This document shows, piece by piece, positions 1 through 64,000 of a stretch of 64,000 nucleotides of DNA (within the stretch, counting starts at the first letter, position 1; each line of letters begins with the position of its first letter). The notes under the pieces are model-generated. The model worked only from the letters and a program-made list of their open reading frames with translations, had not been told where the DNA came from and did no database searches. The position numbers and the translations under genes were made by a program. The DNA comes from Rudanella paleaurantiibacter (lineage in GTDB: Bacteria; Bacteroidota; Bacteroidia; Cytophagales; Spirosomataceae), in contig NZ_WELI01000001.1 in NCBI RefSeq assembly GCF_009184635.1, positions 434,001-498,000 of the forward strand, read 5' to 3'.

Positions 1-518
1 ATCAGATTGGCGTTGATTGGGTCGAAGCCCGAGAAGGGTTCGTCCAGAATAATCAGGTCGGGCTCGTGCAGAACCGTAGCCACAAACTGAATTTTCTGCT
101 GCATTCCCTTTGAGAGGTCTTCTACATTTTTCTCCCACCAGGTTTTGATATCAAACTTGGTGAACCAGATTTTGAGCTTCTCCATAGCCTGCCGCTCGGT
201 CAGGCCCTTGAGTTGGGCCAGATACAGCAGTTGCTCGCCTACCTTCATTTTTTTGTAGAGCCCGCGCTCTTCGGGCAGGTAGCCAATGCGCCGGATGTGG
301 TCGGGGCGGAGGGGCTCGCCCCCCAGAAACACCTCGCCCGCGTCGGGGGCGGTAATCTGGTTAATGATGCGGATAAGAGAGGTTTTACCCGCCCCGTTCG
401 GTCCCAGCAAACCAAAAATGCTACCGCTGGGTACGGTCAGACTAACATCGTCGAGTGCCCGGTGTTGGGCGTACTGTTTGACAATATTGCGCGTTTCGAG
501 AATAGATTTTGGGATCAC
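1..518 (-). CDS. ABC transporter ATP-binding protein, C-terminus cut by window edge
   Basis: The visible 172 residues are the N-terminal part of an ABC ATPase that would power an efflux or export permease at the inner membrane. Walker A is GPNGAGKT (residues 39-46), the signature is LSKGMQQ (135-141) and Walker B is LIILDEP (155-161), followed by the D-loop region FSGFDP. The H-loop and C-terminal domain lie beyond base 1. The stretch LPEERGLYKKMKVGEQ recalls NatA/YhaQ-type ATPases with a DUF4162 tail, but the substrate cannot be read from this fragment. The start is taken as GTG at 518 because an in-frame TAG lies two codons upstream and no ATG precedes Walker A. It is the last gene of a minus-strand run. 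Confidence 0.9.
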   Translation of the reverse strand, partial: MIPKSILETRNIVKQYAQHRALDDVSLTVPSGSIFGLLGPNGAGKTSLIRIINQITAPDAGEVFLGGEPLRPDHIRRIGYLPEERGLYKKMKVGEQLLYLAQLKGLTERQAMEKLKIWFTKFDIKTWWEKNVEDLSKGMQQKIQFVATVLHEPDLIILDEPFSGFDPINANL

Positions 519-667
519 AGGCTAAAGTCCGTTTGCCAGGTAGTTAAGAGTACAGACCAAATATACGGTCTAAACGGTGGCAGCGGCATAGAATCGGACA
601 AACGATGTCCGGCGTGTGACAAACCCCTTTTTTTAGGGGATGAACGCCATCAGACCGGAAGGACGTA

Positions 668-1114
668 TTACTGCCGCCGGGCCCGGATCGTTGTGGTGTA
701 GAGCCGATCGACGGTGGTAATGTCGAGAGCGCCGTCGGTAATAGAGCCAATGGGCTTGCTGTCGTACGTTTGCAGCAGTACTGATTTGTTGCCGTTTTTC
801 ACGATGCGCATGGACGTGGGAAACGGGCTGAAGATCGTTGTGTTCTGGAGGCTTAGCACCTGACTAACGTCTACAAATTCGCGACCACTGCTCACCACCG
901 AGATTGTTCCGATAGCGCCAACTTTCGCTTTGTCGTATTCGGTCCCGTTGGCATTGTAGTAGTCGATGGTATAGTTACCCACCACGGCGGCCCCTGGGTT
1001 CTCGGGGTCGATGGGATCGTCTTCTTTCCGGCTACAGGCCGCAAGACTCAGAAAAAACAGACTAACAAACAGCAGAGTGAGGCTCGGGCGAAGCCGAAGG
1101 AAGAGAGTTTTCAT
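668..1114 (-). CDS. Small lipoprotein of unknown function
   Basis: This 148-residue protein starts with a lysine/arginine-rich signal and a hydrophobic stretch ending in a lipobox (LSLAAC). The residues after the cysteine are SRKEDD, an acidic tail of the type known in Bacteroidota to direct lipoproteins to the cell surface (family knowledge; location inferred). The rest looks like a compact beta-rich domain with no family I recognise. The ATG at 1114 is chosen because an upstream extension would bury the signal peptide inside a cysteine-rich, implausible N-terminus. The gap to the next minus-strand gene is about 100 bases. Confidence 0.75.
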   Translation of the reverse strand: MKTLFLRLRPSLTLLFVSLFFLSLAACSRKEDDPIDPENPGAAVVGNYTIDYYNANGTEYDKAKVGAIGTISVVSSGREFVDVSQVLSLQNTTIFSPFPTSMRIVKNGNKSVLLQTYDSKPIGSITDGALDITTVDRLYTTTIRARRQ

Positions 1115-1217
1115 AAAGGGATAGAGACGTTGAGCAAAACGAAATTCGCCCCGGCTACTCAGAAGCAGAGCTGCCGGGGCGAGTACAAGGTATATACGTC
1201 GGAAGTGGGCAAATGGT

Positions 1218-1640
1218 TTAAACCATGTACTTGCCCCGTACCTGAAACAAAAGGTACAGACCCAGTAAAAACGACAGTATAACACCGATAATGTCAAACG
1301 AAATAATGGCCGACGCGATGTAGAGCAACTCGGCAACGTACATCTTGGTCCAGCTTTCGCGGGTGCGTTTGAACAGGCCCGGAATGGCCAGCACCCCTAT
1401 AATCAGCGATGCTACCACGAGTAAAAGTGATAAACTGGCTCGCAGATTCAGAAAGAAACCACTCAGAATAGCCACCCCGCCCCCAAAAATAATAGCCAGC
1501 ATAGATAGGGGTAAAAAGATGACGGCTATGTATGGTACGTATTTGGCAAAACCCTCCCGAAACTCTTCGGGCAACTGAAATGGGGCTTTTTCCGTAAAGA
1601 GAGGGGCCAGTTCGGGCTCCAGCACAGCTTGTTGTGTCAT
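1218..1640 (-). CDS. Multi-pass inner-membrane protein, unknown function
   Basis: The protein has 140 residues: a soluble, proline-rich N-terminus of about 45 residues, then three to four hydrophobic segments (around residues 35-65, 68-90 and 100-135). The C-terminus is short and basic. The start at 1640 (MTQQAV) gives the polar N-terminus. The longer frame upstream would add an unlikely extra segment. No catalytic motif is visible and I do not recognise the family. It lies in a minus-strand run but is separated by about 100-130 bases on each side, so it may be transcribed alone. Confidence 0.7.
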   Translation of the reverse strand: MTQQAVLEPELAPLFTEKAPFQLPEEFREGFAKYVPYIAVIFLPLSMLAIIFGGGVAILSGFFLNLRASLSLLLVVASLIIGVLAIPGLFKRTRESWTKMYVAELLYIASAIISFDIIGVILSFLLGLYLLFQVRGKYMV

Positions 1641-1771
1641 AGCGAAAAGATTAAGAGGTTTTAGGTACAAATGGCTGAAAAACAGCACCCTAACCTATCG
1701 AATCGCTGGCACAATGTCAAGCGGGCAGTCCCAGCTTTGACGGAAAGGCAAAGCCGGAACTGCCGCATTAA

Positions 1772-2239
1772 CTAAGGCTGGAGAATCCCGGCGAGGTTGG
1801 CCGGTGAGTAATTGATGCTTTTGAGCGTTTTTTTGTCTTCATCCCGGAAGACCAGATACCGCCCGTCAGACTCAACATAGTGACAGGCAACGCCTTTGGC
1901 CTGGTAGAAGGCCACGGTGGCTTCGGCTTCGTCGGTAGTGAGGCAGGCCTTACTCATGTTGGAGCGCTGCACCTCATCAAACAGGGCCTTGAACTGATGG
2001 CCCAGCCCAAATTCCAGCACGGCACCAGAAAGTACATACTGCAAATCGCAGAGGGCATCGGCTACGGCCACAATATCGCCTGCGGCAATGGCCTCCCGAA
2101 ATTCATCGAGCTCTTCGGCCAACAGCGACACGCGCAGGCGGCACCGCCCTTCGGCCGGAATTTGGGGCGTATCGAGTACAGGGGCGTGAAAAGTATGGTG
2201 GAACTCGGCCACCGCACGTAAAGAATCAGGTGATTGCAT
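1772..2239 (-). CDS. MazG/HisE-like all-alpha NTP pyrophosphohydrolase
   Basis: A 155-residue cytosolic protein of the all-alpha nucleoside triphosphate pyrophosphohydrolase superfamily, the fold shared by MazG, HisE and dUTPases. The metal-binding signature is visible as EELDEFREAI (around residues 42-51) followed by DALCDLQYVLSG (around 61-72), the E-x-x-E then D-x-x-D arrangement of this fold. Members hydrolyse (d)NTPs or phosphoribosyl-ATP to the monophosphate and pyrophosphate. It is not next to his genes, so a house-cleaning role is likelier than histidine synthesis (inference). The C-terminal third is unassigned. It lies 42 bases from the MarC gene on the same strand. Confidence 0.75.
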   Translation of the reverse strand: MQSPDSLRAVAEFHHTFHAPVLDTPQIPAEGRCRLRVSLLAEELDEFREAIAAGDIVAVADALCDLQYVLSGAVLEFGLGHQFKALFDEVQRSNMSKACLTTDEAEATVAFYQAKGVACHYVESDGRYLVFRDEDKKTLKSINYSPANLAGILQP

Positions 2240-2281
2240 CGCGCAAAGTTAGGGGAAAGCCGGGTATCTGGGCGAGCCGCG

Positions 2282-2857
2282 CTAAAACTGGGGCAACAGA
2301 TTCGTTTTGAAAAGTTTGATGGCAATAGCCAGCAGAATAATGCCGAACACTTTCCGCAAAACGGCCAACCCGCCCGGCCCGAGCCGGGTTTCGAGCCATT
2401 CCGACGATTTAAGCACCACGTACACCAGCACCAGATTGATGACAATACCCACAATGATGTTGGCCGTTTGGTACTCGGTGCGCAGCGAGATGAGGGTTGT
2501 CATGGTGCCGGCACCGGCAATGAGTGGAAAGGCAATGGGTACGATGTGCGCGGCCCCGTCGGCCTCTACTTCGGATTTGAAAATGGTCCGGCCCAGAATC
2601 ATTTCGAGGCCCAGCAGAAAAATAATGAGGGCTCCGGCCACCGCAAACGACGACACATCGACGCCGAACAGTTTCAGGATTTTTTCGCCCACAAACAGAA
2701 AACTTACCATCAGCGCGCCCGACACAAATGTGGCCTTTTCGGACTCGATAGCCCCGAATTTCCGGCGTAGGTCGATGATAATGGGCAACGAGCCGATAAT
2801 GTCGATGACCGAGAACAGAATGAGTGTGACCGAGATAATTTCTTTGAAACTGAACAT
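2282..2857 (-). CDS. MarC family integral membrane protein
   Basis: A 191-residue protein with six predicted hydrophobic segments and the MarC-family features: an N-terminal helix containing SVTLILFSVIDIIGSLPI, and a later GAGTMTTLISL loop resembling the family's GPG/GAG motif. MarC proteins sit in the inner membrane. Their function is unsettled, and the original link to multiple antibiotic resistance was not upheld. The start at 2857 (MFSFKEII) places the first membrane segment at the N-terminus, as in relatives. The upstream in-frame extension is a charged tail with no support. Length matches the usual size of about 200 residues. Confidence 0.85.
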   Translation of the reverse strand: MFSFKEIISVTLILFSVIDIIGSLPIIIDLRRKFGAIESEKATFVSGALMVSFLFVGEKILKLFGVDVSSFAVAGALIIFLLGLEMILGRTIFKSEVEADGAAHIVPIAFPLIAGAGTMTTLISLRTEYQTANIIVGIVINLVLVYVVLKSSEWLETRLGPGGLAVLRKVFGIILLAIAIKLFKTNLLPQF

Positions 2858-2969
2858 GGTGGTGAGCGGGCGTGTGCCCCGATGAGGGCGCAAGATTACG
2901 GCAAACAGGTGGTACGGGCAAATAAGCCGGACAGGAAGCCCCTAAACCAGTGCCGACCCTGGGTTTGGC

Positions 2970-3347
2970 TCACTCACCCATCCGGGCCAGAAAAGTGAAC
3001 AACAAGGCAAGTAAAGCCGGAACCGCCTGCGTGAAGAAGATTTTGCGGCTCGCCGTAAAGGCTCCATAGATGCCTGCAATGGCCACACAGCTGAGAAAAA
3101 AGACCGCTACATTTTCGGACCACCGGGCGTCGGTAATGGTAAAGCTCCAGATCAGGCCCGCGGCCAGAAACCCGTTGTATAGCCCCTGATTAGCGGCCAT
3201 CACCCTGGTCGGTTTGAACAGCTCGTCGGGCAAAGCGCCTTTAAACGTCTTTTTGCCGAGCGTTTCCCAGGCAAACATCTCCAGGTAGAGAATAAACAGG
3301 TGCTCAAGAGCAACAAGAGCCGTCATGATTGTAGCCACTAATTCCAT
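2970..3347 (-). CDS. DUF1304 family membrane protein
   Basis: A 125-residue protein with four membrane segments. It has the DUF1304 features: an N-terminal helix with ALEHLFILYLEMFAW, the motif ANQGLYNGFLA in the second segment, and a short final helix. The family is widespread and its role is unknown. Length matches the family (about 120). It is followed about 110 bases later by MarC and preceded by the class V aminotransferase at a gap of 36 bases, so it may be co-transcribed with aroQ and the aminotransferase. Confidence 0.85.
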   Translation of the reverse strand: MELVATIMTALVALEHLFILYLEMFAWETLGKKTFKGALPDELFKPTRVMAANQGLYNGFLAAGLIWSFTITDARWSENVAVFFLSCVAIAGIYGAFTASRKIFFTQAVPALLALLFTFLARMGE

Positions 3348-3383
3348 GTACGTGAAGGGTTTAGGAAAGCTGCAAATAAAGCA

Positions 3384-4400
3384 TCAGGAACGATATTGCC
3401 GTAAAAATGCCTTTAGTTCGTCGATCTCTCCGTCGCTGATGGCCGGGAAGTTAGCAATCCGAAACGTGGTGTCTTTCCAGGCACCGTAGCCATTCCCCAA
3501 CGTAATACCGGCCGCGTTCGCAGCCGCTTTTACCGCCTTGATTGCCTCGGACGTGCCCTCCACAGCAATCACCGTATCCGAACGCCGGGCGGGTTCGTCG
3601 ATGAGCAGGGTAAAAGGTAGTTGGGGTACCTCCTGCTCCAAAAAACGGTACCACTCGGCGGCCCGGCTCCGGGTTCGCGCGTCGACCTCGGCAATGGGGG
3701 GCAGCTGTTCGAGCACCCGCATAAGGCAGTAAATGCCCAGACCGTTGGGTGTGTACGGGGTCTGAAACCGGCTAAAATTGTCGTGTATAAACAGCAGGCT
3801 GTTGTAATGGTCGTTTTCGGCGAGGGCCTGAGCGCGGGTCAGGGCATCGGGCGAGTACACCAGCACGGCCAGCCCGGCAGGTAGGCCGAAGCACTTCTGC
3901 ACCGACGCAAACCAGACATCGGCAAGTGTCCAGTCGAGCGTAATACCAGCCATGCTCGATACGGCATCGACGGCTATCAGGCCCGTGAAGTCGCGCCGAA
4001 ACTGAGCCAATGTTTCCCGGTTCAGTTGGGTGCCATTCGACGTTTCGTTTTGCACCAGACAGAGCGTATCGGCCAGATCGGGCCGGACCATCGGACGAAT
4101 CCGGTGGGCGTACTCCATCCATTTCTGCCCGAATGCCCCACTGTGCGGGTGCAGGCTCGTGCTCCCCGTGAGCGACTGGGCCACAATCTCCCAGCACTCC
4201 GTGGCCGATGAGACAAAGGCAATGTGGTAATCGGCCGGGATGGCCAGCTTTTGGTGCAGTAGCTCAACGGCCTGCCGCACAATGTCCATAAAGCCCGCAC
4301 TCCGGTGGTTCAGGCTCACAATGCCCGACCGGACGGCCTCAGCGGCATATTCGGCAACCTGGGGATATACTTTCGAGGGGCCGGGGTAGAAGGTTGGCAT
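3384..4400 (-). CDS. Class V PLP-dependent aminotransferase (SerC/alanine-glyoxylate type)
   Basis: A 338-residue fold-type I enzyme. The N-terminus has TFYPGPSKVYP and NHRSAGFMDI, the substrate-side motifs of the SerC and alanine-glyoxylate group. The PLP-binding region shows DAVSSMAG (around 145-152) and the Schiff-base lysine is Lys169 in SVQKCFGLPAG. The enzyme moves an amino group between an amino acid and a 2-oxoacid in the cytosol. Relatives include phosphoserine aminotransferase (serine synthesis) and serine-glyoxylate aminotransferase, and sequence alone does not decide between them. It starts 24 bases after aroQ, so the two probably share a transcript. Confidence 0.85.
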   Translation of the reverse strand: MPTFYPGPSKVYPQVAEYAAEAVRSGIVSLNHRSAGFMDIVRQAVELLHQKLAIPADYHIAFVSSATECWEIVAQSLTGSTSLHPHSGAFGQKWMEYAHRIRPMVRPDLADTLCLVQNETSNGTQLNRETLAQFRRDFTGLIAVDAVSSMAGITLDWTLADVWFASVQKCFGLPAGLAVLVYSPDALTRAQALAENDHYNSLLFIHDNFSRFQTPYTPNGLGIYCLMRVLEQLPPIAEVDARTRSRAAEWYRFLEQEVPQLPFTLLIDEPARRSDTVIAVEGTSEAIKAVKAAANAAGITLGNGYGAWKDTTFRIANFPAISDGEIDELKAFLRQYRS

Positions 4401-4424
4401 AATAGGGGTTTTAGGAGGGCGGAG

Positions 4425-4847
4425 TTACTCTTGCACCAAATACCGCACTGCCAGTTCGTACCCTGTCAGCCCCAACCCAACAATCACCCCTTTGCATTTG
4501 GCCGAGAGGTAGCTGTGGTGCCGGAAGGCTTCGCGGGCGTGTACGTTTGAGATGTGTACCTCCACGGCGGGTGCCGTCACGGCCGAGAGGGCGTCGGCAA
4601 TGGCAATCGACGTGTGGGTGTAAGCACCGGCATTAATCACAATACCATCGAAGGTAAAGCCGTGTTCGTGAATTTTATCGATCAGTTCGCCTTCGTGATT
4701 CGACTGGAAATAGTGAATTTGCACCTCCGGAAACTGCGCTTCGATTGTTTTGAGGTAATCAATAAACGTGCGGCTGCCGTAAATGTGCGGTTCACGCTTA
4801 CCCAGCAGGTTGAGGTTCGGGCCGTTTAGGATCAGAATCTTTTTCAT
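4425..4847 (-). CDS. aroQ: 3-dehydroquinate dehydratase, type II
   Basis: A 140-residue enzyme of the shikimate pathway that dehydrates 3-dehydroquinate to 3-dehydroshikimate, forming a cytosolic dodecamer. Diagnostic features are LILNGPNLNLLGKREP at the N-terminus, the active-site Tyr23 (HIYGS), the substrate loop INAGAYTHTS (71-80) and the catalytic His98 in EVHISNVHARE, with Arg105 in HARE. Length is typical. It is first in a minus-strand run that continues into the class V aminotransferase. A TACCTTTG box lies on the minus strand at 4964-4957, but its TTG partner is 24 bases away, so that promoter is only tentative. Confidence 0.97.
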   Translation of the reverse strand: MKKILILNGPNLNLLGKREPHIYGSRTFIDYLKTIEAQFPEVQIHYFQSNHEGELIDKIHEHGFTFDGIVINAGAYTHTSIAIADALSAVTAPAVEVHISNVHAREAFRHHSYLSAKCKGVIVGLGLTGYELAVRYLVQE

Positions 4848-4859
4848 GAGCGATGAACG

Positions 4860-4938
4860 ATGAGCGATGAATTATGAGTGAATCTACCGGTACAAACCGC
4901 TACGGCGGAACGTTCATCACTCATAGCTTATCACTCAT
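4860..4938. repeat. Imperfect inverted repeat in the aroQ/xerD divergent gap
   Basis: Arms 4860-4881 and 4917-4938 match in 18 of 22 positions as an inverted repeat. Each arm is built from the word GATGAGYGAT or its complement, and further copies of ATGAGCGATGA lie just outside the left arm from 4847. The spacer is 35 bases. It sits between two divergent genes, so it is not an ordinary terminator. It belongs to the word-repeat hairpin class seen elsewhere in the window. Confidence 0.6.
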
Positions 4939-4950
4939 CACTAAAATTTT

Positions 4951-5865
4951 ATGTGGCAAAGGTATAGTAACAGCTTCATTAGTTATCTCAAACTGGAGCG
5001 GTCGTTGGCCGAAAACTCAGTGGAAGCCTATGAGCATGATGTTCAGAAGCTGTGGCAGTACCTCTCCCTACACGGCGAACCCATACCGCCCGATGCCGTG
5101 ACCGAGGGGCATCTGTTGGGGTTTCTGGCCTATCTGAGTGAGTTGGGGCTGTCGGCTCAGAGCCAGGCCCGGATGCTTTCGGGGCTGAAAGCGTTTTACA
5201 AATACCTGCTGCTCGATAACCTGATTGACCACGACCCGACCCAGCTGATCGAAGGCCCTAAAACCGTCAGGAAACTGCCCGATACGCTCAGCTTCCCCGA
5301 GATTGAGGCCATGCTCGACACCATTGACCTCTCGACCCCGGCCGGCCCGCGCGACCGGGCCATGCTGGAGGTGCTGTATAGTTCGGGGTTGCGCGTGTCT
5401 GAGCTGCTCGACCTGCGCATTACCAACTGCTACTTCGATATGGGCTTTTTACGGGTGCTGGGCAAGGGGAGTAAAGTACGGCTGGTGCCTATTGGCCAGG
5501 ATGCCATGCACTACACTCGACTCTACATCGACTCGGTGCGGGTGCATCTGGACGTGAAGAAAGAAGCGCAGGACCGGGTGTTTCTGAACGCGCGGGGTGG
5601 GTCGCTCTCGCGGGTGTCGGTGTTTACCATGATCAAGCGGGTAGCCGATGAGGCTGGCATTCGCAAAACCATCAGCCCGCACACGTTCCGGCATTCGTTT
5701 GCCACGCACCTGATCGAGGGCGGGGCCGACCTGCGGGCGGTGCAACAAATGCTTGGGCACGAATCGATTACGACTACCGAAATTTACACCCACCTCGATC
5801 GCGAGTACCTCACCCAAACCATGATCGATTATCACCCCCGGGGGCGCAAACGAAGTTTCCGGTAA
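4951..5865 (+). CDS. xerD: Tyrosine recombinase XerD
   Basis: A 304-residue site-specific recombinase that resolves chromosome dimers at dif together with XerC. The N-terminal SAM-like core-binding domain covers residues 1-90 and the catalytic domain about 110-290. The catalytic set is complete: Arg148 (SSGLRVSEL), Lys172 (GKGSK), His244 and Arg247 (PHTFRHSF), His270 (MLGHE) and the nucleophile Tyr279 (EIYTHLD). Length fits XerC/XerD (about 300). There is no phage or integron context, which supports a housekeeping role. XerD rather than XerC is inferred from overall resemblance. Confidence 0.93.
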   Translation: MWQRYSNSFISYLKLERSLAENSVEAYEHDVQKLWQYLSLHGEPIPPDAVTEGHLLGFLAYLSELGLSAQSQARMLSGLKAFYKYLLLDNLIDHDPTQLIEGPKTVRKLPDTLSFPEIEAMLDTIDLSTPAGPRDRAMLEVLYSSGLRVSELLDLRITNCYFDMGFLRVLGKGSKVRLVPIGQDAMHYTRLYIDSVRVHLDVKKEAQDRVFLNARGGSLSRVSVFTMIKRVADEAGIRKTISPHTFRHSFATHLIEGGADLRAVQQMLGHESITTTEIYTHLDREYLTQTMIDYHPRGRKRSFR

Positions 5866-5896
5866 GGTACTGAATACAAAATCTGAATCTACAATT

Positions 5897-6718
5897 ATGC
5901 ATTTCACACCTACCTGTCTTCTTATCGCGTTGGTTCTGACTATCGGTGGCTGGGGCTGTACGCAAACCCAAAAAGAGGCCTCCGTGCCCGTAATGCAACC
6001 GCCGGTACAGGCTCAAACCATTGAGAAAGGGCCAGTTGAGTACGTCTCAAAAGATCAACTGAACTATTACACTCTGTACGACGGCACGTCCTGCGTGGGG
6101 CCTTATTTTCTGGCGGGTCAGCCGTTGGCTATTCCGCTGAAAGGTCAGGACATGACCGATAGCCTGCGCGTTAGATTTAAAAATGGGCAGCGCGAGTACG
6201 TGGTGACACCCCGTTATTTTGTGCGTGAAACCGGAGATGTGGTGGTTACGGTCGATTCGGTGATGCGGGCGGGCAACTACACGGTGAGCCTCGTGCGAGC
6301 GGGCAAACCTGTGTCGGACTGCTACGCCATTAGTGTTCTGGCATATAGCGGTCAACCGTACTTCAACATGCTGAATTGTTTCTCGGCCAAGTGTCAGCCT
6401 AACGACGAGTACGTTCTGCAAAAAGGCGAATTATACACGCTGGGGGTTCCGTATACGGTGTCTGGTAATGGACAGGCAGGCTACCTGGCCCCATACGCCG
6501 GTGCCGAACAGGCCGAGGTACTGTGTATTAGTACAGCTGATTCGGCAGATGTATATCGAATTCGGGTTACGCTGCCCAAATCAGTCGAAAGTGTCCCCCG
6601 ATTTACGCTCCCCGACGACCTGAAACCGGGTAGCTATTGGCTGAAGCTCGCGGTTGGGTACGCAGATGGAAAGAACCGGCAGAGTGAGCTTTTTCAGTAC
6701 CGGGTTGTGGTTCGGTAG
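5897..6718 (+). CDS. Predicted lipoprotein, unknown function
   Basis: A 273-residue protein beginning with a hydrophobic signal (LLIALVLTIGGWGC) and a cysteine at about residue 21, so probably a lipoprotein with a slightly atypical lipobox. The mature part is rich in beta-strand patterns, and the C-terminal 100 residues (LPKSVESVPRFTLPDDLKPGSYWLK) resemble an Ig-like fold. No catalytic motif is visible and I do not recognise the family. It starts 31 bases after xerD, so it may be carried on the same transcript. Confidence 0.7.
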   Translation: MHFTPTCLLIALVLTIGGWGCTQTQKEASVPVMQPPVQAQTIEKGPVEYVSKDQLNYYTLYDGTSCVGPYFLAGQPLAIPLKGQDMTDSLRVRFKNGQREYVVTPRYFVRETGDVVVTVDSVMRAGNYTVSLVRAGKPVSDCYAISVLAYSGQPYFNMLNCFSAKCQPNDEYVLQKGELYTLGVPYTVSGNGQAGYLAPYAGAEQAEVLCISTADSADVYRIRVTLPKSVESVPRFTLPDDLKPGSYWLKLAVGYADGKNRQSELFQYRVVVR

Positions 6719-6752
6719 GCTTTATTTAGGCGGGTTAATGCAACCAATAAAA

Positions 6753-6781
6753 ACACCCCGCGGCCATCAACCACGGGGTGT
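6753..6781 (-). terminator. Hairpin followed by T-run, minus direction
   Basis: The arms 6753-6763 and 6771-6781 (ACACCCCGCGG against CCACGGGGTGT) pair over 11 bases with one mismatch and a 7-base loop. Read on the minus strand, the stem is followed by TTTTTATT, as in an intrinsic terminator. It would end transcripts of the minus-strand gene at 6976-7518 after a long 3' UTR. Confidence 0.65.
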
Positions 6782-6814
6782 CCCGAACACCTGTTAACCC
6801 TAACCTAAACCACT

Positions 6815-6880
6815 ATGAATGGCTCATCGATGAAACTATATGGTTGGTTGCCAATTGTCAGAACCGACGGCGATTTGTAG
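6815..6880 (+). other. Possible 21-codon micro-ORF with structured 3' flank
   Basis: An ATG lies exactly 33 bases after the 6753-6781 hairpin, preceded by CCCTAACCTAAACC. It opens a 21-residue frame (MNGSSMKLYGWLPIVRTDGD and one more leucine). It is followed by a hairpin (6882-6893 with 6901-6911, one bulge) and by two further complementary pairs that cross. The same layout recurs at 61231-61307, so the segment may be a real element, although coding is unproven. Confidence 0.3.
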
Positions 6881-6975
6881 AGTTAATGGCCTCGCAGAGA
6901 GAGGCCTTAACTCAACCATCCTGACAACTAAAACAATAGACTTAAAACTTATTTTCACTCAGATTTGTGCACAAA

Positions 6976-7518
6976 TCATGCCATTGCGTCGGCCGATGAT
7001 TTGTCGCCAATAAACTGGTGTTCAGCGTGTTTGAATAAGACGTTGAAGGAGGTCAGGCTACCGTACACCCGCGTGATGTACTGCTGAATATTGACCTTCG
7101 ATTCATCGTCTAATCCACTGGCGTTGACCCGCTGTTCGAGCGTCCGAAGCCGGTCGCGCACCATCACAATCTTATGAAAGAAGGTGTCGATCGGTAGCTC
7201 TTTGGAGGCCAAATCGGCTCGGCCGGGTTTCAGGATCAGCTTACCACCTTTCCATTTATCGCCCAGCGGTACGAGTTCGGTCACGTCGGCCCACTTTTGC
7301 AACACCCGCGAGAGTGCCTGCTCCACATCGAGCAAACTAACCAGATCACCATCCGGCTCCACAGCCTCAATCACCGTGAGGGGCGCGTCGAAACGCATTA
7401 CCCGCACGCCGTGATTAATATACGTGATTGTGTAGCCGTTGGATTTCAGATTGATAATAACTCCCGGCCCAAATTCAGGATGCTCCACGCGAGAGCCGAC
7501 ACCCAGCAACGTCTGCAT
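6976..7518 (-). CDS. Hypothetical protein with N-terminal CarD/UvrD-C-like beta domain
   Basis: A 180-residue soluble protein. The N-terminal 55 residues read GVGSRVEHPEFGPGVI and on into a short beta barrel, the pattern of the Tudor-like module found in CarD, TRCF and the UvrD/PcrA C-terminus, where it contacts RNA polymerase. The remainder is helical and charged, with no motif I recognise. A link to transcription or repair is therefore only an inference from that module. It stands alone, with a candidate terminator about 200 bases downstream. Confidence 0.75.
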   Translation of the reverse strand: MQTLLGVGSRVEHPEFGPGVIINLKSNGYTITYINHGVRVMRFDAPLTVIEAVEPDGDLVSLLDVEQALSRVLQKWADVTELVPLGDKWKGGKLILKPGRADLASKELPIDTFFHKIVMVRDRLRTLEQRVNASGLDDESKVNIQQYITRVYGSLTSFNVLFKHAEHQFIGDKSSADAMA

Positions 7519-7546
7519 AGCTTGTAAAATCGTTCGTGATTTTTGG

Positions 7547-7658
7547 GTTTATCGTTTTTGGGGTACGATACGGTGGCTCATAGTATGTGAATAGCTTTGT
7601 TATCAGGCTATTCGCACTGAATAGAAACACCGGCCGCCCTGAGCCCAAAACGATAAAC
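7547..7658. repeat. Nested inverted repeats in the 7519-7825 gap
   Basis: The 307-base stretch 7519-7825 holds no convincing gene. It contains an outer inverted repeat, 7547-7562 with 7644-7658 (GTTTATCGTTTTTGGG against CCCAAAACGATAAAC, one bulged T). Inside lies a 7-base perfect hairpin, 7589-7595 with 7607-7613 (GAATAGC/GCTATTC). No polyT run follows. It sits upstream of the minus-strand gene starting at 7518. Confidence 0.6.
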
Positions 7659-7825
7659 GTACGTAAGCAGAACGGGTGGCAACATTTGTGCCAAATAAAG
7701 GCTACGTTGTCCTCGCTGTTATGGACAGTATACACCCTAAACCACTTTTAGCAACCCCTGCCAGTGGTTGTCCAGCCTATGAAACAATACACCGAAGAGC
7801 GACGTAAGAGTGGAGAGAAAGGACT

Positions 7826-8410
7826 TTAGTTGCCCCGCAGCACTTTACAAACGCAGGTGCCTTTCGAGGTAAGAGTAGTGGTCTCGTCGAGTAGCGGGAA
7901 ACCGTCTTTAATATCGGTCCAGAGTTTGGCGCTGTGTTTATGGTCGTTGATCGTCACAATCAGCAGACCGCCGGGTTTGAGGAAGGTAGCCAGCCGTTGC
8001 AGGGTCTTGAGTGGGTGCTTGCTGTAGTAGATCACCTCGTTGAAAATGATCAGATCAAACTGTCCTTCGGGTTTGTAGGTGTCCATGTCGGCCACCAGAT
8101 ACCTGCATTTGGTATCCCCGGCATCGTTGGCGGCTTTCTGAATGGCCAGGTCCGAAATATCGGTCCCGACGTACCGGCCGTAGTTTTGGGTCTGAAGCCG
8201 TTGTTGGAGCAGGCCTTCTCCGCAGCCAATTTCCAGAACATCGGGTTGGCCGGGTTTCAGAAACTTCACGTAACCTACAATCACGCTAAAACGAGCCAGT
8301 TCGTCCAGCGCTTTCAGGCCGTCCCAGAGGCCTTTTTCGTACTGGTAATTCCAGCGGTCGCGGTTGATACGGAAAACTTTACGCTTAATAAACGAGATCA
8401 GGGTATTCAT
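7826..8410 (-). CDS. Class I SAM-dependent methyltransferase
   Basis: A 194-residue cytosolic protein with the Rossmann-type SAM-binding core. Motif I is VLEIGCGEG (around 58-66), the acidic ribose-binding residue is in VGTDIS, and motif IV/post-I is DLIIFNEVIYY (around 118-128), followed by LKPGGLLIVTI. This matches the Methyltransf_11/UbiE-like group. The acceptor substrate cannot be deduced. The gene is divergent from the aminotransferase at 8490, with a 79-base gap that contains an 8-base palindrome. Confidence 0.85.
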   Translation of the reverse strand: MNTLISFIKRKVFRINRDRWNYQYEKGLWDGLKALDELARFSVIVGYVKFLKPGQPDVLEIGCGEGLLQQRLQTQNYGRYVGTDISDLAIQKAANDAGDTKCRYLVADMDTYKPEGQFDLIIFNEVIYYSKHPLKTLQRLATFLKPGGLLIVTINDHKHSAKLWTDIKDGFPLLDETTTLTSKGTCVCKVLRGN

Positions 8411-8418
8411 ACAGGCAA

Positions 8419-8443
8419 CTTGTAGGTTTAACGGCCCTACAAG
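8419..8443. promoter_or_regulatory. Palindrome in divergent promoter region
   Basis: CTTGTAGG (8419-8426) and CCTACAAG (8436-8443) form a perfect 8-base inverted repeat with a 9-base spacer. It lies between the starts of a divergent methyltransferase and aminotransferase. The geometry (17-base centre-to-centre) suits a dimeric regulator's operator, but it could also be a short hairpin in the methyltransferase leader. Confidence 0.35.
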
Positions 8444-8489
8444 GCTACGACTTTTTACGGTAACTTCCCGACGAAAACATCCTGAATGT

Positions 8490-9671
8490 ATGATAACCCA
8501 AAATCATCAACTTACCTGCCAGAAAGAACAATTTTCGCTGCCTGCTCATTTGCACTACATCAACTGCGCTACCCGCGGGCCATTTAGCCGGGCGGCTGAG
8601 GAGGCTGGTATTGAAGCGATCCGGCGGCAGACCAATCCCTTTGGGCTTACCGCAGCGCACTTCTTTGCGCAACCTGAACCGGTACGTCAGCTGTTTTCCC
8701 GGCTGATCAACAATCCCGACCCCGACCGTATCGCAATTATTCCGTCGGTATCGTATGGTATGGGTGTGGTAGCCCGCAACCTGCACCGCAAGCCGGGCAT
8801 AGCGCGGGGGCAGGAGATTGTGCTGCTCGATGCCGAGTTTCCGAGCGATGTGTACGCCTGGGACCGCGTTTGTGCCGAACTCGGGCTCACGGTTCGTACC
8901 GTGCCTATGCCCACCCAGCTACCGAGGGGAGCTGCCTGGAACGAACGGCTGCTCGATGCCATCGGCCCGCAAACGGCCCTCGTTGTGGCTCCCCCTACGC
9001 ATTGGATGTACGGCATTCGGGTCGACCTGGAAGCGGTGGCCCGCCGTACCCGTGAGGTAGGTGCCTGGCTTGCCATTGATGGAACGCAGGCCGTGGGTGC
9101 CATGCCGTTCGATCTGGAGAAAATACAACCTGACGCCCTTATTTGTGCGGGATACAAGTGGCTGATGGGGCCGTACTCCACCGGGTTGGCTTACTACGGC
9201 GAGGCCTTCGACAACGGCGTGCCGCTCGAAGAAAGCTGGATGGCCCGGCTCGAAAGCGATCAGTTTCATAAACTATCAGAGTATCAGCCTGCCTACCGGC
9301 CCAAGGCTTACCGCTATAACGTAGGGGAGCAAAGCCATTTTATCCACATGCCCATGCTCGAAGCCGCCCTGACCCAACTGCTCGAGTGGCAACCGGTCCG
9401 CATTGAACAATACGGCCGCGACCTCATGGCCGAGGCTATTCCGCAGCTACAGGCTGTTGGCTGTGGTGTAGAGGAAACCAGCTGGCGGACGCACCATCTG
9501 CTGGGTATCTGGCTACCCGACTCGGCCGACCCGATTGGGATTCAACAGGCGCTGCTGGCTAACAATGTATCCATTTCGGTGCGGGGCCGGGCTATCCGGG
9601 TGGCCCCGCATGTGTACAACGATGCAGACGACGTGGCCGTTTTTGTCGATACCCTCGTCCGGCAGTTGTAG
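8490..9671 (+). CDS. Class V PLP-dependent aminotransferase (cysteine desulfurase/epimerase-like)
   Basis: A 393-residue fold-type I enzyme. The start is taken at 8490 (MITQNHQL), because the longer frame overlaps the divergent gene and adds an unlikely arginine-rich tail. Landmarks are YINCATRGPFS near the N-terminus, the cofactor aspartate region AIDGTQAVGA (196-205) and the Schiff-base lysine Lys223 in CAGYKWLMGPY. This pattern matches the group that contains isopenicillin-N epimerase-like and SufS/CsdA-like proteins. No sulfur-transfer partners are nearby and I see no catalytic cysteine loop typical of SufS, so the reaction remains open. It ends 3 bases from a convergent small gene. Confidence 0.85.
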   Translation: MITQNHQLTCQKEQFSLPAHLHYINCATRGPFSRAAEEAGIEAIRRQTNPFGLTAAHFFAQPEPVRQLFSRLINNPDPDRIAIIPSVSYGMGVVARNLHRKPGIARGQEIVLLDAEFPSDVYAWDRVCAELGLTVRTVPMPTQLPRGAAWNERLLDAIGPQTALVVAPPTHWMYGIRVDLEAVARRTREVGAWLAIDGTQAVGAMPFDLEKIQPDALICAGYKWLMGPYSTGLAYYGEAFDNGVPLEESWMARLESDQFHKLSEYQPAYRPKAYRYNVGEQSHFIHMPMLEAALTQLLEWQPVRIEQYGRDLMAEAIPQLQAVGCGVEETSWRTHHLLGIWLPDSADPIGIQQALLANNVSISVRGRAIRVAPHVYNDADDVAVFVDTLVRQL

Positions 9672-9674
9672 TCG

Positions 9675-9878
9675 TTACCGCAGTGTGTCGAGGCCGGTGG
9701 TATCAATCGTGATGCCATCGGCTGGGGGCGGCAGGGTTTGGCCGGGCAGGGCGCGTTCGAGTTGTTTGCGCCGATTCCAGGGGGCGGTGGTTCGCCGGGC
9801 CATGTCGATGGTGATCAGAACCACAATGAGCACGAAGGCGATAAAAATGATGATGAAGATACGACGGTTACGGTTCAT
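9675..9878 (-). CDS. Small single-pass membrane protein
   Basis: A 67-residue protein with a basic N-terminus (MNRNRR), one strong membrane segment (IFIIIFIAFVLIVVLITI) and a polar tail with a proline-rich stretch. The ATG at 9878 places the basic residues directly before the segment, so an N-in orientation is likely. It lies 34 bases downstream of the SixA-type phosphatase on the same strand and is probably co-transcribed with it. No family recognised. Confidence 0.6.
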   Translation of the reverse strand: MNRNRRIFIIIFIAFVLIVVLITIDMARRTTAPWNRRKQLERALPGQTLPPPADGITIDTTGLDTLR

Positions 9879-9912
9879 ACAGGTAGTATGCGAATACAGG
9901 CCTAAAACGCTC

Positions 9913-10413
9913 TTAATCGTGGAGTTGTTTGGGGGCGACCTGAAAAGCAAGCGTCCCGGTGCGTCCCGAAACCTCGGCCCAGTTTAACCCCTCAAACGTG
10001 ACGGCTACAACAGCCCCCTTGCTCATAGAACCAACCGACTGATGAGTCAGGTACTCCGAAAAGTAGGATACATCGGGGTTATGCCCAAAAATCATCACCG
10101 ACTCGCAGGTCTCGGGCAGGGCGTTTACAGCCGCCAGATAGGCCCGTGGCCCCCCGTCGAAGAGGTGTTCGTCGAGTTGAATGGTCTCGGGCTCAATGCC
10201 CAGTTGCTCGGCAATTACCTTGGCGGTGTCGCGGGCACGGTTGGCGGTGCTGCTTACCAGCACATCGGGCTTAATGCCCTGCTGCCGCAAGTGCCGACCC
10301 ATACGGGCGGCCGCCATAATTCCATCCGAAGTAAGGTCGCGGTCGTGGTCGCGGAGGTAAGGGCTGTGGTCTTCGGCTTTGGCGTGCCGAACAATATAAA
10401 GAGTACGCTGCAT
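9913..10413 (-). CDS. SixA-type histidine phosphatase
   Basis: A 166-residue histidine phosphatase-superfamily protein. The catalytic histidine is His10 in IVRHAKAED, the conserved arginine lies in SSTANRARDTA, and the second histidine is His111 in IFGHNPD. Compact members such as SixA remove phosphate from phosphohistidine in phosphorelay domains, and other relatives act on small phosphomonoesters. The compact length favours the SixA group. A tentative minus-strand -7 element (TATCTTTA, 10463-10456) lies about 45 bases upstream of the start. Confidence 0.9.
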   Translation of the reverse strand: MQRTLYIVRHAKAEDHSPYLRDHDRDLTSDGIMAAARMGRHLRQQGIKPDVLVSSTANRARDTAKVIAEQLGIEPETIQLDEHLFDGGPRAYLAAVNALPETCESVMIFGHNPDVSYFSEYLTHQSVGSMSKGAVVAVTFEGLNWAEVSGRTGTLAFQVAPKQLHD

Positions 10414-10493
10414 GGAAGAAGGGCGTGTTTCGGTAACTTAACCCGAAATGAGCCGTAAAGATAGAAGGTAAACCGGTCAGAATGGTCTAAACC

Positions 10494-11051
10494 TTAGGGT
10501 TTGGGCGCGTTCTGTAGCCGCATTCCGGTGATGTTCCAGCAGGTTTGGGTGGGGGTGTCTTTGCACTCAAACATGGCAAACTGTTCTACGGTGTCGGGAA
10601 GCCGTTCGAAGTAAAGCACAAAATCGACCCGTTCGTGGCCACGCACCGTTTGCGTATTGGGCGATACGGGTATGCCGGTTGCTTTGACGAGCTTGTACGT
10701 GTCAAGGCTGTTGAACGGCATGAGCACGGCCCCCGATTGAATCGAAATTTCGGACGTAGCCGAGCTATACGTGTAATCGCGGCCCTGCGGGTCGCCGAGC
10801 GAAAACGTCATGTACAGTACCGTGTAGCTGCTGGTTTGCCGGATGTCGGTCAGTCGGATGTTAGGGTCGTTGGTTTGGCCCAGCCCGTTGATGGGGTCGG
10901 GCAGGAGCTTCCGTCGGCTAACGTCTGCGGCCGAGACCCCCGGCGAGTAGTACTCAGCCTCATCGACGGGCGCAGGTGGGCCGGGCAACGCCCGGTTGCG
11001 GGCGCAGGCACCCACTAAAAGGCCAAACAGGATACAGCAGAGAAGCTTCAT
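10494..11051 (-). CDS. Predicted lipoprotein, unknown function
   Basis: A 185-residue protein whose ATG at 11051 begins a classic lipoprotein signal (MKLLCCILFGLLVGACARN, lipobox LVGAC). The mature region is beta-rich and resembles a single sandwich domain, with YTYSSATSEISIQSG and FVLYFERLP. No enzyme motif is visible. It is divergent from gnd, with a 200-base gap in which I see no clear promoter. Confidence 0.7.
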   Translation of the reverse strand: MKLLCCILFGLLVGACARNRALPGPPAPVDEAEYYSPGVSAADVSRRKLLPDPINGLGQTNDPNIRLTDIRQTSSYTVLYMTFSLGDPQGRDYTYSSATSEISIQSGAVLMPFNSLDTYKLVKATGIPVSPNTQTVRGHERVDFVLYFERLPDTVEQFAMFECKDTPTQTCWNITGMRLQNAPKP

Positions 11052-11255
11052 GTGGGGGGCTGCGTAAAACGGCACAACGGTTTGTTACACCTAATTTACA
11101 ACGGAGGTACGGATAGTAAACGGTAGCTGTCCGTCTTTTTTTTGTGCGGCCCAGGATGCCCCATATCGGATGTCCATCAACGAGAATTTTGGCCAAAAAG
11201 ACGGTGTTCTCCCGTTTATCGTAGTACTTTGTAAAAACCTCATAGATTCCCAACC

Positions 11256-12158
11256 ATGCAGATTGGATTCGTTGGCCTTGGCAAGATGGGCTATAATCTT
11301 GTCGTAAACCTGTTGCGGCATAAGCACGAAGTCGTTGGTTTTGATATTAATCCCGAGTTAGTGACTGCCATCAAGGGCGAAGGTGCTACGGGCGTAAACT
11401 CGTACGAAGAGTTGTTTAGCACGCTACCCAACCCTCGGGTTATCTGGCTGATGATCCCGGCCGGCCCCCTTATTGATAAAGTACTCGATCAGTTGTTGGC
11501 CGCTGGTTTGTCGGCGGGCGATATTGTGATCGATGGTGGGAATTCACATTATCAGGATACGCTCCGGCGGTACGAACTGCTCAAAGGACATGGTGTTTCG
11601 TACGTCGATTGCGGCACAAGTGGTGGGGTAAGTGGTGCCCTCAACGGGGCCTGTACCATGGTCGGTGGAGACCCTGAGGCCGTTGGTAAACTCGACGACG
11701 TATTCCGGGAAATCTCGGTGGAGAATGGGTACCTGTACACGGGCCCGGCCGGTAGCGGTCACTTCACCAAAATGGTGCATAACGGTATCGAGTACGGTAT
11801 GATGCAATCCATTGCCGAAGGGTTTGAGGTGTTGGAGAAAAGCCCCTTCCCGTTCGATTACGAAGCCGTAGCCCGGCTTTGGAACAATGGGTCGGTGATT
11901 CGGAGCTGGCTCATGGAGTTAACCGAGAACGCCTTTAAGAAAGACGCCAAGCTGGAAGGTATCAAAGGACGTATGTTCTCATCCGGGGAAGGTAAATGGA
12001 CGCTCGAAACGGCGCTCAACCTCGGTGTACCCACTCCGGTAATTGCCATGTCGCTGATAATGCGGTACCGCTCGTTGCAGGACGATACCTTCACCGGTAA
12101 AGTAGTGGCTGCTTTGCGCAACGAATTTGGCGGGCACGCGGTAGTGAAAGCTGAATAG
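11256..12158 (+). CDS. gnd: 6-phosphogluconate dehydrogenase, decarboxylating (short form)
   Basis: A 300-residue enzyme that oxidises 6-phosphogluconate to ribulose 5-phosphate and CO2. The Rossmann motif GLGKMG is at residues 7-12. Substrate motifs DGGNSHYQD, DCGTSGGVSGA and the catalytic Lys/Asn region HFTKMVHNGIEYGMMQ follow. At 300 residues it is the short, often NAD-dependent form rather than the 470-residue form, whose long C-terminal tail is absent. A strong terminator follows 29 bases after the stop. Confidence 0.95.
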   Translation: MQIGFVGLGKMGYNLVVNLLRHKHEVVGFDINPELVTAIKGEGATGVNSYEELFSTLPNPRVIWLMIPAGPLIDKVLDQLLAAGLSAGDIVIDGGNSHYQDTLRRYELLKGHGVSYVDCGTSGGVSGALNGACTMVGGDPEAVGKLDDVFREISVENGYLYTGPAGSGHFTKMVHNGIEYGMMQSIAEGFEVLEKSPFPFDYEAVARLWNNGSVIRSWLMELTENAFKKDAKLEGIKGRMFSSGEGKWTLETALNLGVPTPVIAMSLIMRYRSLQDDTFTGKVVAALRNEFGGHAVVKAE

Positions 12159-12186
12159 GCGATACATTGCAGAAAAACATACAGAT

Positions 12187-12231
12187 AAGGTTACTGGTAC
12201 ATCGATTGATGAGACCGGTAACCTTTTTGTT
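12187..12231 (+). terminator. Intrinsic terminator after gnd
   Basis: AAGGTTACTGGT (12187-12198) pairs with ACCGGTAACCTT (12214-12225) over 12 bases with one G-T pair and a 15-base loop. The stem runs into TTTTTGTTTG. Confidence 0.9.
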
Positions 12232-12385
12232 TGCGTATATATACGGTACTGTTTGTGCCTATATTGACTAATGCTAGTTCTATTTTTACCAAATAGTAAA
12301 AAACGTAGTTGTTTTAAGATTTAAGATAGTAGGGTAAGCCAGTAGCCTACTTTAAAAGGTGTTTAATATTAAGCCTTGTGCATGT

Positions 12386-15300
12386 ATGGAAACACCCTTT
12401 ACTCCTGATGTAGCGCCCCCGATTCGGCGGGACAAACCATCCTTTATGAGGTTACGTGATGCTCTTTTCAACGTAACGCTCCTCCTTTTAATGCTCTGCT
12501 CGGTGGGTGCTATGGCCCAGTCGAAAGTTACCGGAAAGGTAATCGACGATGAGGGACAAGCTCTGCCCGGTGTGAGTGTGGTACTGAAAGGTACAACAAC
12601 CGGTTCGGTAACAGATGTCAATGGCGGTTACTCGCTGAATGCGACGGACCGTAACGGCACGCTTGTGTTCTCGTACATTGGTTACGTAACGCAGGAAGTA
12701 CCCCTCAACGGACAGACAACTGTCAACATCACAATGGCGACAGACACCAAGTCGCTCAATGAAGTGGTGGTGGTAGGTTACGGTACGCAGCGCAAAGAAA
12801 CCGTAACCGGTTCGGTAGTGTCGGTGAAAGGGTCTGACCTGGTTAAGTCGCCAACCGTGAACCTTTCAAATTCTATAGCGGGGCGGCTGCCGGGTGTTGT
12901 TGCGGTGAACCGAAGTGGTGAACCTGGCTACGACGGGTCAGCTATTCGTATCCGGGGTACCAACACTATCGGCAACAACAATGCCCTGGTTGTGGTGGAT
13001 GGTATTCCGGCGCGGGCAGGTGGTCTGGACCGTATCAACCCCAACGACATTGAGAATATCTCCGTGCTGAAAGATGCCTCGGCCGCTATTTATGGGTCGC
13101 GGGCTGCTAACGGGGTTATTCTGATCACCACAAAGCGCGGTAAAACCGGTAAACCCCAATTGTCGTACTCGTTCAACCAGGGTTTCTCGCAACCTACCGT
13201 TATTCCGAAATTGGCCAACTCGGCTCAGTACGCCGAAATGCTCAATGACTTGAACATTTATGAGTTGCCGGTTTCAGAGTGGGCGACTGCCAATCAGGCC
13301 TATAAATCAACGGGTTCATTCACCCGGCCTAACGGATCGGTGCGGACGGCTCCTTACTCCCCAGCCGACATCACCAAATACAGAGACGGTTCGGACCCCT
13401 GGCGTTATCCAGATACCGACTGGTATGCGGCAACACTCAAAAACTGGTCGCCCCAGCAGCAGCATAATTTGCAGGTGACAGGTGGCACCGAAGATTTCAA
13501 ATACCTGGCTTCGCTGGGCTATCAGAATCAGGATGCCTACTACAAACAATCGGCTACGGGCTACAAGCAGTATGATATGCGGGTCAACCTGGACGCCAAT
13601 ATCAACAAGTACATCCACGTAGCCGTTGGGTTGCTGGGTCGTCGGGAGTTCCGTTTCTACCCAACTCGTGGGGCTGGTGCAATTTTCCGGATGCAGATGC
13701 GCGGCAAGCCCAATCAGCCTGCTTTCTGGCCCGATGGTCGGCCAGGCCCGGATATTGAAAACGGCGAAAACCCGGTGGTGATCACTACCAATGCCACTGG
13801 CTATGACCGCGACAAGCAGGATTATTTCCAGTCGAATGGACAGGTAGATTTTAAAGTTCCTGGCATTGAGGGCCTGAAGTTCAGCGGTACAGCGGCTATC
13901 GACAATCGGCAGCGGAACCGGCGGCTCTGGCAAACCCCCTGGACACTGTATCAGCTCGGCTCCGGCACTGATGCCAATGGTAACCCAAACCTGGTACCCA
14001 GTCTGCGTGGTCCTGCTGAGCCAAACCTAAACGTTTATGGTGAAACGCAGCTGAACATACTGCTCGGGGGCATTGGTACGTACGAACGGAAGTTTGGCGA
14101 TCATGGTATGACCGTTTTGGCAGGGGTAAACCGCGAAACCGTTCAGGGCGACAATGTGCAGGCTTTCCGGCGGTATTTTATCTCGCCAGCCATTGATCAG
14201 TTATTTGCCGGGGGCGACCTGGAGCGTAACGGAACAGGTGGAGCCTACAACCGGGCGCGGATCAACTACTTCGGACGCGTGGCCTATAACTACAAAGAAA
14301 AATACCTGGCCGAGTTTCTGTGGCGGTATGACGGCTCTGACATCTTTCCCGAAGAGACCCGCTACGGTTTCTTCCCTGGCTTTATGGCGGGTTGGGTGAT
14401 TTCCGAAGAAGGTTTCTGGAAAAATGCCGTGCCATCGGTCAATTACCTGAAGCTGCGGGGCTCCTGGGGGCAGTTAGGAAACGATCAGATCTACCTGCCA
14501 AACACGGAAACGCTGGCTACCTACCAGTACCTGGCCACTTACGGCTTCAATACGTATATTATCAACAATGCCCCCCAAACTACCTTGTCGGAAGCTCGTA
14601 TTCCGAACCCAACCATTACGTGGGAGGTGGCCAACAACATGAATATTGGTCTGGAAGGGCAGTTCCTGAACGGGAAATTCAGCTTTGAGTTCGACTATTT
14701 CAACAACCTACGGACCTCGATTCTGTTTCCGCGCAATGCGTCTATTCCGCGCTCCACTGGTCTCACTCTGCCGCCCGAAAACATCGGAAAGCTTCGTAAC
14801 CGGGGCTTTGATGCGCAGATTACCTACAACGGCCAACAGGGTGGCCTGAAGTACTCGGTAGCTCTGAACGGTGGTTACGCCCAAAACAAAATCTTGTTCT
14901 GGGACGAAGCCCCCGGTGCCCCTGAGTGGCAGCGGACCACGGGTCGGGCTTTGAACTCCTACCTGGTGTACGAATACGATGGCGTGTTTAAAGATCAGGC
15001 CGAAATTGATGCCAATAAGATCGATTATACCGCCATTGTGAAAACGCTCCGCCCCGGCGATATGAAGTATAAAGATTACAACGGCGACGGTAAAATCACA
15101 CCCGACGATCAGTATCGGCTCGAGCGCACTAACCTGCCTTTGTTCCAGGGCGGTATGAACATTACAGCCTCTTACCGGAACTTCGACCTGACCGTTTTGT
15201 TCCAGGGTTCGGCAGGCGCACGTCAGTACATTAGCTTGGGCGAGTCGGGCAACATTGGTAACTACCTCCGGGAGTTCTATACGAATCGCTGGACCATCGA

Positions 15301-15604
15301 CAACCCCAGCAGCGTACACCCGCGCATTGCCAACCGGAGCGATCAGTACTTCTCCAACGGGAATACGTACTGGCTGCGTTCGGCTGATTATATCCGGTTG
15401 AAAAACGTTGAGCTGGGCTACACTATCCCCGAAGCCCTGGGTCGCCGGGTAGGACTGAACAACCTGCGGGTGTATGCCAACGGCCTGAACTTAGCTAACA
15501 TAATCAACAAATTGGGCTCGTTCGATCCAGAATCGTCCAACTCGACAGGGCAGTACTACCCACAGGCTCGTGTGATCAATTTTGGTGCCTCGCTACGATT
15601 CTAA
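12386..15604 (+). CDS. SusC/RagA family TonB-linked outer-membrane protein
   Basis: About 1,072 residues. A signal peptide (DALFNVTLLLLMLCSVGAMAQ, cleavage after AMA) precedes a carboxypeptidase-regulatory-like domain (KVTGKVIDDEGQALPGVSVV). The TonB/plug region follows, with the SusC signature VVVGYGTQRKETVTGSV, and then a long beta-barrel ending in an aromatic C-terminus (FGASLRF). Such proteins form TonB-driven uptake complexes with SusD in the outer membrane. The ligand is unknown, since no enzyme for glycan breakdown is adjacent. The start could be ATG 12386 or ATG 12446. The first is preferred because the sequence before it is AT-rich and non-coding in character. Confidence 0.95.
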   Translation: METPFTPDVAPPIRRDKPSFMRLRDALFNVTLLLLMLCSVGAMAQSKVTGKVIDDEGQALPGVSVVLKGTTTGSVTDVNGGYSLNATDRNGTLVFSYIGYVTQEVPLNGQTTVNITMATDTKSLNEVVVVGYGTQRKETVTGSVVSVKGSDLVKSPTVNLSNSIAGRLPGVVAVNRSGEPGYDGSAIRIRGTNTIGNNNALVVVDGIPARAGGLDRINPNDIENISVLKDASAAIYGSRAANGVILITTKRGKTGKPQLSYSFNQGFSQPTVIPKLANSAQYAEMLNDLNIYELPVSEWATANQAYKSTGSFTRPNGSVRTAPYSPADITKYRDGSDPWRYPDTDWYAATLKNWSPQQQHNLQVTGGTEDFKYLASLGYQNQDAYYKQSATGYKQYDMRVNLDANINKYIHVAVGLLGRREFRFYPTRGAGAIFRMQMRGKPNQPAFWPDGRPGPDIENGENPVVITTNATGYDRDKQDYFQSNGQVDFKVPGIEGLKFSGTAAIDNRQRNRRLWQTPWTLYQLGSGTDANGNPNLVPSLRGPAEPNLNVYGETQLNILLGGIGTYERKFGDHGMTVLAGVNRETVQGDNVQAFRRYFISPAIDQLFAGGDLERNGTGGAYNRARINYFGRVAYNYKEKYLAEFLWRYDGSDIFPEETRYGFFPGFMAGWVISEEGFWKNAVPSVNYLKLRGSWGQLGNDQIYLPNTETLATYQYLATYGFNTYIINNAPQTTLSEARIPNPTITWEVANNMNIGLEGQFLNGKFSFEFDYFNNLRTSILFPRNASIPRSTGLTLPPENIGKLRNRGFDAQITYNGQQGGLKYSVALNGGYAQNKILFWDEAPGAPEWQRTTGRALNSYLVYEYDGVFKDQAEIDANKIDYTAIVKTLRPGDMKYKDYNGDGKITPDDQYRLERTNLPLFQGGMNITASYRNFDLTVLFQGSAGARQYISLGESGNIGNYLREFYTNRWTIDNPSSVHPRIANRSDQYFSNGNTYWLRSADYIRLKNVELGYTIPEALGRRVGLNNLRVYANGLNLANIINKLGSFDPESSNSTGQYYPQARVINFGASLRF

Positions 15605-15617
15605 TTCCTCATTCAAG

Positions 15618-17480
15618 ATGATACGTAACGTTAAAACGATAGCTCTCACCCTGTTAATTGGTGGTTTGACCGTAACGGGCTGTAACGATAGTTTTGTAAA
15701 TACCCAACCCCTCGATCAGGTGTCGGGGACGGCTGTCTGGTCCGATGCGGCCCTGGCCGAAGCCTTTATCACCGGTATTTATGCGGGTCTGGGACAAGGT
15801 GGTTTTAATGAGCAGCAGCTGGCTTCGCTCACCGACGAAACGCAGTTTACGCACCCCGGTCGCAACATCACGACCATTACCGAGTCGCGCTCGAACCCGG
15901 CCGATCAGGGGTGGATCAACAACACCATCGAGTGGAATCAGATGTATCTGCGCATTCGGGCGTGTAACCTGGCGCTTGAGAATCTGGCCAAGCCCGGCTT
16001 TCCCAATACCAACAATATTGTGGAGCGGCTCACCGGTGAAGCCAAGTTTATGCGGGCTTATTATTACCACCAACTGGTTCGGTATTACGGTGGTGTACCC
16101 ATTGTGGATGAGACGTATAAGCTCGGAGAAGCCGACTATACGGCACCCCGCAATACCATGGAGGAGTGTATTAACTTCATTGCAAAGGATTGCGACGATG
16201 CCGCTGCTCTGCTAAAGGGCCGGACAATGGCACTGGGCCGGGCCAACGAAGGGGCCGCCCTGGCTCTGAAGGCCCGTATCCTGACCTATGCCGCCAGTGA
16301 TCTCTACGACGTGGCTACGGCAAAGGCCAAGTCGAGTGCACACGCTGCCTTTTCTAAACCCGAACTGCTGGGTTATGTGAGTGGTAGCCGTACTGAACGC
16401 TGGACTAAAGCCCGCAATGCTGCCAAAGCTGTGCTGGACCTGCCAAATTTTGGCTCCCAGATGAACCTGGCGGCTCCGGTAACGCCTACTGTAGGTACGG
16501 AAAACTACATGAACATCGCCTTGGCCCGCAACGGGGGCGAGAGAGACATCATCTTCTCTCGCTTGTTTACGAACATCAAACAGGAAGACGGCGGTCGTCA
16601 GGGGCTTTTCAACGGACCCAATGGCTACAACAACTGGGCCGGCAACACGCCTATTCAGCAGATGGTAGATGACTACGAGATGATGGATGGAACCCGGTTT
16701 AGCTGGACCAACCCGACCCACGCCAGTGCTCCCTATGCCAACCGCGACCCCCGTTTCTACGGATCTATTCTGTACGATGGAGCGCAGTGGAAACCCCGTT
16801 CGGCGGCCAATGCTGCGCGTGACCCACTCGGACAAATTCAGACCGGCCGTTACGAAGTTGTTAACTCTTCAGGCGCCAAGGTAACCCACTTCGGATTGGA
16901 TACGCGCAATAGCCCCATTGAGGACTGGAACGGTAGCTACACCGGCTACTACATGCGTAAGTTCATTGACCCTAACCCAGGTATTGTAGACCAGAACACC
17001 TGGCAGCAGATTCCGTGGCCGTTTTTGCGCTACACGGAGGCCGTCTTCAACTACGCCGAAGCCTGTATCGAGTTAGGGCAGGATGCCGAAGCGCGCACCT
17101 GGCTGAACAAAATCCGGTTCCGGGCCGGTATGCCTGCCCTGACAGAGTCGGGCGATGCCCTTCGGCAGCGTATGCGCAACGAAAAACGCATCGAAATGGC
17201 GTTTGAAGAACAACGCTACCACGATGCCCGGCGCTGGATGATTGCTCCCACTACGCTCGGCCGCAAAGTGCAGTGGATTGCTATTACGGGTACACTGAAA
17301 CCCGGTAAAACCGTTTCGCTTTACCGGTATGATCCGACTAGCTACGATTACACGTATCGGGTTGCAGAAGGTGACCCTGGTAAAGAAAACCGTGCCTGGT
17401 CTGATAAGATGTACTTCCTGCCCATTAACCGCGATGAAATGAACCGGAACAACAAGCTGGTTCAGAACCCCGGATACTAA
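15618..17480 (+). CDS. SusD/RagB family nutrient-binding lipoprotein
   Basis: A 620-residue surface lipoprotein, partner of the preceding SusC, whose gene stops 13 bases upstream. The signal ends in the lipobox LTVTGC. Family landmarks are FVNTQPLDQVSGTAVW near the N-terminus, the TPR-like helices with AKFMRAYYYHQLVRYYGGVPIV (two stretches of this run conserved), and the C-terminal RNEKRIEMAFEEQRYHDARR. It would cap the SusC barrel and deliver ligand. A strong terminator follows, so susC-susD form a closed operon. Confidence 0.95.
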   Translation: MIRNVKTIALTLLIGGLTVTGCNDSFVNTQPLDQVSGTAVWSDAALAEAFITGIYAGLGQGGFNEQQLASLTDETQFTHPGRNITTITESRSNPADQGWINNTIEWNQMYLRIRACNLALENLAKPGFPNTNNIVERLTGEAKFMRAYYYHQLVRYYGGVPIVDETYKLGEADYTAPRNTMEECINFIAKDCDDAAALLKGRTMALGRANEGAALALKARILTYAASDLYDVATAKAKSSAHAAFSKPELLGYVSGSRTERWTKARNAAKAVLDLPNFGSQMNLAAPVTPTVGTENYMNIALARNGGERDIIFSRLFTNIKQEDGGRQGLFNGPNGYNNWAGNTPIQQMVDDYEMMDGTRFSWTNPTHASAPYANRDPRFYGSILYDGAQWKPRSAANAARDPLGQIQTGRYEVVNSSGAKVTHFGLDTRNSPIEDWNGSYTGYYMRKFIDPNPGIVDQNTWQQIPWPFLRYTEAVFNYAEACIELGQDAEARTWLNKIRFRAGMPALTESGDALRQRMRNEKRIEMAFEEQRYHDARRWMIAPTTLGRKVQWIAITGTLKPGKTVSLYRYDPTSYDYTYRVAEGDPGKENRAWSDKMYFLPINRDEMNRNNKLVQNPGY

Positions 17481-17523
17481 CGTTGGTTTACTATAATTCA
17501 CAATCAAGGTTGGAATAGTGCTT

Positions 17524-17561
17524 ATCCCCGTTGGTCGACGCCGAACCGACGGGGATTTTTT
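17524..17561 (+). terminator. Intrinsic terminator after susD
   Basis: ATCCCCGTTGGT (17524-17535) pairs with ACCGACGGGGAT (17545-17556) over 12 bases with one G-T pair, and the stem is followed by a run of six T. Confidence 0.92.
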
Positions 17562-17590
17562 GTAAATTTCTGGTTCATTTACCTATTCTG

Positions 17591-20500
17591 ATGGCCTTAC
17601 GTACCCGTTTCCTTTTCCCGTATTCGCTCGTTGCACTCCTGCTGTCGGCTTGTGGGCAATCGAGTGAATCGACTGAGTCAAAACCCGACGCACAACCCGC
17701 CGGACCTCCGCTTTTTACGACGCTCTCTCCCGATCAGACGGGCGTGACTTTCTCCAATAACCTGAGCGAAGGTCTCAACACCAATGTGCTCATGTACGAG
17801 TACTTCTACAACGGGGGCGGGGTAGCCGTGGGCGACCTCAACGGCGATGGCCTACAGGATATTTATTTCAGTGGCAACATGGTGCCTAACCAGTTGTACC
17901 TCAACCGGGGCGGCATGAAATTTACCGATGTGACCTCGGCTGCGGGCGTGGCCGGGCGCGAAGGCCCCTGGCGCACGGGGGTCTCGATGGCCGATGTCAA
18001 TGGCGACGGGCGGCTCGACCTGTTTCTGTGTTACTCCGGTAGTCTGCGCCCCGAAAAACGGACGCCCCAACTGTTTATCAACGAGGGGGCCGATGCGCAG
18101 GGCGTGCCCCGGTTTACGGACCAAACGGCCCAGTTTGGCCTCGACAAGCCCGCTCAGTCGACGCAGGGCACCTTTTTTGACTATGACCGCGATGGCGACC
18201 TCGACCTGTTGCTCCTCAACCACAATCCCAAGTCGCTGCCGGTACTCGATAAAGCAACCACCTCGGTGTTGCTGAGCGAATCGAACCCGGAAATTGGGTT
18301 GCGGCTCTTCGAAAACCGACGCCAGAAATTTGTTGACATAACCCCCGGTTCGGGCTTGAGTAGTTCAGTGCTGAGCTACGGGCTGGGCGCGGGTGTGTCG
18401 GACATCAACGGCGATGGCTGGCCCGATATTTACGTTTCCAACGACTATGCCGTGCCCGATTACCTCTACCTCAACACAGCTGGTAAGGGGGGAGTCGCGT
18501 TTCGGGATGTGCTGGGCAAAAGCCTCGGCCATACCTCTAATTTCTCGATGGGTAACGACGTGGCCGACATCAACAACGATGCCCGCCCTGACCTGATGAC
18601 CCTCGATATGCTGCCCGAAGACAACCGGCGGCAAAAACTCCTGATGGCTCCCGACAATTACGAGAAGTTTGCTTTTGGGGTAGAGTCGGGATTTCATCAT
18701 CAGTATATGCGCAACATGCTGCATATCAATGAAGGAGGAACTACGCCTGTTTTCCGAGAGGTGGGGCAGCTCGCCGGTGTATCGAATACCGACTGGAGCT
18801 GGGCTCCGCTCTTTGCCGATTACGACAACGATGGCTGGAAAGACCTGTTTGTTACGAACGGGTACGTCCGTGACTATACCAACCTCGATTTTCTGAAGTA
18901 CATGGCTGATTTTATGCAGAATCGGCCGACCGATGTGCAGCGCAATGATGTACTTGAGTTGGTACACCAGATGCCGGCGTCAAACGTGACCAACTACCTG
19001 TTTAGGAACCAGATGGGCGATGGGCGCGAGTCTGAACCAGCTTTTGCCAGTATGGGCGCTGCTGGAGGCATGAATCAGCCTTCCAACAGCACCGGCGCAG
19101 CCTACGCCGATCTCGACAACGATGGTGACTTGGATCTGGTAGTCAATAACACCAATCAGCTAGCCTTTATTTTTCAGAACGATGCCAACCGTTTGCGCAA
19201 ACATCACTATCTGGCATTTGCGTTGCAGGGCAGTGGGGCCAATACCCAAGGTGTAGGGACCAAAGTGACCGTGTATCAGGGCGGCCGGTCGCAGTTGGTT
19301 GAGCAAATGCCGACGCGCGGTTTCCAGTCGAGCGTGTCACCCCGGCTGCATGTGGGTCTGGGTACTACCGCTACTGTCGACTCGGTGCGGGTGGTGTGGC
19401 CCACGGGCAAAACCCAGCTGCTGACGAGCGTTAAAGCCGACCAGATTCTTACCCTCCGCGAAACGGACGCCAAAGCTACATTCCGGTCTACAACTACCCC
19501 GGCCTTGTTGTATCGGGAGTTGCCTGCGGTGGTCAATCATACGTACCCGGCCGTTACGGTCAATGATTTTAAGCGGCAGCCGTTGCTGGTCAATGCGCAG
19601 TCGTATGCGGGGCCGTGCCTGGCCAAAGCCGACGTAGATGGCGACGGGCGCGAGGATGTGTATGCGGGCGGCAGCGCCGGACAGCCGGGCGTGTTGCTCA
19701 TGCAGCAGGCCAATGGCTCGTTTACGAAAAAAGCCCAGCCCGCTTTCTCGGCTGATAAAGCCTGTGAAGACACCGACGCTCTGTTTTTTGATGCCAATGG
19801 CGACCGTTTTCCCGATCTGTACGTGTGCAGTGGCGGCTACGGCGATTTGCAACCCGGTACTGACCCGCGTCTGGACGACCGGCTGTATCTGAACGACGGG
19901 AAAGGCAATTTCACCAAACAAACCGGGGCTTTGCCCAGCCTGCGTACCAGTACGAGTTGCGTGCGGGTGGCCGATGTGAACAACGACGGCCGACCCGACC
20001 TGTTTGTGGGTGGGCGTGTGGTGCCGGGCCGGTATCCCGAAACGCCCCGGTCGTTCTTGCTGATCAATGCGGGGGGAGGAACCAGCCCGCGCTTTGTGGA
20101 TCAGACGAAACAAATGGCTCCTTTACTCGAAAAAATCGGGATGGTGACCGATGCCGCCTGGACAGACCTGAACGGCGACCGTACCCCCGAACTGGTGCTT
20201 GTGGGCGAGTGGATGCCCGTAACCGTACTGGCCTGGTCGGGCGGGAAGCTGGCCGATCAGACCACCGCGTTTTTGGGCAAACAGTACCGGGGTTGGTGGA
20301 ACAAACTCACTGTCGACGATTTGAACGGCGATGGCCGCCCCGATCTGGCGGTGGGTAATCTGGGCCTTAATACGCAGTGCCGGGCCTCAGACCGCGAACC
20401 GGCCGAGCTGGTGTATAAAGATTTTGACGACAACGGCACGCTCGACCCGGTGCTGTGCTTATACGTACAGGGTAAAGCATACCCTCACGCCACCCGCGAC

Positions 20501-20989
20501 GAACTGCTCGATCAGATGGCGATGCTCCGCAAGCGGTTTACAACCTACGACAGCTACGCCAACGCGACCCTTACTGATGTGTTTTCGGCCGAGGAACTGC
20601 AAAACGCGCAGAAACTTACCGCCAATGAGTTTCGGTCGATGGTATTTATGAGCACGGGCGCAGGCAAGCTAACGGCTACCCCGCTGCCGATGGCGGCACA
20701 GGCGTCGCCGGTGTTTACGCTGACCCCAGTCGATTTTGATAAGGACGGTCGCAAAGATTTGCTCGTAGCGGGCAACACCTACCAGACCCGGTTGCGGTTT
20801 GGGCGGGCCGATGCCAACCGGGGGCTTCTGCTGCGGGGCGATGGCAAAGGTACGTTCACGGCGGTGCCGCAACAGCAGGCCGGCTTCGACCTCCGGGGCG
20901 ATGTGCGCGCCGTGGTGCCCGTGGGCGACCGTTTGCTGATTGGTGTCAACAGCCAGCCGTTGCGGATGTATGGCCTAAGTACGCGATGA
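17591..20989 (+). CDS. ASPIC/UnbV (CRTAC1-like) FG-GAP repeat lipoprotein
   Basis: A 1,132-residue surface lipoprotein (lipobox LLLSAC). It carries many FG-GAP/VCBS calcium-binding repeats, seen as DLNGDGLQDIYFSG, DVNGDGRLDLFL, DINGDGWPDIYVSND and others. An ASPIC/UnbV module lies near residues 570-640 (GVGTKVTVYQGG, SPRLHVGLG, VVWPTGK), with more FG-GAP repeats after it. In Bacteroidota such proteins are often encoded next to SusC/SusD pairs, and a role in ligand capture at the surface is inferred. The start at 17591 is chosen because the upstream frame begins inside the susD terminator. It therefore probably has its own promoter, or read-through feeds it. Confidence 0.9.
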   Translation: MALRTRFLFPYSLVALLLSACGQSSESTESKPDAQPAGPPLFTTLSPDQTGVTFSNNLSEGLNTNVLMYEYFYNGGGVAVGDLNGDGLQDIYFSGNMVPNQLYLNRGGMKFTDVTSAAGVAGREGPWRTGVSMADVNGDGRLDLFLCYSGSLRPEKRTPQLFINEGADAQGVPRFTDQTAQFGLDKPAQSTQGTFFDYDRDGDLDLLLLNHNPKSLPVLDKATTSVLLSESNPEIGLRLFENRRQKFVDITPGSGLSSSVLSYGLGAGVSDINGDGWPDIYVSNDYAVPDYLYLNTAGKGGVAFRDVLGKSLGHTSNFSMGNDVADINNDARPDLMTLDMLPEDNRRQKLLMAPDNYEKFAFGVESGFHHQYMRNMLHINEGGTTPVFREVGQLAGVSNTDWSWAPLFADYDNDGWKDLFVTNGYVRDYTNLDFLKYMADFMQNRPTDVQRNDVLELVHQMPASNVTNYLFRNQMGDGRESEPAFASMGAAGGMNQPSNSTGAAYADLDNDGDLDLVVNNTNQLAFIFQNDANRLRKHHYLAFALQGSGANTQGVGTKVTVYQGGRSQLVEQMPTRGFQSSVSPRLHVGLGTTATVDSVRVVWPTGKTQLLTSVKADQILTLRETDAKATFRSTTTPALLYRELPAVVNHTYPAVTVNDFKRQPLLVNAQSYAGPCLAKADVDGDGREDVYAGGSAGQPGVLLMQQANGSFTKKAQPAFSADKACEDTDALFFDANGDRFPDLYVCSGGYGDLQPGTDPRLDDRLYLNDGKGNFTKQTGALPSLRTSTSCVRVADVNNDGRPDLFVGGRVVPGRYPETPRSFLLINAGGGTSPRFVDQTKQMAPLLEKIGMVTDAAWTDLNGDRTPELVLVGEWMPVTVLAWSGGKLADQTTAFLGKQYRGWWNKLTVDDLNGDGRPDLAVGNLGLNTQCRASDREPAELVYKDFDDNGTLDPVLCLYVQGKAYPHATRDELLDQMAMLRKRFTTYDSYANATLTDVFSAEELQNAQKLTANEFRSMVFMSTGAGKLTATPLPMAAQASPVFTLTPVDFDKDGRKDLLVAGNTYQTRLRFGRADANRGLLLRGDGKGTFTAVPQQQAGFDLRGDVRAVVPVGDRLLIGVNSQPLRMYGLSTR

Positions 20990-21000
20990 TAAAACCGGGC

Positions 21001-21882
21001 TTATTTCTTCCGAAACGTCATGGCATACTGGCCATTGACGAGCAACGTAAGCCGGTCTTTACCAATTCGAAATAGCGATGATTGATCGAGGGCCGTCAGA
21101 AAATCGGTCTCAAACGTACCCGGGGCTGTTCGGCGGGTGGTGGTTTTGGGAACCAGATCGAGATGGTCGCCCTCGGCATCGATAGCCCCTTTGATTTTAT
21201 TCCAGCCGGTGGAGCCGACTAATTTGTGTCCCGCCAGGTCGATTTCCAGATAGGGCAGTTGCTTGTCGCCGAACTGATCGGGGCGCAGGCGCTGCCCTTT
21301 AAACGTTTCGAGCACCCAGGCACCATTGAGTCGGTCGCTGCCCTTGATAAACGCCCCGCAGCCCGTAAATCGTTTGCCGTTGGCATCAATCCGAACCGTG
21401 TACGCATAGTCGCGTTTGCTGACCGGGTCTCGGCAGGCAATGGGCTCAATGTACACCTTCAGCCGCGCTACTTTGGGGGCTGCATTGCGGCTCGCGGCTG
21501 TTCGGCGTGTGTTGGATGCGTACACGGGTGTTGCTTTCGCGTCGAGCACAACACCCATGGTTTTGCCCATAGGTTGCGGTTTGGGAATGGGCGTCAGCAG
21601 CTGAGGCCCGTCGAACGACTGAAACAGCATCTGTTTCGAGAAGTCGATGTCGAGTCGCCAGCCGATCGTCGTGGCTGCGGGGGCGGTGCCCATAGCCACG
21701 AAATCGATGCCTTGGCGCCGTTTATCGGCCCAGTCGATGGCTTCGGAGAGGTTGGCTCGCGTGGCTTTCCCGCCCGATTCGCCCGTAGACACCGGTCGCC
21801 GACAACCGGAGGAAGTCAGCAATGCGAGCCAGAATAAAGAGAAAACGAGCGATAGGGGTAAGCGAGTGAATCGGTTACTCAT
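21001..21882 (-). CDS. Lipoprotein with COG3650-like and META/HslJ-like domains
   Basis: A 293-residue lipoprotein (lipobox LTSSGC). Residues around 150-185 contain CRDPVSKRDYAYTVRI and GKRFTGCGAF, matching the short cysteine-bounded motif of COG3650-type periplasmic proteins. The C-terminal 100 residues (NGAWVLETFKGQ, YLEIDLAGHKLVGSTGWN, LYVNGQ-like end) resemble the META domain of HslJ. This combination is known in envelope-stress lipoproteins, but no reaction is established. It converges with the ASPIC/UnbV gene, whose stop is 11 bases away. Confidence 0.75.
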   Translation of the reverse strand: MSNRFTRLPLSLVFSLFWLALLTSSGCRRPVSTGESGGKATRANLSEAIDWADKRRQGIDFVAMGTAPAATTIGWRLDIDFSKQMLFQSFDGPQLLTPIPKPQPMGKTMGVVLDAKATPVYASNTRRTAASRNAAPKVARLKVYIEPIACRDPVSKRDYAYTVRIDANGKRFTGCGAFIKGSDRLNGAWVLETFKGQRLRPDQFGDKQLPYLEIDLAGHKLVGSTGWNKIKGAIDAEGDHLDLVPKTTTRRTAPGTFETDFLTALDQSSLFRIGKDRLTLLVNGQYAMTFRKK

Positions 21883-21959
21883 GCCGACATGCGTTGGTTT
21901 TGTGGTAATGAAACAACGTATGTCGACTTAGAATAGTATTTCTGTAGGATAGTGAAAAG

Positions 21960-22030
21960 TTAGGAGTTGATCGTTAAGAGTTCGGGGAGAGCGAATGGGC
22001 AACTCCGAACTCTTAACGATCAACTCCTAA
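21960..22030. repeat. Perfect 26-base inverted repeat after the GMC gene
   Basis: Arms 21960-21985 and 22005-22030 are exact reverse complements over 26 bases, with a 19-base spacer. The left arm begins TTAGGAGTTGATCG and contains the near-repeats GTTGATCGTTAAGAGTT. It starts 4 bases after the stop of the minus-strand GMC gene. No T-run follows. Confidence 0.9.
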
Positions 22031-22034
22031 TTCC

Positions 22035-23732
22035 TTACAGGTTATTCTTCTTCATTTCCCGCACGGCGTAGTCGACGGCGCGGGCGGTCAGGGCCATGTA
22101 GGTGAGCGAGGGATTCACGCACGACGACGAGGTCATGCTGGCTCCGTCGGTTACAAACACGTTTTTGACAGTGTGCATCTGATTCCAACCATTCAGAATA
22201 GACGTTTTGGGGTCGCGGCCCATGCGGGCGGTACCCATCTCGTGAATGGCCATGCCCGGCGCACTTTGGTTGTTGTAGGCCCGAATGTTTTTGAGTCCGG
22301 CGGCTTCGAGCATTTCGGCAGCATCGTTCATCATGTCGATCTGCATCTTTTTCTCGTTCTCGCGGAATTCGGCGTTGAAAACCATCGTGGGCAGGCCCCA
22401 CTTGTCGGTTTTTGTGCGGTCGAGCGTAACCTGATTGCTGGCGTAGGGCAGGCACTCCCCAAAGCCACCGAGGCCCATGGTCCACTCGCCCGGCTGGGTC
22501 ATTTTCTCTTTCATATCGGCCCCGAACCCTTCAGCGCCTTCGTTGCGGGTCCGTGCGGCCCGGCCCTGATACCCAAAGCCGCGCAGGTAATCCCGTTTGT
22601 CGTTGCCAATGTTGCGGTAACGCGGCACATAAATGCCATTGGCCCGCCGACCGTAGTAGTAGCTATCCTGGAAGCCGTCGTACGTACCCGAAGCCCCCAC
22701 CCGGAAATGGTGGTCCATCAGGTTTTGGCCCAGCACCCCGCTATCGTTGCCAAGCCCGTTGGGGAACCGCTTCGAGATCGAGTTGAGTAAAACGAAAGTC
22801 GTACCCAGCGTAGAACCATTGACAAACACCAGCTTGGCAAAAAATTCCATGCTTTCGCCCGTTTGTGAGTCAATCACGCGTACGCCTTTGGCCCGGCCTT
22901 TCTGCTCATCGTACAGCACCTCGGCCACAATAGAGTGGGGGCGGAGGGTCAGTCGGCCCGTTTTCTGGGCTGCGGGCAACGTAGCCGCCTGGGTGCTGAA
23001 ATAGCCGCCGAAGGGGCAGCCCCGGCTGCACAGGTTTCGGAATTGGCAACTGGCACGGCCCAGGTCGGTATGAAGCTTCTGGGCATTGGTCAGGTTCGCT
23101 ACCCGCCCGATGGTCATGACCCGATCGCCCTTGTAGGTCGACTTGATGGCCGAGGCTACGTGCTTTTCGAGGCAGTTCATCTGCATCGCGGGCATAAAAT
23201 CGCTGTCGGGTAGTTGGGGCAGATTCAGTTTTTCGCCACTGATTCCCACAAACTTCTCCACATAACTGTACCAGGGGGCAATGTCTTTGTACCGGATCGG
23301 CCAATCGACGGCGATGCCTTCTTTGGCATTGGCCTCAAAGTCGAGGTCGCTCCAGCGGTAGGTTTGCCGCCCCCACATAATCGACTTACCGCCCACAATG
23401 TCGGGCCGAAACCAGTCGAACCGTTTGGTTTCGGTGTACGGAGAGTCGGTGTCATTGATCCAGTACTGCGCGTTGGCTTCCTGAAAAATGGTGTCGCGGC
23501 TCAGGTAGGGGTGAGCTTTGATCTGCTCGTTGGTCAGTTTACCCCGGTGCGGCATTTCCCAGGGGTCTTTCATGGCCGACTCGTAGCCCGTGACGTGTTC
23601 GAGGGGTTTGCCCCGGTCGAGCATCAGTACGCGCAGGCCTTTTTCGGTGAGTTCTTTGGCGGCATAGCCCCCGCTGACGCCAGAGCCAACCACGATGGCG
23701 TCGAAAGTTTGGGGAGGAGCGATAATGTGCAT
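22035..23732 (-). CDS. GMC family FAD-dependent oxidoreductase
   Basis: A 565-residue flavoenzyme. The dinucleotide-binding motif is GSGVSGGYAAKEL (residues 17-29). GGKSIMWGRQTYRW contributes the FAD-side loop, a cysteine pair sits in CSRGCPFGGYFS, and the C-terminal active site shows HEMGTARMG and CVNPSLTYMAL with the His/Asn pair of the superfamily. Members oxidise sugars, alcohols or related polyols. Relatives in Bacteroidota commonly have a subunit-3 partner with a twin-arginine signal. None is next to this gene, and no signal peptide is seen, so its partner must be elsewhere if it exists. Confidence 0.9.
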   Translation of the reverse strand: MHIIAPPQTFDAIVVGSGVSGGYAAKELTEKGLRVLMLDRGKPLEHVTGYESAMKDPWEMPHRGKLTNEQIKAHPYLSRDTIFQEANAQYWINDTDSPYTETKRFDWFRPDIVGGKSIMWGRQTYRWSDLDFEANAKEGIAVDWPIRYKDIAPWYSYVEKFVGISGEKLNLPQLPDSDFMPAMQMNCLEKHVASAIKSTYKGDRVMTIGRVANLTNAQKLHTDLGRASCQFRNLCSRGCPFGGYFSTQAATLPAAQKTGRLTLRPHSIVAEVLYDEQKGRAKGVRVIDSQTGESMEFFAKLVFVNGSTLGTTFVLLNSISKRFPNGLGNDSGVLGQNLMDHHFRVGASGTYDGFQDSYYYGRRANGIYVPRYRNIGNDKRDYLRGFGYQGRAARTRNEGAEGFGADMKEKMTQPGEWTMGLGGFGECLPYASNQVTLDRTKTDKWGLPTMVFNAEFRENEKKMQIDMMNDAAEMLEAAGLKNIRAYNNQSAPGMAIHEMGTARMGRDPKTSILNGWNQMHTVKNVFVTDGASMTSSSCVNPSLTYMALTARAVDYAVREMKKNNL

Positions 23733-23821
23733 GTATGAGGGGGAGAAAAACTTGAATCAGCTTGTATTACACCAAGAAACACGAAAATACGCGGTATCTA
23801 ATCGGATTTAGCGAACAGGGG

Positions 23822-23971
23822 GTAGGACAAGTTTATTTTTCTGACAGGATTACAGGATAAACAGGATTGATTGAGCCCCAAAAAAATCCTGTTTATCCTG
23901 TAATCCTCCGGGTCGTCGGGCGGTCAGAAAAAAACTTCTGTCGAACCCCTATCACAAAGAACTTGTCCTAC
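23822..23971. repeat. Nested inverted repeats between GMC and DUF2911 genes
   Basis: The 395-base divergent gap 23733-24127 holds no gene. It contains an inner perfect 23-base inverted repeat, 23846-23868 with 23885-23907, whose arms are built from the word ACAGGAT. This is enclosed by an outer perfect 12-base repeat, 23822-23833 with 23960-23971 (GTAGGACAAGTT). The inner word resembles dispersed ACAGGAT-type repeats I recall from other bacterial genomes, which I could not check here. Confidence 0.85.
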
Positions 23972-24127
23972 ACCCAGCGAACAGAGTGGGGAATTAAACA
24001 GACCTTTTGTGGGCGAGGGAGCCGGGCGGAAATCGGGCGTACGGCTGAAACGCGTAGACAAGGCTTTTTTTGCCCCAATCGCGCCTATTTCTTTGTAACT
24101 TGCGGCTTCGTTTAAAATCACTTCACT

Positions 24128-24967
24128 ATGACCAAATCACTATGGACACTGGCCCTGGTTGCCAGTCTTGCCGGTAGCGTACAGGCTCAGATTCGGACCC
24201 CACAAGCCAGCCCAATGGCTACTGTTTCGCAGGGTATTGGCCTCTCAAAAGCCACGGTTGAATACAGCCGCCCGGCGCTGAAAGGCCGCAAAATGTTTGG
24301 TGATCAGGTACCCTACGGTAAAGTATGGCGTACGGGGGCCAACATGGCAACCAAGCTTACCCTCGACGCTGAAATGAGCGTAAACGGGAAAGCGGTACCG
24401 GCGGGTAGCTATGCCTTGTTTACTATTCCCGGCCAAAACGAGTGGACCATCATTCTGAATAAAAACACCAAGGCGTTTGGGGCATTCGATTACAAAGAAG
24501 CGGAGGATGTGCTGCGCTTTACTGTGAAGCCCGAGAAACTGAGCACACCAGCTGAATACTTTACCGTTGAATTTACCGACTTTACACCGACTACCGCCAA
24601 TCTGGCCATGCGTTGGGAAAATGTGCAGGTGAAATTCCCGCTCAAGCAGGACTCCGATGCCCAAATTATGGCGCAGATCGACGCGGAGGTAAGCAAGCCC
24701 GATGCCAAGCCCGGTGTGTTCTCGGCCGCGGCTAATTACTACTTCGATACCAACCGGGACCTGACCAAGGCCCGCGCCTGGGCTGATAAGGTGGTTGAAG
24801 CCGATAAAAAATACTGGACGTACTTCCTGCGGGGTAAGATTGCCGCCAAGCAGGGTGACTGCAAAACCGCCCGTGCCGACGCCGAGGCTGGCCTGAAAAT
24901 GGCGCAGGAAGCCGGTGACGATGCCTACATCAAAAACCACAAGGGGATTTTGGCAACGTGTAAGTAA
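24128..24967 (+). CDS. DUF2911 domain protein with C-terminal TPR-like region
   Basis: A 279-residue secreted protein. The signal peptide MTKSLWTLALVASLAGSVQA is followed by a DUF2911 domain (about 20-165) with YSRPALKGRKMFG, YGKVWRTGANMAT and KAVPAGSYALFTIP. The last 100 residues contain helical repeats (FDTNRDLTKARAWADKVVEA, GDCKTARADAEAGL) that look like tetratricopeptide units. The family is common in Bacteroidota and its function is unknown. Confidence 0.88.
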   Translation: MTKSLWTLALVASLAGSVQAQIRTPQASPMATVSQGIGLSKATVEYSRPALKGRKMFGDQVPYGKVWRTGANMATKLTLDAEMSVNGKAVPAGSYALFTIPGQNEWTIILNKNTKAFGAFDYKEAEDVLRFTVKPEKLSTPAEYFTVEFTDFTPTTANLAMRWENVQVKFPLKQDSDAQIMAQIDAEVSKPDAKPGVFSAAANYYFDTNRDLTKARAWADKVVEADKKYWTYFLRGKIAAKQGDCKTARADAEAGLKMAQEAGDDAYIKNHKGILATCK

Positions 24968-24994
24968 GCGGTTGATAGCTAAACATACCTGCTA

Positions 24995-25024
24995 TTGACT
25001 AACTGAATTAAAACTATATCTTTG
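24995..25024 (+). promoter_or_regulatory. Bacteroidota-type promoter for the desaturase gene
   Basis: TTG (24995-24997) and TATCTTTG (25017-25024) are spaced by 19 bases, matching the Bacteroidota -33/-7 consensus exactly. The expected start is near 25031, about 60 bases before the ATG at 25093. Confidence 0.75.
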
Positions 25025-25028
25025 GTAG

Positions 25029-25067
25029 ACGGCAATGGGTTAGGTCCTATTGCCGTTCTTTATTTTT
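25029..25067 (+). terminator. Hairpin with T-rich tail overlapping the desaturase promoter
   Basis: ACGGCAAT (25029-25036) pairs with ATTGCCGT (25049-25056), and the stem is followed by TCTTTATTTTT. It could end DUF2911 transcripts. However, it begins 5 bases after the -7 box of the next promoter, so transcripts starting near 25031 would carry most of the stem at their 5' end. Confidence 0.65.
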
Positions 25068-25092
25068 AGGTATTCCCTTAGCCTTCAAGCCT

Positions 25093-26172
25093 ATGCGTAC
25101 ACTCGGCCCCCTCAGCGACCCCGGATTTGTGCAGCCAGCCTACACCCGTTTCGACCGGTTCTGGCTCCAATTTCTCAAAGACGAGCGCGATTTGCCATTT
25201 ATCTATCTAACGCTCCGAATTGTGGCGGTACTGATGCCGATAGCGGTGCTTTTGTACATGCCGTTTCTGAACGGATGGGCCTGGGGTGCGGTGGCGGTGC
25301 TGTATTTTTATCTGAATAATCTGGTGTTTAAGGGGCCTTTTGGACTCATGCTACATTGCACGAGCCACCGGCCGCTCTTTAAACCCGAGTACAAAAACGC
25401 GTACTATTTCTGGACCTGGGTCTTGGCCCCGCTTTTCGGCAATACCCCCGAAACGTACTACAGCCACCACATGGGCATGCACCATGCCGAAAATAACGTG
25501 GCTCCCGACGAGAGTACAACGATGCCGTATCAGCGCGATAGTGTGCGGAGTTTTCTGGCTTACTTTCTGGACTTCTTTTTCTTTGGCGTACTTGAGTTGC
25601 TTGCGTACCTGCGCCGGAAAAACCGTATGAAACTGCTGTACCGGGCCTTGCTGGGCGAACTGAGTTTTTATGCCCTCTGTATCGGGTTGTCGTTTGTCAA
25701 TTTCCCAGCCACGGTGGTGGTGTTTATCCTGCCTTTTTTCATGTTCCGGCTTATTACCATGCTCGGTAACTGGACTCAACACGCCTTTGTATGCCCCACT
25801 GAGCCGCTGAATCCGTACAAAAACAGCATTACCTGCATCAACGTCAAGTACAACCATAAGTGCTGGAATGATGGCTACCACATCAGCCACCACTACCGGC
25901 CCGGTCTGCACTGGACCGAACACCCCGCCTTTTTTCTGAAAACGGTTGACAAGTATGCTCAGAACAAGGCTATTGTGTTCGACCGGCTCGATTTTCTGGG
26001 TGTATTTTACAACCTGATGCGCAAACGGTACGACGTTCTGGCCAGCCACGTGGTCAATATCAACGGGGCCTTTTCGAGTCAGGAGGAAATTGAAGCGCTG
26101 CTCCGTCACCGGACGCAACGTATTAAAGATGAGCCCGCTATCGTAATGCAGCCCGCAGCCGCCGTGTCGTAA
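25093..26172 (+). CDS. Membrane fatty acid desaturase family protein
   Basis: A 359-residue integral membrane protein of the di-iron desaturase superfamily. Histidine clusters are visible as HCTSHR (around 95-100), HHMGMHH (around 126-132) and HISHHYRPGLHW (around 265-276), with four or more membrane segments between them. Members insert double bonds or hydroxyls into acyl chains or carotenoids, and the substrate is not deducible here. The start at 25093 (MRTLGPLSD) follows the promoter and hairpin directly upstream. Confidence 0.82.
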   Translation: MRTLGPLSDPGFVQPAYTRFDRFWLQFLKDERDLPFIYLTLRIVAVLMPIAVLLYMPFLNGWAWGAVAVLYFYLNNLVFKGPFGLMLHCTSHRPLFKPEYKNAYYFWTWVLAPLFGNTPETYYSHHMGMHHAENNVAPDESTTMPYQRDSVRSFLAYFLDFFFFGVLELLAYLRRKNRMKLLYRALLGELSFYALCIGLSFVNFPATVVVFILPFFMFRLITMLGNWTQHAFVCPTEPLNPYKNSITCINVKYNHKCWNDGYHISHHYRPGLHWTEHPAFFLKTVDKYAQNKAIVFDRLDFLGVFYNLMRKRYDVLASHVVNINGAFSSQEEIEALLRHRTQRIKDEPAIVMQPAAAVS

Positions 26173-26244
26173 GCCCGTTGCCTTTCTTTCCCGAACATTC
26201 GCCCGAAAGGGCCGGTTAGCGTCATGTACACAATCACTCGTGTC

Positions 26245-27579
26245 ATGGCGCTCAACGTTTTATCCTACCTCACTGATCAATTTTCACCCTCGGTTGTCGA
26301 TCAACTGAGCCAACATCTGAATGAGACCCCCGCCCATGTGCAGAAAGCCGTGGGTGGCACGCTGCCTGCCCTGTTGGGTGGGTTGGCAAGCCGGGCCGGG
26401 CAAGGCGGAGCTGACGACATCATCGATCTGCTCAAAAAAGGGACCTACAGCAAAGAAACTACGCCCATCGATGCCTCGCAGGTGGTGGATACCCGTGAAG
26501 AAACCGGGCGGGCCGTGGCCAACGGACGCACCTTCGTTGATGGCATTCTGGGCGACAATGCCCCCCGTATTGCCGAACACATTGCGCAGTACAGCGGAGT
26601 ACAACCGGCATCGGCCCTGTCTATTATGAGTCTGGCGGGCTCGGTACTGATGGGGGTGCTGGGGCGGCAGCAACACGAACAGGGCCTGTCGGACCTGAAT
26701 CTGAAGTCGCTCCTGCTAGGCCAAACCGACATCGTCAGGGGGGCTTTGCCCGCTGGGCTGTCGGGCGTGGCCGGGCTACTGGGGCTCGATGCCTTGCGTA
26801 CGCCCACCGGCGGCCCTGCCGAGGTGCAGGGAGCCGACTATTTTAGTGGAACTCCGCTCAATCCGAACATTCCGAAAAGCACCGACGGCGAACGCCAACG
26901 CGAGAACATACGGTGGTTGCGCTGGGCCATGTTTGCCTTAGCCGCGCTGGTCATCGCGTTGATTGTGCAAAAGTGCCGTGAGCCGCAAAACGGGGTTGAT
27001 GGTGTGTACACCGATACCACGCGCCGGGCCGAACCCGACGCCGTAGAAGACACGACTGCCTCGACTTTGCAGAATATTGAAGACGCTAACGGGCAGGCAA
27101 GCGACTCCACGGTACCCGGTGCGCTGGGCATCCGAACGCCTGTGCAACTACCCGGTGGTCGGCAGATCAACGTGGCGGAAAAATCGTTTAACGCGAATCT
27201 GGCCGCGTTTATGGCGGGTAAAGAACGATCGACCCCGCGTACGTTCCGGTTCGATAACCTGACGTTCGAGACAGGGTCGGCCCGGATCACGACTGACTCG
27301 CGCTCAAACCTCAACGACTTGATTCAGATCATGCAAGCCTACCCCTCGCTGTCGATTCGGGTAGAAGGGCATACCGATAATACCGGCAACGGACAGGCTA
27401 ATCAAAAACTGTCGCTCGACCGGGCCAATGCCGTTCGGGCAGCCCTGACCGAGGCTGGTATTGAGGCCACCCGGATTGTGACACAGGGGTTCGGGTCGAG
27501 CAAGCCCATTACTACCAACAACACCGAAGAAGGACGCGGGCAAAACCGCCGAATCGATGTTATTGTAACAAAAGTGTAA
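26245..27579 (+). CDS. DUF937-like domain fused to OmpA-like peptidoglycan-binding domain
   Basis: A 444-residue protein. Residues 1-190 resemble DUF937/YidB-like helical repeats (NVLSYLTDQFSPSVVDQLS, LLGGLASRAGQGG). A single membrane segment near 228-246 (WAMFALAALVIALIV) follows, then a linker rich in T, D and E, and a C-terminal OmpA-like domain with LTFETGSARI, VEGHTDNTGN and GQNRRIDVIV. The OmpA domain binds peptidoglycan, so the protein probably ties the inner membrane to the wall (inference). The start at 26245 (MALNVL) matches how DUF937 proteins begin. An ATG at 26224 is the alternative. Confidence 0.82.
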   Translation: MALNVLSYLTDQFSPSVVDQLSQHLNETPAHVQKAVGGTLPALLGGLASRAGQGGADDIIDLLKKGTYSKETTPIDASQVVDTREETGRAVANGRTFVDGILGDNAPRIAEHIAQYSGVQPASALSIMSLAGSVLMGVLGRQQHEQGLSDLNLKSLLLGQTDIVRGALPAGLSGVAGLLGLDALRTPTGGPAEVQGADYFSGTPLNPNIPKSTDGERQRENIRWLRWAMFALAALVIALIVQKCREPQNGVDGVYTDTTRRAEPDAVEDTTASTLQNIEDANGQASDSTVPGALGIRTPVQLPGGRQINVAEKSFNANLAAFMAGKERSTPRTFRFDNLTFETGSARITTDSRSNLNDLIQIMQAYPSLSIRVEGHTDNTGNGQANQKLSLDRANAVRAALTEAGIEATRIVTQGFGSSKPITTNNTEEGRGQNRRIDVIVTKV

Positions 27580-27601
27580 TTAAATGCTGAGTTGAAATAA
27601 A

Positions 27602-27683
27602 ATGTATAATGTAAAGTGTATGATGAAAGAGCTGATTGTCAACAGGTAATCCAGTTATTCATTGCACATTATTCATTGTACAT
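27602..27683. repeat. Imperfect word-repeat inverted repeat
   Basis: Arms 27602-27627 and 27658-27683 match at 19 of 26 positions as an inverted repeat. Both are made of the word AATGTA/AATGAATAATG or its complement. It lies between the OmpA-like gene and the small lipoprotein gene on the same strand. Confidence 0.5.
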
Positions 27684-27703
27684 CCACGTAAAACAACCTG
27701 ATT

Positions 27704-27967
27704 ATGAAGAAGAGAAATGGATCGGTTTGGGCCCTGACGCTGATGACCGTAGTTGTGATGGCGAGTTGTGGAGAAAGGAAAACGGAAAGTGGCAGTGCAA
27801 CGGCCAATTCGGATTCCATGTCGGCGGTTGAGCAGGGCAATACGCCCGTTATGGGGATGCAGGGCGACACCGCCAACAGCAGCACAACGGGGCCTACGCA
27901 GGCTCCGCCCGACAGCGCCGATGGCGGGGCTATTGTGCCCGCTAACGTCAATGTAAGAAAAGAGTAA
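27704..27967 (+). CDS. Small secreted lipoprotein
   Basis: An 87-residue protein with a signal peptide ending in the lipobox VVMASC. The mature part is short, polar and rich in S, T, D and Q without a fold I recognise, which suggests an unstructured surface peptide. A perfect bidirectional terminator starts 8 bases after the stop. The start ATG at 27704 lies 20 bases downstream of a word-repeat hairpin. Confidence 0.7.
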   Translation: MKKRNGSVWALTLMTVVVMASCGERKTESGSATANSDSMSAVEQGNTPVMGMQGDTANSSTTGPTQAPPDSADGGAIVPANVNVRKE

Positions 27968-27975
27968 ATCGAATT

Positions 27976-28033
27976 CTTAAACAATAAAAAGCCCTGTACA
28001 CCAGTTCTCGTACAGGGCTTTTTATTGTTTAAG
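27976..28033. terminator. Bidirectional terminator, perfect 24-base stem
   Basis: Arms 27976-27999 and 28010-28033 are exact reverse complements over 24 bases, with a 10-base loop. AAAAAGCCCTGTAC and GTACAGGGCTTTTT give a T-run after the GC stem in both directions. Confidence 0.93.
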
Positions 28034-28109
28034 CCGTTTAGGGGCGAAATAGACTAACCAAACTGATGAAGGTGTATACGTTTTAATATTTCTTAATGGG
28101 CTATTAATG

Positions 28110-28117
28110 TACATTTG
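28110..28117 (+). promoter_or_regulatory. -7 element TACATTTG for the M43-like protease gene
   Basis: TACATTTG matches TAnnTTTG, 37 bases upstream of the ATG at 28154. No clear TTG lies at the usual distance upstream. Confidence 0.5.
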
Positions 28118-28153
28118 AATTTGTTTTTCTGTTCATACTCTTACTCAACGCAT

Positions 28154-30109
28154 ATGCGTAAACTGTACTCAAGTTGCTTTATTCGTGTTATTAGGAGTTG
28201 TCGACTGGCGTGGCTGGCAGGGTTGCTGGGAGTTTGGGTCTGCGTAGGTGCACAGCCCGGCCTGGCTCAGTCGGCCGGAAACCCACCCAAAAAAAGCCCC
28301 CGAGCGGATGAACTGCCGTTTTGCGGAACCCCTTCGCTCCCCGACGACCAACGGCAGGCTCTCGAACGGCAGGTTCAGTTTGCACTGGCGATCAAAAAAG
28401 CCTCTGGGCAGGCCAATACAGGCATTACGTACGTGCCCATTAAGCCCCATATTTTTCAGCAGACCAACGGGGCCGGTGGGATGAGTCTGAGCAGCCTGAA
28501 CAATGTGTTGGCTCGTACGAACCGGTTTTACCTCAACAACGGTAGCGGCATCCAGTTTTATTTCTGCGGAACCACCCCGGATTACATTCAGAACACAACG
28601 CTATACAATGGCTTTCCACGGGCCAACGAGTCGGGCGTGAATGGTCGCGATGCGACCAATGCCCTCAACGTGTATTTCATTAATCTCTTCGACGAGTCGC
28701 GTTTGCTGGGGTATGCTTATTTCCCGGAAAACACGTTACAGTCGACCCGTGCTTTTATTCGGACCGGGGGGCTTGCCGACCGCTACATCAGCGATTACAT
28801 TCTAAACCACGAGCTGGGGCACACGTTTAACCTCTACCACACGTTTGAGCGCACGTACGGTACCGAATTGGTTACCCGGAGCACAGGAGCTAACTGTAGC
28901 ACAGCGGGTGATTTTTTGTGCGATACTCCCGCCGATCCGCTCAACCTGCCCGGCTCGGCGAGTGATTTTGTGAACGGATGCGAGGTGTACACGGGTACCG
29001 CAACCGACGCGAATGGAGAAACTTATTCGCCCCAGACAAGCAACATCATGTCGTACTACGAAGGCTGCAACGTGTTTTTCACGGGCGACCAGTATGCGCG
29101 GATTCAGGGTGGGCTGGCAACCCGGCAAACGGCCACAACATACAACCTCAACTGTGCCCCGACGGTAGTAGCTGCCCCGTCGAGCGTGAGTGCCAGCCCC
29201 CTGGCTACGGGTGGTATTCTGTTGGGTTGGCAAGACAATGGTACCAATGAGCTGGGCTATATCATTGAACGCTCGGCCAGTGCCGATGGGCTGTTTGTGC
29301 CTATTGGCGGGGTGGCCCCCAACAGTACCTCGTATCGTGACATGGCTGTCAGTACAAATTCGGCCTATTGGTACCGGATTCGCCCATCCAACAGCACCAC
29401 TGGGGGCATTTCGGTGGTGGTATCGACAACCGCGGGGGCTACATACTGCCAGCCAACGTTTAGTGTTGGCTGTACCGATGAGGACGGCCTTAACAGTTTT
29501 ACACTCAATGGTGTAACCATGAGCAGTAATTCAGGGTGTTCGCCCACGGGGGTAACGTCATTTCCGGGGCCCGCTCCGGTCATAACGGTGGGTCAGGCGG
29601 TGAGTGTGGCAGGTCAGTTTTTGGGAAATACGTTTTTTGAAGGAGTGAAGATATGGGCGGACCTCAACCGGAATGCCGTGTTTGACTCCACTGAAGTCGT
29701 GTACGCTACCCCACAGACCGTAACCTCGGGTTTTTCGGGTAGTCTAACCATTCCGGCGAGCACATCGGCAGGCCCGCTGACGTTGCGCGTGATGGTCACC
29801 TATGCCGACATCCCCGCCGACCCCTGTGGCACGTATCAGTACGGCGAAGCCGAAGATTACGTAATTACTGTGACGGCCCCGGTTTGCACAACGCTCATAT
29901 CCATCAAAAATGGAAACTGGAACGACCCCTCGGTTTGGTCGTGCAACCGGGTGCCGGTAGCGGGGGATGCCGTCGATATTCGTCATACTGTAACTGTACC
30001 GGCTAACGCCCTGGTGCTGGGACAGAAAATACAGTATTCGGCGGGTGGTAAACTGGTTATGACTGCCGGCAGCCGACTCCAATTGGCACCCCGCCCACCC
30101 GAAAGCTGA
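28154..30109 (+). CDS. Secreted M43-like zinc metalloprotease with FN3, GEVED and C-terminal W-rich domain
   Basis: A 651-residue secreted protein. After the signal peptide and a short propeptide comes a metzincin domain: the zinc site HELGHTFNLYH (around residues 218-228) and the Met-turn NIMSYYEGC. A fibronectin-III-like domain (PSSVSASPLATGG, WYRIRPSNSTTGG) follows, then a GEVED domain (IWADLNRNAVFDSTEVVY, YGEAEDYVITV). The last 60 residues form a small domain with NWNDPSVWSCNRVP and ADALDI-like strands. The start ATG at 28154 is chosen over an upstream TTG. The gene is a paralogue of the one at 55404, with the same domain order. Confidence 0.88.
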   Translation: MRKLYSSCFIRVIRSCRLAWLAGLLGVWVCVGAQPGLAQSAGNPPKKSPRADELPFCGTPSLPDDQRQALERQVQFALAIKKASGQANTGITYVPIKPHIFQQTNGAGGMSLSSLNNVLARTNRFYLNNGSGIQFYFCGTTPDYIQNTTLYNGFPRANESGVNGRDATNALNVYFINLFDESRLLGYAYFPENTLQSTRAFIRTGGLADRYISDYILNHELGHTFNLYHTFERTYGTELVTRSTGANCSTAGDFLCDTPADPLNLPGSASDFVNGCEVYTGTATDANGETYSPQTSNIMSYYEGCNVFFTGDQYARIQGGLATRQTATTYNLNCAPTVVAAPSSVSASPLATGGILLGWQDNGTNELGYIIERSASADGLFVPIGGVAPNSTSYRDMAVSTNSAYWYRIRPSNSTTGGISVVVSTTAGATYCQPTFSVGCTDEDGLNSFTLNGVTMSSNSGCSPTGVTSFPGPAPVITVGQAVSVAGQFLGNTFFEGVKIWADLNRNAVFDSTEVVYATPQTVTSGFSGSLTIPASTSAGPLTLRVMVTYADIPADPCGTYQYGEAEDYVITVTAPVCTTLISIKNGNWNDPSVWSCNRVPVAGDAVDIRHTVTVPANALVLGQKIQYSAGGKLVMTAGSRLQLAPRPPES

Positions 30110-30149
30110 CACGATGCCCGCCGGGGCCATGTCTTTGCCCCTTGCGTGC

Positions 30150-30157
30150 TATCTTTG
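30150..30157 (+). promoter_or_regulatory. -7 element TATCTTTG for the trypsin-fold protease gene
   Basis: TATCTTTG matches the consensus and lies 26 bases before the ATG at 30184. The usual TTG is not clear upstream. Its position inside the longer open frame supports 30184 as the real start. Confidence 0.55.
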
Positions 30158-30183
30158 TCGCTTACTTTTTTAACCTGGTTGCT

Positions 30184-31071
30184 ATGTTTGTTGACGCCAT
30201 TGAGCGTGTCGAACCGTTTACCCGCCCGTTACAATCCATCATTCGGCTGTATGGACACAGCGAAGTGGTGCCCGGTAGCGCGACCCTTTTTTTTGTGAAT
30301 GAAGACGGGTGTGCCGTTACCTGTAAGCACGTTGCTGAGCTGATTGTACGCGCCGACGATATCTACAAACACTATCTCAATTTCCAGGCAGACCGGCGCA
30401 AGTTGCCGCGCGACCGGCACTACCCCGAACACCTGCGCTTGCTGGAAGAACGCTACAAGCTACAGGCCGAGACTATTGTGCGACTGCGCAACAACTTCCA
30501 CGGCTGTGTTGACCGGATGCAAAAGATCCATATCGATATGCACCCGGTGTACGACCTGGCCTTGATTCGGTTTGAGGGATACACCCAAACCCTGTATCAG
30601 TCGCACGCGGTGTTTGCCAAAGACACCTCGTACATTAAACCCGGCCGTAGTTTGTGCCGGTTGGGCTTTCCGTTTCCCGACTTTACCAATTTCCGCTACA
30701 ACCCCCAACTCGATGATATTGAGTGGACCGAGAGCGGCCGGACGGAATCAGTACGCTTCCCGATCGACGGCATTGTGACACGGTTGATTGCCGACCCCGA
30801 CGGTACCATTTCGGGGGTTGAAATGAGTACGCCCGGCCTGCGTGGGCAAAGTGGAGGGCCACTTTTCGATGTGCGCGGGCTTATCTGCGGTATGCAGTCG
30901 GCAACCCGGCACCTGCACCTTGGTTTCGACATCGAAGACCGTGAGGTACTGGTTAATAACCGCAAAACGAAAGTCTCAAACTACCCCTTTCTGAATGTGG
31001 GCCTGTGTGTTCATGCGGACGTGATCAAGCGGTTTTTGCGCGAGAAGGGCGTACGATTTTATGAGGCTTAA
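30184..31071 (+). CDS. Trypsin-fold serine protease without signal peptide
   Basis: A 295-residue serine peptidase-like protein. The catalytic triad is readable: His49 in AVTCKHVAE, Asp124 in VYDLALIRF and Ser223 in GLRGQSGGPLF. About 75 residues of charged, probably helical sequence separate His49 from Asp124, longer than in most trypsin-like proteins. No signal peptide or membrane segment is seen, so it is predicted to act in the cytoplasm, unlike the usual secreted DegP-like enzymes. No PDZ domain is present. It is upstream of the M20 gene on the same strand. Confidence 0.8.
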   Translation: MFVDAIERVEPFTRPLQSIIRLYGHSEVVPGSATLFFVNEDGCAVTCKHVAELIVRADDIYKHYLNFQADRRKLPRDRHYPEHLRLLEERYKLQAETIVRLRNNFHGCVDRMQKIHIDMHPVYDLALIRFEGYTQTLYQSHAVFAKDTSYIKPGRSLCRLGFPFPDFTNFRYNPQLDDIEWTESGRTESVRFPIDGIVTRLIADPDGTISGVEMSTPGLRGQSGGPLFDVRGLICGMQSATRHLHLGFDIEDREVLVNNRKTKVSNYPFLNVGLCVHADVIKRFLREKGVRFYEA

Positions 31072-31073
31072 CG

Positions 31074-31081
31074 TATCTTTG
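31074..31081 (+). promoter_or_regulatory. -7 element TATCTTTG for the M20 hydrolase gene
   Basis: An exact TAnnTTTG match beginning 3 bases after the protease stop codon and 27 bases before the ATG at 31108. The TTG element is not obvious upstream. Confidence 0.55.
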
Positions 31082-31107
31082 ACTAACCGTACTATTGAAC
31101 TAACTGC

Positions 31108-32196
31108 ATGATTAGCCAAACTACCTCCCGACAGCAAGCCCTGACCGAGTCAGCCATCTCGCTGCTCAAACAGCTGATTGCTACTCCTTCGTTTAGCCGG
31201 GAGGAAGACAAAACGGCCCTGCTGATTGAGCAGTTTCTGACCGATCAGTCGATTCCGTTTCGTCGGAAGAAAAACAATATCTGGGCTTACAATCGCTACT
31301 TCGATCCGGCAAAACCAACGCTGCTGCTCAACTCCCATCACGATACCGTAAAACCCAATCCGTCGTGGACACTCGACCCGTTTGAGCCGCTCGTGCAGGA
31401 TGAAAAACTGTATGGTTTGGGTTCTAACGATGCGGGCGGCTGTCTGGTGTCGTTGCTGGCTACGTTCTGCTATTTCTACGACCACTCCGATCTGCAATAC
31501 AATATAGTCATGGCGGCTACGGCCGAAGAAGAAATTTCGGGTCGGGAAGGGCTGGAAATGATTGTTGACGATCTGCCGCCCATCAGCTTTGCCATTGTGG
31601 GCGAGCCTACCGAAATGCAATTAGCCGTGGCCGAAAAGGGCCTGCTCGTGATCGACTGCACGGCCCACGGACGTTCGGGGCATGCGGCTCGCAACGAAGG
31701 GGAAAACGCCATCTACAAGGCGATTCAGGATATTAACTGGCTCACCACATACCAGTTTCCGAAGGTGTCGCCCACGTTGGGGCCCATCAAAATGTCGGTG
31801 ACGATTATCAATGCCGGTACGCAGCACAACGTGGTGCCCGATGCCTGTACGTTCACTGTCGACATCCGCGTGACCGAGCAGTACACGCTCGAAGAAATCA
31901 TTGAAACCATTCGGCAGCATATCAGCTCCGAGGTGAAACCGCGCTCCATTCGGTTGAAACCGTCGAGCATCCCGGTTGAGCACCCGATTGTTCAGGCCGG
32001 GCTGGCTATGGGCCGGACGACCTACGGCTCACCGACTACCTCTGACCAGGCGTTGCTTAACTGCCCTTCGCTCAAGTGCGGACCCGGTCATTCGGGCCGT
32101 TCGCATACCGCCAACGAGTTTATCTACCTGCGCGAAATTGAAGAGGGCGTGAAGGGATACATCGCTATGTTGGAGCAGGTGGTGAGTAATGGATAA
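31108..32196 (+). CDS. M20 family metallo-hydrolase (ArgE/DapE-like)
   Basis: A 362-residue cytosolic zinc amidohydrolase. Metal and catalytic residues are visible in NSHHDTVKP (75-83), the bridging aspartate in GSNDAGG (106-112), the general base pair in TAEEEISG (138-145) and VGEPTEMQ (around 165). A dimerisation domain follows from about 175 to 290. The best guess is deacylation of N-acetyl- or N-succinyl-ornithine in arginine synthesis, as in Bacteroidota relatives. The gene has no arg neighbours here, so the substrate stays open. Its last three codons lie inside the 32-base inverted repeat that follows. Confidence 0.88.
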   Translation: MISQTTSRQQALTESAISLLKQLIATPSFSREEDKTALLIEQFLTDQSIPFRRKKNNIWAYNRYFDPAKPTLLLNSHHDTVKPNPSWTLDPFEPLVQDEKLYGLGSNDAGGCLVSLLATFCYFYDHSDLQYNIVMAATAEEEISGREGLEMIVDDLPPISFAIVGEPTEMQLAVAEKGLLVIDCTAHGRSGHAARNEGENAIYKAIQDINWLTTYQFPKVSPTLGPIKMSVTIINAGTQHNVVPDACTFTVDIRVTEQYTLEEIIETIRQHISSEVKPRSIRLKPSSIPVEHPIVQAGLAMGRTTYGSPTTSDQALLNCPSLKCGPGHSGRSHTANEFIYLREIEEGVKGYIAMLEQVVSNG

Positions 32197-32278
32197 TGAA
32201 TAGTGAATAATGGATAATGGGCTGGCGCAGGTATGTACCCGGCAGGCCATTATCCATTATTCACTATTCATTATCCAT
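32189..32278. repeat. Perfect 32-base inverted repeat at convergent gene ends
   Basis: Arms 32189-32220 and 32247-32278 are exact reverse complements over 32 bases, with a 26-base spacer. Each arm is made of the words GATAATG and AATAGTGAATAATGG. The left arm covers the last codons and stop of the M20 gene, and the right arm ends 8 bases before the stop of the convergent gene at 32286. No T-run follows either arm. Confidence 0.92.
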
Positions 32279-32285
32279 CAAAAAC

Positions 32286-33581
32286 CTACTCTTCCCGCAC
32301 TTCTACCCGCACGGTGTCGATACGGGTGCCGTCCATCGATTCGACGGTGAATATGAAGGGCGACATTTCGATGCGCTCGCCTACGCTTGGGAGGTCTTCG
32401 TTAAGCGCCAGAATCAGGCCGCCGAGCGTGTCGTACCGGGCCGAGGGCTGATCGCCCTCCGGTATATCCCAGCCGTATTGCTCGTTGAGGTACGCAATCT
32501 CATGGCGGGCGCTGAGCAGATACGTATTTTCGTCAATCTGCCGTTCGGTCCAGTCTTCATTGGTGTCAAACTCATCCTGAATCTCGCCAAAAATCTGCTC
32601 GACAATATCTTCGATGGTGATCAGACCGGCCGTTCCGCCAAATTCATCCACCACTAAGGCAAGGCTTTTCCGTTCGCTCGTAAACCGCAGGAGCAGATCC
32701 TGAGCAGGCATGGTTTCGGGCACCGTCACAATAGGCGTCAGAATGCTCTCAATGGTAGCGGGTTTGCCAAATAAGGCAAGCGCGTGGCAATACCCAATCA
32801 CATCGTCGATACTCTCGCGGTACACCAGAATTTTGGAGTGGCCGCTGTCCTGAAACGCCCGGCGCAGATCGTCGATACTATCATCGACCTCAACGGCCGT
32901 TATTTCCCGACGCGGGATGAGGCAATCCCGCACCCGCACATCCCGAAACTCAATGGCATTGTTGAAAATCCGGGTATCTACATCGACCTCGTCTTCATTC
33001 GGGGTTCGTTCAGAAGTGCGGTGGTGGGCCTGTTGCAGGTACTGATTGAGGTCAGTGAGCCCAAAAACCGGACGAATTTCATCCTGTTTTTGCCGAAGCA
33101 CGTACCGGTTGAAAAAACGGGCCGTACTCACCAGAATTCGCACGATAGGAGCAATGGCCTGATAAATAACCCAAAGTGGTACGGCCAATCGCTCAAGAAA
33201 CGCGTCGGGGTGAATCAGGGCAAGGCTCTTGGGCAGGTAATCGGCAACGGGCATGAAAACCACCGTCAGGATAACCGTTTCGAGGGTAATCACCACAAAC
33301 GGGTTGTCGTACTGATCGGGGAGCGTCTGGAGGAGCAGGGGATGTAAGGCTGTTACACCCAGCACGGCGTACAGCACCAGAAACAACGTATTACCAACCA
33401 GTGTAGTCCCCACAAACAGAATAGGCTTCTTAAGAAACTGCGACACCAGTTTTTCGGCCAGAGGCCCCTGCTTGCTGTGCAATTCGAAGTATACCCGGTT
33501 CACGGATAGGTACGCCGTTTCGACGGCCGAGAAGAAGCCGGCCAGAACCAACGCCAGAAAAGCACCAAGGAGAAGGAGCAT
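32286..33581 (-). CDS. CNNM/CBS/CorC family membrane protein (GldE-like)
   Basis: A 431-residue protein with an N-terminal CNNM transmembrane domain (about 1-160, four segments). A CBS pair (about 200-320) contains CLIPRREITAVEVDD and DVIGYCHALALFG, and a CorC/HlyC C-terminal domain (about 340-431) includes LALVVDEFGGTAGLITIEDI. The family includes magnesium/cobalt efflux proteins. In gliding Bacteroidota the family member GldE is needed for motility, and annotation may assign that name. The gene is on the minus strand downstream of the ccm operon, separated from it by a 32-base inverted repeat. Confidence 0.85.
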   Translation of the reverse strand: MLLLLGAFLALVLAGFFSAVETAYLSVNRVYFELHSKQGPLAEKLVSQFLKKPILFVGTTLVGNTLFLVLYAVLGVTALHPLLLQTLPDQYDNPFVVITLETVILTVVFMPVADYLPKSLALIHPDAFLERLAVPLWVIYQAIAPIVRILVSTARFFNRYVLRQKQDEIRPVFGLTDLNQYLQQAHHRTSERTPNEDEVDVDTRIFNNAIEFRDVRVRDCLIPRREITAVEVDDSIDDLRRAFQDSGHSKILVYRESIDDVIGYCHALALFGKPATIESILTPIVTVPETMPAQDLLLRFTSERKSLALVVDEFGGTAGLITIEDIVEQIFGEIQDEFDTNEDWTERQIDENTYLLSARHEIAYLNEQYGWDIPEGDQPSARYDTLGGLILALNEDLPSVGERIEMSPFIFTVESMDGTRIDTVRVEVREE

Positions 33582-33602
33582 CGTTTACAATGAACAATGA
33601 AC

Positions 33603-33676
33603 AATGAACAATGAACAGTGAGCAACGATCAACGGGTTACTGTTCGTTGATCGTTGCTCACTGTTCACTGCTCACT
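33603..33676. repeat. 32-base inverted repeat between ccm operon and GldE-like gene
   Basis: Arms 33603-33634 and 33645-33676 match at 29 of 32 positions, with a 10-base loop. The left arm is preceded by further tandem copies of the 7-base word AATGAAC (about 33589-33617). The right arm overlaps the stop codon of the small membrane gene at 33675. Confidence 0.85.
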
Positions 33677-33905
33677 ACTTTTGTTTCTTTTTCTTCTGAT
33701 CGGCGGCCATCTGCTTAATCGTTGGCGACACCTGTTTTTCGCGCTGAATCCGCTTGTTTCTCACAAACTGGAGCGTGAACAACAGCGCCAGACAGAGCAT
33801 CAGATAAATGTAGCTTTCGGCAAAACTGGTCCGCTGCAATTCCAGTAGCCAGATAAGCAGGGCCCCGGCGGCTCCGGCCAGCAGAAGTGTTTCGTTTAGT
33901 TTCAT
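33675..33905 (-). CDS. Small double-pass membrane protein at the end of the ccm operon
   Basis: A 76-residue protein with two membrane segments (around residues 7-25 and 31-50) and a lysine-rich C-terminal tail ending KKKKQK. Its ATG overlaps the ccmF stop by 4 bases (ATGA), which implies translational coupling and a shared function or assembly with CcmF. No family recognised. A role as an accessory subunit of cytochrome c maturation is inferred from position only. Confidence 0.7.
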   Translation of the reverse strand: MKLNETLLLAGAAGALLIWLLELQRTSFAESYIYLMLCLALLFTLQFVRNKRIQREKQVSPTIKQMAADQKKKKQK

Positions 33906-36562
33906 GCCAATCCTTTATCGCGCATTTTACTGAACTCCCGATACCGCCGTACGGTCGACATACCAAAGCCAAGGGCTACTATCAGCGTTCCGATCCACAA
34001 GACGTTGATCAGTGGCTTTTCGTAGGCTTTCATCACAATGTAGTCGCGCTGTGTGGTGTTGACCCCGAAGGTGAAATTGCCCGTGCGTGGGTCGATCTCC
34101 ATCAGTTGCATCCGAACACCGAGTTCGTCGCTTACAAACGCCGGGCGTGCCACCATTTTGTCGCGGATGATGAACGAAGGAGTCAGCATGTACTCCCCAT
34201 TTTTGTCGAGCACCCGAACCTGCGCCTGCACGGCGGCATCGCCGGGGCCGAGCGTAACGCCATCGACTTTATCAACCCGCGTCACGTTGTCCAGAATGGC
34301 CACGTAATCGTTCACAAAGAATGTGTCGCGCACGGCTACACTGAATGTTTCGGTACGGCTCCACTCGTTATCGGCGTTCGGGTCCGGCACCGACGACACG
34401 TGCGTGTACAAATCCCGGCCGGCGTTGCGCTTAATATCAGGCGATACCAGCAGGCCCATACGGGGGTTAGCCTGTGCGCGTGGGAAAAGCGTGAAGATTT
34501 TGCCGTCGGGCTCGCGGTACTCTACCTCGTAGTACACGTTTTCGGGGTAAAGCGCCAGCGTATCGCCTTTCTTGTGGTAAACCTTTCCGTTTTGCTCAAT
34601 ATCACGCTGGGCAATGCCGTGGAAGTCGCCTTCGATAACCGTTACCCAGGAGCGGGGCACGTAGCCCGGCACATCCCGAATTTCGATGCGCTGCCCCCGG
34701 TAGGTCATCTGAAACTTGTCCATACGCTCCGGCTGATTGATCCAGAGCAGTACGTTCTCTTTGTTTTCCTGGTTATTGTTCTTCGTAAACTCGTCGCGCT
34801 TCGAGATCGGGATGCCGCTATTGTTAATCGAAATGACTTTCGAGTAGCCCGCTGAGAACAGTATCCCGATAAGCATAAGCGCCATACCGATGTGCGCCAC
34901 CGCCCCGCCCGACAGGCGGTAGTTGCCCCGGATAATGCCCCAGAGAACGGTGCCGTTAGTGACCAGCGCAAACACTGAGGCCACCGTCAGAACAATGTAA
35001 ATCGGGTTCGACATCTTGGCGACGACAATGATCCCGGCACTCAGCAATAATGTGATGATACCGGGCGTGGTTAGCGCCGTCCAGTTGCGACCTTCTACTT
35101 TACGCCACCAGAGGTACTGCCCCACACCGGTAAGGATGGCAATGATGATAAAGAACCAAACCTGAAACTTGTTGTAGTGGGCAATCTGATCGGCAGGAAG
35201 AGCCAGGTTCGAGATGATCCCGAATCCTTCCATGATTTTGTTGTACACCGGAATCGACGTGGTGGCAATCACCTGAAAAGCCGCCAGTGTAAGTGTGGTC
35301 GCCCCAATGAACAGCCAGAATTCCTTGGTGTAAATAGAGGCTTCTTCGGCATCGGTGGGTATTACTTTCCATTTCCGGGCCATAATCAGCACCGCCCCCA
35401 CCACAAACACCAGCATGTACACGAGCAACTGCCCCGACAGGCCGAGGTCGGTAAACGAGTGTACCGAGGCATTGCCCAGAATACCACTCCGGGTAAGGAA
35501 TGTTGAGTACAAAATGAGCAGGAACGTCGAGATGGTCAGAATCACGGTTGTTTTCAGACCAATCGAGCTTTTGCGGGCAATAAGCATGGTGTGCAGACTG
35601 GCCACGAGTACGAGCCACGGCACATACACCGAGTTTTCGACGGGGTCCCAGTTCCAGTAGCCCCCAAAGTTGAGGGTTTCGTAGGCCCAGTAGCCACCCA
35701 TCATGATACCAACGCCGAGAATCAGGCCGCCTACGAGCGTCCAGGGCAGTGCCGGCCGAATCCATTCAAGGGGCTGGTTGCGCCACAAGCCGGCAATACA
35801 GTAGGCGAAGGGTACCAGCGTGAGTGCATAACCCAGAAACAGGGTGGGCGGGTGAATCACCATCCAGTAGTTCTGGAGCAGGGGGTTCAGGCCGTTACCA
35901 TCTTTCGGAACGAAGTTAGGGTCAGTAGCGAAGATGGGGGTATCGGGCATGGCTTCGCGCAGCAATAGAAACGGCGAGCTACCAATCTTAAACGTACCGC
36001 CAAACACCACACCCAGAATCATGGATGCCAAAAACGCCTGTACCAACGCAAATACCGTCATCATGGGGGCTTCCCACTGTTTGTTGGTGTTGATCAGGAT
36101 AACGCCCAGGAAGGCATTCCAGAACAGCCACAGCAAAAAGCTACCTTCCTGCCCTTCCCAAAAACACGAGATCATGTACTGCACCGGCAACGCCAGCGAT
36201 GAGTGACTCCAGGCGTAGTGGTATTCAAAATAGTGGTTGTAAACAATGTAGTACAGGCACACAATGACCCCTACAATAGCCGCACCGTGTACATAGAAGG
36301 CCCAGCGGGCCAGCGAACGCCAATCGTCGCGGGCGGGTAGGGTAGCCTTGCCCGTATTTGCCTGTTTAGGCCGTTTGGTAGCCACGCTACCCCGGCTTGT
36401 TTCGCCGGCATAGGCCAGTTCGGGTTCAGATACGGCTTCGGCCTGAAGCGCCTGCCCTTTACCGAGTGCTGAAAGCAGATAGGCGACCGTAGCCACCAAC
36501 GCCGTCACAAACGACAGAATTACAAAAAAGTGGCCAACCTGGCCGATGGTTTCGTGAATCAT
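33902..36562 (-). CDS. ccmF: Cytochrome c maturation protein CcmF (haem lyase component)
   Basis: An 886-residue multi-pass inner-membrane protein. The haem-handling WWD region is seen as MGGYWAYETLNFGGYWNWDP plus VENSVYVPWL (around residues 290-325), and conserved histidines lie in MVIHPPTLFLGY. At 886 residues it exceeds the E. coli protein (about 650), mainly through an extra soluble region around residues 620-800 before the final helix. CcmF moves haem from CcmE to apocytochrome. Its ATG overlaps the toxin gene's stop by 4 bases, so the toxin-antitoxin pair lies directly upstream within the same transcript. Confidence 0.95.
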   Translation of the reverse strand: MIHETIGQVGHFFVILSFVTALVATVAYLLSALGKGQALQAEAVSEPELAYAGETSRGSVATKRPKQANTGKATLPARDDWRSLARWAFYVHGAAIVGVIVCLYYIVYNHYFEYHYAWSHSSLALPVQYMISCFWEGQEGSFLLWLFWNAFLGVILINTNKQWEAPMMTVFALVQAFLASMILGVVFGGTFKIGSSPFLLLREAMPDTPIFATDPNFVPKDGNGLNPLLQNYWMVIHPPTLFLGYALTLVPFAYCIAGLWRNQPLEWIRPALPWTLVGGLILGVGIMMGGYWAYETLNFGGYWNWDPVENSVYVPWLVLVASLHTMLIARKSSIGLKTTVILTISTFLLILYSTFLTRSGILGNASVHSFTDLGLSGQLLVYMLVFVVGAVLIMARKWKVIPTDAEEASIYTKEFWLFIGATTLTLAAFQVIATTSIPVYNKIMEGFGIISNLALPADQIAHYNKFQVWFFIIIAILTGVGQYLWWRKVEGRNWTALTTPGIITLLLSAGIIVVAKMSNPIYIVLTVASVFALVTNGTVLWGIIRGNYRLSGGAVAHIGMALMLIGILFSAGYSKVISINNSGIPISKRDEFTKNNNQENKENVLLWINQPERMDKFQMTYRGQRIEIRDVPGYVPRSWVTVIEGDFHGIAQRDIEQNGKVYHKKGDTLALYPENVYYEVEYREPDGKIFTLFPRAQANPRMGLLVSPDIKRNAGRDLYTHVSSVPDPNADNEWSRTETFSVAVRDTFFVNDYVAILDNVTRVDKVDGVTLGPGDAAVQAQVRVLDKNGEYMLTPSFIIRDKMVARPAFVSDELGVRMQLMEIDPRTGNFTFGVNTTQRDYIVMKAYEKPLINVLWIGTLIVALGFGMSTVRRYREFSKMRDKGLA

Positions 36563-36828
36563 AACCGCTTAATGAGGTTGTTATACGTTGAGTGATGACC
36601 AATCCAGAACCAATACATATCATCACCCTCTAAAAGCCCAAGTGCCCGGTAGTGATCGCCCACCCGGGCTGACCATAAACCATCACGGCCTTTTATTTCC
36701 TTAAAGTGCAAAGAAGGGTGCTCTGGGTCAGCTTTTACTAACGCAAAGTTCTTATCAGCTAACTCCTGAATAGCTTCTGGTAAATCGAAATAGCATTTCC
36801 AGAATTTACCCGTCGCCCTGTGGTTCAT
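36559..36828 (-). CDS. RelE/ParE-type toxin inside the ccm operon
   Basis: An 89-residue basic protein with the compact RelE/ParE fold pattern: MNHRATGKFWKCYFDLPEAI at the N-terminus, LHFKEIKGRDGLWSARVGDHYRAL in the core (read as two beta strands around ARVGDHYRA) and FWIGHHSTYNNLI at the end. Family members cleave mRNA at the ribosome or act on gyrase, and which applies is not evident. The ATG overlaps the antitoxin stop (ATGA, 36825-36828) and the stop overlaps the ccmF start (36559-36562). Base composition over 36601-36900 is 45% GC by my count, well below the neighbouring ccm genes, which suggests acquisition. Confidence 0.82.
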   Translation of the reverse strand: MNHRATGKFWKCYFDLPEAIQELADKNFALVKADPEHPSLHFKEIKGRDGLWSARVGDHYRALGLLEGDDMYWFWIGHHSTYNNLIKRL

Positions 36829-37022
36829 AAAGGCTTAAAATCACCTTTACGAATTTCTTCCTTAGCGTCACGGATTAAATGGTCCAGACGACCCGTTACG
36901 GCGTCTTCTTCAAGCTGCTTATCCCACTGCTGATTCATGTATTCAGTGAACCAATCCGACAGCTGCCACTTTTCCTGATCGCTTAGTTGGCTAATCGCGA
37001 TCTCGATTTCCTGAACGCTCAT
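36825..37022 (-). CDS. Antitoxin partner of the RelE/ParE-type toxin
   Basis: A 65-residue acidic, helical protein starting MSVQEIEIAISQLSDQEKWQ, with an aromatic segment (WFTEYMNQQWDKQLEED) and a charged C-terminal tail that would wrap the toxin. This pattern is common for small antitoxins encoded before ParE/RelE toxins. The start at 37022 is chosen because its ATG forms a 4-base ATGA overlap with the ccmE stop (37019-37021). The upstream extension would sit in ccmE coding sequence. It has no readable DNA-binding domain, so autoregulation is unclear. Confidence 0.78.
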   Translation of the reverse strand: MSVQEIEIAISQLSDQEKWQLSDWFTEYMNQQWDKQLEEDAVTGRLDHLIRDAKEEIRKGDFKPL

Positions 37023-37459
37023 AGCTTTGCCGTTTTTGCCTCGTGTTCTGTTGTTTCCAACTTTCCATCCTGATACTTCGAGGGGCATTTCAGCAGGATC
37101 TTGTTGCACTGGAAGTGATTACCTTCTACAGCGCCGATCACCACAATCTGCTCCGAGCGGTCAAAGTCCTGCGGTTTGGGACTGTTGTACACTACCCGGC
37201 GGGCATTATTCTCGTTATCCACGAGGGTAAACTCAAAATGATTCGGGTCAATCTGGGGATTGTACAGCATATCCGTGATACGGCCGCTACCGTCCTTGGG
37301 CAGCTTACCAACCACGTGTACCATGTCGCCGTTACCTTCTTTGGCCATGGCTTCTGCCTTGGTGAAGGTGGTATAGACACTGGCGTCACCGGCTGTTGAA
37401 ACGATGATGCCAATGGCAATGGCAATCACAATGATTCCGAGAATATGTGTCAGTTTCAT
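37019..37459 (-). CDS. ccmE: Haem chaperone CcmE, CxxxY variant
   Basis: A 146-residue protein with an N-terminal anchor (about residues 5-23) and the CcmE OB-fold core (VHVVGKLPKDGSG, FTLVDNENNARRVVYN, FDRSEQIVVIGAVEGNHFQ). The haem-attachment site reads LLKCPSKYQDG. A cysteine replaces the usual histidine of HxxxY, giving the CxxxY form known from archaea and some bacteria such as Desulfovibrio. The downstream order ccmE-antitoxin-toxin-ccmF is coupled by ATGA overlaps. No ccmH or ccmI gene is in the window. Confidence 0.93.
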   Translation of the reverse strand: MKLTHILGIIVIAIAIGIIVSTAGDASVYTTFTKAEAMAKEGNGDMVHVVGKLPKDGSGRITDMLYNPQIDPNHFEFTLVDNENNARRVVYNSPKPQDFDRSEQIVVIGAVEGNHFQCNKILLKCPSKYQDGKLETTEHEAKTAKL

Positions 37460-37490
37460 GTTTGCAATTCAGTGTGTTACGGAGATAAAA

Positions 37491-37724
37491 TTAAGCATCA
37501 AGCGGCTTCTTGTCCAGCCTTTTGCGTTGTACTTCTTTTTCTACACGGCCCAATTGCCGATCCAGCCGAATCAGATACGTAATCAGCCCGGCAAACACGA
37601 CGGCTATAACGAGTACAACCACCCAGATTTTGCCATCGGCCCGGAGCTGATCGGCCATTTCAACCGATTCGGGCTGTTGGAACCAACTAGTCAACGCCAG
37701 CGAAAGCGAAAGAAGTACATTCAT
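37491..37724 (-). CDS. ccmD: CcmD-like small membrane protein
   Basis: A 77-residue protein with a short N-terminal hydrophobic stretch, a main membrane segment (IWVVVLVIAVVFAGLITYLI) and a basic, charged C-terminus (RLDRQLGRVEKEVQRKRLD). In ccm systems CcmD is a small single-pass protein that stabilises CcmC and CcmE. Position directly between ccmC and ccmE, and 30 bases before ccmE, fits. The sequence itself is too short for certainty. Confidence 0.78.
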   Translation of the reverse strand: MNVLLSLSLALTSWFQQPESVEMADQLRADGKIWVVVLVIAVVFAGLITYLIRLDRQLGRVEKEVQRKRLDKKPLDA

Positions 37725-37826
37725 GAAAGTATGTTTTGGGAGTTCCGGGCGGGCCGGAACATTGACTTAACTAAGCAAAAATTGAGATAAACGTGGGTCG
37801 GCTTTATAACAGCAAAACCGGCTGAA

Positions 37827-38486
37827 TCATTCCTCGATGTAGGCCTCAATTCGCCAGGTGCGAACCCGTATTTCGGTAATCCAGACGCCGAGCAGCGTAA
37901 ACCCAATCACGGCCGGATAAAACACCATCCGCATCTGATTGTCCATATCGTACTGCCCAAAAGCGGGGTTACCTCCGTTGCCGGGGTGCAGCGAATCGGT
38001 CAGGCGGGGTACAATGAAAATAAGCGGAATGAATACCGCAAACGCAAAGATGTTGTACACCGACGAGATGCGGGCCCGGCGCTGCTCATCATCAAACGAG
38101 CCGCGCAGAATCACGTAGGCCAGATACAGCAGCATACCCACGGCTACACTGTTGAGTTTAGGGTCGTTAGGCCAGGGCTCGCCCCAGGTAAAGTTAGCCC
38201 AGATAGAGCCGGTCAGGCAGCCCAGCAGGCCAAATACCAGTGCCGTATTGGTAAACTCGACGGCTACGCGGTCGTGCTCGGGGTTGCCCGAGCGCAGGTA
38301 ACGCCCGGAGAAAATAGCCGCCGTTAAGAGCAGAATGACCATGCCAAACCAGAGCGGAACGTGGAAATACACATTCCGGATACTTTCATTCAGAATCGGC
38401 TGACGCGGAGTCGGGCCGAGTAATCCCCAGAACACTACGTACGTTAGAAGCAGGACAGCAACGCCCTTCCACCAGTTCTTTTTCAT
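37827..38486 (-). CDS. ccmC: Cytochrome c maturation protein CcmC
   Basis: A 219-residue protein with six membrane segments and the tryptophan-rich haem-handling motif TWGEPWPNDPKL (around residues 100-111), with nearby conserved histidine positions. CcmC presents haem for covalent loading on CcmE in the inner membrane. The length and order next to ccmB and ccmD fit the System I gene set. The next gene, ccmD, starts about 100 bases downstream. Confidence 0.93.
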   Translation of the reverse strand: MKKNWWKGVAVLLLTYVVFWGLLGPTPRQPILNESIRNVYFHVPLWFGMVILLLTAAIFSGRYLRSGNPEHDRVAVEFTNTALVFGLLGCLTGSIWANFTWGEPWPNDPKLNSVAVGMLLYLAYVILRGSFDDEQRRARISSVYNIFAFAVFIPLIFIVPRLTDSLHPGNGGNPAFGQYDMDNQMRMVFYPAVIGFTLLGVWITEIRVRTWRIEAYIEE

Positions 38487-38621
38487 CGTTTATAGTTTTT
38501 GGTTTTTGGTCTTTCGTTTTTGGTTGTAAAGCACAACGGGTAAACACAACTGCAATAAGGGGCGCTGTTTATCCTAAAACTGGCTCGTCGACAACCATAA
38601 ACAATAAACTCAAAACCCGTT

Positions 38622-39296
38622 TCAGCTCCGCCATATAAACGGAAACAACAAGCCCGAAAGCACCAGCACAATGGCGTCGATGGCCAGCAGGGTGATAATC
38701 TCGTCGCTGCTCAAGCTCCGGTCGAGCCCGTCGAGGGCACTTTTCGAAATCCGCAGCAGCATCAGCAACAGGGGCAGAATAACCGGAAAGCTCAGAATGG
38801 CCATCAGAGTGGCCGAGTTCTCGGCTTTCGAAGCAATACCCGCTACGAGTGTGAGTGAACCGGCAAAGCCTACGGCCCCCAGCACCAGACTCAGCAGGTA
38901 CAGCGGAATATCCTGCACCGGATTACCGAGCACAAAGGCGTAGGTCACAAACCCCAGCCCGGCCAGCACCAGCATCAGCACCGTGTTGTACAGAATCTTG
39001 GAAACAATGATCTGGAGCGGACTGGCCACGGTGTAGTAGTACAGCAGCCGACCGGCGCGTTCCTGCACAAAGCTTTTGGCCACTGCATTGATGGCCGAAA
39101 ACAGCAGAATAATCCAGAAAACGGTGTTCCAGACAATGGGCGTCAGCTGCCCCCGGCGGGCGTTGAAGCTGAGGTAGCACACAAATACGGCCCCCACAAT
39201 GTACAAAAGCATACCATTGAGAGCGTAGCGTTGCCGCCACTCCAGCACAAACTCTTTACGCATCAGGGCACCTATCTGCCGCATCGATTCTGACAT
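38622..39296 (-). CDS. ccmB: Haem exporter/CcmABCD subunit CcmB
   Basis: A 224-residue integral membrane protein with six hydrophobic segments. N-terminal MSESMRQIGALMRKEFVLEWRQRY is typical of CcmB. It forms the membrane part of the CcmABCD complex, and ccmA is not in the window, so it must be elsewhere. The start at 39296 is chosen over the TTG-led extension because the -7 box lies at 39322-39315. An ATG at 39284 is the alternative. It heads the ccm operon on the minus strand. Confidence 0.92.
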   Translation of the reverse strand: MSESMRQIGALMRKEFVLEWRQRYALNGMLLYIVGAVFVCYLSFNARRGQLTPIVWNTVFWIILLFSAINAVAKSFVQERAGRLLYYYTVASPLQIIVSKILYNTVLMLVLAGLGFVTYAFVLGNPVQDIPLYLLSLVLGAVGFAGSLTLVAGIASKAENSATLMAILSFPVILPLLLMLLRISKSALDGLDRSLSSDEIITLLAIDAIVLVLSGLLFPFIWRS

Positions 39297-39314
39297 ACCT
39301 AAACAATCGGGTTG

Positions 39315-39322
39315 CAAAGTTA
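39315..39322 (-). promoter_or_regulatory. -7 element TAACTTTG for the ccm operon
   Basis: On the minus strand TAACTTTG matches TAnnTTTG, about 19 bases before the ATG at 39296. No good TTG lies at the standard distance. It is the only promoter-like match I find for the ccmB-to-ccmF run, and none is seen inside the ccmE gene ahead of the antitoxin. Confidence 0.5.
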
Positions 39323-39492
39323 CGGCTTAGACGGTGAAGTTGCAGGGTAAAGTAGACAATGTTTCGGGGGTAAATGGTAGCCTCGCCTACGACCCACCCG
39401 GTATGGACTAGCGGCCTGCCAACCCGACTACCCGGTGCAGCGAACCTAAACTTTGAGTTGTGGCTTGCACAGACAAACTTTCCGTTGTAAAC

Positions 39493-39525
39493 TTGCGTTA
39501 ATTAAACTGAATCTAAATAGTTTTG
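39493..39525 (+). promoter_or_regulatory. Promoter for feoAB
   Basis: TTG (39493-39495) and TAGTTTTG (39518-39525) are spaced by 22 bases. The expected start is near 39532 and the feoA ATG is at 39551. Confidence 0.65.
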
Positions 39526-39550
39526 GCCGTTTCGATGCGGCACCACCGTT

Positions 39551-39775
39551 ATGAGCAAGCGTAGTGTTGCTGACCTGAAAATTGGCGAGCGGGCCACCAT
39601 CCAGTCGTTCAATGACCAGTTGATGTCGCTCAAACTCCTCGAAATGGGTTGCCTGCCCGGTGCTGAGGTGTGTCTGCACTGCAAAGCTCCACTGGGCGAT
39701 CCGATCTGCCTCAACGTAGCCGGGTACTGCTTGTCTATGCGTCGATCCGAGGCCGCTACTATCCTTGTTGAATAG
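39551..39775 (+). CDS. feoA: FeoA-like ferrous iron transport accessory protein
   Basis: A 74-residue SH3-like protein. The pattern KIGERATIQSFN, LKLLEMGCLPGAEV and a closing SMRRSEAATILVE matches FeoA, including the LLEMG-PG turn. FeoA supports FeoB-dependent Fe(II) uptake in the cytoplasm. It lies directly upstream of feoB, with a 100-base gap that contains a word-repeat inverted repeat, and has its own promoter. Confidence 0.92.
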   Translation: MSKRSVADLKIGERATIQSFNDQLMSLKLLEMGCLPGAEVCLHCKAPLGDPICLNVAGYCLSMRRSEAATILVE

Positions 39776-39793
39776 TTTTCAGTGTACTGTTTT

Positions 39794-39869
39794 CAGTTTA
39801 CAGTTGTAGATACCCGATAGCAAAGTCAGAACTGCAAACTGTGAACTGCAAGCTGGAAACTGTAAACTG
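39794..39869. repeat. Inverted repeat just upstream of the feoB start
   Basis: CAGTTTACAGTT (39794-39805) and AACTGTAAACTG (39858-39869) are perfect 12-base complements. They sit in a region made of variants of the word AACTGCAAACTG between feoA and feoB. The right arm ends 8 bases before the feoB TTG start, where a ribosome-binding site would be expected. Confidence 0.65.
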
Positions 39870-39877
39870 TAACTGTT

Positions 39878-41992
39878 TTGTCTGCCCCCGTAATAGCCCT
39901 TGTGGGCAACCCCAATGCCGGTAAGTCGTCGCTGTTTAATCAGTTGACCGGCCTGCGCCAGAAAACCGGAAACTTTCCCGGTGTTACCGTCGATAAAAAA
40001 TCCGGTACCTGGCCCCTTGATGCCCAGACTACGGCAACCATTGTCGATCTGCCGGGTGTTTACTCCATCTACCCCAAGTCGTTAGACGAGCAACTCGTAA
40101 CTGATATTCTGGCTAATCCGGCGCATCCTGATTACCCGGATGTTGCTATTGTTGTGGTTGATGCCTCGAACCTGCACCGGAATCTGCTCCTGTTTACCCA
40201 GATTGCTGATTTGGGCGTCCCGACCATTCTGGCGCTGAACATGCTCGATGTGGCCCGTGACGAGGGCAAAGAGGTCAACGGCGCCCGGCTCGCCATGCGA
40301 TTGGGCGTACCCGTAATTCGGATCAACGCCCGTACCGGCGAAGGCCTCGATCAGGTACGGAAGGCGGTTCAGGGGCAATTGCTACAACCGACGTTGCCGG
40401 CCAAACTCTTCTATGATCCGGCCGAAGAAATCCCGGAACTGATTGGCGAAACGCGTGAGCAGTACAAGCTCGATAACAATTATCTGGCGTTGCAGTACCT
40501 GATTCAGCACGACGGGTTTTCGTTTCTTGGTGCCGAACAGCGGCAGGGCCTTGACACACTCATCGCCCGGCACGACTTTAGTGAGATTAAGTTTCAGGCC
40601 AACGAAACCATCACGCGCTACAAACGCATTGCAGCTCTGCTGACAGAGGCCGTTACCCAGCAGAAAACCGATGGTCAACTGACCTGGAGCCAGAAGCTCG
40701 ACCGGGTGTTGCTACATCCGCTCTGGGGCTATGCGCTATTTGGGCTGATTATGCTCCTTATTTTTCAGGCTATTTTTGCCTGGGCAACTCCCTTGCAGGA
40801 CTTTATTGATGAAGGTGTTGCCTGGCTCAACGGTACGCTGAAAGAAACTTTGCCGCCCGGTCCGCTCACCGATCTGCTTACCGATGGGATTCTGGCAGGT
40901 ATCGGCGGTATTCTGGTATTTATTCCGCAAATCGGTTTTTTGTTTTTGCTGGTGGCCCTGCTCGAAGAATCGGGTTACATGGCGCGGGTCATGGTTATCA
41001 TGGACCGAATTATGCGCAAGTTCGGGCTCAACGGCCGGAGTGTGGTGCCTCTTATTTCGGGGGTGGCCTGTGCAGTACCAGCCATTATGGCCACGCGCAG
41101 TATTGGCACCCGGCGCGACCGGCTCATTACTATTCTGGTAACGCCCCTCATGAGTTGTTCGGCGCGACTGCCTATTTACACCATTCTGATTGCCCTCGTT
41201 GTGCCCAATGAGCGGGTTCTGGGGCTGTTTAATCTGCAAGGGCTGGCACTCATGGGCCTGTACCTGCTCGGATTGTTGAGTGCTCTCATAGCGGCTTATG
41301 TGCTCAAGCTGGTTCTGAAAACAAAAGAGCGTAGCTTTTTTATCATGGAACTGCCCACGTTTAAGCTGCCCCGATGGAACAATGTGGGCCTGACGGTTTG
41401 GGAGAGCGTACGCTCGTTTGTGTGGGAGGCCGGTCGCGTCATTCTGGCTATCTCGATTGTACTCTGGGTGCTGGCTAACTATGGCCCCGGCGACTCGATG
41501 CAGCAGGCTGAAGACCGGGTGCGGGCGCAGTCGGTGGGTGTAGAAGCTGCTGAACTTGACAACCGGGTGGCCTCTGAACGGCTCGAAGCCTCGTATGCGG
41601 GCCGGTTTGGGCACTTTATCGAGCCCGCTATCCGGCCGTTGGGTTACGACTGGAAAATCGGGATTGCCCTGCTCAGTTCGTTTGCTGCCCGTGAGGTGTT
41701 TGTAGGCACCATGGCGACCATCTACAGCATTGGCGATGGAGCGGATGAAGAAGGGGTCACGATTCGGGAACGGCTCAAAGCCGAGCGAAACCCAACCACC
41801 GGCGGGCCCATGTACACCGAAGCGCTGGCGTGGTCGCTGCTTATTTTTTACGTGTTTGCCATGATGTGCATGAGTACGCTGGCCGCAACCCTGCACGAGA
41901 CCAAAAGCTGGAAGTGGCCTGCCATACAACTGGTATACATGATGCTACTGGCTTACGGAGCCGCCTATCTGACGTATCAGGCTCTTTCGTAA
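39878..41992 (+). CDS. feoB: Ferrous iron transporter FeoB
   Basis: A 704-residue Fe(II) permease. The N-terminal G domain shows G1 GNPNAGKSS (residues 9-17), G2 GVTVDKKSG, G3 DLPGVYS and the G4-like ALNMLDVAR. A helical regulatory segment precedes the membrane part. The membrane domain contains the two gate/pore motif regions, seen as SGVACAVPAIMATRS and LMSCSARLPIYT. The start is a TTG at 39878 because the nearest upstream in-frame codons reach a TAA at 39863-39865 with no ATG. The end is followed by a strong terminator. Confidence 0.96.
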   Translation: MSAPVIALVGNPNAGKSSLFNQLTGLRQKTGNFPGVTVDKKSGTWPLDAQTTATIVDLPGVYSIYPKSLDEQLVTDILANPAHPDYPDVAIVVVDASNLHRNLLLFTQIADLGVPTILALNMLDVARDEGKEVNGARLAMRLGVPVIRINARTGEGLDQVRKAVQGQLLQPTLPAKLFYDPAEEIPELIGETREQYKLDNNYLALQYLIQHDGFSFLGAEQRQGLDTLIARHDFSEIKFQANETITRYKRIAALLTEAVTQQKTDGQLTWSQKLDRVLLHPLWGYALFGLIMLLIFQAIFAWATPLQDFIDEGVAWLNGTLKETLPPGPLTDLLTDGILAGIGGILVFIPQIGFLFLLVALLEESGYMARVMVIMDRIMRKFGLNGRSVVPLISGVACAVPAIMATRSIGTRRDRLITILVTPLMSCSARLPIYTILIALVVPNERVLGLFNLQGLALMGLYLLGLLSALIAAYVLKLVLKTKERSFFIMELPTFKLPRWNNVGLTVWESVRSFVWEAGRVILAISIVLWVLANYGPGDSMQQAEDRVRAQSVGVEAAELDNRVASERLEASYAGRFGHFIEPAIRPLGYDWKIGIALLSSFAAREVFVGTMATIYSIGDGADEEGVTIRERLKAERNPTTGGPMYTEALAWSLLIFYVFAMMCMSTLAATLHETKSWKWPAIQLVYMMLLAYGAAYLTYQALS

Positions 41993-42016
41993 AGCCGGAT
42001 AGTGTTCTCCAAATCA

Positions 42017-42042
42017 AAAAAGCCCGCAAAAGCGGGCTTTTT
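42017..42042. terminator. Bidirectional terminator after feoB
   Basis: AAAAAGCCCGC (42017-42027) pairs with GCGGGCTTTTT (42032-42042) around a 4-base AAAA loop. T-runs are present in both directions, so it also serves the minus-strand small gene at 42069. Confidence 0.93.
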
Positions 42043-42068
42043 CATGGGTGTATAGATAGAAGGGAGTA

Positions 42069-42233
42069 TTACCAAAGCAACCCCTTCGAAATCAGGGGGT
42101 AAACAAAGTGATAAACGATGTAGGTGAACAAAGCGAAGGTCAGGCCTCCCAGCGCCATGGTCTGGTCCATACCCGTTTGCATTTTACGCGTAGAACGATT
42201 GGTACGTAGTGGTTTAGTGGTGAGGTTTGCCAT
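42069..42233 (-). CDS. 54-residue single-pass membrane protein
   Basis: A short reading frame not reached by standard length cut-offs. The product starts MANLTTKPLRTNRSTRKM and continues QTGMDQTMALGGLTFALFTY, then IVYHFVYPLISKGLLW and the stop TAA. It has a basic N-terminus (inside-positive), then one hydrophobic helix with polar breaks. It is flanked by the feoB terminator in the correct orientation. Codon use looks like neighbouring genes, with GC-rich third positions. Whether it is translated is unproven, but the frame, sign pattern and terminator support a real gene. Confidence 0.6.
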   Translation of the reverse strand: MANLTTKPLRTNRSTRKMQTGMDQTMALGGLTFALFTYIVYHFVYPLISKGLLW

Positions 42234-42328
42234 ATGCACTGTCTATTTTAAGATGAGTATGTTATGGATGTCACAAATTTCATACCATCTCGTGAAGACT
42301 TTTAGCGCATTAGTACGGGTTTTACGGA

Positions 42329-42346
42329 ATACGTATTACTACGTAT
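42329..42346. repeat. Short palindromic hairpin
   Basis: ATACGTA (42329-42335) and TACGTAT (42340-42346) form a 7-base perfect hairpin with a 4-base loop. It lies in the 206-base gap upstream of the 54-residue gene, where I see no other gene. Confidence 0.4.
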
Positions 42347-42439
42347 CCTGCGGTTGAATTTCACGGTTCTGTTTATCGGCAGTCAACTTGGATTGGGTAT
42401 AAAAATCCACACTTTTGTGCAGTTTTTGCCCACACTTTT

Positions 42440-43942
42440 CTACATATTCCAGCGCAGATGTTCGATCACATCGGTGGCCGTGAGTCCAATTTGTCCGCGG
42501 TTGGCCGCTGCAATATCGCCCGCCAAACCGTGGCTGTACACACCCAATACCGAAGCTTCAACCGGGTCGTACCCTTGCGCCAGCAGGGCCGTAATCACGC
42601 CCGTCAGCACATCGCCCGTGCCACCGGTGCTCAACCCCGGATTACCCGTTGAGTTGAAATGCACCTCGCCTTCGGGGGTGGCAATGGCCGTATGGGCTCC
42701 TTTCAGAACCACCACTACGTCATACCGACGGGCAAAGTCCTGCAAAATTTCGAGTTTGTCGTAGTCGTTTTCCCAACGTTGGGTGAGCCGTTCAAACTCT
42801 TTGGGGTGCGGAGTCAGAATACTACGTTCGGGTAGTAGGCCCAGTAGATCCCGGTTTTTAGCCAGAATGTTCAGAGCGTCAGCATCGAAAACGGCCGGTT
42901 TGCGGAGCGATTGTAACAGCCCCCGAAGCATCGAAACCGTTTCGGGACTTTGCCCAATGCCCGGCCCCACACCCACGGCTGAGTACTCACTAAAATCGGG
43001 TCCTGAAATGTCGCTCATACCCGTCAGAACGTGCTCATGCTGATCGGGGCGGCACATAGCCTCGGGGACGTTCGTTTGTAGAATATCGTAACCGCAACGG
43101 GGTGTCTGAACCGTGAGTAACCCTACACCCGACCGCAAACAGGCCCGGCTCGCCAGCAGGGCGGCTCCAATTTTACCGTAGCTCCCGGCCAGAAGCAGAG
43201 CGTGCCCGAACGTCCCTTTGTGCGAAAATCGGTCGCGGGTGCGCAGGAGCAGTCGGGCTTCCTCAGGGTTGGTGTAGTAGTATAACGTACGTGTCTGGTC
43301 AATGTAGCGTCGGCTGAGCCGAATATCAAGCACCTGCCAATTGCCCACGTACCGGCTGTTTTTGGGGAGCAAAAACGCTAGCTTGGGCAGCTGAAATGTC
43401 AGCGTATAATCAGGCTCGACAATTACATCACCGGGCTGATTAGGCCGATCGGCGTATAAACCACTGGCAATGTCGATGGAGATTACCATGGCTGGCGACC
43501 GGTTAATGGCCTCAATCACGGTCTTAACGATTCCTTCCGTGGGCCGCGATAACCCCGAACCGAGAATGGCGTCGATCACAATCTCGTTATGCCGTAGTGC
43601 CGGCATATCCTGTGGTTTCTCGATGTAGTTCGGATTGGTGAGCAGCTTAAGACGGCGGTGATTGTGGGCGCAGTCGTCGGATTCGCGGGGCGCGTACCGA
43701 ACTACGTTTACCTCCACGTTATAGTCGAGCTGAAGCAGCATACGGGCTACGGCCATGCCATCGCCCCCGTTGTTACCCAAACCGCAGAAAATCTTAACGG
43801 GGCGCGTGGCCGGGAACTTCGCCACAAACCAGTCGGCAAACGCTTCTGAAGCGCGTTCCATCAGATTGATGGGGGCAATGGGCTCGTGCTGAATGGTGTA
43901 CTGATCGAGTTCGCGGATTTGGTTAACGTTCAGGATTTTCAT
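42440..43942 (-). CDS. nnrD: Bifunctional NAD(P)H-hydrate epimerase/dehydratase
   Basis: A 500-residue fusion repair enzyme. The N-terminal YjeF_N (epimerase) domain, residues 1-215, shows GLGNNGGDGMAVAR. The C-terminal ribokinase-like dehydratase domain, about 225-500, ends in the nucleotide motif NPGLSTGGTGDVLTGVI. Together they repair damaged NADHX and NADPHX. The start is the ATG at 43942 (MKILNVNQ), which begins the conserved N-terminus. The upstream in-frame part would precede it by 22 residues without support. Confidence 0.95.
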   Translation of the reverse strand: MKILNVNQIRELDQYTIQHEPIAPINLMERASEAFADWFVAKFPATRPVKIFCGLGNNGGDGMAVARMLLQLDYNVEVNVVRYAPRESDDCAHNHRRLKLLTNPNYIEKPQDMPALRHNEIVIDAILGSGLSRPTEGIVKTVIEAINRSPAMVISIDIASGLYADRPNQPGDVIVEPDYTLTFQLPKLAFLLPKNSRYVGNWQVLDIRLSRRYIDQTRTLYYYTNPEEARLLLRTRDRFSHKGTFGHALLLAGSYGKIGAALLASRACLRSGVGLLTVQTPRCGYDILQTNVPEAMCRPDQHEHVLTGMSDISGPDFSEYSAVGVGPGIGQSPETVSMLRGLLQSLRKPAVFDADALNILAKNRDLLGLLPERSILTPHPKEFERLTQRWENDYDKLEILQDFARRYDVVVVLKGAHTAIATPEGEVHFNSTGNPGLSTGGTGDVLTGVITALLAQGYDPVEASVLGVYSHGLAGDIAAANRGQIGLTATDVIEHLRWNM

Positions 43943-43954
43943 AGTTGGCTTGGA

Positions 43955-44049
43955 ATAGGAACACGGGTTAAATGGATTGAACAGACTAAAACGGACAATA
44001 AAGGGCAATCGGTCATGATTTGCTTTGTCCGTTTACTCCGTGTTCCTAT
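43955..44049. repeat. Interrupted inverted repeat upstream of the hydrate-repair gene
   Basis: The outer arms ATAGGAACACGG (43955-43966) and CCGTGTTCCTAT (44038-44049) are perfect over 12 bases. Inner arms AAACGGACAA (43989-43998) and TTGTCCGTTT (44025-44034) are perfect over 10 bases. The left arm carries about 20 extra bases between the two parts, so this looks like an arm with an insertion. It is in the 328-base gap 43943-44270, which otherwise holds only rplS control elements. Confidence 0.7.
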
Positions 44050-44141
44050 TTATTCTTGCAACGCGAATTAGGCAAAAACTCTGTAATCGCCCAATCATTC
44101 CGACTCAATGGCGGCTTATGAAGCAGTTGCTCAACAAATTA

Positions 44142-44158
44142 GTGAAAGAAGCTTTCAC
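44142..44158. promoter_or_regulatory. Short palindrome overlapping the rplS promoter region
   Basis: GTGAAAG (44142-44148) and CTTTCAC (44152-44158) form a 7-base palindrome with a 3-base spacer. It lies at the expected -33 zone of the rplS promoter and could bind a regulator, or it may be chance. Confidence 0.3.
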
Positions 44159-44175
44159 CTTGCTTAATTTCTCCT

Positions 44176-44183
44176 TATCTTTG
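44176..44183 (+). promoter_or_regulatory. -7 element TATCTTTG of the rplS promoter
   Basis: An exact TAnnTTTG match, with TTTC 19 bases upstream as a weak -33 element. It gives a 5' leader of about 80 bases before the ATG at 44271. Confidence 0.6.
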
Positions 44184-44199
44184 CGGCTCATTTTACAAC

Positions 44200-44236
44200 A
44201 TCAAGGCGCTGCAAGCGTGGTGCTCGCAACCTTGTG
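44200..44236 (+). promoter_or_regulatory. Candidate ribosomal-protein leader hairpin
   Basis: In the rplS leader CAAGG pairs with CCTTG, enclosing TGCAAGC and GCTCGCA around a GTGGT loop with one internal A-C mismatch. The leader is about 80 nt, which fits an autoregulatory L19 leader as reported for other ribosomal genes. Sequence alone cannot show that L19 binds it. Confidence 0.4.
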
Positions 44237-44270
44237 TTCGCATTAACTTAGCTGACGATACACTACAGTC

Positions 44271-44633
44271 ATGAATGACCTGATCAAATTAGTGGAAGCC
44301 GACAACGCACAGCGTCGGGCTGATATGCCTACCTTCCGGGCAGGCGACACGGTCAATGTGCACGTTAAAATCCGCGAGGGTAATAAAGAGCGTATTCAGG
44401 TGTTCCAGGGTACGGTCATTCAACGCCGTAACCCAAACACCAACGGCGAAACGTTCACCGTTCGTAAAATCTCAAACGGCATCGGTGTAGAGCGTATCTT
44501 CCCCGTACTGTCGCCAAACATCGACAAAGTAGAAGTTCTGCGTCTGGGTAAAGTACGTCGTGCTCGTCTGTTCTACCTCCGTGGTCGCCAGGGTAAGGCT
44601 GCCCGCGTGAAAGAGCGGAAAGCAAAAGCGTAA
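44271..44633 (+). CDS. rplS: 50S ribosomal protein L19
   Basis: A 120-residue ribosomal protein. Conserved features are [52 protein letters not shown] and the C-terminal basic tail [17 protein letters not shown]-type (here [20 protein letters not shown]). The small size fits (E. coli 115). Alone it has its own promoter and terminator, so it is probably monocistronic here. Confidence 0.97.
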
Positions 44634-44658
44634 TTACGCCCCCTGCATTTGAGCAAAG

Positions 44659-44718
44659 GTCTCAGCGTGCTTCCGCCCTTAATTTTCGGCGTAGGCAAGC
44701 TGAGACTTTTGTCTTTTT
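44659..44718 (+). terminator. Terminator after rplS
   Basis: GTCTCAGC (44659-44666) pairs with GCTGAGAC (44699-44706) over 8 bases around a long loop with its own short stem, followed by TTTTGTCTTTTT. Confidence 0.7.
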
Positions 44719-44770
44719 CCCTCCTGCCGGTTGCCCCTCGGTAACCCGGTGCTAACCTCGTTCAGAAGCC

Positions 44771-45544
44771 ATGCATTTCTTTAAATATCAGGGTACCGGC
44801 AACGACTTTGTCTTGATCGACGACCGGGCCGAAACCTTCCCGCGTCACGATCAGGCTCTGGTGGCCCGCTTGTGCGACCGCCGGTTTGGGATCGGTGGTG
44901 ATGGCCTGATTTTGCTCCAAAATCATCCTGAACTGGATTTCAGAATGGTTTATTTCAATGCCGACGGGGCCGAAGGGAGCATGTGTGGCAATGGCGGGCG
45001 GTGCATTGTCCGGTTTGCGCACGACCTGGGCCTGTTTACGGAGCACACCCGCTTCATGGCCGTGGATGGTGAGCACGAAGCCACCGTAACCGAGGGGCTG
45101 GTGTCGTTGCGGATGACCAACGTAGCCGGTATTGATCTGGGGGGCGAATATAGCTTTACCAACACGGGATCCCCGCACGTGGTCATGACTGTTGATGGGC
45201 TGGCGCAGTACGATGTGGTTGGCGTAGGTCGGCGGCTTCGGTACAGCGATGCCTTTGCGCCCAAAGGCACCAACGTCAACTTTGTACAAACCGACGAGGA
45301 CGGAACGCTTTTCGTGCGGACGTATGAGCGCGGGGTCGAAGACGAAACGTACTCCTGCGGTACGGGCGTGACGGCGGCTGCTTTGGTGGCAAATCGGCAG
45401 TCGGGAGTATCCTCGCCAGTGGCTATCCGGACGTTGGGTGGGCCTTTGCAAGTTGCTTTTGTCGAGTCAGAATCGGGCGGCTACGAGCGCATTGATCTGA
45501 TTGGCCCGGCAGTGCGGGTTTTTGAGGGCGATATTGTGCTCTAA
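44771..45544 (+). CDS. dapF: Diaminopimelate epimerase
   Basis: A 257-residue enzyme that interconverts LL- and meso-diaminopimelate for peptidoglycan and lysine. Landmarks are KYQGTGNDFVLIDDR at the N-terminus, the two catalytic cysteines Cys72 in SMCGNGGRC and Cys196 in YSCGTGVTAAA, and the substrate residues in PKGTNVNF and ERGVEDETYS. Length is typical. The gene is followed 53 bases later by the bestrophin-like gene. Confidence 0.97.
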   Translation: MHFFKYQGTGNDFVLIDDRAETFPRHDQALVARLCDRRFGIGGDGLILLQNHPELDFRMVYFNADGAEGSMCGNGGRCIVRFAHDLGLFTEHTRFMAVDGEHEATVTEGLVSLRMTNVAGIDLGGEYSFTNTGSPHVVMTVDGLAQYDVVGVGRRLRYSDAFAPKGTNVNFVQTDEDGTLFVRTYERGVEDETYSCGTGVTAAALVANRQSGVSSPVAIRTLGGPLQVAFVESESGGYERIDLIGPAVRVFEGDIVL

Positions 45545-45597
45545 CAGTTTGACCGTTTGGCGGTTTATAAACAGTTACTTGCCTTACTCAACGGTAT

Positions 45598-46527
45598 ATG
45601 ATTGTTTATAAAACGCACGATTGGCTACAGGCCATCTGGAAATTCCATACCGGCTCAACGGTACTATCCCTCCTCAAACGACTGGCGTTCGTGTTTGTTT
45701 ACGTCGTCGTTGTGATTGTGGTCGAACTCAACTTCCTCGATTTTAAGCTCAAAAACACCCCTACGGAGTTCCTGTCGACTATGGGAATTCTGTTGAGCCT
45801 GCTTATTATTTTTCGGACCAATACCGCCTACGACCGTTTCTACGAAGGTCGGCGGACCTGGGGAGTACTGGTAAACACCTGCCGAAATCTGGCCGTGTAC
45901 TACAACGCGGTGCTGGGCGAAGGCCGCCCGGCCGAGAAGCTCTTTTTCACCAAGGTGATTTCGAACTTTCCGTTTGCGCTCAAAAATCACCTGCGCGATG
46001 CCCGTAACCTGAACGACCTCGACGAAACTGTACCCGGAACACTCGCCATGTTGCAGCGTTTCGACCACGTGCCCAACGGCGTGGTGTCGCAGTTGCGTAA
46101 CCGAACTGAGCTGTTGTACAAAGAAGGCGTTATTTCGGAGGGGCAACTTATCAATCTGCACGATTTACTCACCGTTTTGCTCGATGTGGCGGGTATCTGC
46201 GAGCGAATCAAAAGCACACCGATTCCATTTTCGTACAGCTTTTTTATCAAGCTATTTATTACCTGCTACATTGGCATCATGCCGTTTATGGTAGTTGAGG
46301 ACTATGGTTACCTCACGATTCCGGCGGTTATGCTGGTGTCGTATGTGCTCGTGGGGCTGGAAATGATCGGTGTCGAGATCGAAGAGCCGTTTGGGCTCGA
46401 GCGCAACAACCTGCCTCTGACGCAGCTCTCACAGGTGATTCGGGTCAATGTGCATGAAATTTTCGGCTACAATCTGCCCAATATCGAGAAAGACGCGGCC
46501 AAGCTGGGCTTCGTGATTGTGACGTAA
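45598..46527 (+). CDS. Bestrophin family anion channel
   Basis: A 309-residue membrane protein. Typical features are the N-terminal segments LLKRLAFVFVYVVVVIVV, the motif FRTNTAYDRFYEGRRTWGVLV (read FRTNTAYDRF and EGRRTWG), and the C-terminal VEIEEPFGLERNNLPL, which matches the bestrophin domain. Prokaryotic members form pentameric ion channels in the inner membrane. The length matches the bacterial family. Confidence 0.88.
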   Translation: MIVYKTHDWLQAIWKFHTGSTVLSLLKRLAFVFVYVVVVIVVELNFLDFKLKNTPTEFLSTMGILLSLLIIFRTNTAYDRFYEGRRTWGVLVNTCRNLAVYYNAVLGEGRPAEKLFFTKVISNFPFALKNHLRDARNLNDLDETVPGTLAMLQRFDHVPNGVVSQLRNRTELLYKEGVISEGQLINLHDLLTVLLDVAGICERIKSTPIPFSYSFFIKLFITCYIGIMPFMVVEDYGYLTIPAVMLVSYVLVGLEMIGVEIEEPFGLERNNLPLTQLSQVIRVNVHEIFGYNLPNIEKDAAKLGFVIVT

Positions 46528-46533
46528 GCCTGT

Positions 46534-46842
46534 TCAACTCAGATCGCCAATGAGGCCGCCGTGGAGGTGATAAATGGTTTTGTGCTGTAGCTCAGGCTGT
46601 CGCAGAAAATCTTTGGCAGCTACCCGGCTTCGAACGCCGTTGGTGCAAACGACAATCAACGAGTCGAACGGCTCAATTTCGGCTTTGCGGGCCCGAATGT
46701 CGGCCAGTGGAATATTGATGCCGCCCAGATTAAACTCCTCAAATTCCCACTCATCCCGAACATCAATGAGCAGTGTGCCCGGCTGCTGCCGGAGTTGCTC
46801 CATCGTATTCAGATCAATATCGGTATAGCCTGTTGGTTGCAA
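46534..46842 (-). CDS. Single-domain rhodanese-like protein
   Basis: A 102-residue rhodanese fold. The catalytic cysteine lies in VVCTNGVRSRVA and the acidic motif LIDVRDEWEFEEF is present at the N-terminus. Single-domain rhodaneses handle persulfide sulfur. The frame starts with TTG at 46842. An ATG at 46803 would cut the first conserved strand, so TTG is preferred. The T-run of the terminator hairpin (46845-46841) abuts the TTG start, an unusual layout. Confidence 0.85.
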   Translation of the reverse strand: MQPTGYTDIDLNTMEQLRQQPGTLLIDVRDEWEFEEFNLGGINIPLADIRARKAEIEPFDSLIVVCTNGVRSRVAAKDFLRQPELQHKTIYHLHGGLIGDLS

Positions 46843-46845
46843 AAT

Positions 46846-46881
46846 GGGGTCGAAGGTGGGTGTATAACCACCTTCGACCCC
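46846..46881 (-). terminator. Perfect 14-base hairpin next to rhodanese start
   Basis: GGGGTCGAAGGTGG (46846-46859) and CCACCTTCGACCCC (46868-46881) are perfect complements with an 8-base loop. On the minus strand the stem runs into ATTTTG. It lies between the FG-GAP gene stop (46900) and the rhodanese start (46842). Confidence 0.75.
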
Positions 46882-46899
46882 ATAACATCCCGAAAGGTT

Positions 46900-49701
46900 T
46901 TATCGGTTCGGGAACCGCCGTCGATCAATGGCTTCGGCGGGTTGGCTACTCCGTTTGGGAAGAGTCTGTGGCTGTACCGACGTTTGGGCTTTTCCCGGAG
47001 CGAACGCATCGCGCGTAGGGGGGGGCGCTACTACGCAGCTGGCTGAGATGGTGCTCGTAGCCGTCAGGCTTACGACAATCGACGCGCCCGTTTCACCCGT
47101 CGACCAATGTACCTCGCCATCGGGGCAGCCGGTGGCTGTCAGTTGAATGGTGTTGCCGATACACACGCTCGTTTGGCTGGCGCTAATGCTGAGGGCAACC
47201 GGAGCCTGAACGGTGAGGCTGGCCGGTGGGCTGAACGTATTGGTTTGATATACTACCCGCAACTGGTATGCTGTACCGGCAAGAAGCGTACCGGGCAAAT
47301 CGACGGTCAGCTCGGTACTGGTGCTGGTAGTTGGGGTCAGGGCTGTTTGGCTGGCAAAATTATCCGTTGACAGTTCGACGCTGAAGGGGCCAGCATTGTT
47401 AAAGGGACATTGCGTGGCCGCATAGCTCAGGCTCAGGGCCTGCCCCGGCAATGGCGTGTTGGTCGAGAGGGTAGGGGCAGCCGCAAAAGCAGGCGTATTG
47501 ATGGTAGCCGTGCCAGTGGCGGTTGTAGTACAAGTACCAATGGTACAGGTGGCTGTGTAGCTGCCCGTCAGGCTGGCCGAGAACGTACTGCCTACTACAC
47601 CGCCGGGCCAGGCTACTGTACCACCCGTACAACCATTGGCCGTGAGTAGCACCGTACTGCCTGAGCAGGCAGAACCGCTACCACTCACGGTAAAGCCCGT
47701 AATGGTGTTGTTTTGGGCGACGTTGGTGCTGGCTACGCTGGTACAGCCGTTGGTGCCGGTTACAGTAACTGAGTAAAGTCCGGCACTACTTACGGTAGCC
47801 GTTGGGCCCGAAGCCCCCCCCACCTGCACGGCCCCGCTGCTAAACGCAAACGAAGTCCCTGATGTAGTGCCCGCCGTGAGGGTCACGCTGGTAGCCGTAC
47901 AATTAAGTGGGCCACTTGCTGCAAGGGTAGCGCCGGGGGCGGTGGTGTTGCTCGTGATGTTGCTGGATGCGGTAGCTGTACAGCCGTTGGCGTCGGTAAG
48001 GGTGACCGAAAACGTACCCGTTGTGTTGACTGTGATGGTGGGCGTGGTAGCCGTTGTCGACCAGCGGAAGGTACCTGTACCAATAGCGGTTAGCGTTTGG
48101 GTAGGCTGAGTACAGGTGAGTACCGCACTATTGGGGTTAATGCTTACACTCGGTGGGGTACAGCCGGTGGTAAAATTAAAGATGGTATTCGTAAGGATAC
48201 CCCGGAAAATACGACCATCGGCATCGAAAAAAGTCCCCTCGTCGGCTCGCAGTGCGTAGTTGGTCAGGCTGGCTAGCGTACTGTTAGGGTTAACTGTCCA
48301 GGTGGTTCCTGACCCAGTTACCTGCGCGCTGGTGACCGGGATCGTTTCTACAATGCTATTATTGGAGGTGCGTACCAGATATAGGTTGCCTGTTCCTTTG
48401 GCCATGCTCCGGTTAAATGTCAGTACCAGATTGGCTGTGATTGACACGTTGGTGGCATTATTGGCGGGGTTAGTTGAGCTAATAACGGGTGGGGATTCAT
48501 TCTGCCGGATAATCCGCCCTGCTGAGCTTGCTGTACCCTCGAATAGGTCTGTATCGCCATCGTTGTCGTAGTCGATAGCGTACAGCGCTGCACTATTGGT
48601 GCTACCAATCGTCTGAAATGAAATGCCACTGAGTGGGCCCGATGGAAATGAACCACTTCCGTTTGTCGCACTAATGATGTTGCTAAAATCGCCACTACCA
48701 TTATTAAGCCTTAAACCAATGTCGTTGCCTGCTGTCGTGCCCGTCTGATAGAGGATATCAATGTCGCCATCACTGTCTACATCGAAGAAAACCTGACGTC
48801 TGAAGGCGGCTATCGTCGGAAATGGGCTGGTCTGGACACTAAAGCTACCGTTGTTGTTGCGAAGCACCCGTCCGGCACCACCTGCTACTGTCTCATACAG
48901 GTCGGTATCCCCATCATTATCATAATCAACAGCAACCAGAGCTGTGTTGCTGGTAGGGCCGTTGACTTCTCGTATGGTGATCCCATTGAGTGGACCCGAT
49001 GAAAATAAGCCGGTTCCATCGGAAGCTGAGAAAAGCGTACCGAAATCGCCACTACCATTGTTCAGCCTCAGGGCAATGCTGTTAGTTGCTACTGTAGTGG
49101 ACTGGTACAGAATGTCTACATCCCCATCGTTATCTGCATCAAAGAAAAGTCGGCGGGCAAAGCTGGCTAAGGCGGGGAACGGGCTGGTCTGGACACTAAA
49201 ACTCCCGTTGTTGTTACGCAGAATCCGCCCGGTAGAAGAGGATGTCGTCTCGTACAGGTCTGTATCTCCGTCGTTATCATAATCCAGTGCTACTAAGCCG
49301 GTAGTACTGTTTGGGTTACTCACCTCGCGTAGAGCAATTCCGTTGAGTGGCCCAGATGTGAAGAGCCCAGTTCCTTCAGTAGCTGTATGTGTAGTGTTAA
49401 ATCCTCCACTACCGTCATTGAGATTTAAGCCAATTCCGGAGCCTAAGGTTGTGGTGGTTTGGTATAGAATATCAATATCTCCATCGTTATCGGCATCAAA
49501 AAAAAGCCGCCGTTGAAAGCCTGCCAGAGCTGGAAACGGACTGCCGGGTTCTGAATAAGCCACTGGAGCCAACAGGGCATGAGCAGTGGCTTTGGGTGGG
49601 TCAGTTGGTGAAGTGGCCGCCTGGATAGAAAACGTAAATAAGCAATGGAGCAAAAGGCCCAGAAAAGCCATCTGGGCTGATGGAGCGTAGCGATTCGTCA
49701 T
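46900..49701 (-). CDS. Large secreted FG-GAP/Ig-like adhesin-type protein
   Basis: A 933-residue protein with a signal peptide (QMAFLGLLLHCLFTFSIQA). Three tandem modules of 119 residues each, starting at about residue 55, have the acidic FG-GAP pattern (FFDADNDGDIDILYQ, DYDNDGDTDLYET). The DNA shows the same 357-base period (49539, 49182 and 48825 downward). After them comes an SbsA-like Ig domain (STNPANNATNVSITANLVLTF region) and several Ig-like domains. I see no T9SS sorting tail or C-terminal anchor. It follows the tail-collar gene, separated by 76 bases with a perfect 18-base hairpin. Confidence 0.82.
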   Translation of the reverse strand: MTNRYAPSAQMAFLGLLLHCLFTFSIQAATSPTDPPKATAHALLAPVAYSEPGSPFPALAGFQRRLFFDADNDGDIDILYQTTTTLGSGIGLNLNDGSGGFNTTHTATEGTGLFTSGPLNGIALREVSNPNSTTGLVALDYDNDGDTDLYETTSSSTGRILRNNNGSFSVQTSPFPALASFARRLFFDADNDGDVDILYQSTTVATNSIALRLNNGSGDFGTLFSASDGTGLFSSGPLNGITIREVNGPTSNTALVAVDYDNDGDTDLYETVAGGAGRVLRNNNGSFSVQTSPFPTIAAFRRQVFFDVDSDGDIDILYQTGTTAGNDIGLRLNNGSGDFSNIISATNGSGSFPSGPLSGISFQTIGSTNSAALYAIDYDNDGDTDLFEGTASSAGRIIRQNESPPVISSTNPANNATNVSITANLVLTFNRSMAKGTGNLYLVRTSNNSIVETIPVTSAQVTGSGTTWTVNPNSTLASLTNYALRADEGTFFDADGRIFRGILTNTIFNFTTGCTPPSVSINPNSAVLTCTQPTQTLTAIGTGTFRWSTTATTPTITVNTTGTFSVTLTDANGCTATASSNITSNTTAPGATLAASGPLNCTATSVTLTAGTTSGTSFAFSSGAVQVGGASGPTATVSSAGLYSVTVTGTNGCTSVASTNVAQNNTITGFTVSGSGSACSGSTVLLTANGCTGGTVAWPGGVVGSTFSASLTGSYTATCTIGTCTTTATGTATINTPAFAAAPTLSTNTPLPGQALSLSYAATQCPFNNAGPFSVELSTDNFASQTALTPTTSTSTELTVDLPGTLLAGTAYQLRVVYQTNTFSPPASLTVQAPVALSISASQTSVCIGNTIQLTATGCPDGEVHWSTGETGASIVVSLTATSTISASCVVAPPPTRDAFAPGKAQTSVQPQTLPKRSSQPAEAIDRRRFPNR

Positions 49702-49723
49702 GGTTGGATAGAGGAAGGGAACA

Positions 49724-49767
49724 GGTCTAAACCCGGCTTTGTAATCAGACAAAGCCGGGTTTAGACC
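49724..49767. repeat. Perfect 18-base inverted repeat between tail-collar and FG-GAP genes
   Basis: Arms 49724-49741 and 49750-49767 are exact complements with an 8-base loop (left arm GGTCTAAACCCGGCTTTG). It lies in the 76-base gap of the minus-strand gene pair. No T-run follows. Confidence 0.85.
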
Positions 49768-49777
49768 CACAAATGCC

Positions 49778-50302
49778 TTAGTTACGGCTTGGGAAAATGC
49801 CATACAGCGCAATGCAGTAGTTCATTGCCAGGTAAGGCTGCATGTTGTTGTGGGGCTGGTTGCCACCGGCTGCTCCTATGGCCTGCTGACTGGCCGTGGC
49901 GTCGATTGTAGCACCATATCCCGAAAGTGGTTCACCACCTGACGATGATACTGCCGGAACATTCCCGCCTGGCGTAGGGCTCGTGCCTGCCTGGTTCGAT
50001 ACATTGAGTGTATGCACGTGTTGAGGCATTTCGTTGTATAAGAGCGTGACGTTCTCTGTGCCCGACATCTCACCAATAACGCGCGGTGTCAGGCCTGGAC
50101 CATTGCCCATACCGATAGGAGTACGGCCACGCAAATCGGGAAGAGCAAACGTAGTTTGTCCGTTACCGCCGTACGTGGTTCCCAACAAGGCAAATAAGGC
50201 TGAGTTTTGCGAAATAGATAATAGTTGCCCGTTGCAGAATGCCCAGTCTTTGGGGGGGAAATTGAAGCCAAACAGGCCAATCATGCCAATGAAAACTTCC
50301 AT
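49778..50302 (-). CDS. Phage tail-collar domain protein (MdpB/Mdp-like)
   Basis: A 174-residue protein with the tail-collar pattern: FIGMIGLFGFNFPPKDWAFC at the N-terminus, GTTYGGNGQTTFALPDLRGR, and the C-terminal NMQPYLAMNYCIALYGIFPS. Such proteins belong to the short tail-fibre/collar group and also occur in chromosomal gene sets with no phage. No other phage gene is near, so a surface or effector role is open. It is upstream of the FG-GAP protein on the same strand, suggesting a unit. Confidence 0.85.
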   Translation of the reverse strand: MEVFIGMIGLFGFNFPPKDWAFCNGQLLSISQNSALFALLGTTYGGNGQTTFALPDLRGRTPIGMGNGPGLTPRVIGEMSGTENVTLLYNEMPQHVHTLNVSNQAGTSPTPGGNVPAVSSSGGEPLSGYGATIDATASQQAIGAAGGNQPHNNMQPYLAMNYCIALYGIFPSRN

Positions 50303-50417
50303 GATTTGAAAAAGTAGTTAGAAAATGTTGGTAGAATAGAATGGTTCAGTACAACCGTATGGATTGCCTGCCTAATGTATATAGGTTGATTATATTAGTA
50401 TTTAGATGCATTTATAT

Positions 50418-50454
50418 TTTCTGGTATTCGGTAGGACTTTCTGGTATTTGGTAG
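50418..50454. promoter_or_regulatory. Direct repeat of a 17-base word, 20-base period
   Basis: TTTCTGGTATTCGGTAG (50418-50434) and TTTCTGGTATTTGGTAG (50438-50454) differ at one base and are spaced by exactly 20 bases, two DNA turns. It lies in the 245-base gap upstream of the tail-collar gene, with no gene between. An operator for tandem binding is possible. Confidence 0.45.
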
Positions 50455-50497
50455 TTGATTTTTAGGGTGTTGTGTTTTTGGTTACAGGCGATGGGCA

Positions 50498-50526
50498 CAA
50501 AAAAAGCCACTCGGTTGGGAGTGGCT
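50498..50526 (-). terminator. Terminator for the minus-strand methyltransferase
   Basis: AGCCACTC (50505-50512) and GAGTGGCT (50519-50526) pair over 8 bases. On the minus strand the stem is followed by seven T (plus-strand A run 50498-50504). Confidence 0.9.
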
Positions 50527-50547
50527 GTATGGGTGGATGGCTACTAA

Positions 50548-51330
50548 TTACTTTGTGGCAACGTAGAAAAAATCGAGGCTTTGGGCAGGGGAGTCGCTCA
50601 GTACATAATCGGTGTGCCGGATTTCGGCGGCCAGACCATCCTGCTTCAGCAGCCTGTTGCGATTCATGCGGTTGGCAATATCGTAAGGCACCTGAAGTAG
50701 TCGGCGGGGCAACCGGTATTGGAGGTTGAAAATGTCCCAGCGCGTAAATCGTTCAACCGACTTCTTGTTTTGCTCGTAATACGTCATCACCTTGTCGTTG
50801 CCGTGGATACCGCGCGTTTCGACAACTGGGAAATAGCGGCCCATGAGTGCCCGAAGCTCGTCGGCTACGTACTCGCGCACGTGCCAGGGGTTGCGCGTCA
50901 GAGAGTACGACTTGTTGACCGTTGTGAGCAACAGTTTACCCCCCGGCTTGAGTACCCGGTAGGCTTCCTTCACAAACAGGTCGTCGTTTTCGATGTGTTC
51001 AATTACCTGAAACGTCACCACGAAATCAAACGTATTGTCGGGCAGAGGTTGCCCGGTGCCGTCGGTGAGGGGGGGGATATTAGCCGCTACGAAGGTAGCC
51101 TTGGGGTAGGCCAGCTGAAGGGAGCCAATCAGGTCGGCGTTTTTGTCGATACCCGTGTAGTGGGTTGCCGCCTGCGTGAGCAACTCCAGCCCGCGGCCCC
51201 AGCCGCACCCAATTTCGAGCACTTGGCCGCTTACCATTTCCGCGGCTTCGACATACGGAAAAAGCAGCCGCTGATGAACCGGGTTGTCGGAGGTAATTTC
51301 GGCGGAGGTAATCTCGGTGGTTTTGTACAT
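50548..51330 (-). CDS. Class I SAM-dependent methyltransferase
   Basis: A 260-residue methyltransferase with motif I VLEIGCGWGRGLE (residues around 37-49), VVTFQVIEHIENDDLF for the post-I/IV region and LKPGGKLLLTT. It matches the UbiE/Methyltransf_11 group, and the substrate is not readable. The gene has its own terminator and faces the divergent GWxTD gene. The short cysteine-free N-terminus begins MYKTTEITS. Confidence 0.85.
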   Translation of the reverse strand: MYKTTEITSAEITSDNPVHQRLLFPYVEAAEMVSGQVLEIGCGWGRGLELLTQAATHYTGIDKNADLIGSLQLAYPKATFVAANIPPLTDGTGQPLPDNTFDFVVTFQVIEHIENDDLFVKEAYRVLKPGGKLLLTTVNKSYSLTRNPWHVREYVADELRALMGRYFPVVETRGIHGNDKVMTYYEQNKKSVERFTRWDIFNLQYRLPRRLLQVPYDIANRMNRNRLLKQDGLAAEIRHTDYVLSDSPAQSLDFFYVATK

Positions 51331-51495
51331 GCGTAAAGTCGATAGTCGGTAGCCGACAAAACAGGGCGCCTGTCGACTATTCTACAAAATTACTCGTTTG
51401 TGTTTGCAAAGAAAAATAGGAGTTTACAGGCCATAAGGCACCTCTTTTTCGTTATTTTACCGTATCTTATTCAGAACGTTACTTATCTGTGGTGT

Positions 51496-52941
51496 ATGCG
51501 CCTACTTTCCGCGATCACACTAACCCTGCTTGTGTCGGCCTGTGCTTCGTCAAAAAAGACCCAGCCGACGGCCTACGACTCGAATCGACCCACACCGTCG
51601 CGGGCTGAAACCCCTAACCGGCCGAGTGACATGAGCAACCGCCCCCGGACTGCCGGTTCGCTCAATGCCGACCCCGGAGCGTCGGCTCCCGGAGCATCGG
51701 CGCGCCCGGCTGGCAGCCCCAATGCCCGGCCTACCACGCCAGCCTCGGGAACCCCTCTTACCGGTGGTGGCAATTCGGCGTCTGATTACGCGGTTACGGC
51801 TATCAAAGGCAAGTTTCTGACCGTCGACAGTACGGCCACCCGCGTGTATCTGCACATCTACACCCGTCAGCCGGATGGGAAGCCCATTCGGAATATCGAC
51901 GATTTTGCGACTCGGTTTCTGGTCAATTACGTGTTGTACCCCGACTATAACAACCGGGAGCGGTTGGGCTACGGCAATGTGCCAATCAATGCCGAAACCA
52001 TGACTGTGTTGGGCGATTATCTGGTGCTAAACTTCGAGGTGAAACGCCCTAAAGATGCTGTTTCGGCCATTATGCTCACTGAGATTACCGAGGTGAACTC
52101 GGGCCGCAAAGCTCTTAACGATTTGCAGCTTCGGTTTCAGGCTCCGCGTGTCACCGATCGGTTTACCCTGTTCGATGCACAGGGACGATTGCCCCGGTTG
52201 CGCAATTTTGTGAGCCGTAACGATACCGTTGTGATTCGGGATGTCAACGGTACGAGCAAGCCCTTGTATGGTTTCCGATACAAGCACGAGTTCGACGCGG
52301 CCTCGTCGCCGATGAACACCGGTAACCGGCCCGTTCCGAAAACATTGGCGGTCGACTCAACGCTCACCGTCATGACCAACCAGCCCTTTCAACTGCCTAA
52401 AGAAGGTTTGTATTTCTTTCTGGAAGACACCACCGATACCTATGGACTGGGCCTGATGGTGACCGACAACCGGTTTCCCAAACTGACCCGCCCTGAGAAG
52501 CTGGCTAAACCGGTAATGTACGTGAGCACCAGTTCGGAAATGAACGAGCTGGGGGGCGCGTCGGACGCTAAAAAAGCCCTCGACAAGTACTGGCTGGGCC
52601 TTATGTCGGGCAACGAAGATGTAGCCCGGCGTACCATTCGGGCGTATTACAACCGGGTGGAGGAAGCCAACCGGCTTTTTACAACTTACAAAGAGGGCTG
52701 GAAAACCGACAAAGGCATGATTTACATTGTGCTCGGCCCTCCCGACCGGGTGCAGCGTAGCCGCGACCGCGAGGTGTGGGTGTACAACCGGCGGGCCAAC
52801 GTGTCGGAGATCAATTTTACCTTCAACCGCAAGCCCAATCAGTTTGTCGACGATCATTACGAACTGGTGCGTTTTGCGGAGTACCAGCCGGTATGGTACC
52901 CCATTGTGGAGGCCTGGCGTACCGGTGCAATTCGGGACTAA
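51496..52941 (+). CDS. GWxTD domain lipoprotein
   Basis: A 481-residue lipoprotein (lipobox LLVSAC). A proline/serine-rich spacer of about 80 residues follows. The conserved GWxTD region lies near residues 395-430, with KEGWKTDKGMIYIVLGPPDR. The family is found in Bacteroidota and nearby phyla with unknown function, probably at the outer membrane. The start at 51496 (MRLLSAITLT) is chosen because it opens a proper signal peptide. It ends 90 bases before rlmB, with a short perfect hairpin between them. Confidence 0.85.
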   Translation: MRLLSAITLTLLVSACASSKKTQPTAYDSNRPTPSRAETPNRPSDMSNRPRTAGSLNADPGASAPGASARPAGSPNARPTTPASGTPLTGGGNSASDYAVTAIKGKFLTVDSTATRVYLHIYTRQPDGKPIRNIDDFATRFLVNYVLYPDYNNRERLGYGNVPINAETMTVLGDYLVLNFEVKRPKDAVSAIMLTEITEVNSGRKALNDLQLRFQAPRVTDRFTLFDAQGRLPRLRNFVSRNDTVVIRDVNGTSKPLYGFRYKHEFDAASSPMNTGNRPVPKTLAVDSTLTVMTNQPFQLPKEGLYFFLEDTTDTYGLGLMVTDNRFPKLTRPEKLAKPVMYVSTSSEMNELGGASDAKKALDKYWLGLMSGNEDVARRTIRAYYNRVEEANRLFTTYKEGWKTDKGMIYIVLGPPDRVQRSRDREVWVYNRRANVSEINFTFNRKPNQFVDDHYELVRFAEYQPVWYPIVEAWRTGAIRD

Positions 52942-52960
52942 TTTGGGTACAATCGGTCGG

Positions 52961-53010
52961 GGGCGACGAATAACGCGAAGAGTTTGCGACCTTTGCGGTA
53001 TTCGTCGCCC
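52961..53010. repeat. Inverted repeat between GWxTD gene and rlmB
   Basis: GGGCGACGAATA (52961-52972) and TATTCGTCGCCC (52999-53010) are perfect 12-base complements with a 26-base spacer. No T-run follows. Confidence 0.75.
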
Positions 53011-53031
53011 TTTGGCGATTAGAAAAAGCAT

Positions 53032-53817
53032 ATGAGTTATAACAACAGACCCAATCGGCAGCGCCCCAATTTCCGCCCGGAACCCAGCTCTGACGATATG
53101 GTATTCGGAATCCAGTCGGTGCTGGAAACCCTGCGGTCCGATCAGCAGATCGACAAGCTATACATGGAAAAGGGGATGAGTCACCCCGAAATTCAGCAGC
53201 TGGCTTTCCAGAACCGCGTGACCATTCAGCGGGTGCCGGTAGAGAAACTGGACCGCCTGACGCGCAAAAACCATCAGGGCGTGGTTTGCCTGGTAGCAGC
53301 CGTACAGTACGTGAAACTCTCCAACGTACTGGCCGATGTGCACGAACGGGGCGAAACGCCGTTTCTGCTTCTGCTCGACCGGATTACCGATGTACGCAAC
53401 TTTGGGGCTATTGCCCGCACGGCCGAGTGTGCCGGGGTTCAGTGCATTGTGATTCCGGGCCGGGGAGCCGCTGCAATCGGGTCCGATGCCATGAAAACCT
53501 CGTCGGGGGCGCTGAACCATATTTCGGTATGCCGGGAGTACAACCTCGAAGATACCGTAGCGTATTTGCAGAAATCGGGTGTTCAGGTGGTAGCCTGTAC
53601 CGAAAAGTCACCCCGTGATTTGTACGAGACACCAACCGATATGACCGGGCCGCTCGCTATTGTGATGGGCTCCGAAGAAGACGGTATTTCGCCGGAGATT
53701 CTGAAGCTGGTAGATACCCACGTTAAAATTCCGCTGCTGGGGTCGGTGGGCTCGCTCAACGTATCGGTAGCAACCGGCGTGGTGCTGTACGAAGTGGTGC
53801 GGCAACGGAGTAAATAA
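53032..53817 (+). CDS. rlmB: 23S rRNA (guanosine-2'-O-)-methyltransferase RlmB
   Basis: A 261-residue SPOUT/TrmH enzyme. A basic N-terminal linker (about 1-22) precedes the substrate-binding domain (VFGIQSVLETL, MEKGMSHPEI), and the catalytic knot is at the C-terminus with ITDVRNFGAIARTAEC, VMGSEEDGIS and LGSVGSLNVSVATGVVLYE. It methylates 23S rRNA (G2251 in E. coli numbering). The start gives the usual length. Confidence 0.93.
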   Translation: MSYNNRPNRQRPNFRPEPSSDDMVFGIQSVLETLRSDQQIDKLYMEKGMSHPEIQQLAFQNRVTIQRVPVEKLDRLTRKNHQGVVCLVAAVQYVKLSNVLADVHERGETPFLLLLDRITDVRNFGAIARTAECAGVQCIVIPGRGAAAIGSDAMKTSSGALNHISVCREYNLEDTVAYLQKSGVQVVACTEKSPRDLYETPTDMTGPLAIVMGSEEDGISPEILKLVDTHVKIPLLGSVGSLNVSVATGVVLYEVVRQRSK

Positions 53818-53825
53818 TGAATACT

Positions 53826-53895
53826 GTATAACGAAAAATGGGTAATGTGTAACGGGTCTGAACATCCATTACGCATTACCCATTTTTCGTTACGC
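53826..53895. repeat. 30-base inverted repeat at convergent gene ends
   Basis: Arms 53826-53855 and 53866-53895 match at 26 of 30 positions, with a 10-base spacer. They are built from GTAATGYGTAACG-type words. It lies between rlmB (stop 53817) and the convergent cytochrome gene (stop 53900). Confidence 0.85.
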
Positions 53896-53899
53896 GTTA

Positions 53900-54262
53900 C
53901 TACGCTTTCTTTTTCGATGGAGCCTTTTTAGCGGTACCGTCGAGCGTATTGATCCACTTCGCCAGTTTCAGCGCATCTTCCTTCGGCACCTGCTTCATCG
54001 GAGCCATCGGCGGATAACCCGGCCAGTTTGATGGCTTGGGGTTATAGATCAGCTCAACAATCTGAGCGTCCGTATAATTTTTCTTCGCCACATCTTTATA
54101 AGCCGGACCAACCAGCCGCTGGTCTACCCGGTGGCAGGCAATACAGGTATGCTTCGTCATCAGGGCTTTCATGTCCTCAGGAATGTTGTCCTGAGCCTGC
54201 GCATTGAATGAACCAACGGCCATAGCTGCCGTTGCGAACAATAAGCCAAACGTTTTCTTCAT
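53900..54262 (-). CDS. Periplasmic monohaem c-type cytochrome
   Basis: A 120-residue secreted protein with a signal peptide (KKTFGLLFATAAMAVGSFNA) and one haem-binding motif CIACH (around residues 40-44). A likely methionine axial ligand lies in PPMAPMKQV. The lysine-rich tail (KKAPSKKKA) is typical of small electron carriers. The haem needs the Ccm system, which the ccm operon in this window would provide. The upstream minus-strand gap 54263-54490 holds no clear promoter. Confidence 0.9.
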   Translation of the reverse strand: MKKTFGLLFATAAMAVGSFNAQAQDNIPEDMKALMTKHTCIACHRVDQRLVGPAYKDVAKKNYTDAQIVELIYNPKPSNWPGYPPMAPMKQVPKEDALKLAKWINTLDGTAKKAPSKKKA

Positions 54263-54490
54263 GGGGCAATCGTTAGTAAAAAGAACTGGTTAATAGAAGG
54301 GATAGACCCCCAACGGTGGAAACGGTAACTCGACGGATTCCGTCAAACAACTGTAGACCAAAGTTGGACATCTGTAAGCAACAGGTTGTATTGGGCAAAA
54401 ATACGGTCTTTAGCGTCTTAGGCCAATTAAAACCTAACTTTATCCCATAAAACGATTCTTTGATCTGTTTTACCCAAAAAGGTTTAATCG

Positions 54491-55231
54491 ATGGCAATTC
54501 TTGATCGATTTTCGGCCCACGCTGCCAGTTACGCCCGGTACCGGATCGACTACCCGGCCGAGTTGTTTACGTATGTTCTGGCCGCTGTGCCCGCCCGAAA
54601 TCAGGCCTGGGACTGCGCCACCGGCAACGGGCAGGTTGCCACGGCTCTTGCCACGTATTTTGAGCAGGTAGAAGCCACCGACATCAGTCAGCAGCAACTT
54701 ACCGAAGCCCCCACCCGGCCCAACGTGCGGTATCGGGTGAGCCCAGCCGAGCATACGCCTTTTGCCGATGGGCAATTCGATCTGGTCACGGTGGGGCAGG
54801 CCCTGCATTGGTTCGATGTGGATGCGTTTCACCGCGAAGTCCGGCGGGTACTCCGGTCGGAGGGCGTAGTGGCCGAGTGGGGGTATGGCCTGTGCACCGT
54901 CAACCCGGCGGTCGACGGGCTGGTGCGGGATTTTTACACCGATGTGATTGGCCCGTACTGGGACACCATGCGTCGGCATGTAGAGGACCGATACGCGCAG
55001 TTGCCGTTTGATTTTGCTGATGTGCAGCACGCCAGCTTCACGGTTGACCGACGCTGGACGGCCGAGTGGTTCCTGAACTACCTGCGTACCTGGTCGGCGG
55101 TGCGGAAATTTATCCAAAGAAACGGCCATGACCCGGTCGATGCGCTTGCCGGGCCGGTAGAGGCAGCCTGGGGAGCAGGCGAAGCCTTGGTACAGTTTCC
55201 GGTATTTCTGCGCCTGGGGCGAAATAAGTAG
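54491..55231 (+). CDS. Class I SAM-dependent methyltransferase
   Basis: A 246-residue methyltransferase with AWDCATGNGQVATAL for motif I (around 36-50), TVGQALHWFDVDAFH, and VVAEWGYGL. The overall layout resembles the Methyltransf_11/Tam-like group. The product acts in the cytosol on an unknown acceptor. It stands alone between the cytochrome gene and the second M43-like protease gene. Confidence 0.82.
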   Translation: MAILDRFSAHAASYARYRIDYPAELFTYVLAAVPARNQAWDCATGNGQVATALATYFEQVEATDISQQQLTEAPTRPNVRYRVSPAEHTPFADGQFDLVTVGQALHWFDVDAFHREVRRVLRSEGVVAEWGYGLCTVNPAVDGLVRDFYTDVIGPYWDTMRRHVEDRYAQLPFDFADVQHASFTVDRRWTAEWFLNYLRTWSAVRKFIQRNGHDPVDALAGPVEAAWGAGEALVQFPVFLRLGRNK

Positions 55232-55403
55232 TTATACGGGTACTTGAGGTAAGTGTCTTTTCTTTGTGTCTATCTTGGTAAAACAATATAGAAAGGGCGC
55301 GTGATGAATATAAAACAGACCTAATAATTGAAAATGGCCTTTATTCGTTTTTAATCTGAAGTGAGCCTGTTAGCTTGGTATCCTTTAATCTGAGCTAACT
55401 TTT

Positions 55404-57263
55404 ATGCGGATTTTTACTTACGGATGTCTGGTTCTGTTTATATGGGCTTGTAGTACGCTGGTAACACTGGCGCAAAAGGGCCAAAAGGCTGCTGGCCCTC
55501 TGGGCGAATGCGGTACCGTTTCTCCCAGTAAAGAGGCAATTGACGCGGCCGAACAGGCTATTTTCGACCTCAAAAAAAAGCTGGGCAATAAGGCTCTGCC
55601 GGGGCCGGTAAGCTTACCCATTAAGGTACATATCGTACGTCAGACAAACGGATCGGGCGGGGCTACCGTAACGGCCCTAAATGCAGCACTCACACTGTTG
55701 AATGCCAAGTACCAACCCGTCGACATTCAGTTCACGCAATGTGGCCCTATTCATTACATCGATAATGATAATTTTTTTGCGTGCGATCTTAATTTGGATC
55801 AGCCCTCTCTGGTGCTCAATAACGTTAACGATGCAATCAATTTGTACGTGACTGGCACTCTGGTAGCCGATGGGAGTGGGCTGAACGGGGTCGCTTATTT
55901 TCCGAGTGGTGCGGCCAGCTCAAACCAGATGATTCTGAGCACGGCTGCGTTAAGCAACGGCGAAACCCTTGCGCACGAAATGGGTCATTACCTGAACTTG
56001 TATCATACCCATGAAACGGCAAAAGGCAAGGAGCTGGTAACTCGCGGAAGTGGTGCCAACTGTACAACCGCCGGTGATTTGGTTTGTGATACCCCCGCTG
56101 ATCCTTGCTGTTACTTCTATAATGTATCAACCTGCACCTACACCGGTACGGCGGTGGATACCCAGGCCAATTCGTACACGCCCCTGGTGAGTAATATTAT
56201 GTCGTACTACGGTGGTTGCCGGACTCAGTTTACGCCGGGTCAGTACAGTCGTATTGCCGACGGGTATCTCTATCGTACTTCGCTCATGCAAACGTCTGGA
56301 GCGTATGTGTACAACACGGCTTGCCCGGTTGTAGCGGCCCCGACTAATCTCTCCGCTCAGGAAGGCACGTGCTCGGTACGTTTGAACTGGACTGACAACA
56401 GTACCAATGAGAACGGGTTTATTGTGGAACGCTCGCTAAGCCCCAGCAGCGGGTTTATTGCTGTTGGGACGGTGACTTCCAATGTGACATCCTTTACAGA
56501 TACCAGCCCGGTTGCAGGTATGGCTACCTACTACCGAGTTGTGGCAGCAAACAGCAGTGGGACAGTTGGAAACACTGTTAGCGTAACCGTTGCGCCAAAC
56601 AACATTTGTTACTGTGTGCCGGGCGTGACCAATTGTACTTTAGGTGACGATATTATCAATTTCGCCTTGCGCTCGGAGAGCGCCACGCTGCTTAATCAGG
56701 CCTCTGGATGCGGAACAAACGGGTATTCAGATTACAGTTCCGTGTCCTCGGCAACGCTGACACCCGGTCAGAGCTATACCATAGCGGTTACCAACCGGGC
56801 TCAATACCCCGAAGGATTTGCGGTTTGGATTGATTTCAACGGGGACAAAACGTTTGCTGACTCAGAGCGGGTATTTACATCCGCAACGCACTCCCGAACG
56901 GCTGTTCAGACGGCTACGTTTACCCTATCGCTCAGCGCTCTGGCAGGAACTACGCGGCTCCGAGTTCGGCAAAGTGATGATAGCAGCCCGGTGCCTACCT
57001 TGTCCTGTAATTCGTATGTCTACGGCGAAACAGAAGATTACACAGTGGTTATTTTGCCCTCCACCGCTACGAGCGTTGCCTCGGGCGCCTGGACAAACAG
57101 TGGGATTTGGTCGTCAGGACAGGTACCGACCGCAGCGGTTGATGTGACGATCAATGCGGGGCATACGGTTACGGTGGATACCCCTGCAGCTAATGTTAAA
57201 AGGCTACAGTTGAATGGGAAACTGTTATATCAAACTAATAGTAAGTTGAGGGTAGGGCAATAA
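55404..57263 (+). CDS. Secreted M43-like zinc metalloprotease, paralogue of the one at 28154
   Basis: A 619-residue secreted protein. The metzincin zinc site is HEMGHYLNLYH (around residues 195-205) and the Met-turn is NIMSYYGGC. An FN3-like domain (PTNLSAQEGTCSVRLNWTDN) follows, then a GEVED domain (WIDFNGDKTFADSERVFTSA, YGETEDYTVVI). The C-terminal domain of about 60 residues has WTNSGIWSSGQVPT, DVTINAGHTVTV. It shares all four domain types and order with the 28154 gene. The C-terminal domain recalls the WxWxxGxxP type used by many Bacteroidota surface proteins. Confidence 0.88.
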   Translation: MRIFTYGCLVLFIWACSTLVTLAQKGQKAAGPLGECGTVSPSKEAIDAAEQAIFDLKKKLGNKALPGPVSLPIKVHIVRQTNGSGGATVTALNAALTLLNAKYQPVDIQFTQCGPIHYIDNDNFFACDLNLDQPSLVLNNVNDAINLYVTGTLVADGSGLNGVAYFPSGAASSNQMILSTAALSNGETLAHEMGHYLNLYHTHETAKGKELVTRGSGANCTTAGDLVCDTPADPCCYFYNVSTCTYTGTAVDTQANSYTPLVSNIMSYYGGCRTQFTPGQYSRIADGYLYRTSLMQTSGAYVYNTACPVVAAPTNLSAQEGTCSVRLNWTDNSTNENGFIVERSLSPSSGFIAVGTVTSNVTSFTDTSPVAGMATYYRVVAANSSGTVGNTVSVTVAPNNICYCVPGVTNCTLGDDIINFALRSESATLLNQASGCGTNGYSDYSSVSSATLTPGQSYTIAVTNRAQYPEGFAVWIDFNGDKTFADSERVFTSATHSRTAVQTATFTLSLSALAGTTRLRVRQSDDSSPVPTLSCNSYVYGETEDYTVVILPSTATSVASGAWTNSGIWSSGQVPTAAVDVTINAGHTVTVDTPAANVKRLQLNGKLLYQTNSKLRVGQ

Positions 57264-57277
57264 ACCACCTGGCTCCA

Positions 57278-58966
57278 CTACGCTTCCCAGATAACCCGCA
57301 CCACCTTGGCCCGCACGCCGATGGTCTGAAAAAACTGAAGCCAGTGTAACTGCTGCGGACCGAGGTGGTCGGTGGGTGATTTTACTTCGACAAATTCGTA
57401 CTGCCCGGCCTCGTTCCAGATCAGCAGGTCGGGAAAACCGCGCGTGTGTTCGCGCACGTTGCGAGCCATTTCGAGCAGAATGAGCCGCAACTGCTCGACA
57501 TCGAGCACGGTAATGATCTGATTGACCAGATGAAGTAATTCGTCGTTCCAGTCGACCAGCACGTTGGTGATGCCGTATTTAGCGTTGAACATCCGGCCTA
57601 CGTGCCGACGCCAGTCGTCGGGGGTTTCGAGTTCGGTCAGGCGCTTGCGGAGGAGTTCGGCCCGGCGGAGGTAGAAATCGGGCAGGTAAAAATCCGACGG
57701 GGCGCGTTGTAGCGGGTGGTGAATAGCCGACACGTTGGCGTCGTAAATAATGTCCCAGAACACAAGCCCAAACAGACCCCGCCAGGGGTAGTTCTCGGTA
57801 AAGGCCGCGTCGAAATCTTGCTCTAGGTAGTAGTTCATCACGCCATTTTCGACGTGGTGCCGGTACGCAGCCGGCACCGATACGCTCTCGGCATCCGACA
57901 AGAAGCGGGTGGTTGTTTTGCGGCTCCGCTTTTTCTCGCTCAGTCCGAGAATCTTGTCGCGGAAATCGTTGGCAAAGTATCGTTCCTCGGCGTTTTGCGG
58001 AGTCACGGCAATCTCGTCGCAGAGGGCGAGGGCCTCGTCCATTAGCCCATTCCGAAACAGAAGCCGTACCCGACGTTCACGGGCGGGCACCCGGTCGGAG
58101 AGCTCATACACGGCCAACGCCTGATCGGGTAGCTTATGCCGTTCCAGAAATCCGCCCACTTTGCACACCAGCCGTTGGTAGCCCGGAATGGCAATTTCGG
58201 AGAGCTCGGGCCGGGTTTCGTTCCAGTTCAAAAACCAGTTGTAAATATCTTCGGCGGGTGTTTCGGCTTGTTTGAGGTCGTAAAAAGCCTCACCCGTGAG
58301 CGAAATCAAGAGCTTATCTTCTACCTCTTTCCGCGACCGAAACCGGGCGGTGAGCTTGCTCTCGTCGTACCGCTCAAAGTTGACCATGCCCAAATCGCGA
58401 ATTACAAACTCGGTCATATCGGAGCTGCGATTCCCAAAGAACAGGTACTTAAACATAGTCACCTCGGCCTCAAACCGCATTTTAACCACCGTCTCAAACG
58501 TGGTCAGGCTGGTCACTACCTCGCCAAAGTTCAGTTCGTGCAGGGCATAGGCCGTTACCTCTTCTTTTTTCTGCGCCCGGAGGGGTTTCAGCTCTTCGGG
58601 TTCGAGTGGCAGGAGCGAGAGTAGTTCGGGCTTCGTGAAAACGCTTAGAGCTTCCTGCCCCATAACCTCGTGGTGGGTCGACAGACGTTCTACAAAGCCG
58701 GTTTGCAGTAACTCGGTCAGGGCAGCCGGTAGGTCAGTTATCTCGGTATACTGTAGTTTGTTTACCCGAAAAAACAGTCCTTTGCGGTTGCTGAACCGCA
58801 CAAACAGACATTGCGCATCCTCACTCAGAGCGCTGAACCGAGCCACGAAATCCGTTTCGGCTTCGTTAAGTAACGAGCCGTAAAGCCGCTTGACAAAGTC
58901 GAGGACGTAGCGGAAATTGTGCAGATAATACCGGGGTGTAAGGGGCGTTTTCTGGCGACCGAGCAT
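57278..58966 (-). CDS. FAN1-like VRR-NUC nuclease
   Basis: A 562-residue protein. The C-terminal VRR-NUC (PD-(D/E)xK) domain shows Asp513 in RGFPDLLIW and Glu527/Lys529 in EFVEVKSPTD, then LHWLQFFQ. An N-terminal region of about 400 residues has a helical, TPR-like and winged-helix-like layout, as in FAN1. FAN1 family members cut branched and crosslinked DNA. The start is ATG at 58966 because the upstream part of the frame would extend into the divergent gene. The divergent gap to 58994 is only 27 bases. Confidence 0.87.
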   Translation of the reverse strand: MLGRQKTPLTPRYYLHNFRYVLDFVKRLYGSLLNEAETDFVARFSALSEDAQCLFVRFSNRKGLFFRVNKLQYTEITDLPAALTELLQTGFVERLSTHHEVMGQEALSVFTKPELLSLLPLEPEELKPLRAQKKEEVTAYALHELNFGEVVTSLTTFETVVKMRFEAEVTMFKYLFFGNRSSDMTEFVIRDLGMVNFERYDESKLTARFRSRKEVEDKLLISLTGEAFYDLKQAETPAEDIYNWFLNWNETRPELSEIAIPGYQRLVCKVGGFLERHKLPDQALAVYELSDRVPARERRVRLLFRNGLMDEALALCDEIAVTPQNAEERYFANDFRDKILGLSEKKRSRKTTTRFLSDAESVSVPAAYRHHVENGVMNYYLEQDFDAAFTENYPWRGLFGLVFWDIIYDANVSAIHHPLQRAPSDFYLPDFYLRRAELLRKRLTELETPDDWRRHVGRMFNAKYGITNVLVDWNDELLHLVNQIITVLDVEQLRLILLEMARNVREHTRGFPDLLIWNEAGQYEFVEVKSPTDHLGPQQLHWLQFFQTIGVRAKVVRVIWEA

Positions 58967-58993
58967 ACTTGTATAACACCAAATCAGGCGAAT

Positions 58994-59986
58994 ATGTCCC
59001 CTAAAGAGATCCTGGACCAACTGCATGAGCGGGGGCTTTTACCAACCGGCCAACACGCACTAATCGACCGCGTTGAGCGCGAACGGCCGTTTTCGCTGCA
59101 TTGGGAATTGCGCTCGGTGCTGTACGTCGGAATTCTGTTCATGAGCTCAGGACTGGGCCTGCTGATCTACGAAAACTACGACGCACTTGGTCACGTGACT
59201 ATTCTGGCCGGTATTGGCCTGTTGTGCGTGGCGGCCTTTGCCTACGCCTGGTCCGTGCGACCGCCCTGGACCCCCGCCCTCACGCAGTCGCAGTCACCGT
59301 TTGGCGATTATGCGCTGGTGCTGGGGTGTTTGCTGTTTCTGTCGCTCGAAGGCTACGCTCAGTACGAATACAATCTGTTCGGCGACCGGTACGGACTCGT
59401 GACGTTTTTGCCCGCTATTCTGTTTCTGGCGCTGGCCTACCGGTTTGATCACCGGGGCGTGCTGGGTATGGGTCTCACGGCGCTTATGGCCTGGGTGGGA
59501 GTTACGGTTCGCCCGTTGGATCTGTACCTGAAAACTAACTTCTTCGACGAGCGAGTCATTTATTCTGCCCTGATGTTGAGCGGAGTCCTGATTGGGGCTG
59601 CAATGCTGCTTCAACGACGGGGGATAAAACCCCATTTTACGTTCTCGTACTTGCTCGTGATTGGCAACCTGATGCTGGTAGCCTTGCTGGCAGGCATGTT
59701 CAATGTACCTGACTTACGGCTGCTGTTTGCGGTCGGCCTGGCCCTGGCCTGTATGCTGTTTGATCGCTACGCCCGCCGGGAACAGTCATTTCTGTTTGGG
59801 CTGATGGCCGCTATTTATGGGTACATTGGCCTGAGCTATTTGCTATTCCATTACCTGCGCCCCGACGAGTATGTGTCGACGTTCTACCTGTTGTTGTCGG
59901 GCGGGGTACTCGTAGCGTATTTGCTGACGTATAAAAAACAAAAGATCGACCCTGATGCTCCACCGACCGGCCCAATAAGCCGTTAA
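58994..59986 (+). CDS. DUF2157 family membrane protein
   Basis: A 330-residue membrane protein. The N-terminal soluble part (KEILDQLHERGLLPTGQ, then RERPFSLHWELRSVLYVGI) matches DUF2157, and nine or so membrane segments follow. It begins at ATG 58994, which removes an unlikely 25-residue extension overlapping the divergent FAN1 gene. It lies 38 bases before a second protein of the same kind, so the two form a probable operon. Confidence 0.8.
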   Translation: MSPKEILDQLHERGLLPTGQHALIDRVERERPFSLHWELRSVLYVGILFMSSGLGLLIYENYDALGHVTILAGIGLLCVAAFAYAWSVRPPWTPALTQSQSPFGDYALVLGCLLFLSLEGYAQYEYNLFGDRYGLVTFLPAILFLALAYRFDHRGVLGMGLTALMAWVGVTVRPLDLYLKTNFFDERVIYSALMLSGVLIGAAMLLQRRGIKPHFTFSYLLVIGNLMLVALLAGMFNVPDLRLLFAVGLALACMLFDRYARREQSFLFGLMAAIYGYIGLSYLLFHYLRPDEYVSTFYLLLSGGVLVAYLLTYKKQKIDPDAPPTGPISR

Positions 59987-60024
59987 CGCGCCGGTGGCGT
60001 GGCTGATCGTTTTCTACTCCACTA

Positions 60025-61212
60025 TTGAAAGCATACAACCCCCAACACGTTCGTAACCGTCTGGTACGCCAACAGGCCGAACGCTGGCAACGCGAAGGGC
60101 TCCTGAAGCCCGAACAACTGGCTGCTGTCCGGCAGGCCTATCCGGTATCGTTTCGGGAAAACAACGTTTTCTCGGAGATCGGAGCCTTTATTTTCACGGG
60201 TATTGCCGTAGGGGGTGCTTATGCCCTGATGATGCTTTTCCTGAGCGGCCTGGTCGATCAGGCTGATGCCTTCGGTCTGTTCAATGCGGTGGTGGGGGCT
60301 GGAGTGTTGCTGCTGGCCCGTTGGCTCATTGGCCGGTATCATTTTTACCGGAGCGGCCCCGACAATGCCCTGATTGTGATGGGGGCAGCTTTTTTGCTGG
60401 CCGCCCTCAATGTGGTGCTGCCGGGCGATGTTCCCTTTTGGCTACGGTGTTTGCTGGCCGTGCCACTTTTATTGGGCTTTGTGTGGTATTACGGCGATGT
60501 GATTCTACTATTTATTGCCCTGCTGGCGTTTTACGGGGCTATGTTCGCGGGGTTGCTTGAGTTTCCGTGGGGCCGGTTGGCCTTGCCGTTTGTGCTGATG
60601 GCGGTTTCGGGTGCGCTGTGGTTTGTGCTGCGTCGGCTCAAACGCGCTATTCCGAACTCCGATTACTACGCTGACGCGTTTGGCATTGCCGATTGGGTAT
60701 TGTTAGGAGTATTGGCTGCTGCCGGGAATTACTTTGTGGTGCGCGAGCTGAATGGCTTACTCGCCGATCCGGTGCCGGGTGTTTATGGCGATACTGAAGC
60801 TCCTCCTGTTCGGTGGGGCGCGTTGTTTTGGGGCTTGACCTTCTTTTTTCCGGGGCTTTACGCTTGGCTAGGTATCCAGCAGAAAAACCGGCTCCTGATT
60901 ATTCTGTCAATTCTGGGTATAGCAGCCGCCGTCAGTACGGTTCGGTATTATTATCCGGTGGGGCCGTTGTCAATTTACCTGACCCTAATTGGCCTTGTGA
61001 TGATAGCGGTAGCCGTATGGCTGATTCGGTATCTGCGGCAGCCACGCCGGGGTTTCACCGATGTACCGGATGAAGAATCGCCCCGGCAGTTTTTCCTGAA
61101 CGCCGAGACGTTGAGCCTTATTTCAACAACCGGGGCTACGCTCGACCGGCAACCCGACCTGCGCTACGGCGGTGGTGAATTTGGTGGGGGCGGGGCTGGT
61201 AAAAATTACTAG
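60025..61212 (+). CDS. Multi-pass membrane protein, DUF2157-like
   Basis: A 395-residue protein with an N-terminal soluble stretch (MKAYNPQHVRNRLVRQQAER), then about ten membrane segments and a glycine-rich C-terminus (YGGGEFGGGGAG). The starting pattern repeats that of the preceding gene, so it probably arose from the same family. The start is TTG at 60025: the upstream in-frame TGA is at 60004-60006 and there is no ATG between. Function unknown. Membrane transport or sensing is possible but not shown. Confidence 0.75.
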   Translation: MKAYNPQHVRNRLVRQQAERWQREGLLKPEQLAAVRQAYPVSFRENNVFSEIGAFIFTGIAVGGAYALMMLFLSGLVDQADAFGLFNAVVGAGVLLLARWLIGRYHFYRSGPDNALIVMGAAFLLAALNVVLPGDVPFWLRCLLAVPLLLGFVWYYGDVILLFIALLAFYGAMFAGLLEFPWGRLALPFVLMAVSGALWFVLRRLKRAIPNSDYYADAFGIADWVLLGVLAAAGNYFVVRELNGLLADPVPGVYGDTEAPPVRWGALFWGLTFFFPGLYAWLGIQQKNRLLIILSILGIAAAVSTVRYYYPVGPLSIYLTLIGLVMIAVAVWLIRYLRQPRRGFTDVPDEESPRQFFLNAETLSLISTTGATLDRQPDLRYGGGEFGGGGAGKNY

Positions 61213-61221
61213 AAATAGGAT

Positions 61222-61262
61222 ATAAAAAAGATAAGGCCACCTGATCGTGCAGATGGCCTTAT
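61222..61262 (-). terminator. Hairpin with T-run, minus direction
   Basis: ATAAGGCCA (61231-61239) and TGGCCTTAT (61254-61262) pair over 9 bases with inner pairs. On the minus strand the stem is followed by CTTTTTTATA. It would end transcripts of the minus-strand gene at 61360-61800. Confidence 0.7.
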
Positions 61263-61295
61263 ACTGACTATTCCTAAACCCTTAACCTTTTCTAC

Positions 61296-61307
61296 ATGAA
61301 AAACTAA
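61296..61307 (+). other. Second copy of the hairpin-leader-ATGAA layout
   Basis: The ATG at 61296 lies exactly 33 bases after the right arm of the 61231-61262 hairpin, preceded by CCTAAACCCTTAACC, and opens only three codons (MKN). The same spacing and leader content occur at 6753-6817. Coding is not claimed. Confidence 0.35.
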
Positions 61308-61359
61308 CTTTTACCCTTTTCTGTTCCAGAAACCTGACAAAATTGGTAGATAATTTAAT

Positions 61360-61800
61360 CTACTCAGCGTCAGGAGTTTTGCTGGCTTCGGCTTCTACAT
61401 TCCACAGCAGATTAATCATCCGTGCAGTTTGGTTTGCCTGATTAGCCCAACGGGTCACCTCCAGGTTTCCGTTGCTCTTAGCTAATTCGTTACTCAGTTG
61501 AACGTTTGCTTCGTTGAACTTTTTACGGCTTGCTTCGTCGAGAGACAGAACAGCAACCGGGTTCTGATTATACAACGAGACTACGCTCATAAAGTTTTGC
61601 CAGCTCGACTTTTTCGTGAAATTGTTCAGCTTTTGCTCCACAAAAAGAGCGAATTGCTTTTCAGAACCATTTACGAGTAGTGCGTTTGCCGGCTTAGTTG
61701 AAGCCGGGCTATCATCAAATATGGTGGTAGCCGCGCTTGACTCACTAATCATTAATCCTAATCCAAGAATCAATGATGCAAAGGTAACACGCGATTTCAT
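61360..61800 (-). CDS. Secreted hypothetical protein
   Basis: A 146-residue protein with a signal peptide (KSRVTFASLILGLGLMISES, cleavage after SSA) and a helical, polar mature part (LFVEQKLNNFTKKSSWQNFM, ANQANQTARMINLLW). No cysteine and no known motif, so a periplasmic role is inferred only. Unusually for the window it has a clear minus-strand promoter and a long AT-rich region upstream. Confidence 0.7.
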   Translation of the reverse strand: MKSRVTFASLILGLGLMISESSAATTIFDDSPASTKPANALLVNGSEKQFALFVEQKLNNFTKKSSWQNFMSVVSLYNQNPVAVLSLDEASRKKFNEANVQLSNELAKSNGNLEVTRWANQANQTARMINLLWNVEAEASKTPDAE

Positions 61801-61836
61801 TGTTTTGTTCTATTTTGGTTTCGTATTGAGAACACA

Positions 61837-61866
61837 CAAATGTCCCTCGAAGTTTTCATTTTGCAA
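61837..61866 (-). promoter_or_regulatory. Promoter for the secreted protein gene
   Basis: On the minus strand TTG (61866-61864) and GACATTTG (61844-61837) are spaced by 19 bases, with a G replacing the first T of the -7 box. The start falls about 30 bases before the ATG at 61800. The rest of the gap to 62040 is AT-rich with no gene. Confidence 0.6.
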
Positions 61867-62040
61867 AAACTGCATGTGCTCAATACGGAATAATATTCTG
61901 AATAATATCCTGCAAATCGGCGTTTATCTTAATTGACTCGCTGTTAGAAACTTAAAGGCAAAATTTTATTTTACTTCAGACTTAGTTCATATGGAGAAAA
62001 TAATATTTTGCGAAAAATGAAAATTCTTTATAAAGTTATA

Positions 62041-62601
62041 TCATTGGTTAAAATTATTCATGGCTTGTTGTATGCCCATAGTACAAAAACTGAGCACGGC
62101 ATCGGTTGTTTTGTCAAGGACGGTCGGCAATTGGTCTAATTCATCGTCGGGAAATTGCCCCAGCACGTAATCAACCTGTCGACCTTTCGAATAATTATTT
62201 CCGATTCCGAACCGCAATCGGGCGTATTCCTGCGTGGCCAGCACCTCATCAATATGGCGCAGACCGTTGTGCCCCCCGGCCGAACCTTTCGGTTTCATGC
62301 GCAGCTTGCCAAACGGAAGGTCTTTGTCGTCGGTAATGACAAGCAGATTCTCGACCGGGATATTTTCGCTCTTCAGGTAATACTGTACGGCCTTGCCGCT
62401 CAGGTTCATATACGTGGTTGGCTTGATGAAAAACAGCTGTTTTCCTTTGTAAGACCATTTGGCGGTGTAGGCCAGACGAGTCATCGAAAAACTAAACCCG
62501 TGTTGGGCAGCCATACGGTCGAGCACCATAAAACCAGCGTTATGACGGGTAAGCGCGTATTCGGGGCCAATATTGCCCAGACCAACAATCAGAAATTTCA
62601 T
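62041..62601 (-). CDS. pth: Peptidyl-tRNA hydrolase
   Basis: A 186-residue housekeeping enzyme that frees tRNA from peptidyl-tRNA. The N-terminus reads MKFLIVGLGNIGPEYALTRH with catalytic His20 in TRHNAGFMVLD. Further motifs are KPTTYMNLSGKAVQYYL, VITDDKDLPFGKLR and GGHNGLRHIDEVLATQEYAR. Length fits Pth (about 190). Confidence 0.96.
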   Translation of the reverse strand: MKFLIVGLGNIGPEYALTRHNAGFMVLDRMAAQHGFSFSMTRLAYTAKWSYKGKQLFFIKPTTYMNLSGKAVQYYLKSENIPVENLLVITDDKDLPFGKLRMKPKGSAGGHNGLRHIDEVLATQEYARLRFGIGNNYSKGRQVDYVLGQFPDDELDQLPTVLDKTTDAVLSFCTMGIQQAMNNFNQ

Positions 62602-62626
62602 AGGTATGTAGTTGGGAAATGGTTCA

Positions 62627-62707
62627 TAGTTTTTGGTTTATTGTTTTTAGTTGCGTCGTGCAGTTCAAGCTGTAGGCTGAAAACTGTAAACAATAAACTA
62701 AAAACGA
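62627..62707. repeat. Word-repeat inverted repeat between pth and pyrR
   Basis: Arms 62627-62652 and 62682-62707 match at 22 of 26 positions with a 29-base spacer. Words like TAGTTTTTGGTTTATTG recur within the left arm and their complement in the right arm. It lies between the divergent pth and pyrR genes. Confidence 0.75.
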
Positions 62708-62805
62708 TAAACGCTGAACTGTATCTGGCCGCAAAGTTCGTGTTTTCTGTCCTATCCAAAAGGGGCTGATGAGAAATGACCAACGACTATGCCTAACTTT
62801 ACCCA

Positions 62806-63354
62806 ATGAAACGCCTAATCCTGAGTAGCCCATTACTCGAAATCGTTATTAGCCGTCTGTGTCAGGAGCTGATTGAGCGCCATCAGGACTTTACCGATAC
62901 CGTACTGATGGGTATGCAGCCGCGGGGCATCTATTTTGCCGAACGTGTAGCCCGCGAACTCAACCGAGCCCTCGGACGTACCTCGGCCCAAACGGGTGTG
63001 CCGCTTGGGTATCTTGACGCGACGTTTTACCGCGACGATTTTCGTCGGCGGGATAGCCCCCTGCGGCCCAACACCACCCACGTGCCGTTTTTAATCGAGG
63101 GTAAAAAAGTGATCCTGATCGATGATGTGCTGGCTACCGGCCGCATGGTTCGGGCCGCTCTCGATGCCATGACCGCGTTTGGGCGGCCCCGCAAAGTGGA
63201 GCTGCTGGTGCTGATCGACCGGCGCTACAACCGCGACTTGCCCGTGCGTGCCGATTATACCGGTATGCGCGTAAACACTCTCGAATCACAGCGTGTTTTG
63301 GTTGAATGGACCGAGCAGGGCTCTGAAGCCGACCGAATCTGGTTGATGGATTAA
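62806..63354 (+). CDS. pyrR: Bifunctional PyrR: uracil phosphoribosyltransferase/pyr regulator
   Basis: A 182-residue PRTase-fold protein. The PRPP-binding loop is VILIDDVLATGRMVRAALDA (around residues 105-124), and the flexible region has LGYLDATFYRDDF. In many bacteria it converts uracil to UMP and regulates pyr mRNA by attenuation, and whether it regulates here is not shown. It starts 27 bases after a word-repeat hairpin region, with TAACTTTA as a weak -7 element. Confidence 0.95.
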   Translation: MKRLILSSPLLEIVISRLCQELIERHQDFTDTVLMGMQPRGIYFAERVARELNRALGRTSAQTGVPLGYLDATFYRDDFRRRDSPLRPNTTHVPFLIEGKKVILIDDVLATGRMVRAALDAMTAFGRPRKVELLVLIDRRYNRDLPVRADYTGMRVNTLESQRVLVEWTEQGSEADRIWLMD

Positions 63355-63397
63355 CCCGCCTGCGCTGTCCCGCTTTACCATTGGACGTTACTGCCTT

Positions 63398-64000
63398 ATG
63401 CCATCCGTAGCTCCCGTTTCTATTCAGCGAATCCGGGCGGCTGTACGCAGCGACCAGCCCGACTTGCTGGCGGTGGAGGAACCCCTCGAAATTCGGTTGG
63501 GCTATGGCCCCGTAGCCGACCGGCAGCAGCGTACCCTCGCCGTAACCATGCGCACACCCGGCCACGATCCCGAATTGGCCCTGGGGTATTTGCTGGGTGA
63601 GGGCCTGATTCGGCACCGGTCCGATGTGCTCTCGTGCCGTCATTGCGTGCAGGACGCCCACAAAGAAGGGAACGTACTGCGCATTGAGCTGGCCCCGACC
63701 GTTGCGCTCGACTGGGCCACCCTCGACCGATTCAGCTACGTATCGGCAAGCTGCGGGCTCTGCGGTAAATCGACCATCGACGGTATTCGCCAACGGGGTG
63801 TGGAGCCGCTGGGGGCTGGTTTTACATTGGCGGCTTCGGTTATACCAACCCTTTCCGAAAAAATACGTCCGTTCCAAACCGCGTTTCGGCACACGGGCGG
63901 TATTCATGCGTCGGCACTTTTCACGGCTGAGGGGGCGGTGGTGCGGGTGCGCGAAGATATTGGCCGACATAATGCGCTCGACAAAGTGATTGGCGCAACC
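63398..64000 (+). CDS. fdhD: Formate dehydrogenase accessory protein FdhD, 3' end missing
   Basis: A partial frame of 201 codons running off the window. The cysteine pair SCGLCGKSTIDG lies around residues 119-130, followed by TGGIHASALF and REDIGRHNALDKVIG, all diagnostic for FdhD. It supplies sulfur to the molybdopterin cofactor of formate dehydrogenase. It is 43 bases after pyrR on the same strand. The start at 63398 (MPSVAPV) gives a normal N-terminus. The last 60-70 residues of a typical FdhD (about 270) are missing. Confidence 0.93.
   Translation, partial: MPSVAPVSIQRIRAAVRSDQPDLLAVEEPLEIRLGYGPVADRQQRTLAVTMRTPGHDPELALGYLLGEGLIRHRSDVLSCRHCVQDAHKEGNVLRIELAPTVALDWATLDRFSYVSASCGLCGKSTIDGIRQRGVEPLGAGFTLAASVIPTLSEKIRPFQTAFRHTGGIHASALFTAEGAVVRVREDIGRHNALDKVIGAT

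Follow-up and report, generated by a model that had tools for sequence, protein, structure and literature searches.

Why should a putative toxin-antitoxin (TA) pair lie between ccmE and ccmF, inside an operon for cytochrome c maturation (ccm), co-directional with its host genes and so tightly packed that ATGA joints bind it on both sides? The window, i.e. the whole stretch of DNA analysed (64,000 nucleotides from Rudanella paleaurantiibacter), carries on its minus strand, in this order, ccmE, a gene for a 65-aa antitoxin-like protein, a gene for an 89-aa ParE-like toxin, ccmF and a small membrane gene. The answer that we consider reasonably probable from sequence comparison is that the pair would be a promoterless type II TA module (a RelE/ParE superfamily toxin plus a short partner) that nests within the ccm operon, takes its transcription from the ccm promoter and is largely selfish. 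The features concerned are as follows.

39315..39322, minus strand: TAACTTTG, a candidate -7 box for the ccm operon; the likely ccmB ATG (39296) comes 18 nt later
38622..39296, minus strand: ccmB-like gene (Pfam PF03379, E 1.7e-7 on the ORF 38622-39317; likely ATG at 39296)
37827..38486, minus strand: ccmC (Pfam PF01578 above cut-off; NCBIfam TIGR01191, E 1.2e-20, below its cut-off)
37491..37724, minus strand: ccmD-like gene (CcmD_alt, Pfam PF20077, E 2.4e-21)
37019..37459, minus strand: ccmE (Pfam PF03100, E 1.5e-11)
37019..37022, minus strand: ATGA joint of ccmE and antitoxin gene (ATGA in 14 of 14 intact loci)
36825..37022, minus strand: antitoxin-like protein, 65 aa (no Pfam match; homologues precede the toxin in many phyla)
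36825..36828, minus strand: ATGA joint of antitoxin and toxin genes (4-nt overlap in 12 of 14 intact ccm-slot loci)
36559..36828, minus strand: ParE-like toxin, 89 aa (Pfam PF24732 ParE_like, E 5e-9; conserved residues in alignment A1)
36559..36562, minus strand: ATGA joint of toxin gene and ccmF (4-nt overlap in 13 of 14 intact loci)
33902..36562, minus strand: ccmF (Pfam PF01578, E 3.4e-28, and PF16327, E 9.6e-10)
33902..33905, minus strand: ATGA joint of ccmF and small membrane gene
33675..33905, minus strand: small membrane protein, 76 aa (ATGA overlap with ccmF)

The gene order and the four 4-base ATGA overlaps had been claimed in a preliminary description of this DNA, and all five ORFs and their overlaps are indeed present; as the same frames and overlaps recur in relatives, they are more than chance. 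The ccmF product matches the NCBIfam heme lyase family TIGR00353 with an E of 7.4e-60, below that family's cut-off, and the 76-aa membrane protein matched no family above cut-off in Pfam or NCBIfam.

What kind of pair is this? The proposed RelE/ParE-type identity of the toxin is borne out by its ParE_like match (36.5 bits against a cut-off of 24.4), which, together with the small gene before the toxin and the 4-nt overlap between the two, likens the pair to RelE/ParE type II systems; it differs from them in that its partner has no recognised antitoxin domain and that a promoter of its own was not found. The partner, which had no match in the Pfam profile search, resembles the NCBIfam VapB15 antitoxin at a sub-threshold level (E 0.016; 15.4 bits, cut-off 80), and its N-terminus is weakly like DUF2281 (probability 24.8, in a comparison where one row of the DUF2281 set, L223, is a mis-parsed piece of ccmE). 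When solved structures were searched by profile, the toxin matched nothing at E 0.1; the antitoxin had 13 weak matches at E 1, the best of them, the N-terminus of ribosomal L7/L12 (E 0.0088), being taken as a chance helix likeness. A small partner gene directly upstream of the toxin recurs among named loci, both frames being found in 52 of 68 by a rough longest-ORF method, used for all neighbour surveys here, rather than a trained gene finder; the same method gave no partner frame in 14 of the 68 and no toxin frame in five. The 4-nt overlap is present in 45 of the 52 loci with both frames found (four are ccm-slot loci). L077, counted as lacking a partner, shows a partner-like ORF by eye.

From where, then, would the pair be transcribed? 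Its GC content, put at about 45% in the preliminary description, is about 45% over 36500-36949; the pair itself has 46%, against 50% in ccmE, 55% in ccmF and 53.8% in the window, and in all 14 intact loci its GC is lower than that of either flank. The TAnnTTTG box said to be absent from the end of ccmE is absent from the whole minus-strand stretch 21118-39315. From 39322 down to 21118 the minus strand has a single TANNTTTG, the box at 39315-39322 just upstream of ccmB, a candidate -7 box of the consensus TANNTTTG. Transcription of the pair would most likely start from the promoter before ccmB. It is unlikely that we are dealing instead with an ordinary autoregulated TA operon, read from an internal promoter inside ccmE and packed tightly by coincidence: in other phyla a gap of about 100-250 nt often separates homologous pairs from the upstream gene, as such an arrangement would have it, but here all three 4-base joints are kept in 12 of the 14 intact loci, and none of the 14 has a TANNTTTG box in the interval that runs from 250 nt upstream of the ccmE stop to 190 nt downstream of it. 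The missing box is itself weak evidence, since the motif occurs in the window at chance level (32 found, 31.3 expected) and about one would be expected over the 14 loci.

Is the pair a standing part of the operon? Relatives of ccmE were found in 216 of the 222 genomes of the family, the toxin in 26 (five of 36 genera), and 14 of the 57 loci on the ccm tree have an intact pair between ccmE and ccmF. All four genomes of the window's genus have it at this slot, with open frames and joints present, while in the sister genus g33 (36 genomes) nine are intact at the slot and 17 are without the pair. These counts uphold the earlier suggestion that the module is accessory to the ccm operon; many relatives lack it, its frames are conserved, and an independent promoter was not seen. 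The synteny check for insertion came out divided: many relatives do lack the pair, but the nearest of them mostly have spacers and not an ATGA overlap, so that insertion exactly at an ATGA joint lacks support. Six outgroup loci have a direct ccmE/ccmF ATGA overlap. Gene order and sequence show a fixed slot with a labile module in it; a single entry into that slot is left unsupported by the trees.

The occupants of the slot have also been exchanged, for pair alleles differ between sister species and are common to distant ones. Between G190 and G196, dS is 0.18 for the toxin and 0.55 for the antitoxin, as against about 2.1 for ccmE and 2.0 for ccmF, and DNA identity of 82-96% extends from about -12 to +483 around the pair, with 74-85% in ccmE and 56-84% in the part of ccmF that was read. 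Conversely, the sisters G191 and G211 are 91% identical in ccmE and 87% in ccmF, but only 51% in the antitoxin and 65% in the toxin; as identity is also low in the first part of ccmF (71-74% in some windows), one breakpoint in this comparison is not tight. The pair tree of 30 rows rejects both a G191+G211 clade (AU p 1e-4) and the window's genus as a clade (AU p 7e-5). In the 84-row tree, G003 and G183 are separated, with starred support, from the other 18 ccm-slot pairs, yet a constraint joining all 20 was just not rejected (AU p 0.069, with rows L126, L120, L125 and L091 removed), and in the 30-row set, drawn from the 84, the ccm-slot pairs including G003 and G183 group with weak support (71/90). 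Alleles would be replaced by recombination with ends near the pair.

How does the pair disappear? In g33, the toxin is broken beside an intact antitoxin in four genomes, and three genomes of g10 have the antitoxin without the toxin; an intact toxin beside a broken antitoxin was found in none of the 69 ccm-slot intervals examined. If breakage simply followed gene length, such toxin-first decay would have a chance of 0.02 for seven events or 0.04 for six, six to seven being the number on which the test rests. This order would fit a harmful toxin neutralised by its partner. The toxin breaks first and the pair would finally be deleted, leaving ccmE and ccmF in place; in at least one lineage the loss left a scar, G198 retaining what seem to be the two ends of the pair with a short filler between them. 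Presence and absence on the ccm tree require at least 14 changes. The idea that the pair secures the operon finds no support in this record, because loss or breakage of the pair is frequent in loci that keep ccmE and ccmF.

Could the pair nevertheless have been recruited to regulate cytochrome c maturation, with ccm expression setting the toxin level and the toxin slowing growth or trimming mRNA when haem is not delivered? The exact joints with ccmE and with ccmF would suit such a role, as would dN/dS below 1 in the few unsaturated comparisons and the location of other such pairs next to genes for iron-sulfur proteins (ispG and nuoE-nuoF). We nonetheless regard it as quite unlikely, given the frequent loss and toxin breakage in the presence of ccmE and ccmF, and given PIN-type pairs at prfB, murI and an aminotransferase/dehydrogenase pair, which extend the hosts beyond iron and haem; prfB and murI rule out that only iron or haem operons serve as hosts. 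Between the window and G001, dN/dS is 0.21 for the antitoxin and 0.07 for the toxin, so that the pair is less constrained here than ccmE (0.00) and ccmF (0.02); the broken G208 toxin, at 0.12 against G190, resembles intact pairs, and dN/dS therefore does not tell intact from dead copies. That the pair is a disappearing remnant, non-functional in most hosts and intact in the window only by recency, would agree with the many broken or missing g33 copies, the lability of the slot and the low dN/dS of a broken copy, but is very improbable in view of the open frames and joints in all four genomes of the window's genus and the window/G001 values.

Returning to the nested, promoterless module, its translation would proceed by termination-reinitiation through the ATGA joints, from ccmE to antitoxin to toxin to ccmF, an order in which, we propose, the antitoxin is made ahead of the toxin; ATGA coupling by termination-reinitiation is described in PMC6728339. 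What the sequences show is the anatomy of the locus, the conservation of its slot, decay that begins with the toxin, the exchange of alleles and at least one scarred loss; toxicity, neutralisation, co-transcription, coupling and selfishness are what we infer.

How does the locus compare with known systems? The ccdO157 pair of E. coli is located at folA-apaH. Parts of PMC7167474 and PMC2654758 present it as a chromosomal TA system decaying within related strains, much like the pair studied here; the families differ, however, ccdO157 is an islet by itself whereas the window pair sits in a tight operon junction, and the latter shows allele exchange between species. The dinB-yafNO arrangement of E. 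coli, as outlined in part of PMC7167474, likewise places a TA pair immediately after a host gene, in the operon of that gene and under its control, but the window pair has an operon gene and an ATGA joint on either side, and its slot turns over among related species. Among the open-licence matches listed, no title or abstract opening mentioned a TA pair between ccmE and ccmF; PMC4621449 and PMC7641849 contain both 'toxin-antitoxin' and 'cytochrome c maturation'. One core-operon slot offers a natural series (intact, swapped, toxin-broken, antitoxin-only, remnant and empty), which makes the life cycle of a chromosomal TA system, and the question whether it can live without a promoter of its own, directly testable. 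The intact, swapped, broken and lost versions in related bacteria suggest a genetic hitch-hiker that borrows a core operon.

Is such borrowing peculiar to this pair? Tight nesting is not a property of its TA family everywhere, for co-directional neighbours within 30 nt on both sides were seen among the 59 named non-ccm loci only at L079 and at L100 (whose upstream ORF is doubtful). A second module, DUF2281 plus a PIN toxin, occurs one junction upstream, between ccmD and ccmE, and two TA modules with unrelated toxins at neighbouring joints of the ccm operon argue for habit over accident. Perhaps, and we put this forward tentatively, core-operon junctions in this family act as docking slots for different TA modules that have lost their own promoters; such modules would depend on transcription of the host genes and on ATGA reinitiation, and recombination near the slot borders would refill, swap and empty the slots. 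Eight of the 222 family genomes have the PIN gene directly before ccmE, and ATGA joints occur in both of the two loci read.

Along the minus strand of the window the genes run ccmB-ccmC-ccmD-ccmE-antitoxin-toxin-ccmF-small membrane gene, where CcmE, CcmF and the 89-aa ParE_like toxin take their names from profiles and the 65-aa partner found no match in a Pfam search. All four ATGA overlaps listed in the preliminary description proved exact when read in the sequence. The low GC that it noted in the pair's region (measured here as 46% for the pair vs 50% in ccmE and 55% in ccmF) recurs in 14 of 14 intact loci, where the pair lies below both flanks. Among the 14 intact loci of a ccm tree of 57 rows, 34 of them from the sister genus g33, the ccmE/antitoxin joint is invariably ATGA, and 4-nt overlaps link antitoxin to toxin in 12 and toxin to ccmF in 13, the exceptions being G115 and G003, where antitoxin and toxin overlap by 7 nt. 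In six outgroup loci (G052, G078, G126, G155, G159 and G173) ccmE directly overlaps ccmF by ATGA, but in the nearest pair-less relatives the spacing of the two genes extends from a 1-nt overlap (G142) up to a 320-nt gap. That the pair arrived by insertion at precisely such an ATGA joint would be an attractive, though conjectural, account. Beyond the small membrane gene, at window positions 33590-33675, lies a repeat-rich stretch with inverted arms GTGAGCAACGATCAACG / CGTTGATCGTTGCTCAC.

What the sequence shows is how the module is built, its slot, decay that starts with the toxin, exchange of alleles and a single scar; its transcription, translational coupling, toxicity and neutralisation are predicted. 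The simplest reading, that the pair would be a largely selfish type II TA module nested in the ccm operon without a promoter of its own, is also the best explanation and, in our estimate, a fairly likely one. In the open-licence text searched, a TA pair in a host operon (dinB-yafNO; PMC7167474), a decaying chromosomal TA (ccdO157; PMC7167474, PMC2654758) and coupling through ATGA (PMC6728339) are described; among the matches listed, no title or abstract opening dealt with a TA pair placed between ccmE and ccmF.

The toxin, present once in the window's own genome, occurs in all four genomes of its genus and in 26 of the 222 family genomes, from 5 of 36 genera (E 1e-3); ccmE occurs in 216 and the antitoxin in 29 (E 0.01), sometimes outside the ccm slot. 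The ccmE-ccmF interval was read in 69 loci, nearest relatives first, out of the 216 ccmE-bearing genomes. Within g33 (36 genomes) the pair is intact in nine (G183, G186, G190, G191, G196, G199, G202, G204, G211) and absent in 17; four keep an intact antitoxin beside a broken toxin (G185, G192, G208, G210), both genes are broken in the ccm slot of G197, and antitoxin-like remnants persist in G207 (judged by eye) and G213. The status of G203, grouped with the broken copies on trees, is uncertain, its toxin being altered at start and end with the frame otherwise open; a contig end cuts G205, and G206 has no ccmE match. Of five genomes in genus g10, G115 has the full pair, its two genes set 84 nt apart; G114, G116 and G117 have the antitoxin alone (in G117 without the ccmE overlap), and G113 has neither gene. 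Because the named loci L060-L062 (Spirosoma) and L059 (a Cytophagales MAG) show the same arrangement, g33 is probably Spirosoma. Both frames were found in 52 of the 68 named loci. Order-wide, the toxin profile matches 27 of 390 genomes (E 1e-8), with no ccm neighbour in the other-family loci read by eye; relatives appear in 3 of 72,556 plasmid records and in none of 50,697 phage records (E 1e-5). The window's assembly also holds a second ccmE, 60% identical, on the 3952-base contig C19 (G000, L146); this could be either a further copy of the gene or a stray contig.

Presence or absence of the pair requires at least 14 changes on the ccm tree and at least 11 when the 34 g33 rows are taken alone, and close relatives differ (G202 with the pair vs G181 without; G185 with a broken toxin vs G184 without). 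In G198 the apparent first bases of the antitoxin and last bases of the toxin remain around a short filler, which argues for loss in that genome. The antitoxin was kept in seven cases of decay and the toxin in none, a bias with a chance of 0.02 if breakage scaled with gene length, or 0.04 using six events. Gaps of pair-less loci often hold strong hairpins (z down to -10.9) and elsewhere none (z -0.4), the strongest reaching about -9 to -11, with pair-less g33 examples in L039, L048, L052 and L135; the ccmE-ccmF interval of G168 houses a Uma2-family gene (L158 3722-4381) in 1-nt contact with ccmF.

Judged by divergence, the pair moves between species: for G190 and G196, dS is 0.18 in the toxin and 0.55 in the antitoxin vs about 2 in ccmE and ccmF, and identity is 82-96% in the pair, 74-85% in ccmE and 56-84% in ccmF. 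The sisters G191 and G211 bear different pair alleles, sharing 91% identity in ccmE and 87% in ccmF vs 51% in the antitoxin and 65% in the toxin, with the start of ccmF also low. In AU tests on the pair, grouping G191 with G211 was rejected (p 1e-4), as was monophyly of the window genus (p 7e-5). All ccm-slot pairs may descend from a single entry: one clade for them was not quite rejected (p 0.069), G003 and G183 split from the others in one pair tree (starred support), and another unites all 20 ccm-slot pairs with weak support (71/90). Wherever readable, dN/dS of the pair is below 1, and since one broken copy gives a similar value it reports past, not present, constraint. That persistence of low dN/dS in a broken copy suits the view of the pair as a remnant on its way out, intact in the window by recency, which we nevertheless regard as very improbable.

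R55 is invariant in the toxin alignment, and R61, H79 and Y82 nearly so; given the active sites of RelE and YoeB, this pattern would suit a RelE-kind RNase, and the Pfam name is ParE-like.

In some relatives a second module occupies the neighbouring ccmD-ccmE interval:

L163, 3622-4217: DUF2281/PIN module, ccmD-ccmE (Pfam)
L160, 1124-1716: DUF2281/PIN module, ccmD-ccmE (Pfam)
L158, 4839-5225: DUF2281/PIN module, ccmD-ccmE

The module of G165 and G157 has Pfam matches to DUF2281 in its antitoxin and to a PIN domain in its toxin, with ATGA joints at ccmD/antitoxin and antitoxin/toxin and with 21 and 18 nt, respectively, from toxin to ccmE. The PIN protein matches 49 of 222 family genomes at 1e-25, and the best eight matches (E 1.4e-40 or better; seven g29 genomes and one g26 genome, 8 of 222) lie directly upstream of ccmE, as judged against ccmE match coordinates; the frame is shorter in G169. 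Antitoxin and joints were read in part of the eight, four loci being left unparsed, three of which have visible antitoxin-like frames. DUF2281 has no match in the window genome. Two g29 loci (L162, L163) carry a 225-aa ORF of unknown kind between ccmC and ccmD.

ParE-like pairs also lie 13-93 nt downstream of ispG in four family genomes and at nuoE-nuoF in two (profiles on one locus per kind, L199 and L202; others by eye); G169 and G197 carry broken toxins at such sites, and next to the G213 copy the frame of nuoE appears interrupted. Co-directional neighbours within 100 nt flank both sides of 12 of 22 non-ccm PIN loci (two of the 22 unparsed), at three sites, each profiled on one locus: aminotransferase/iron-containing dehydrogenase, prfB/hydrolase and YgiQ-like gene/murI. 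Tight nesting of the pair outside the ccm slot is rare (2 of 59 named loci); in two loci from other families, L211 and L213, it directly adjoins a gene for an aldehyde dehydrogenase (identified by Pfam in L211). Members of the same antitoxin family have Fic-domain proteins as neighbours in two loci (L178 636-1695; L187 614-1725), so the family may serve a second kind of toxin.
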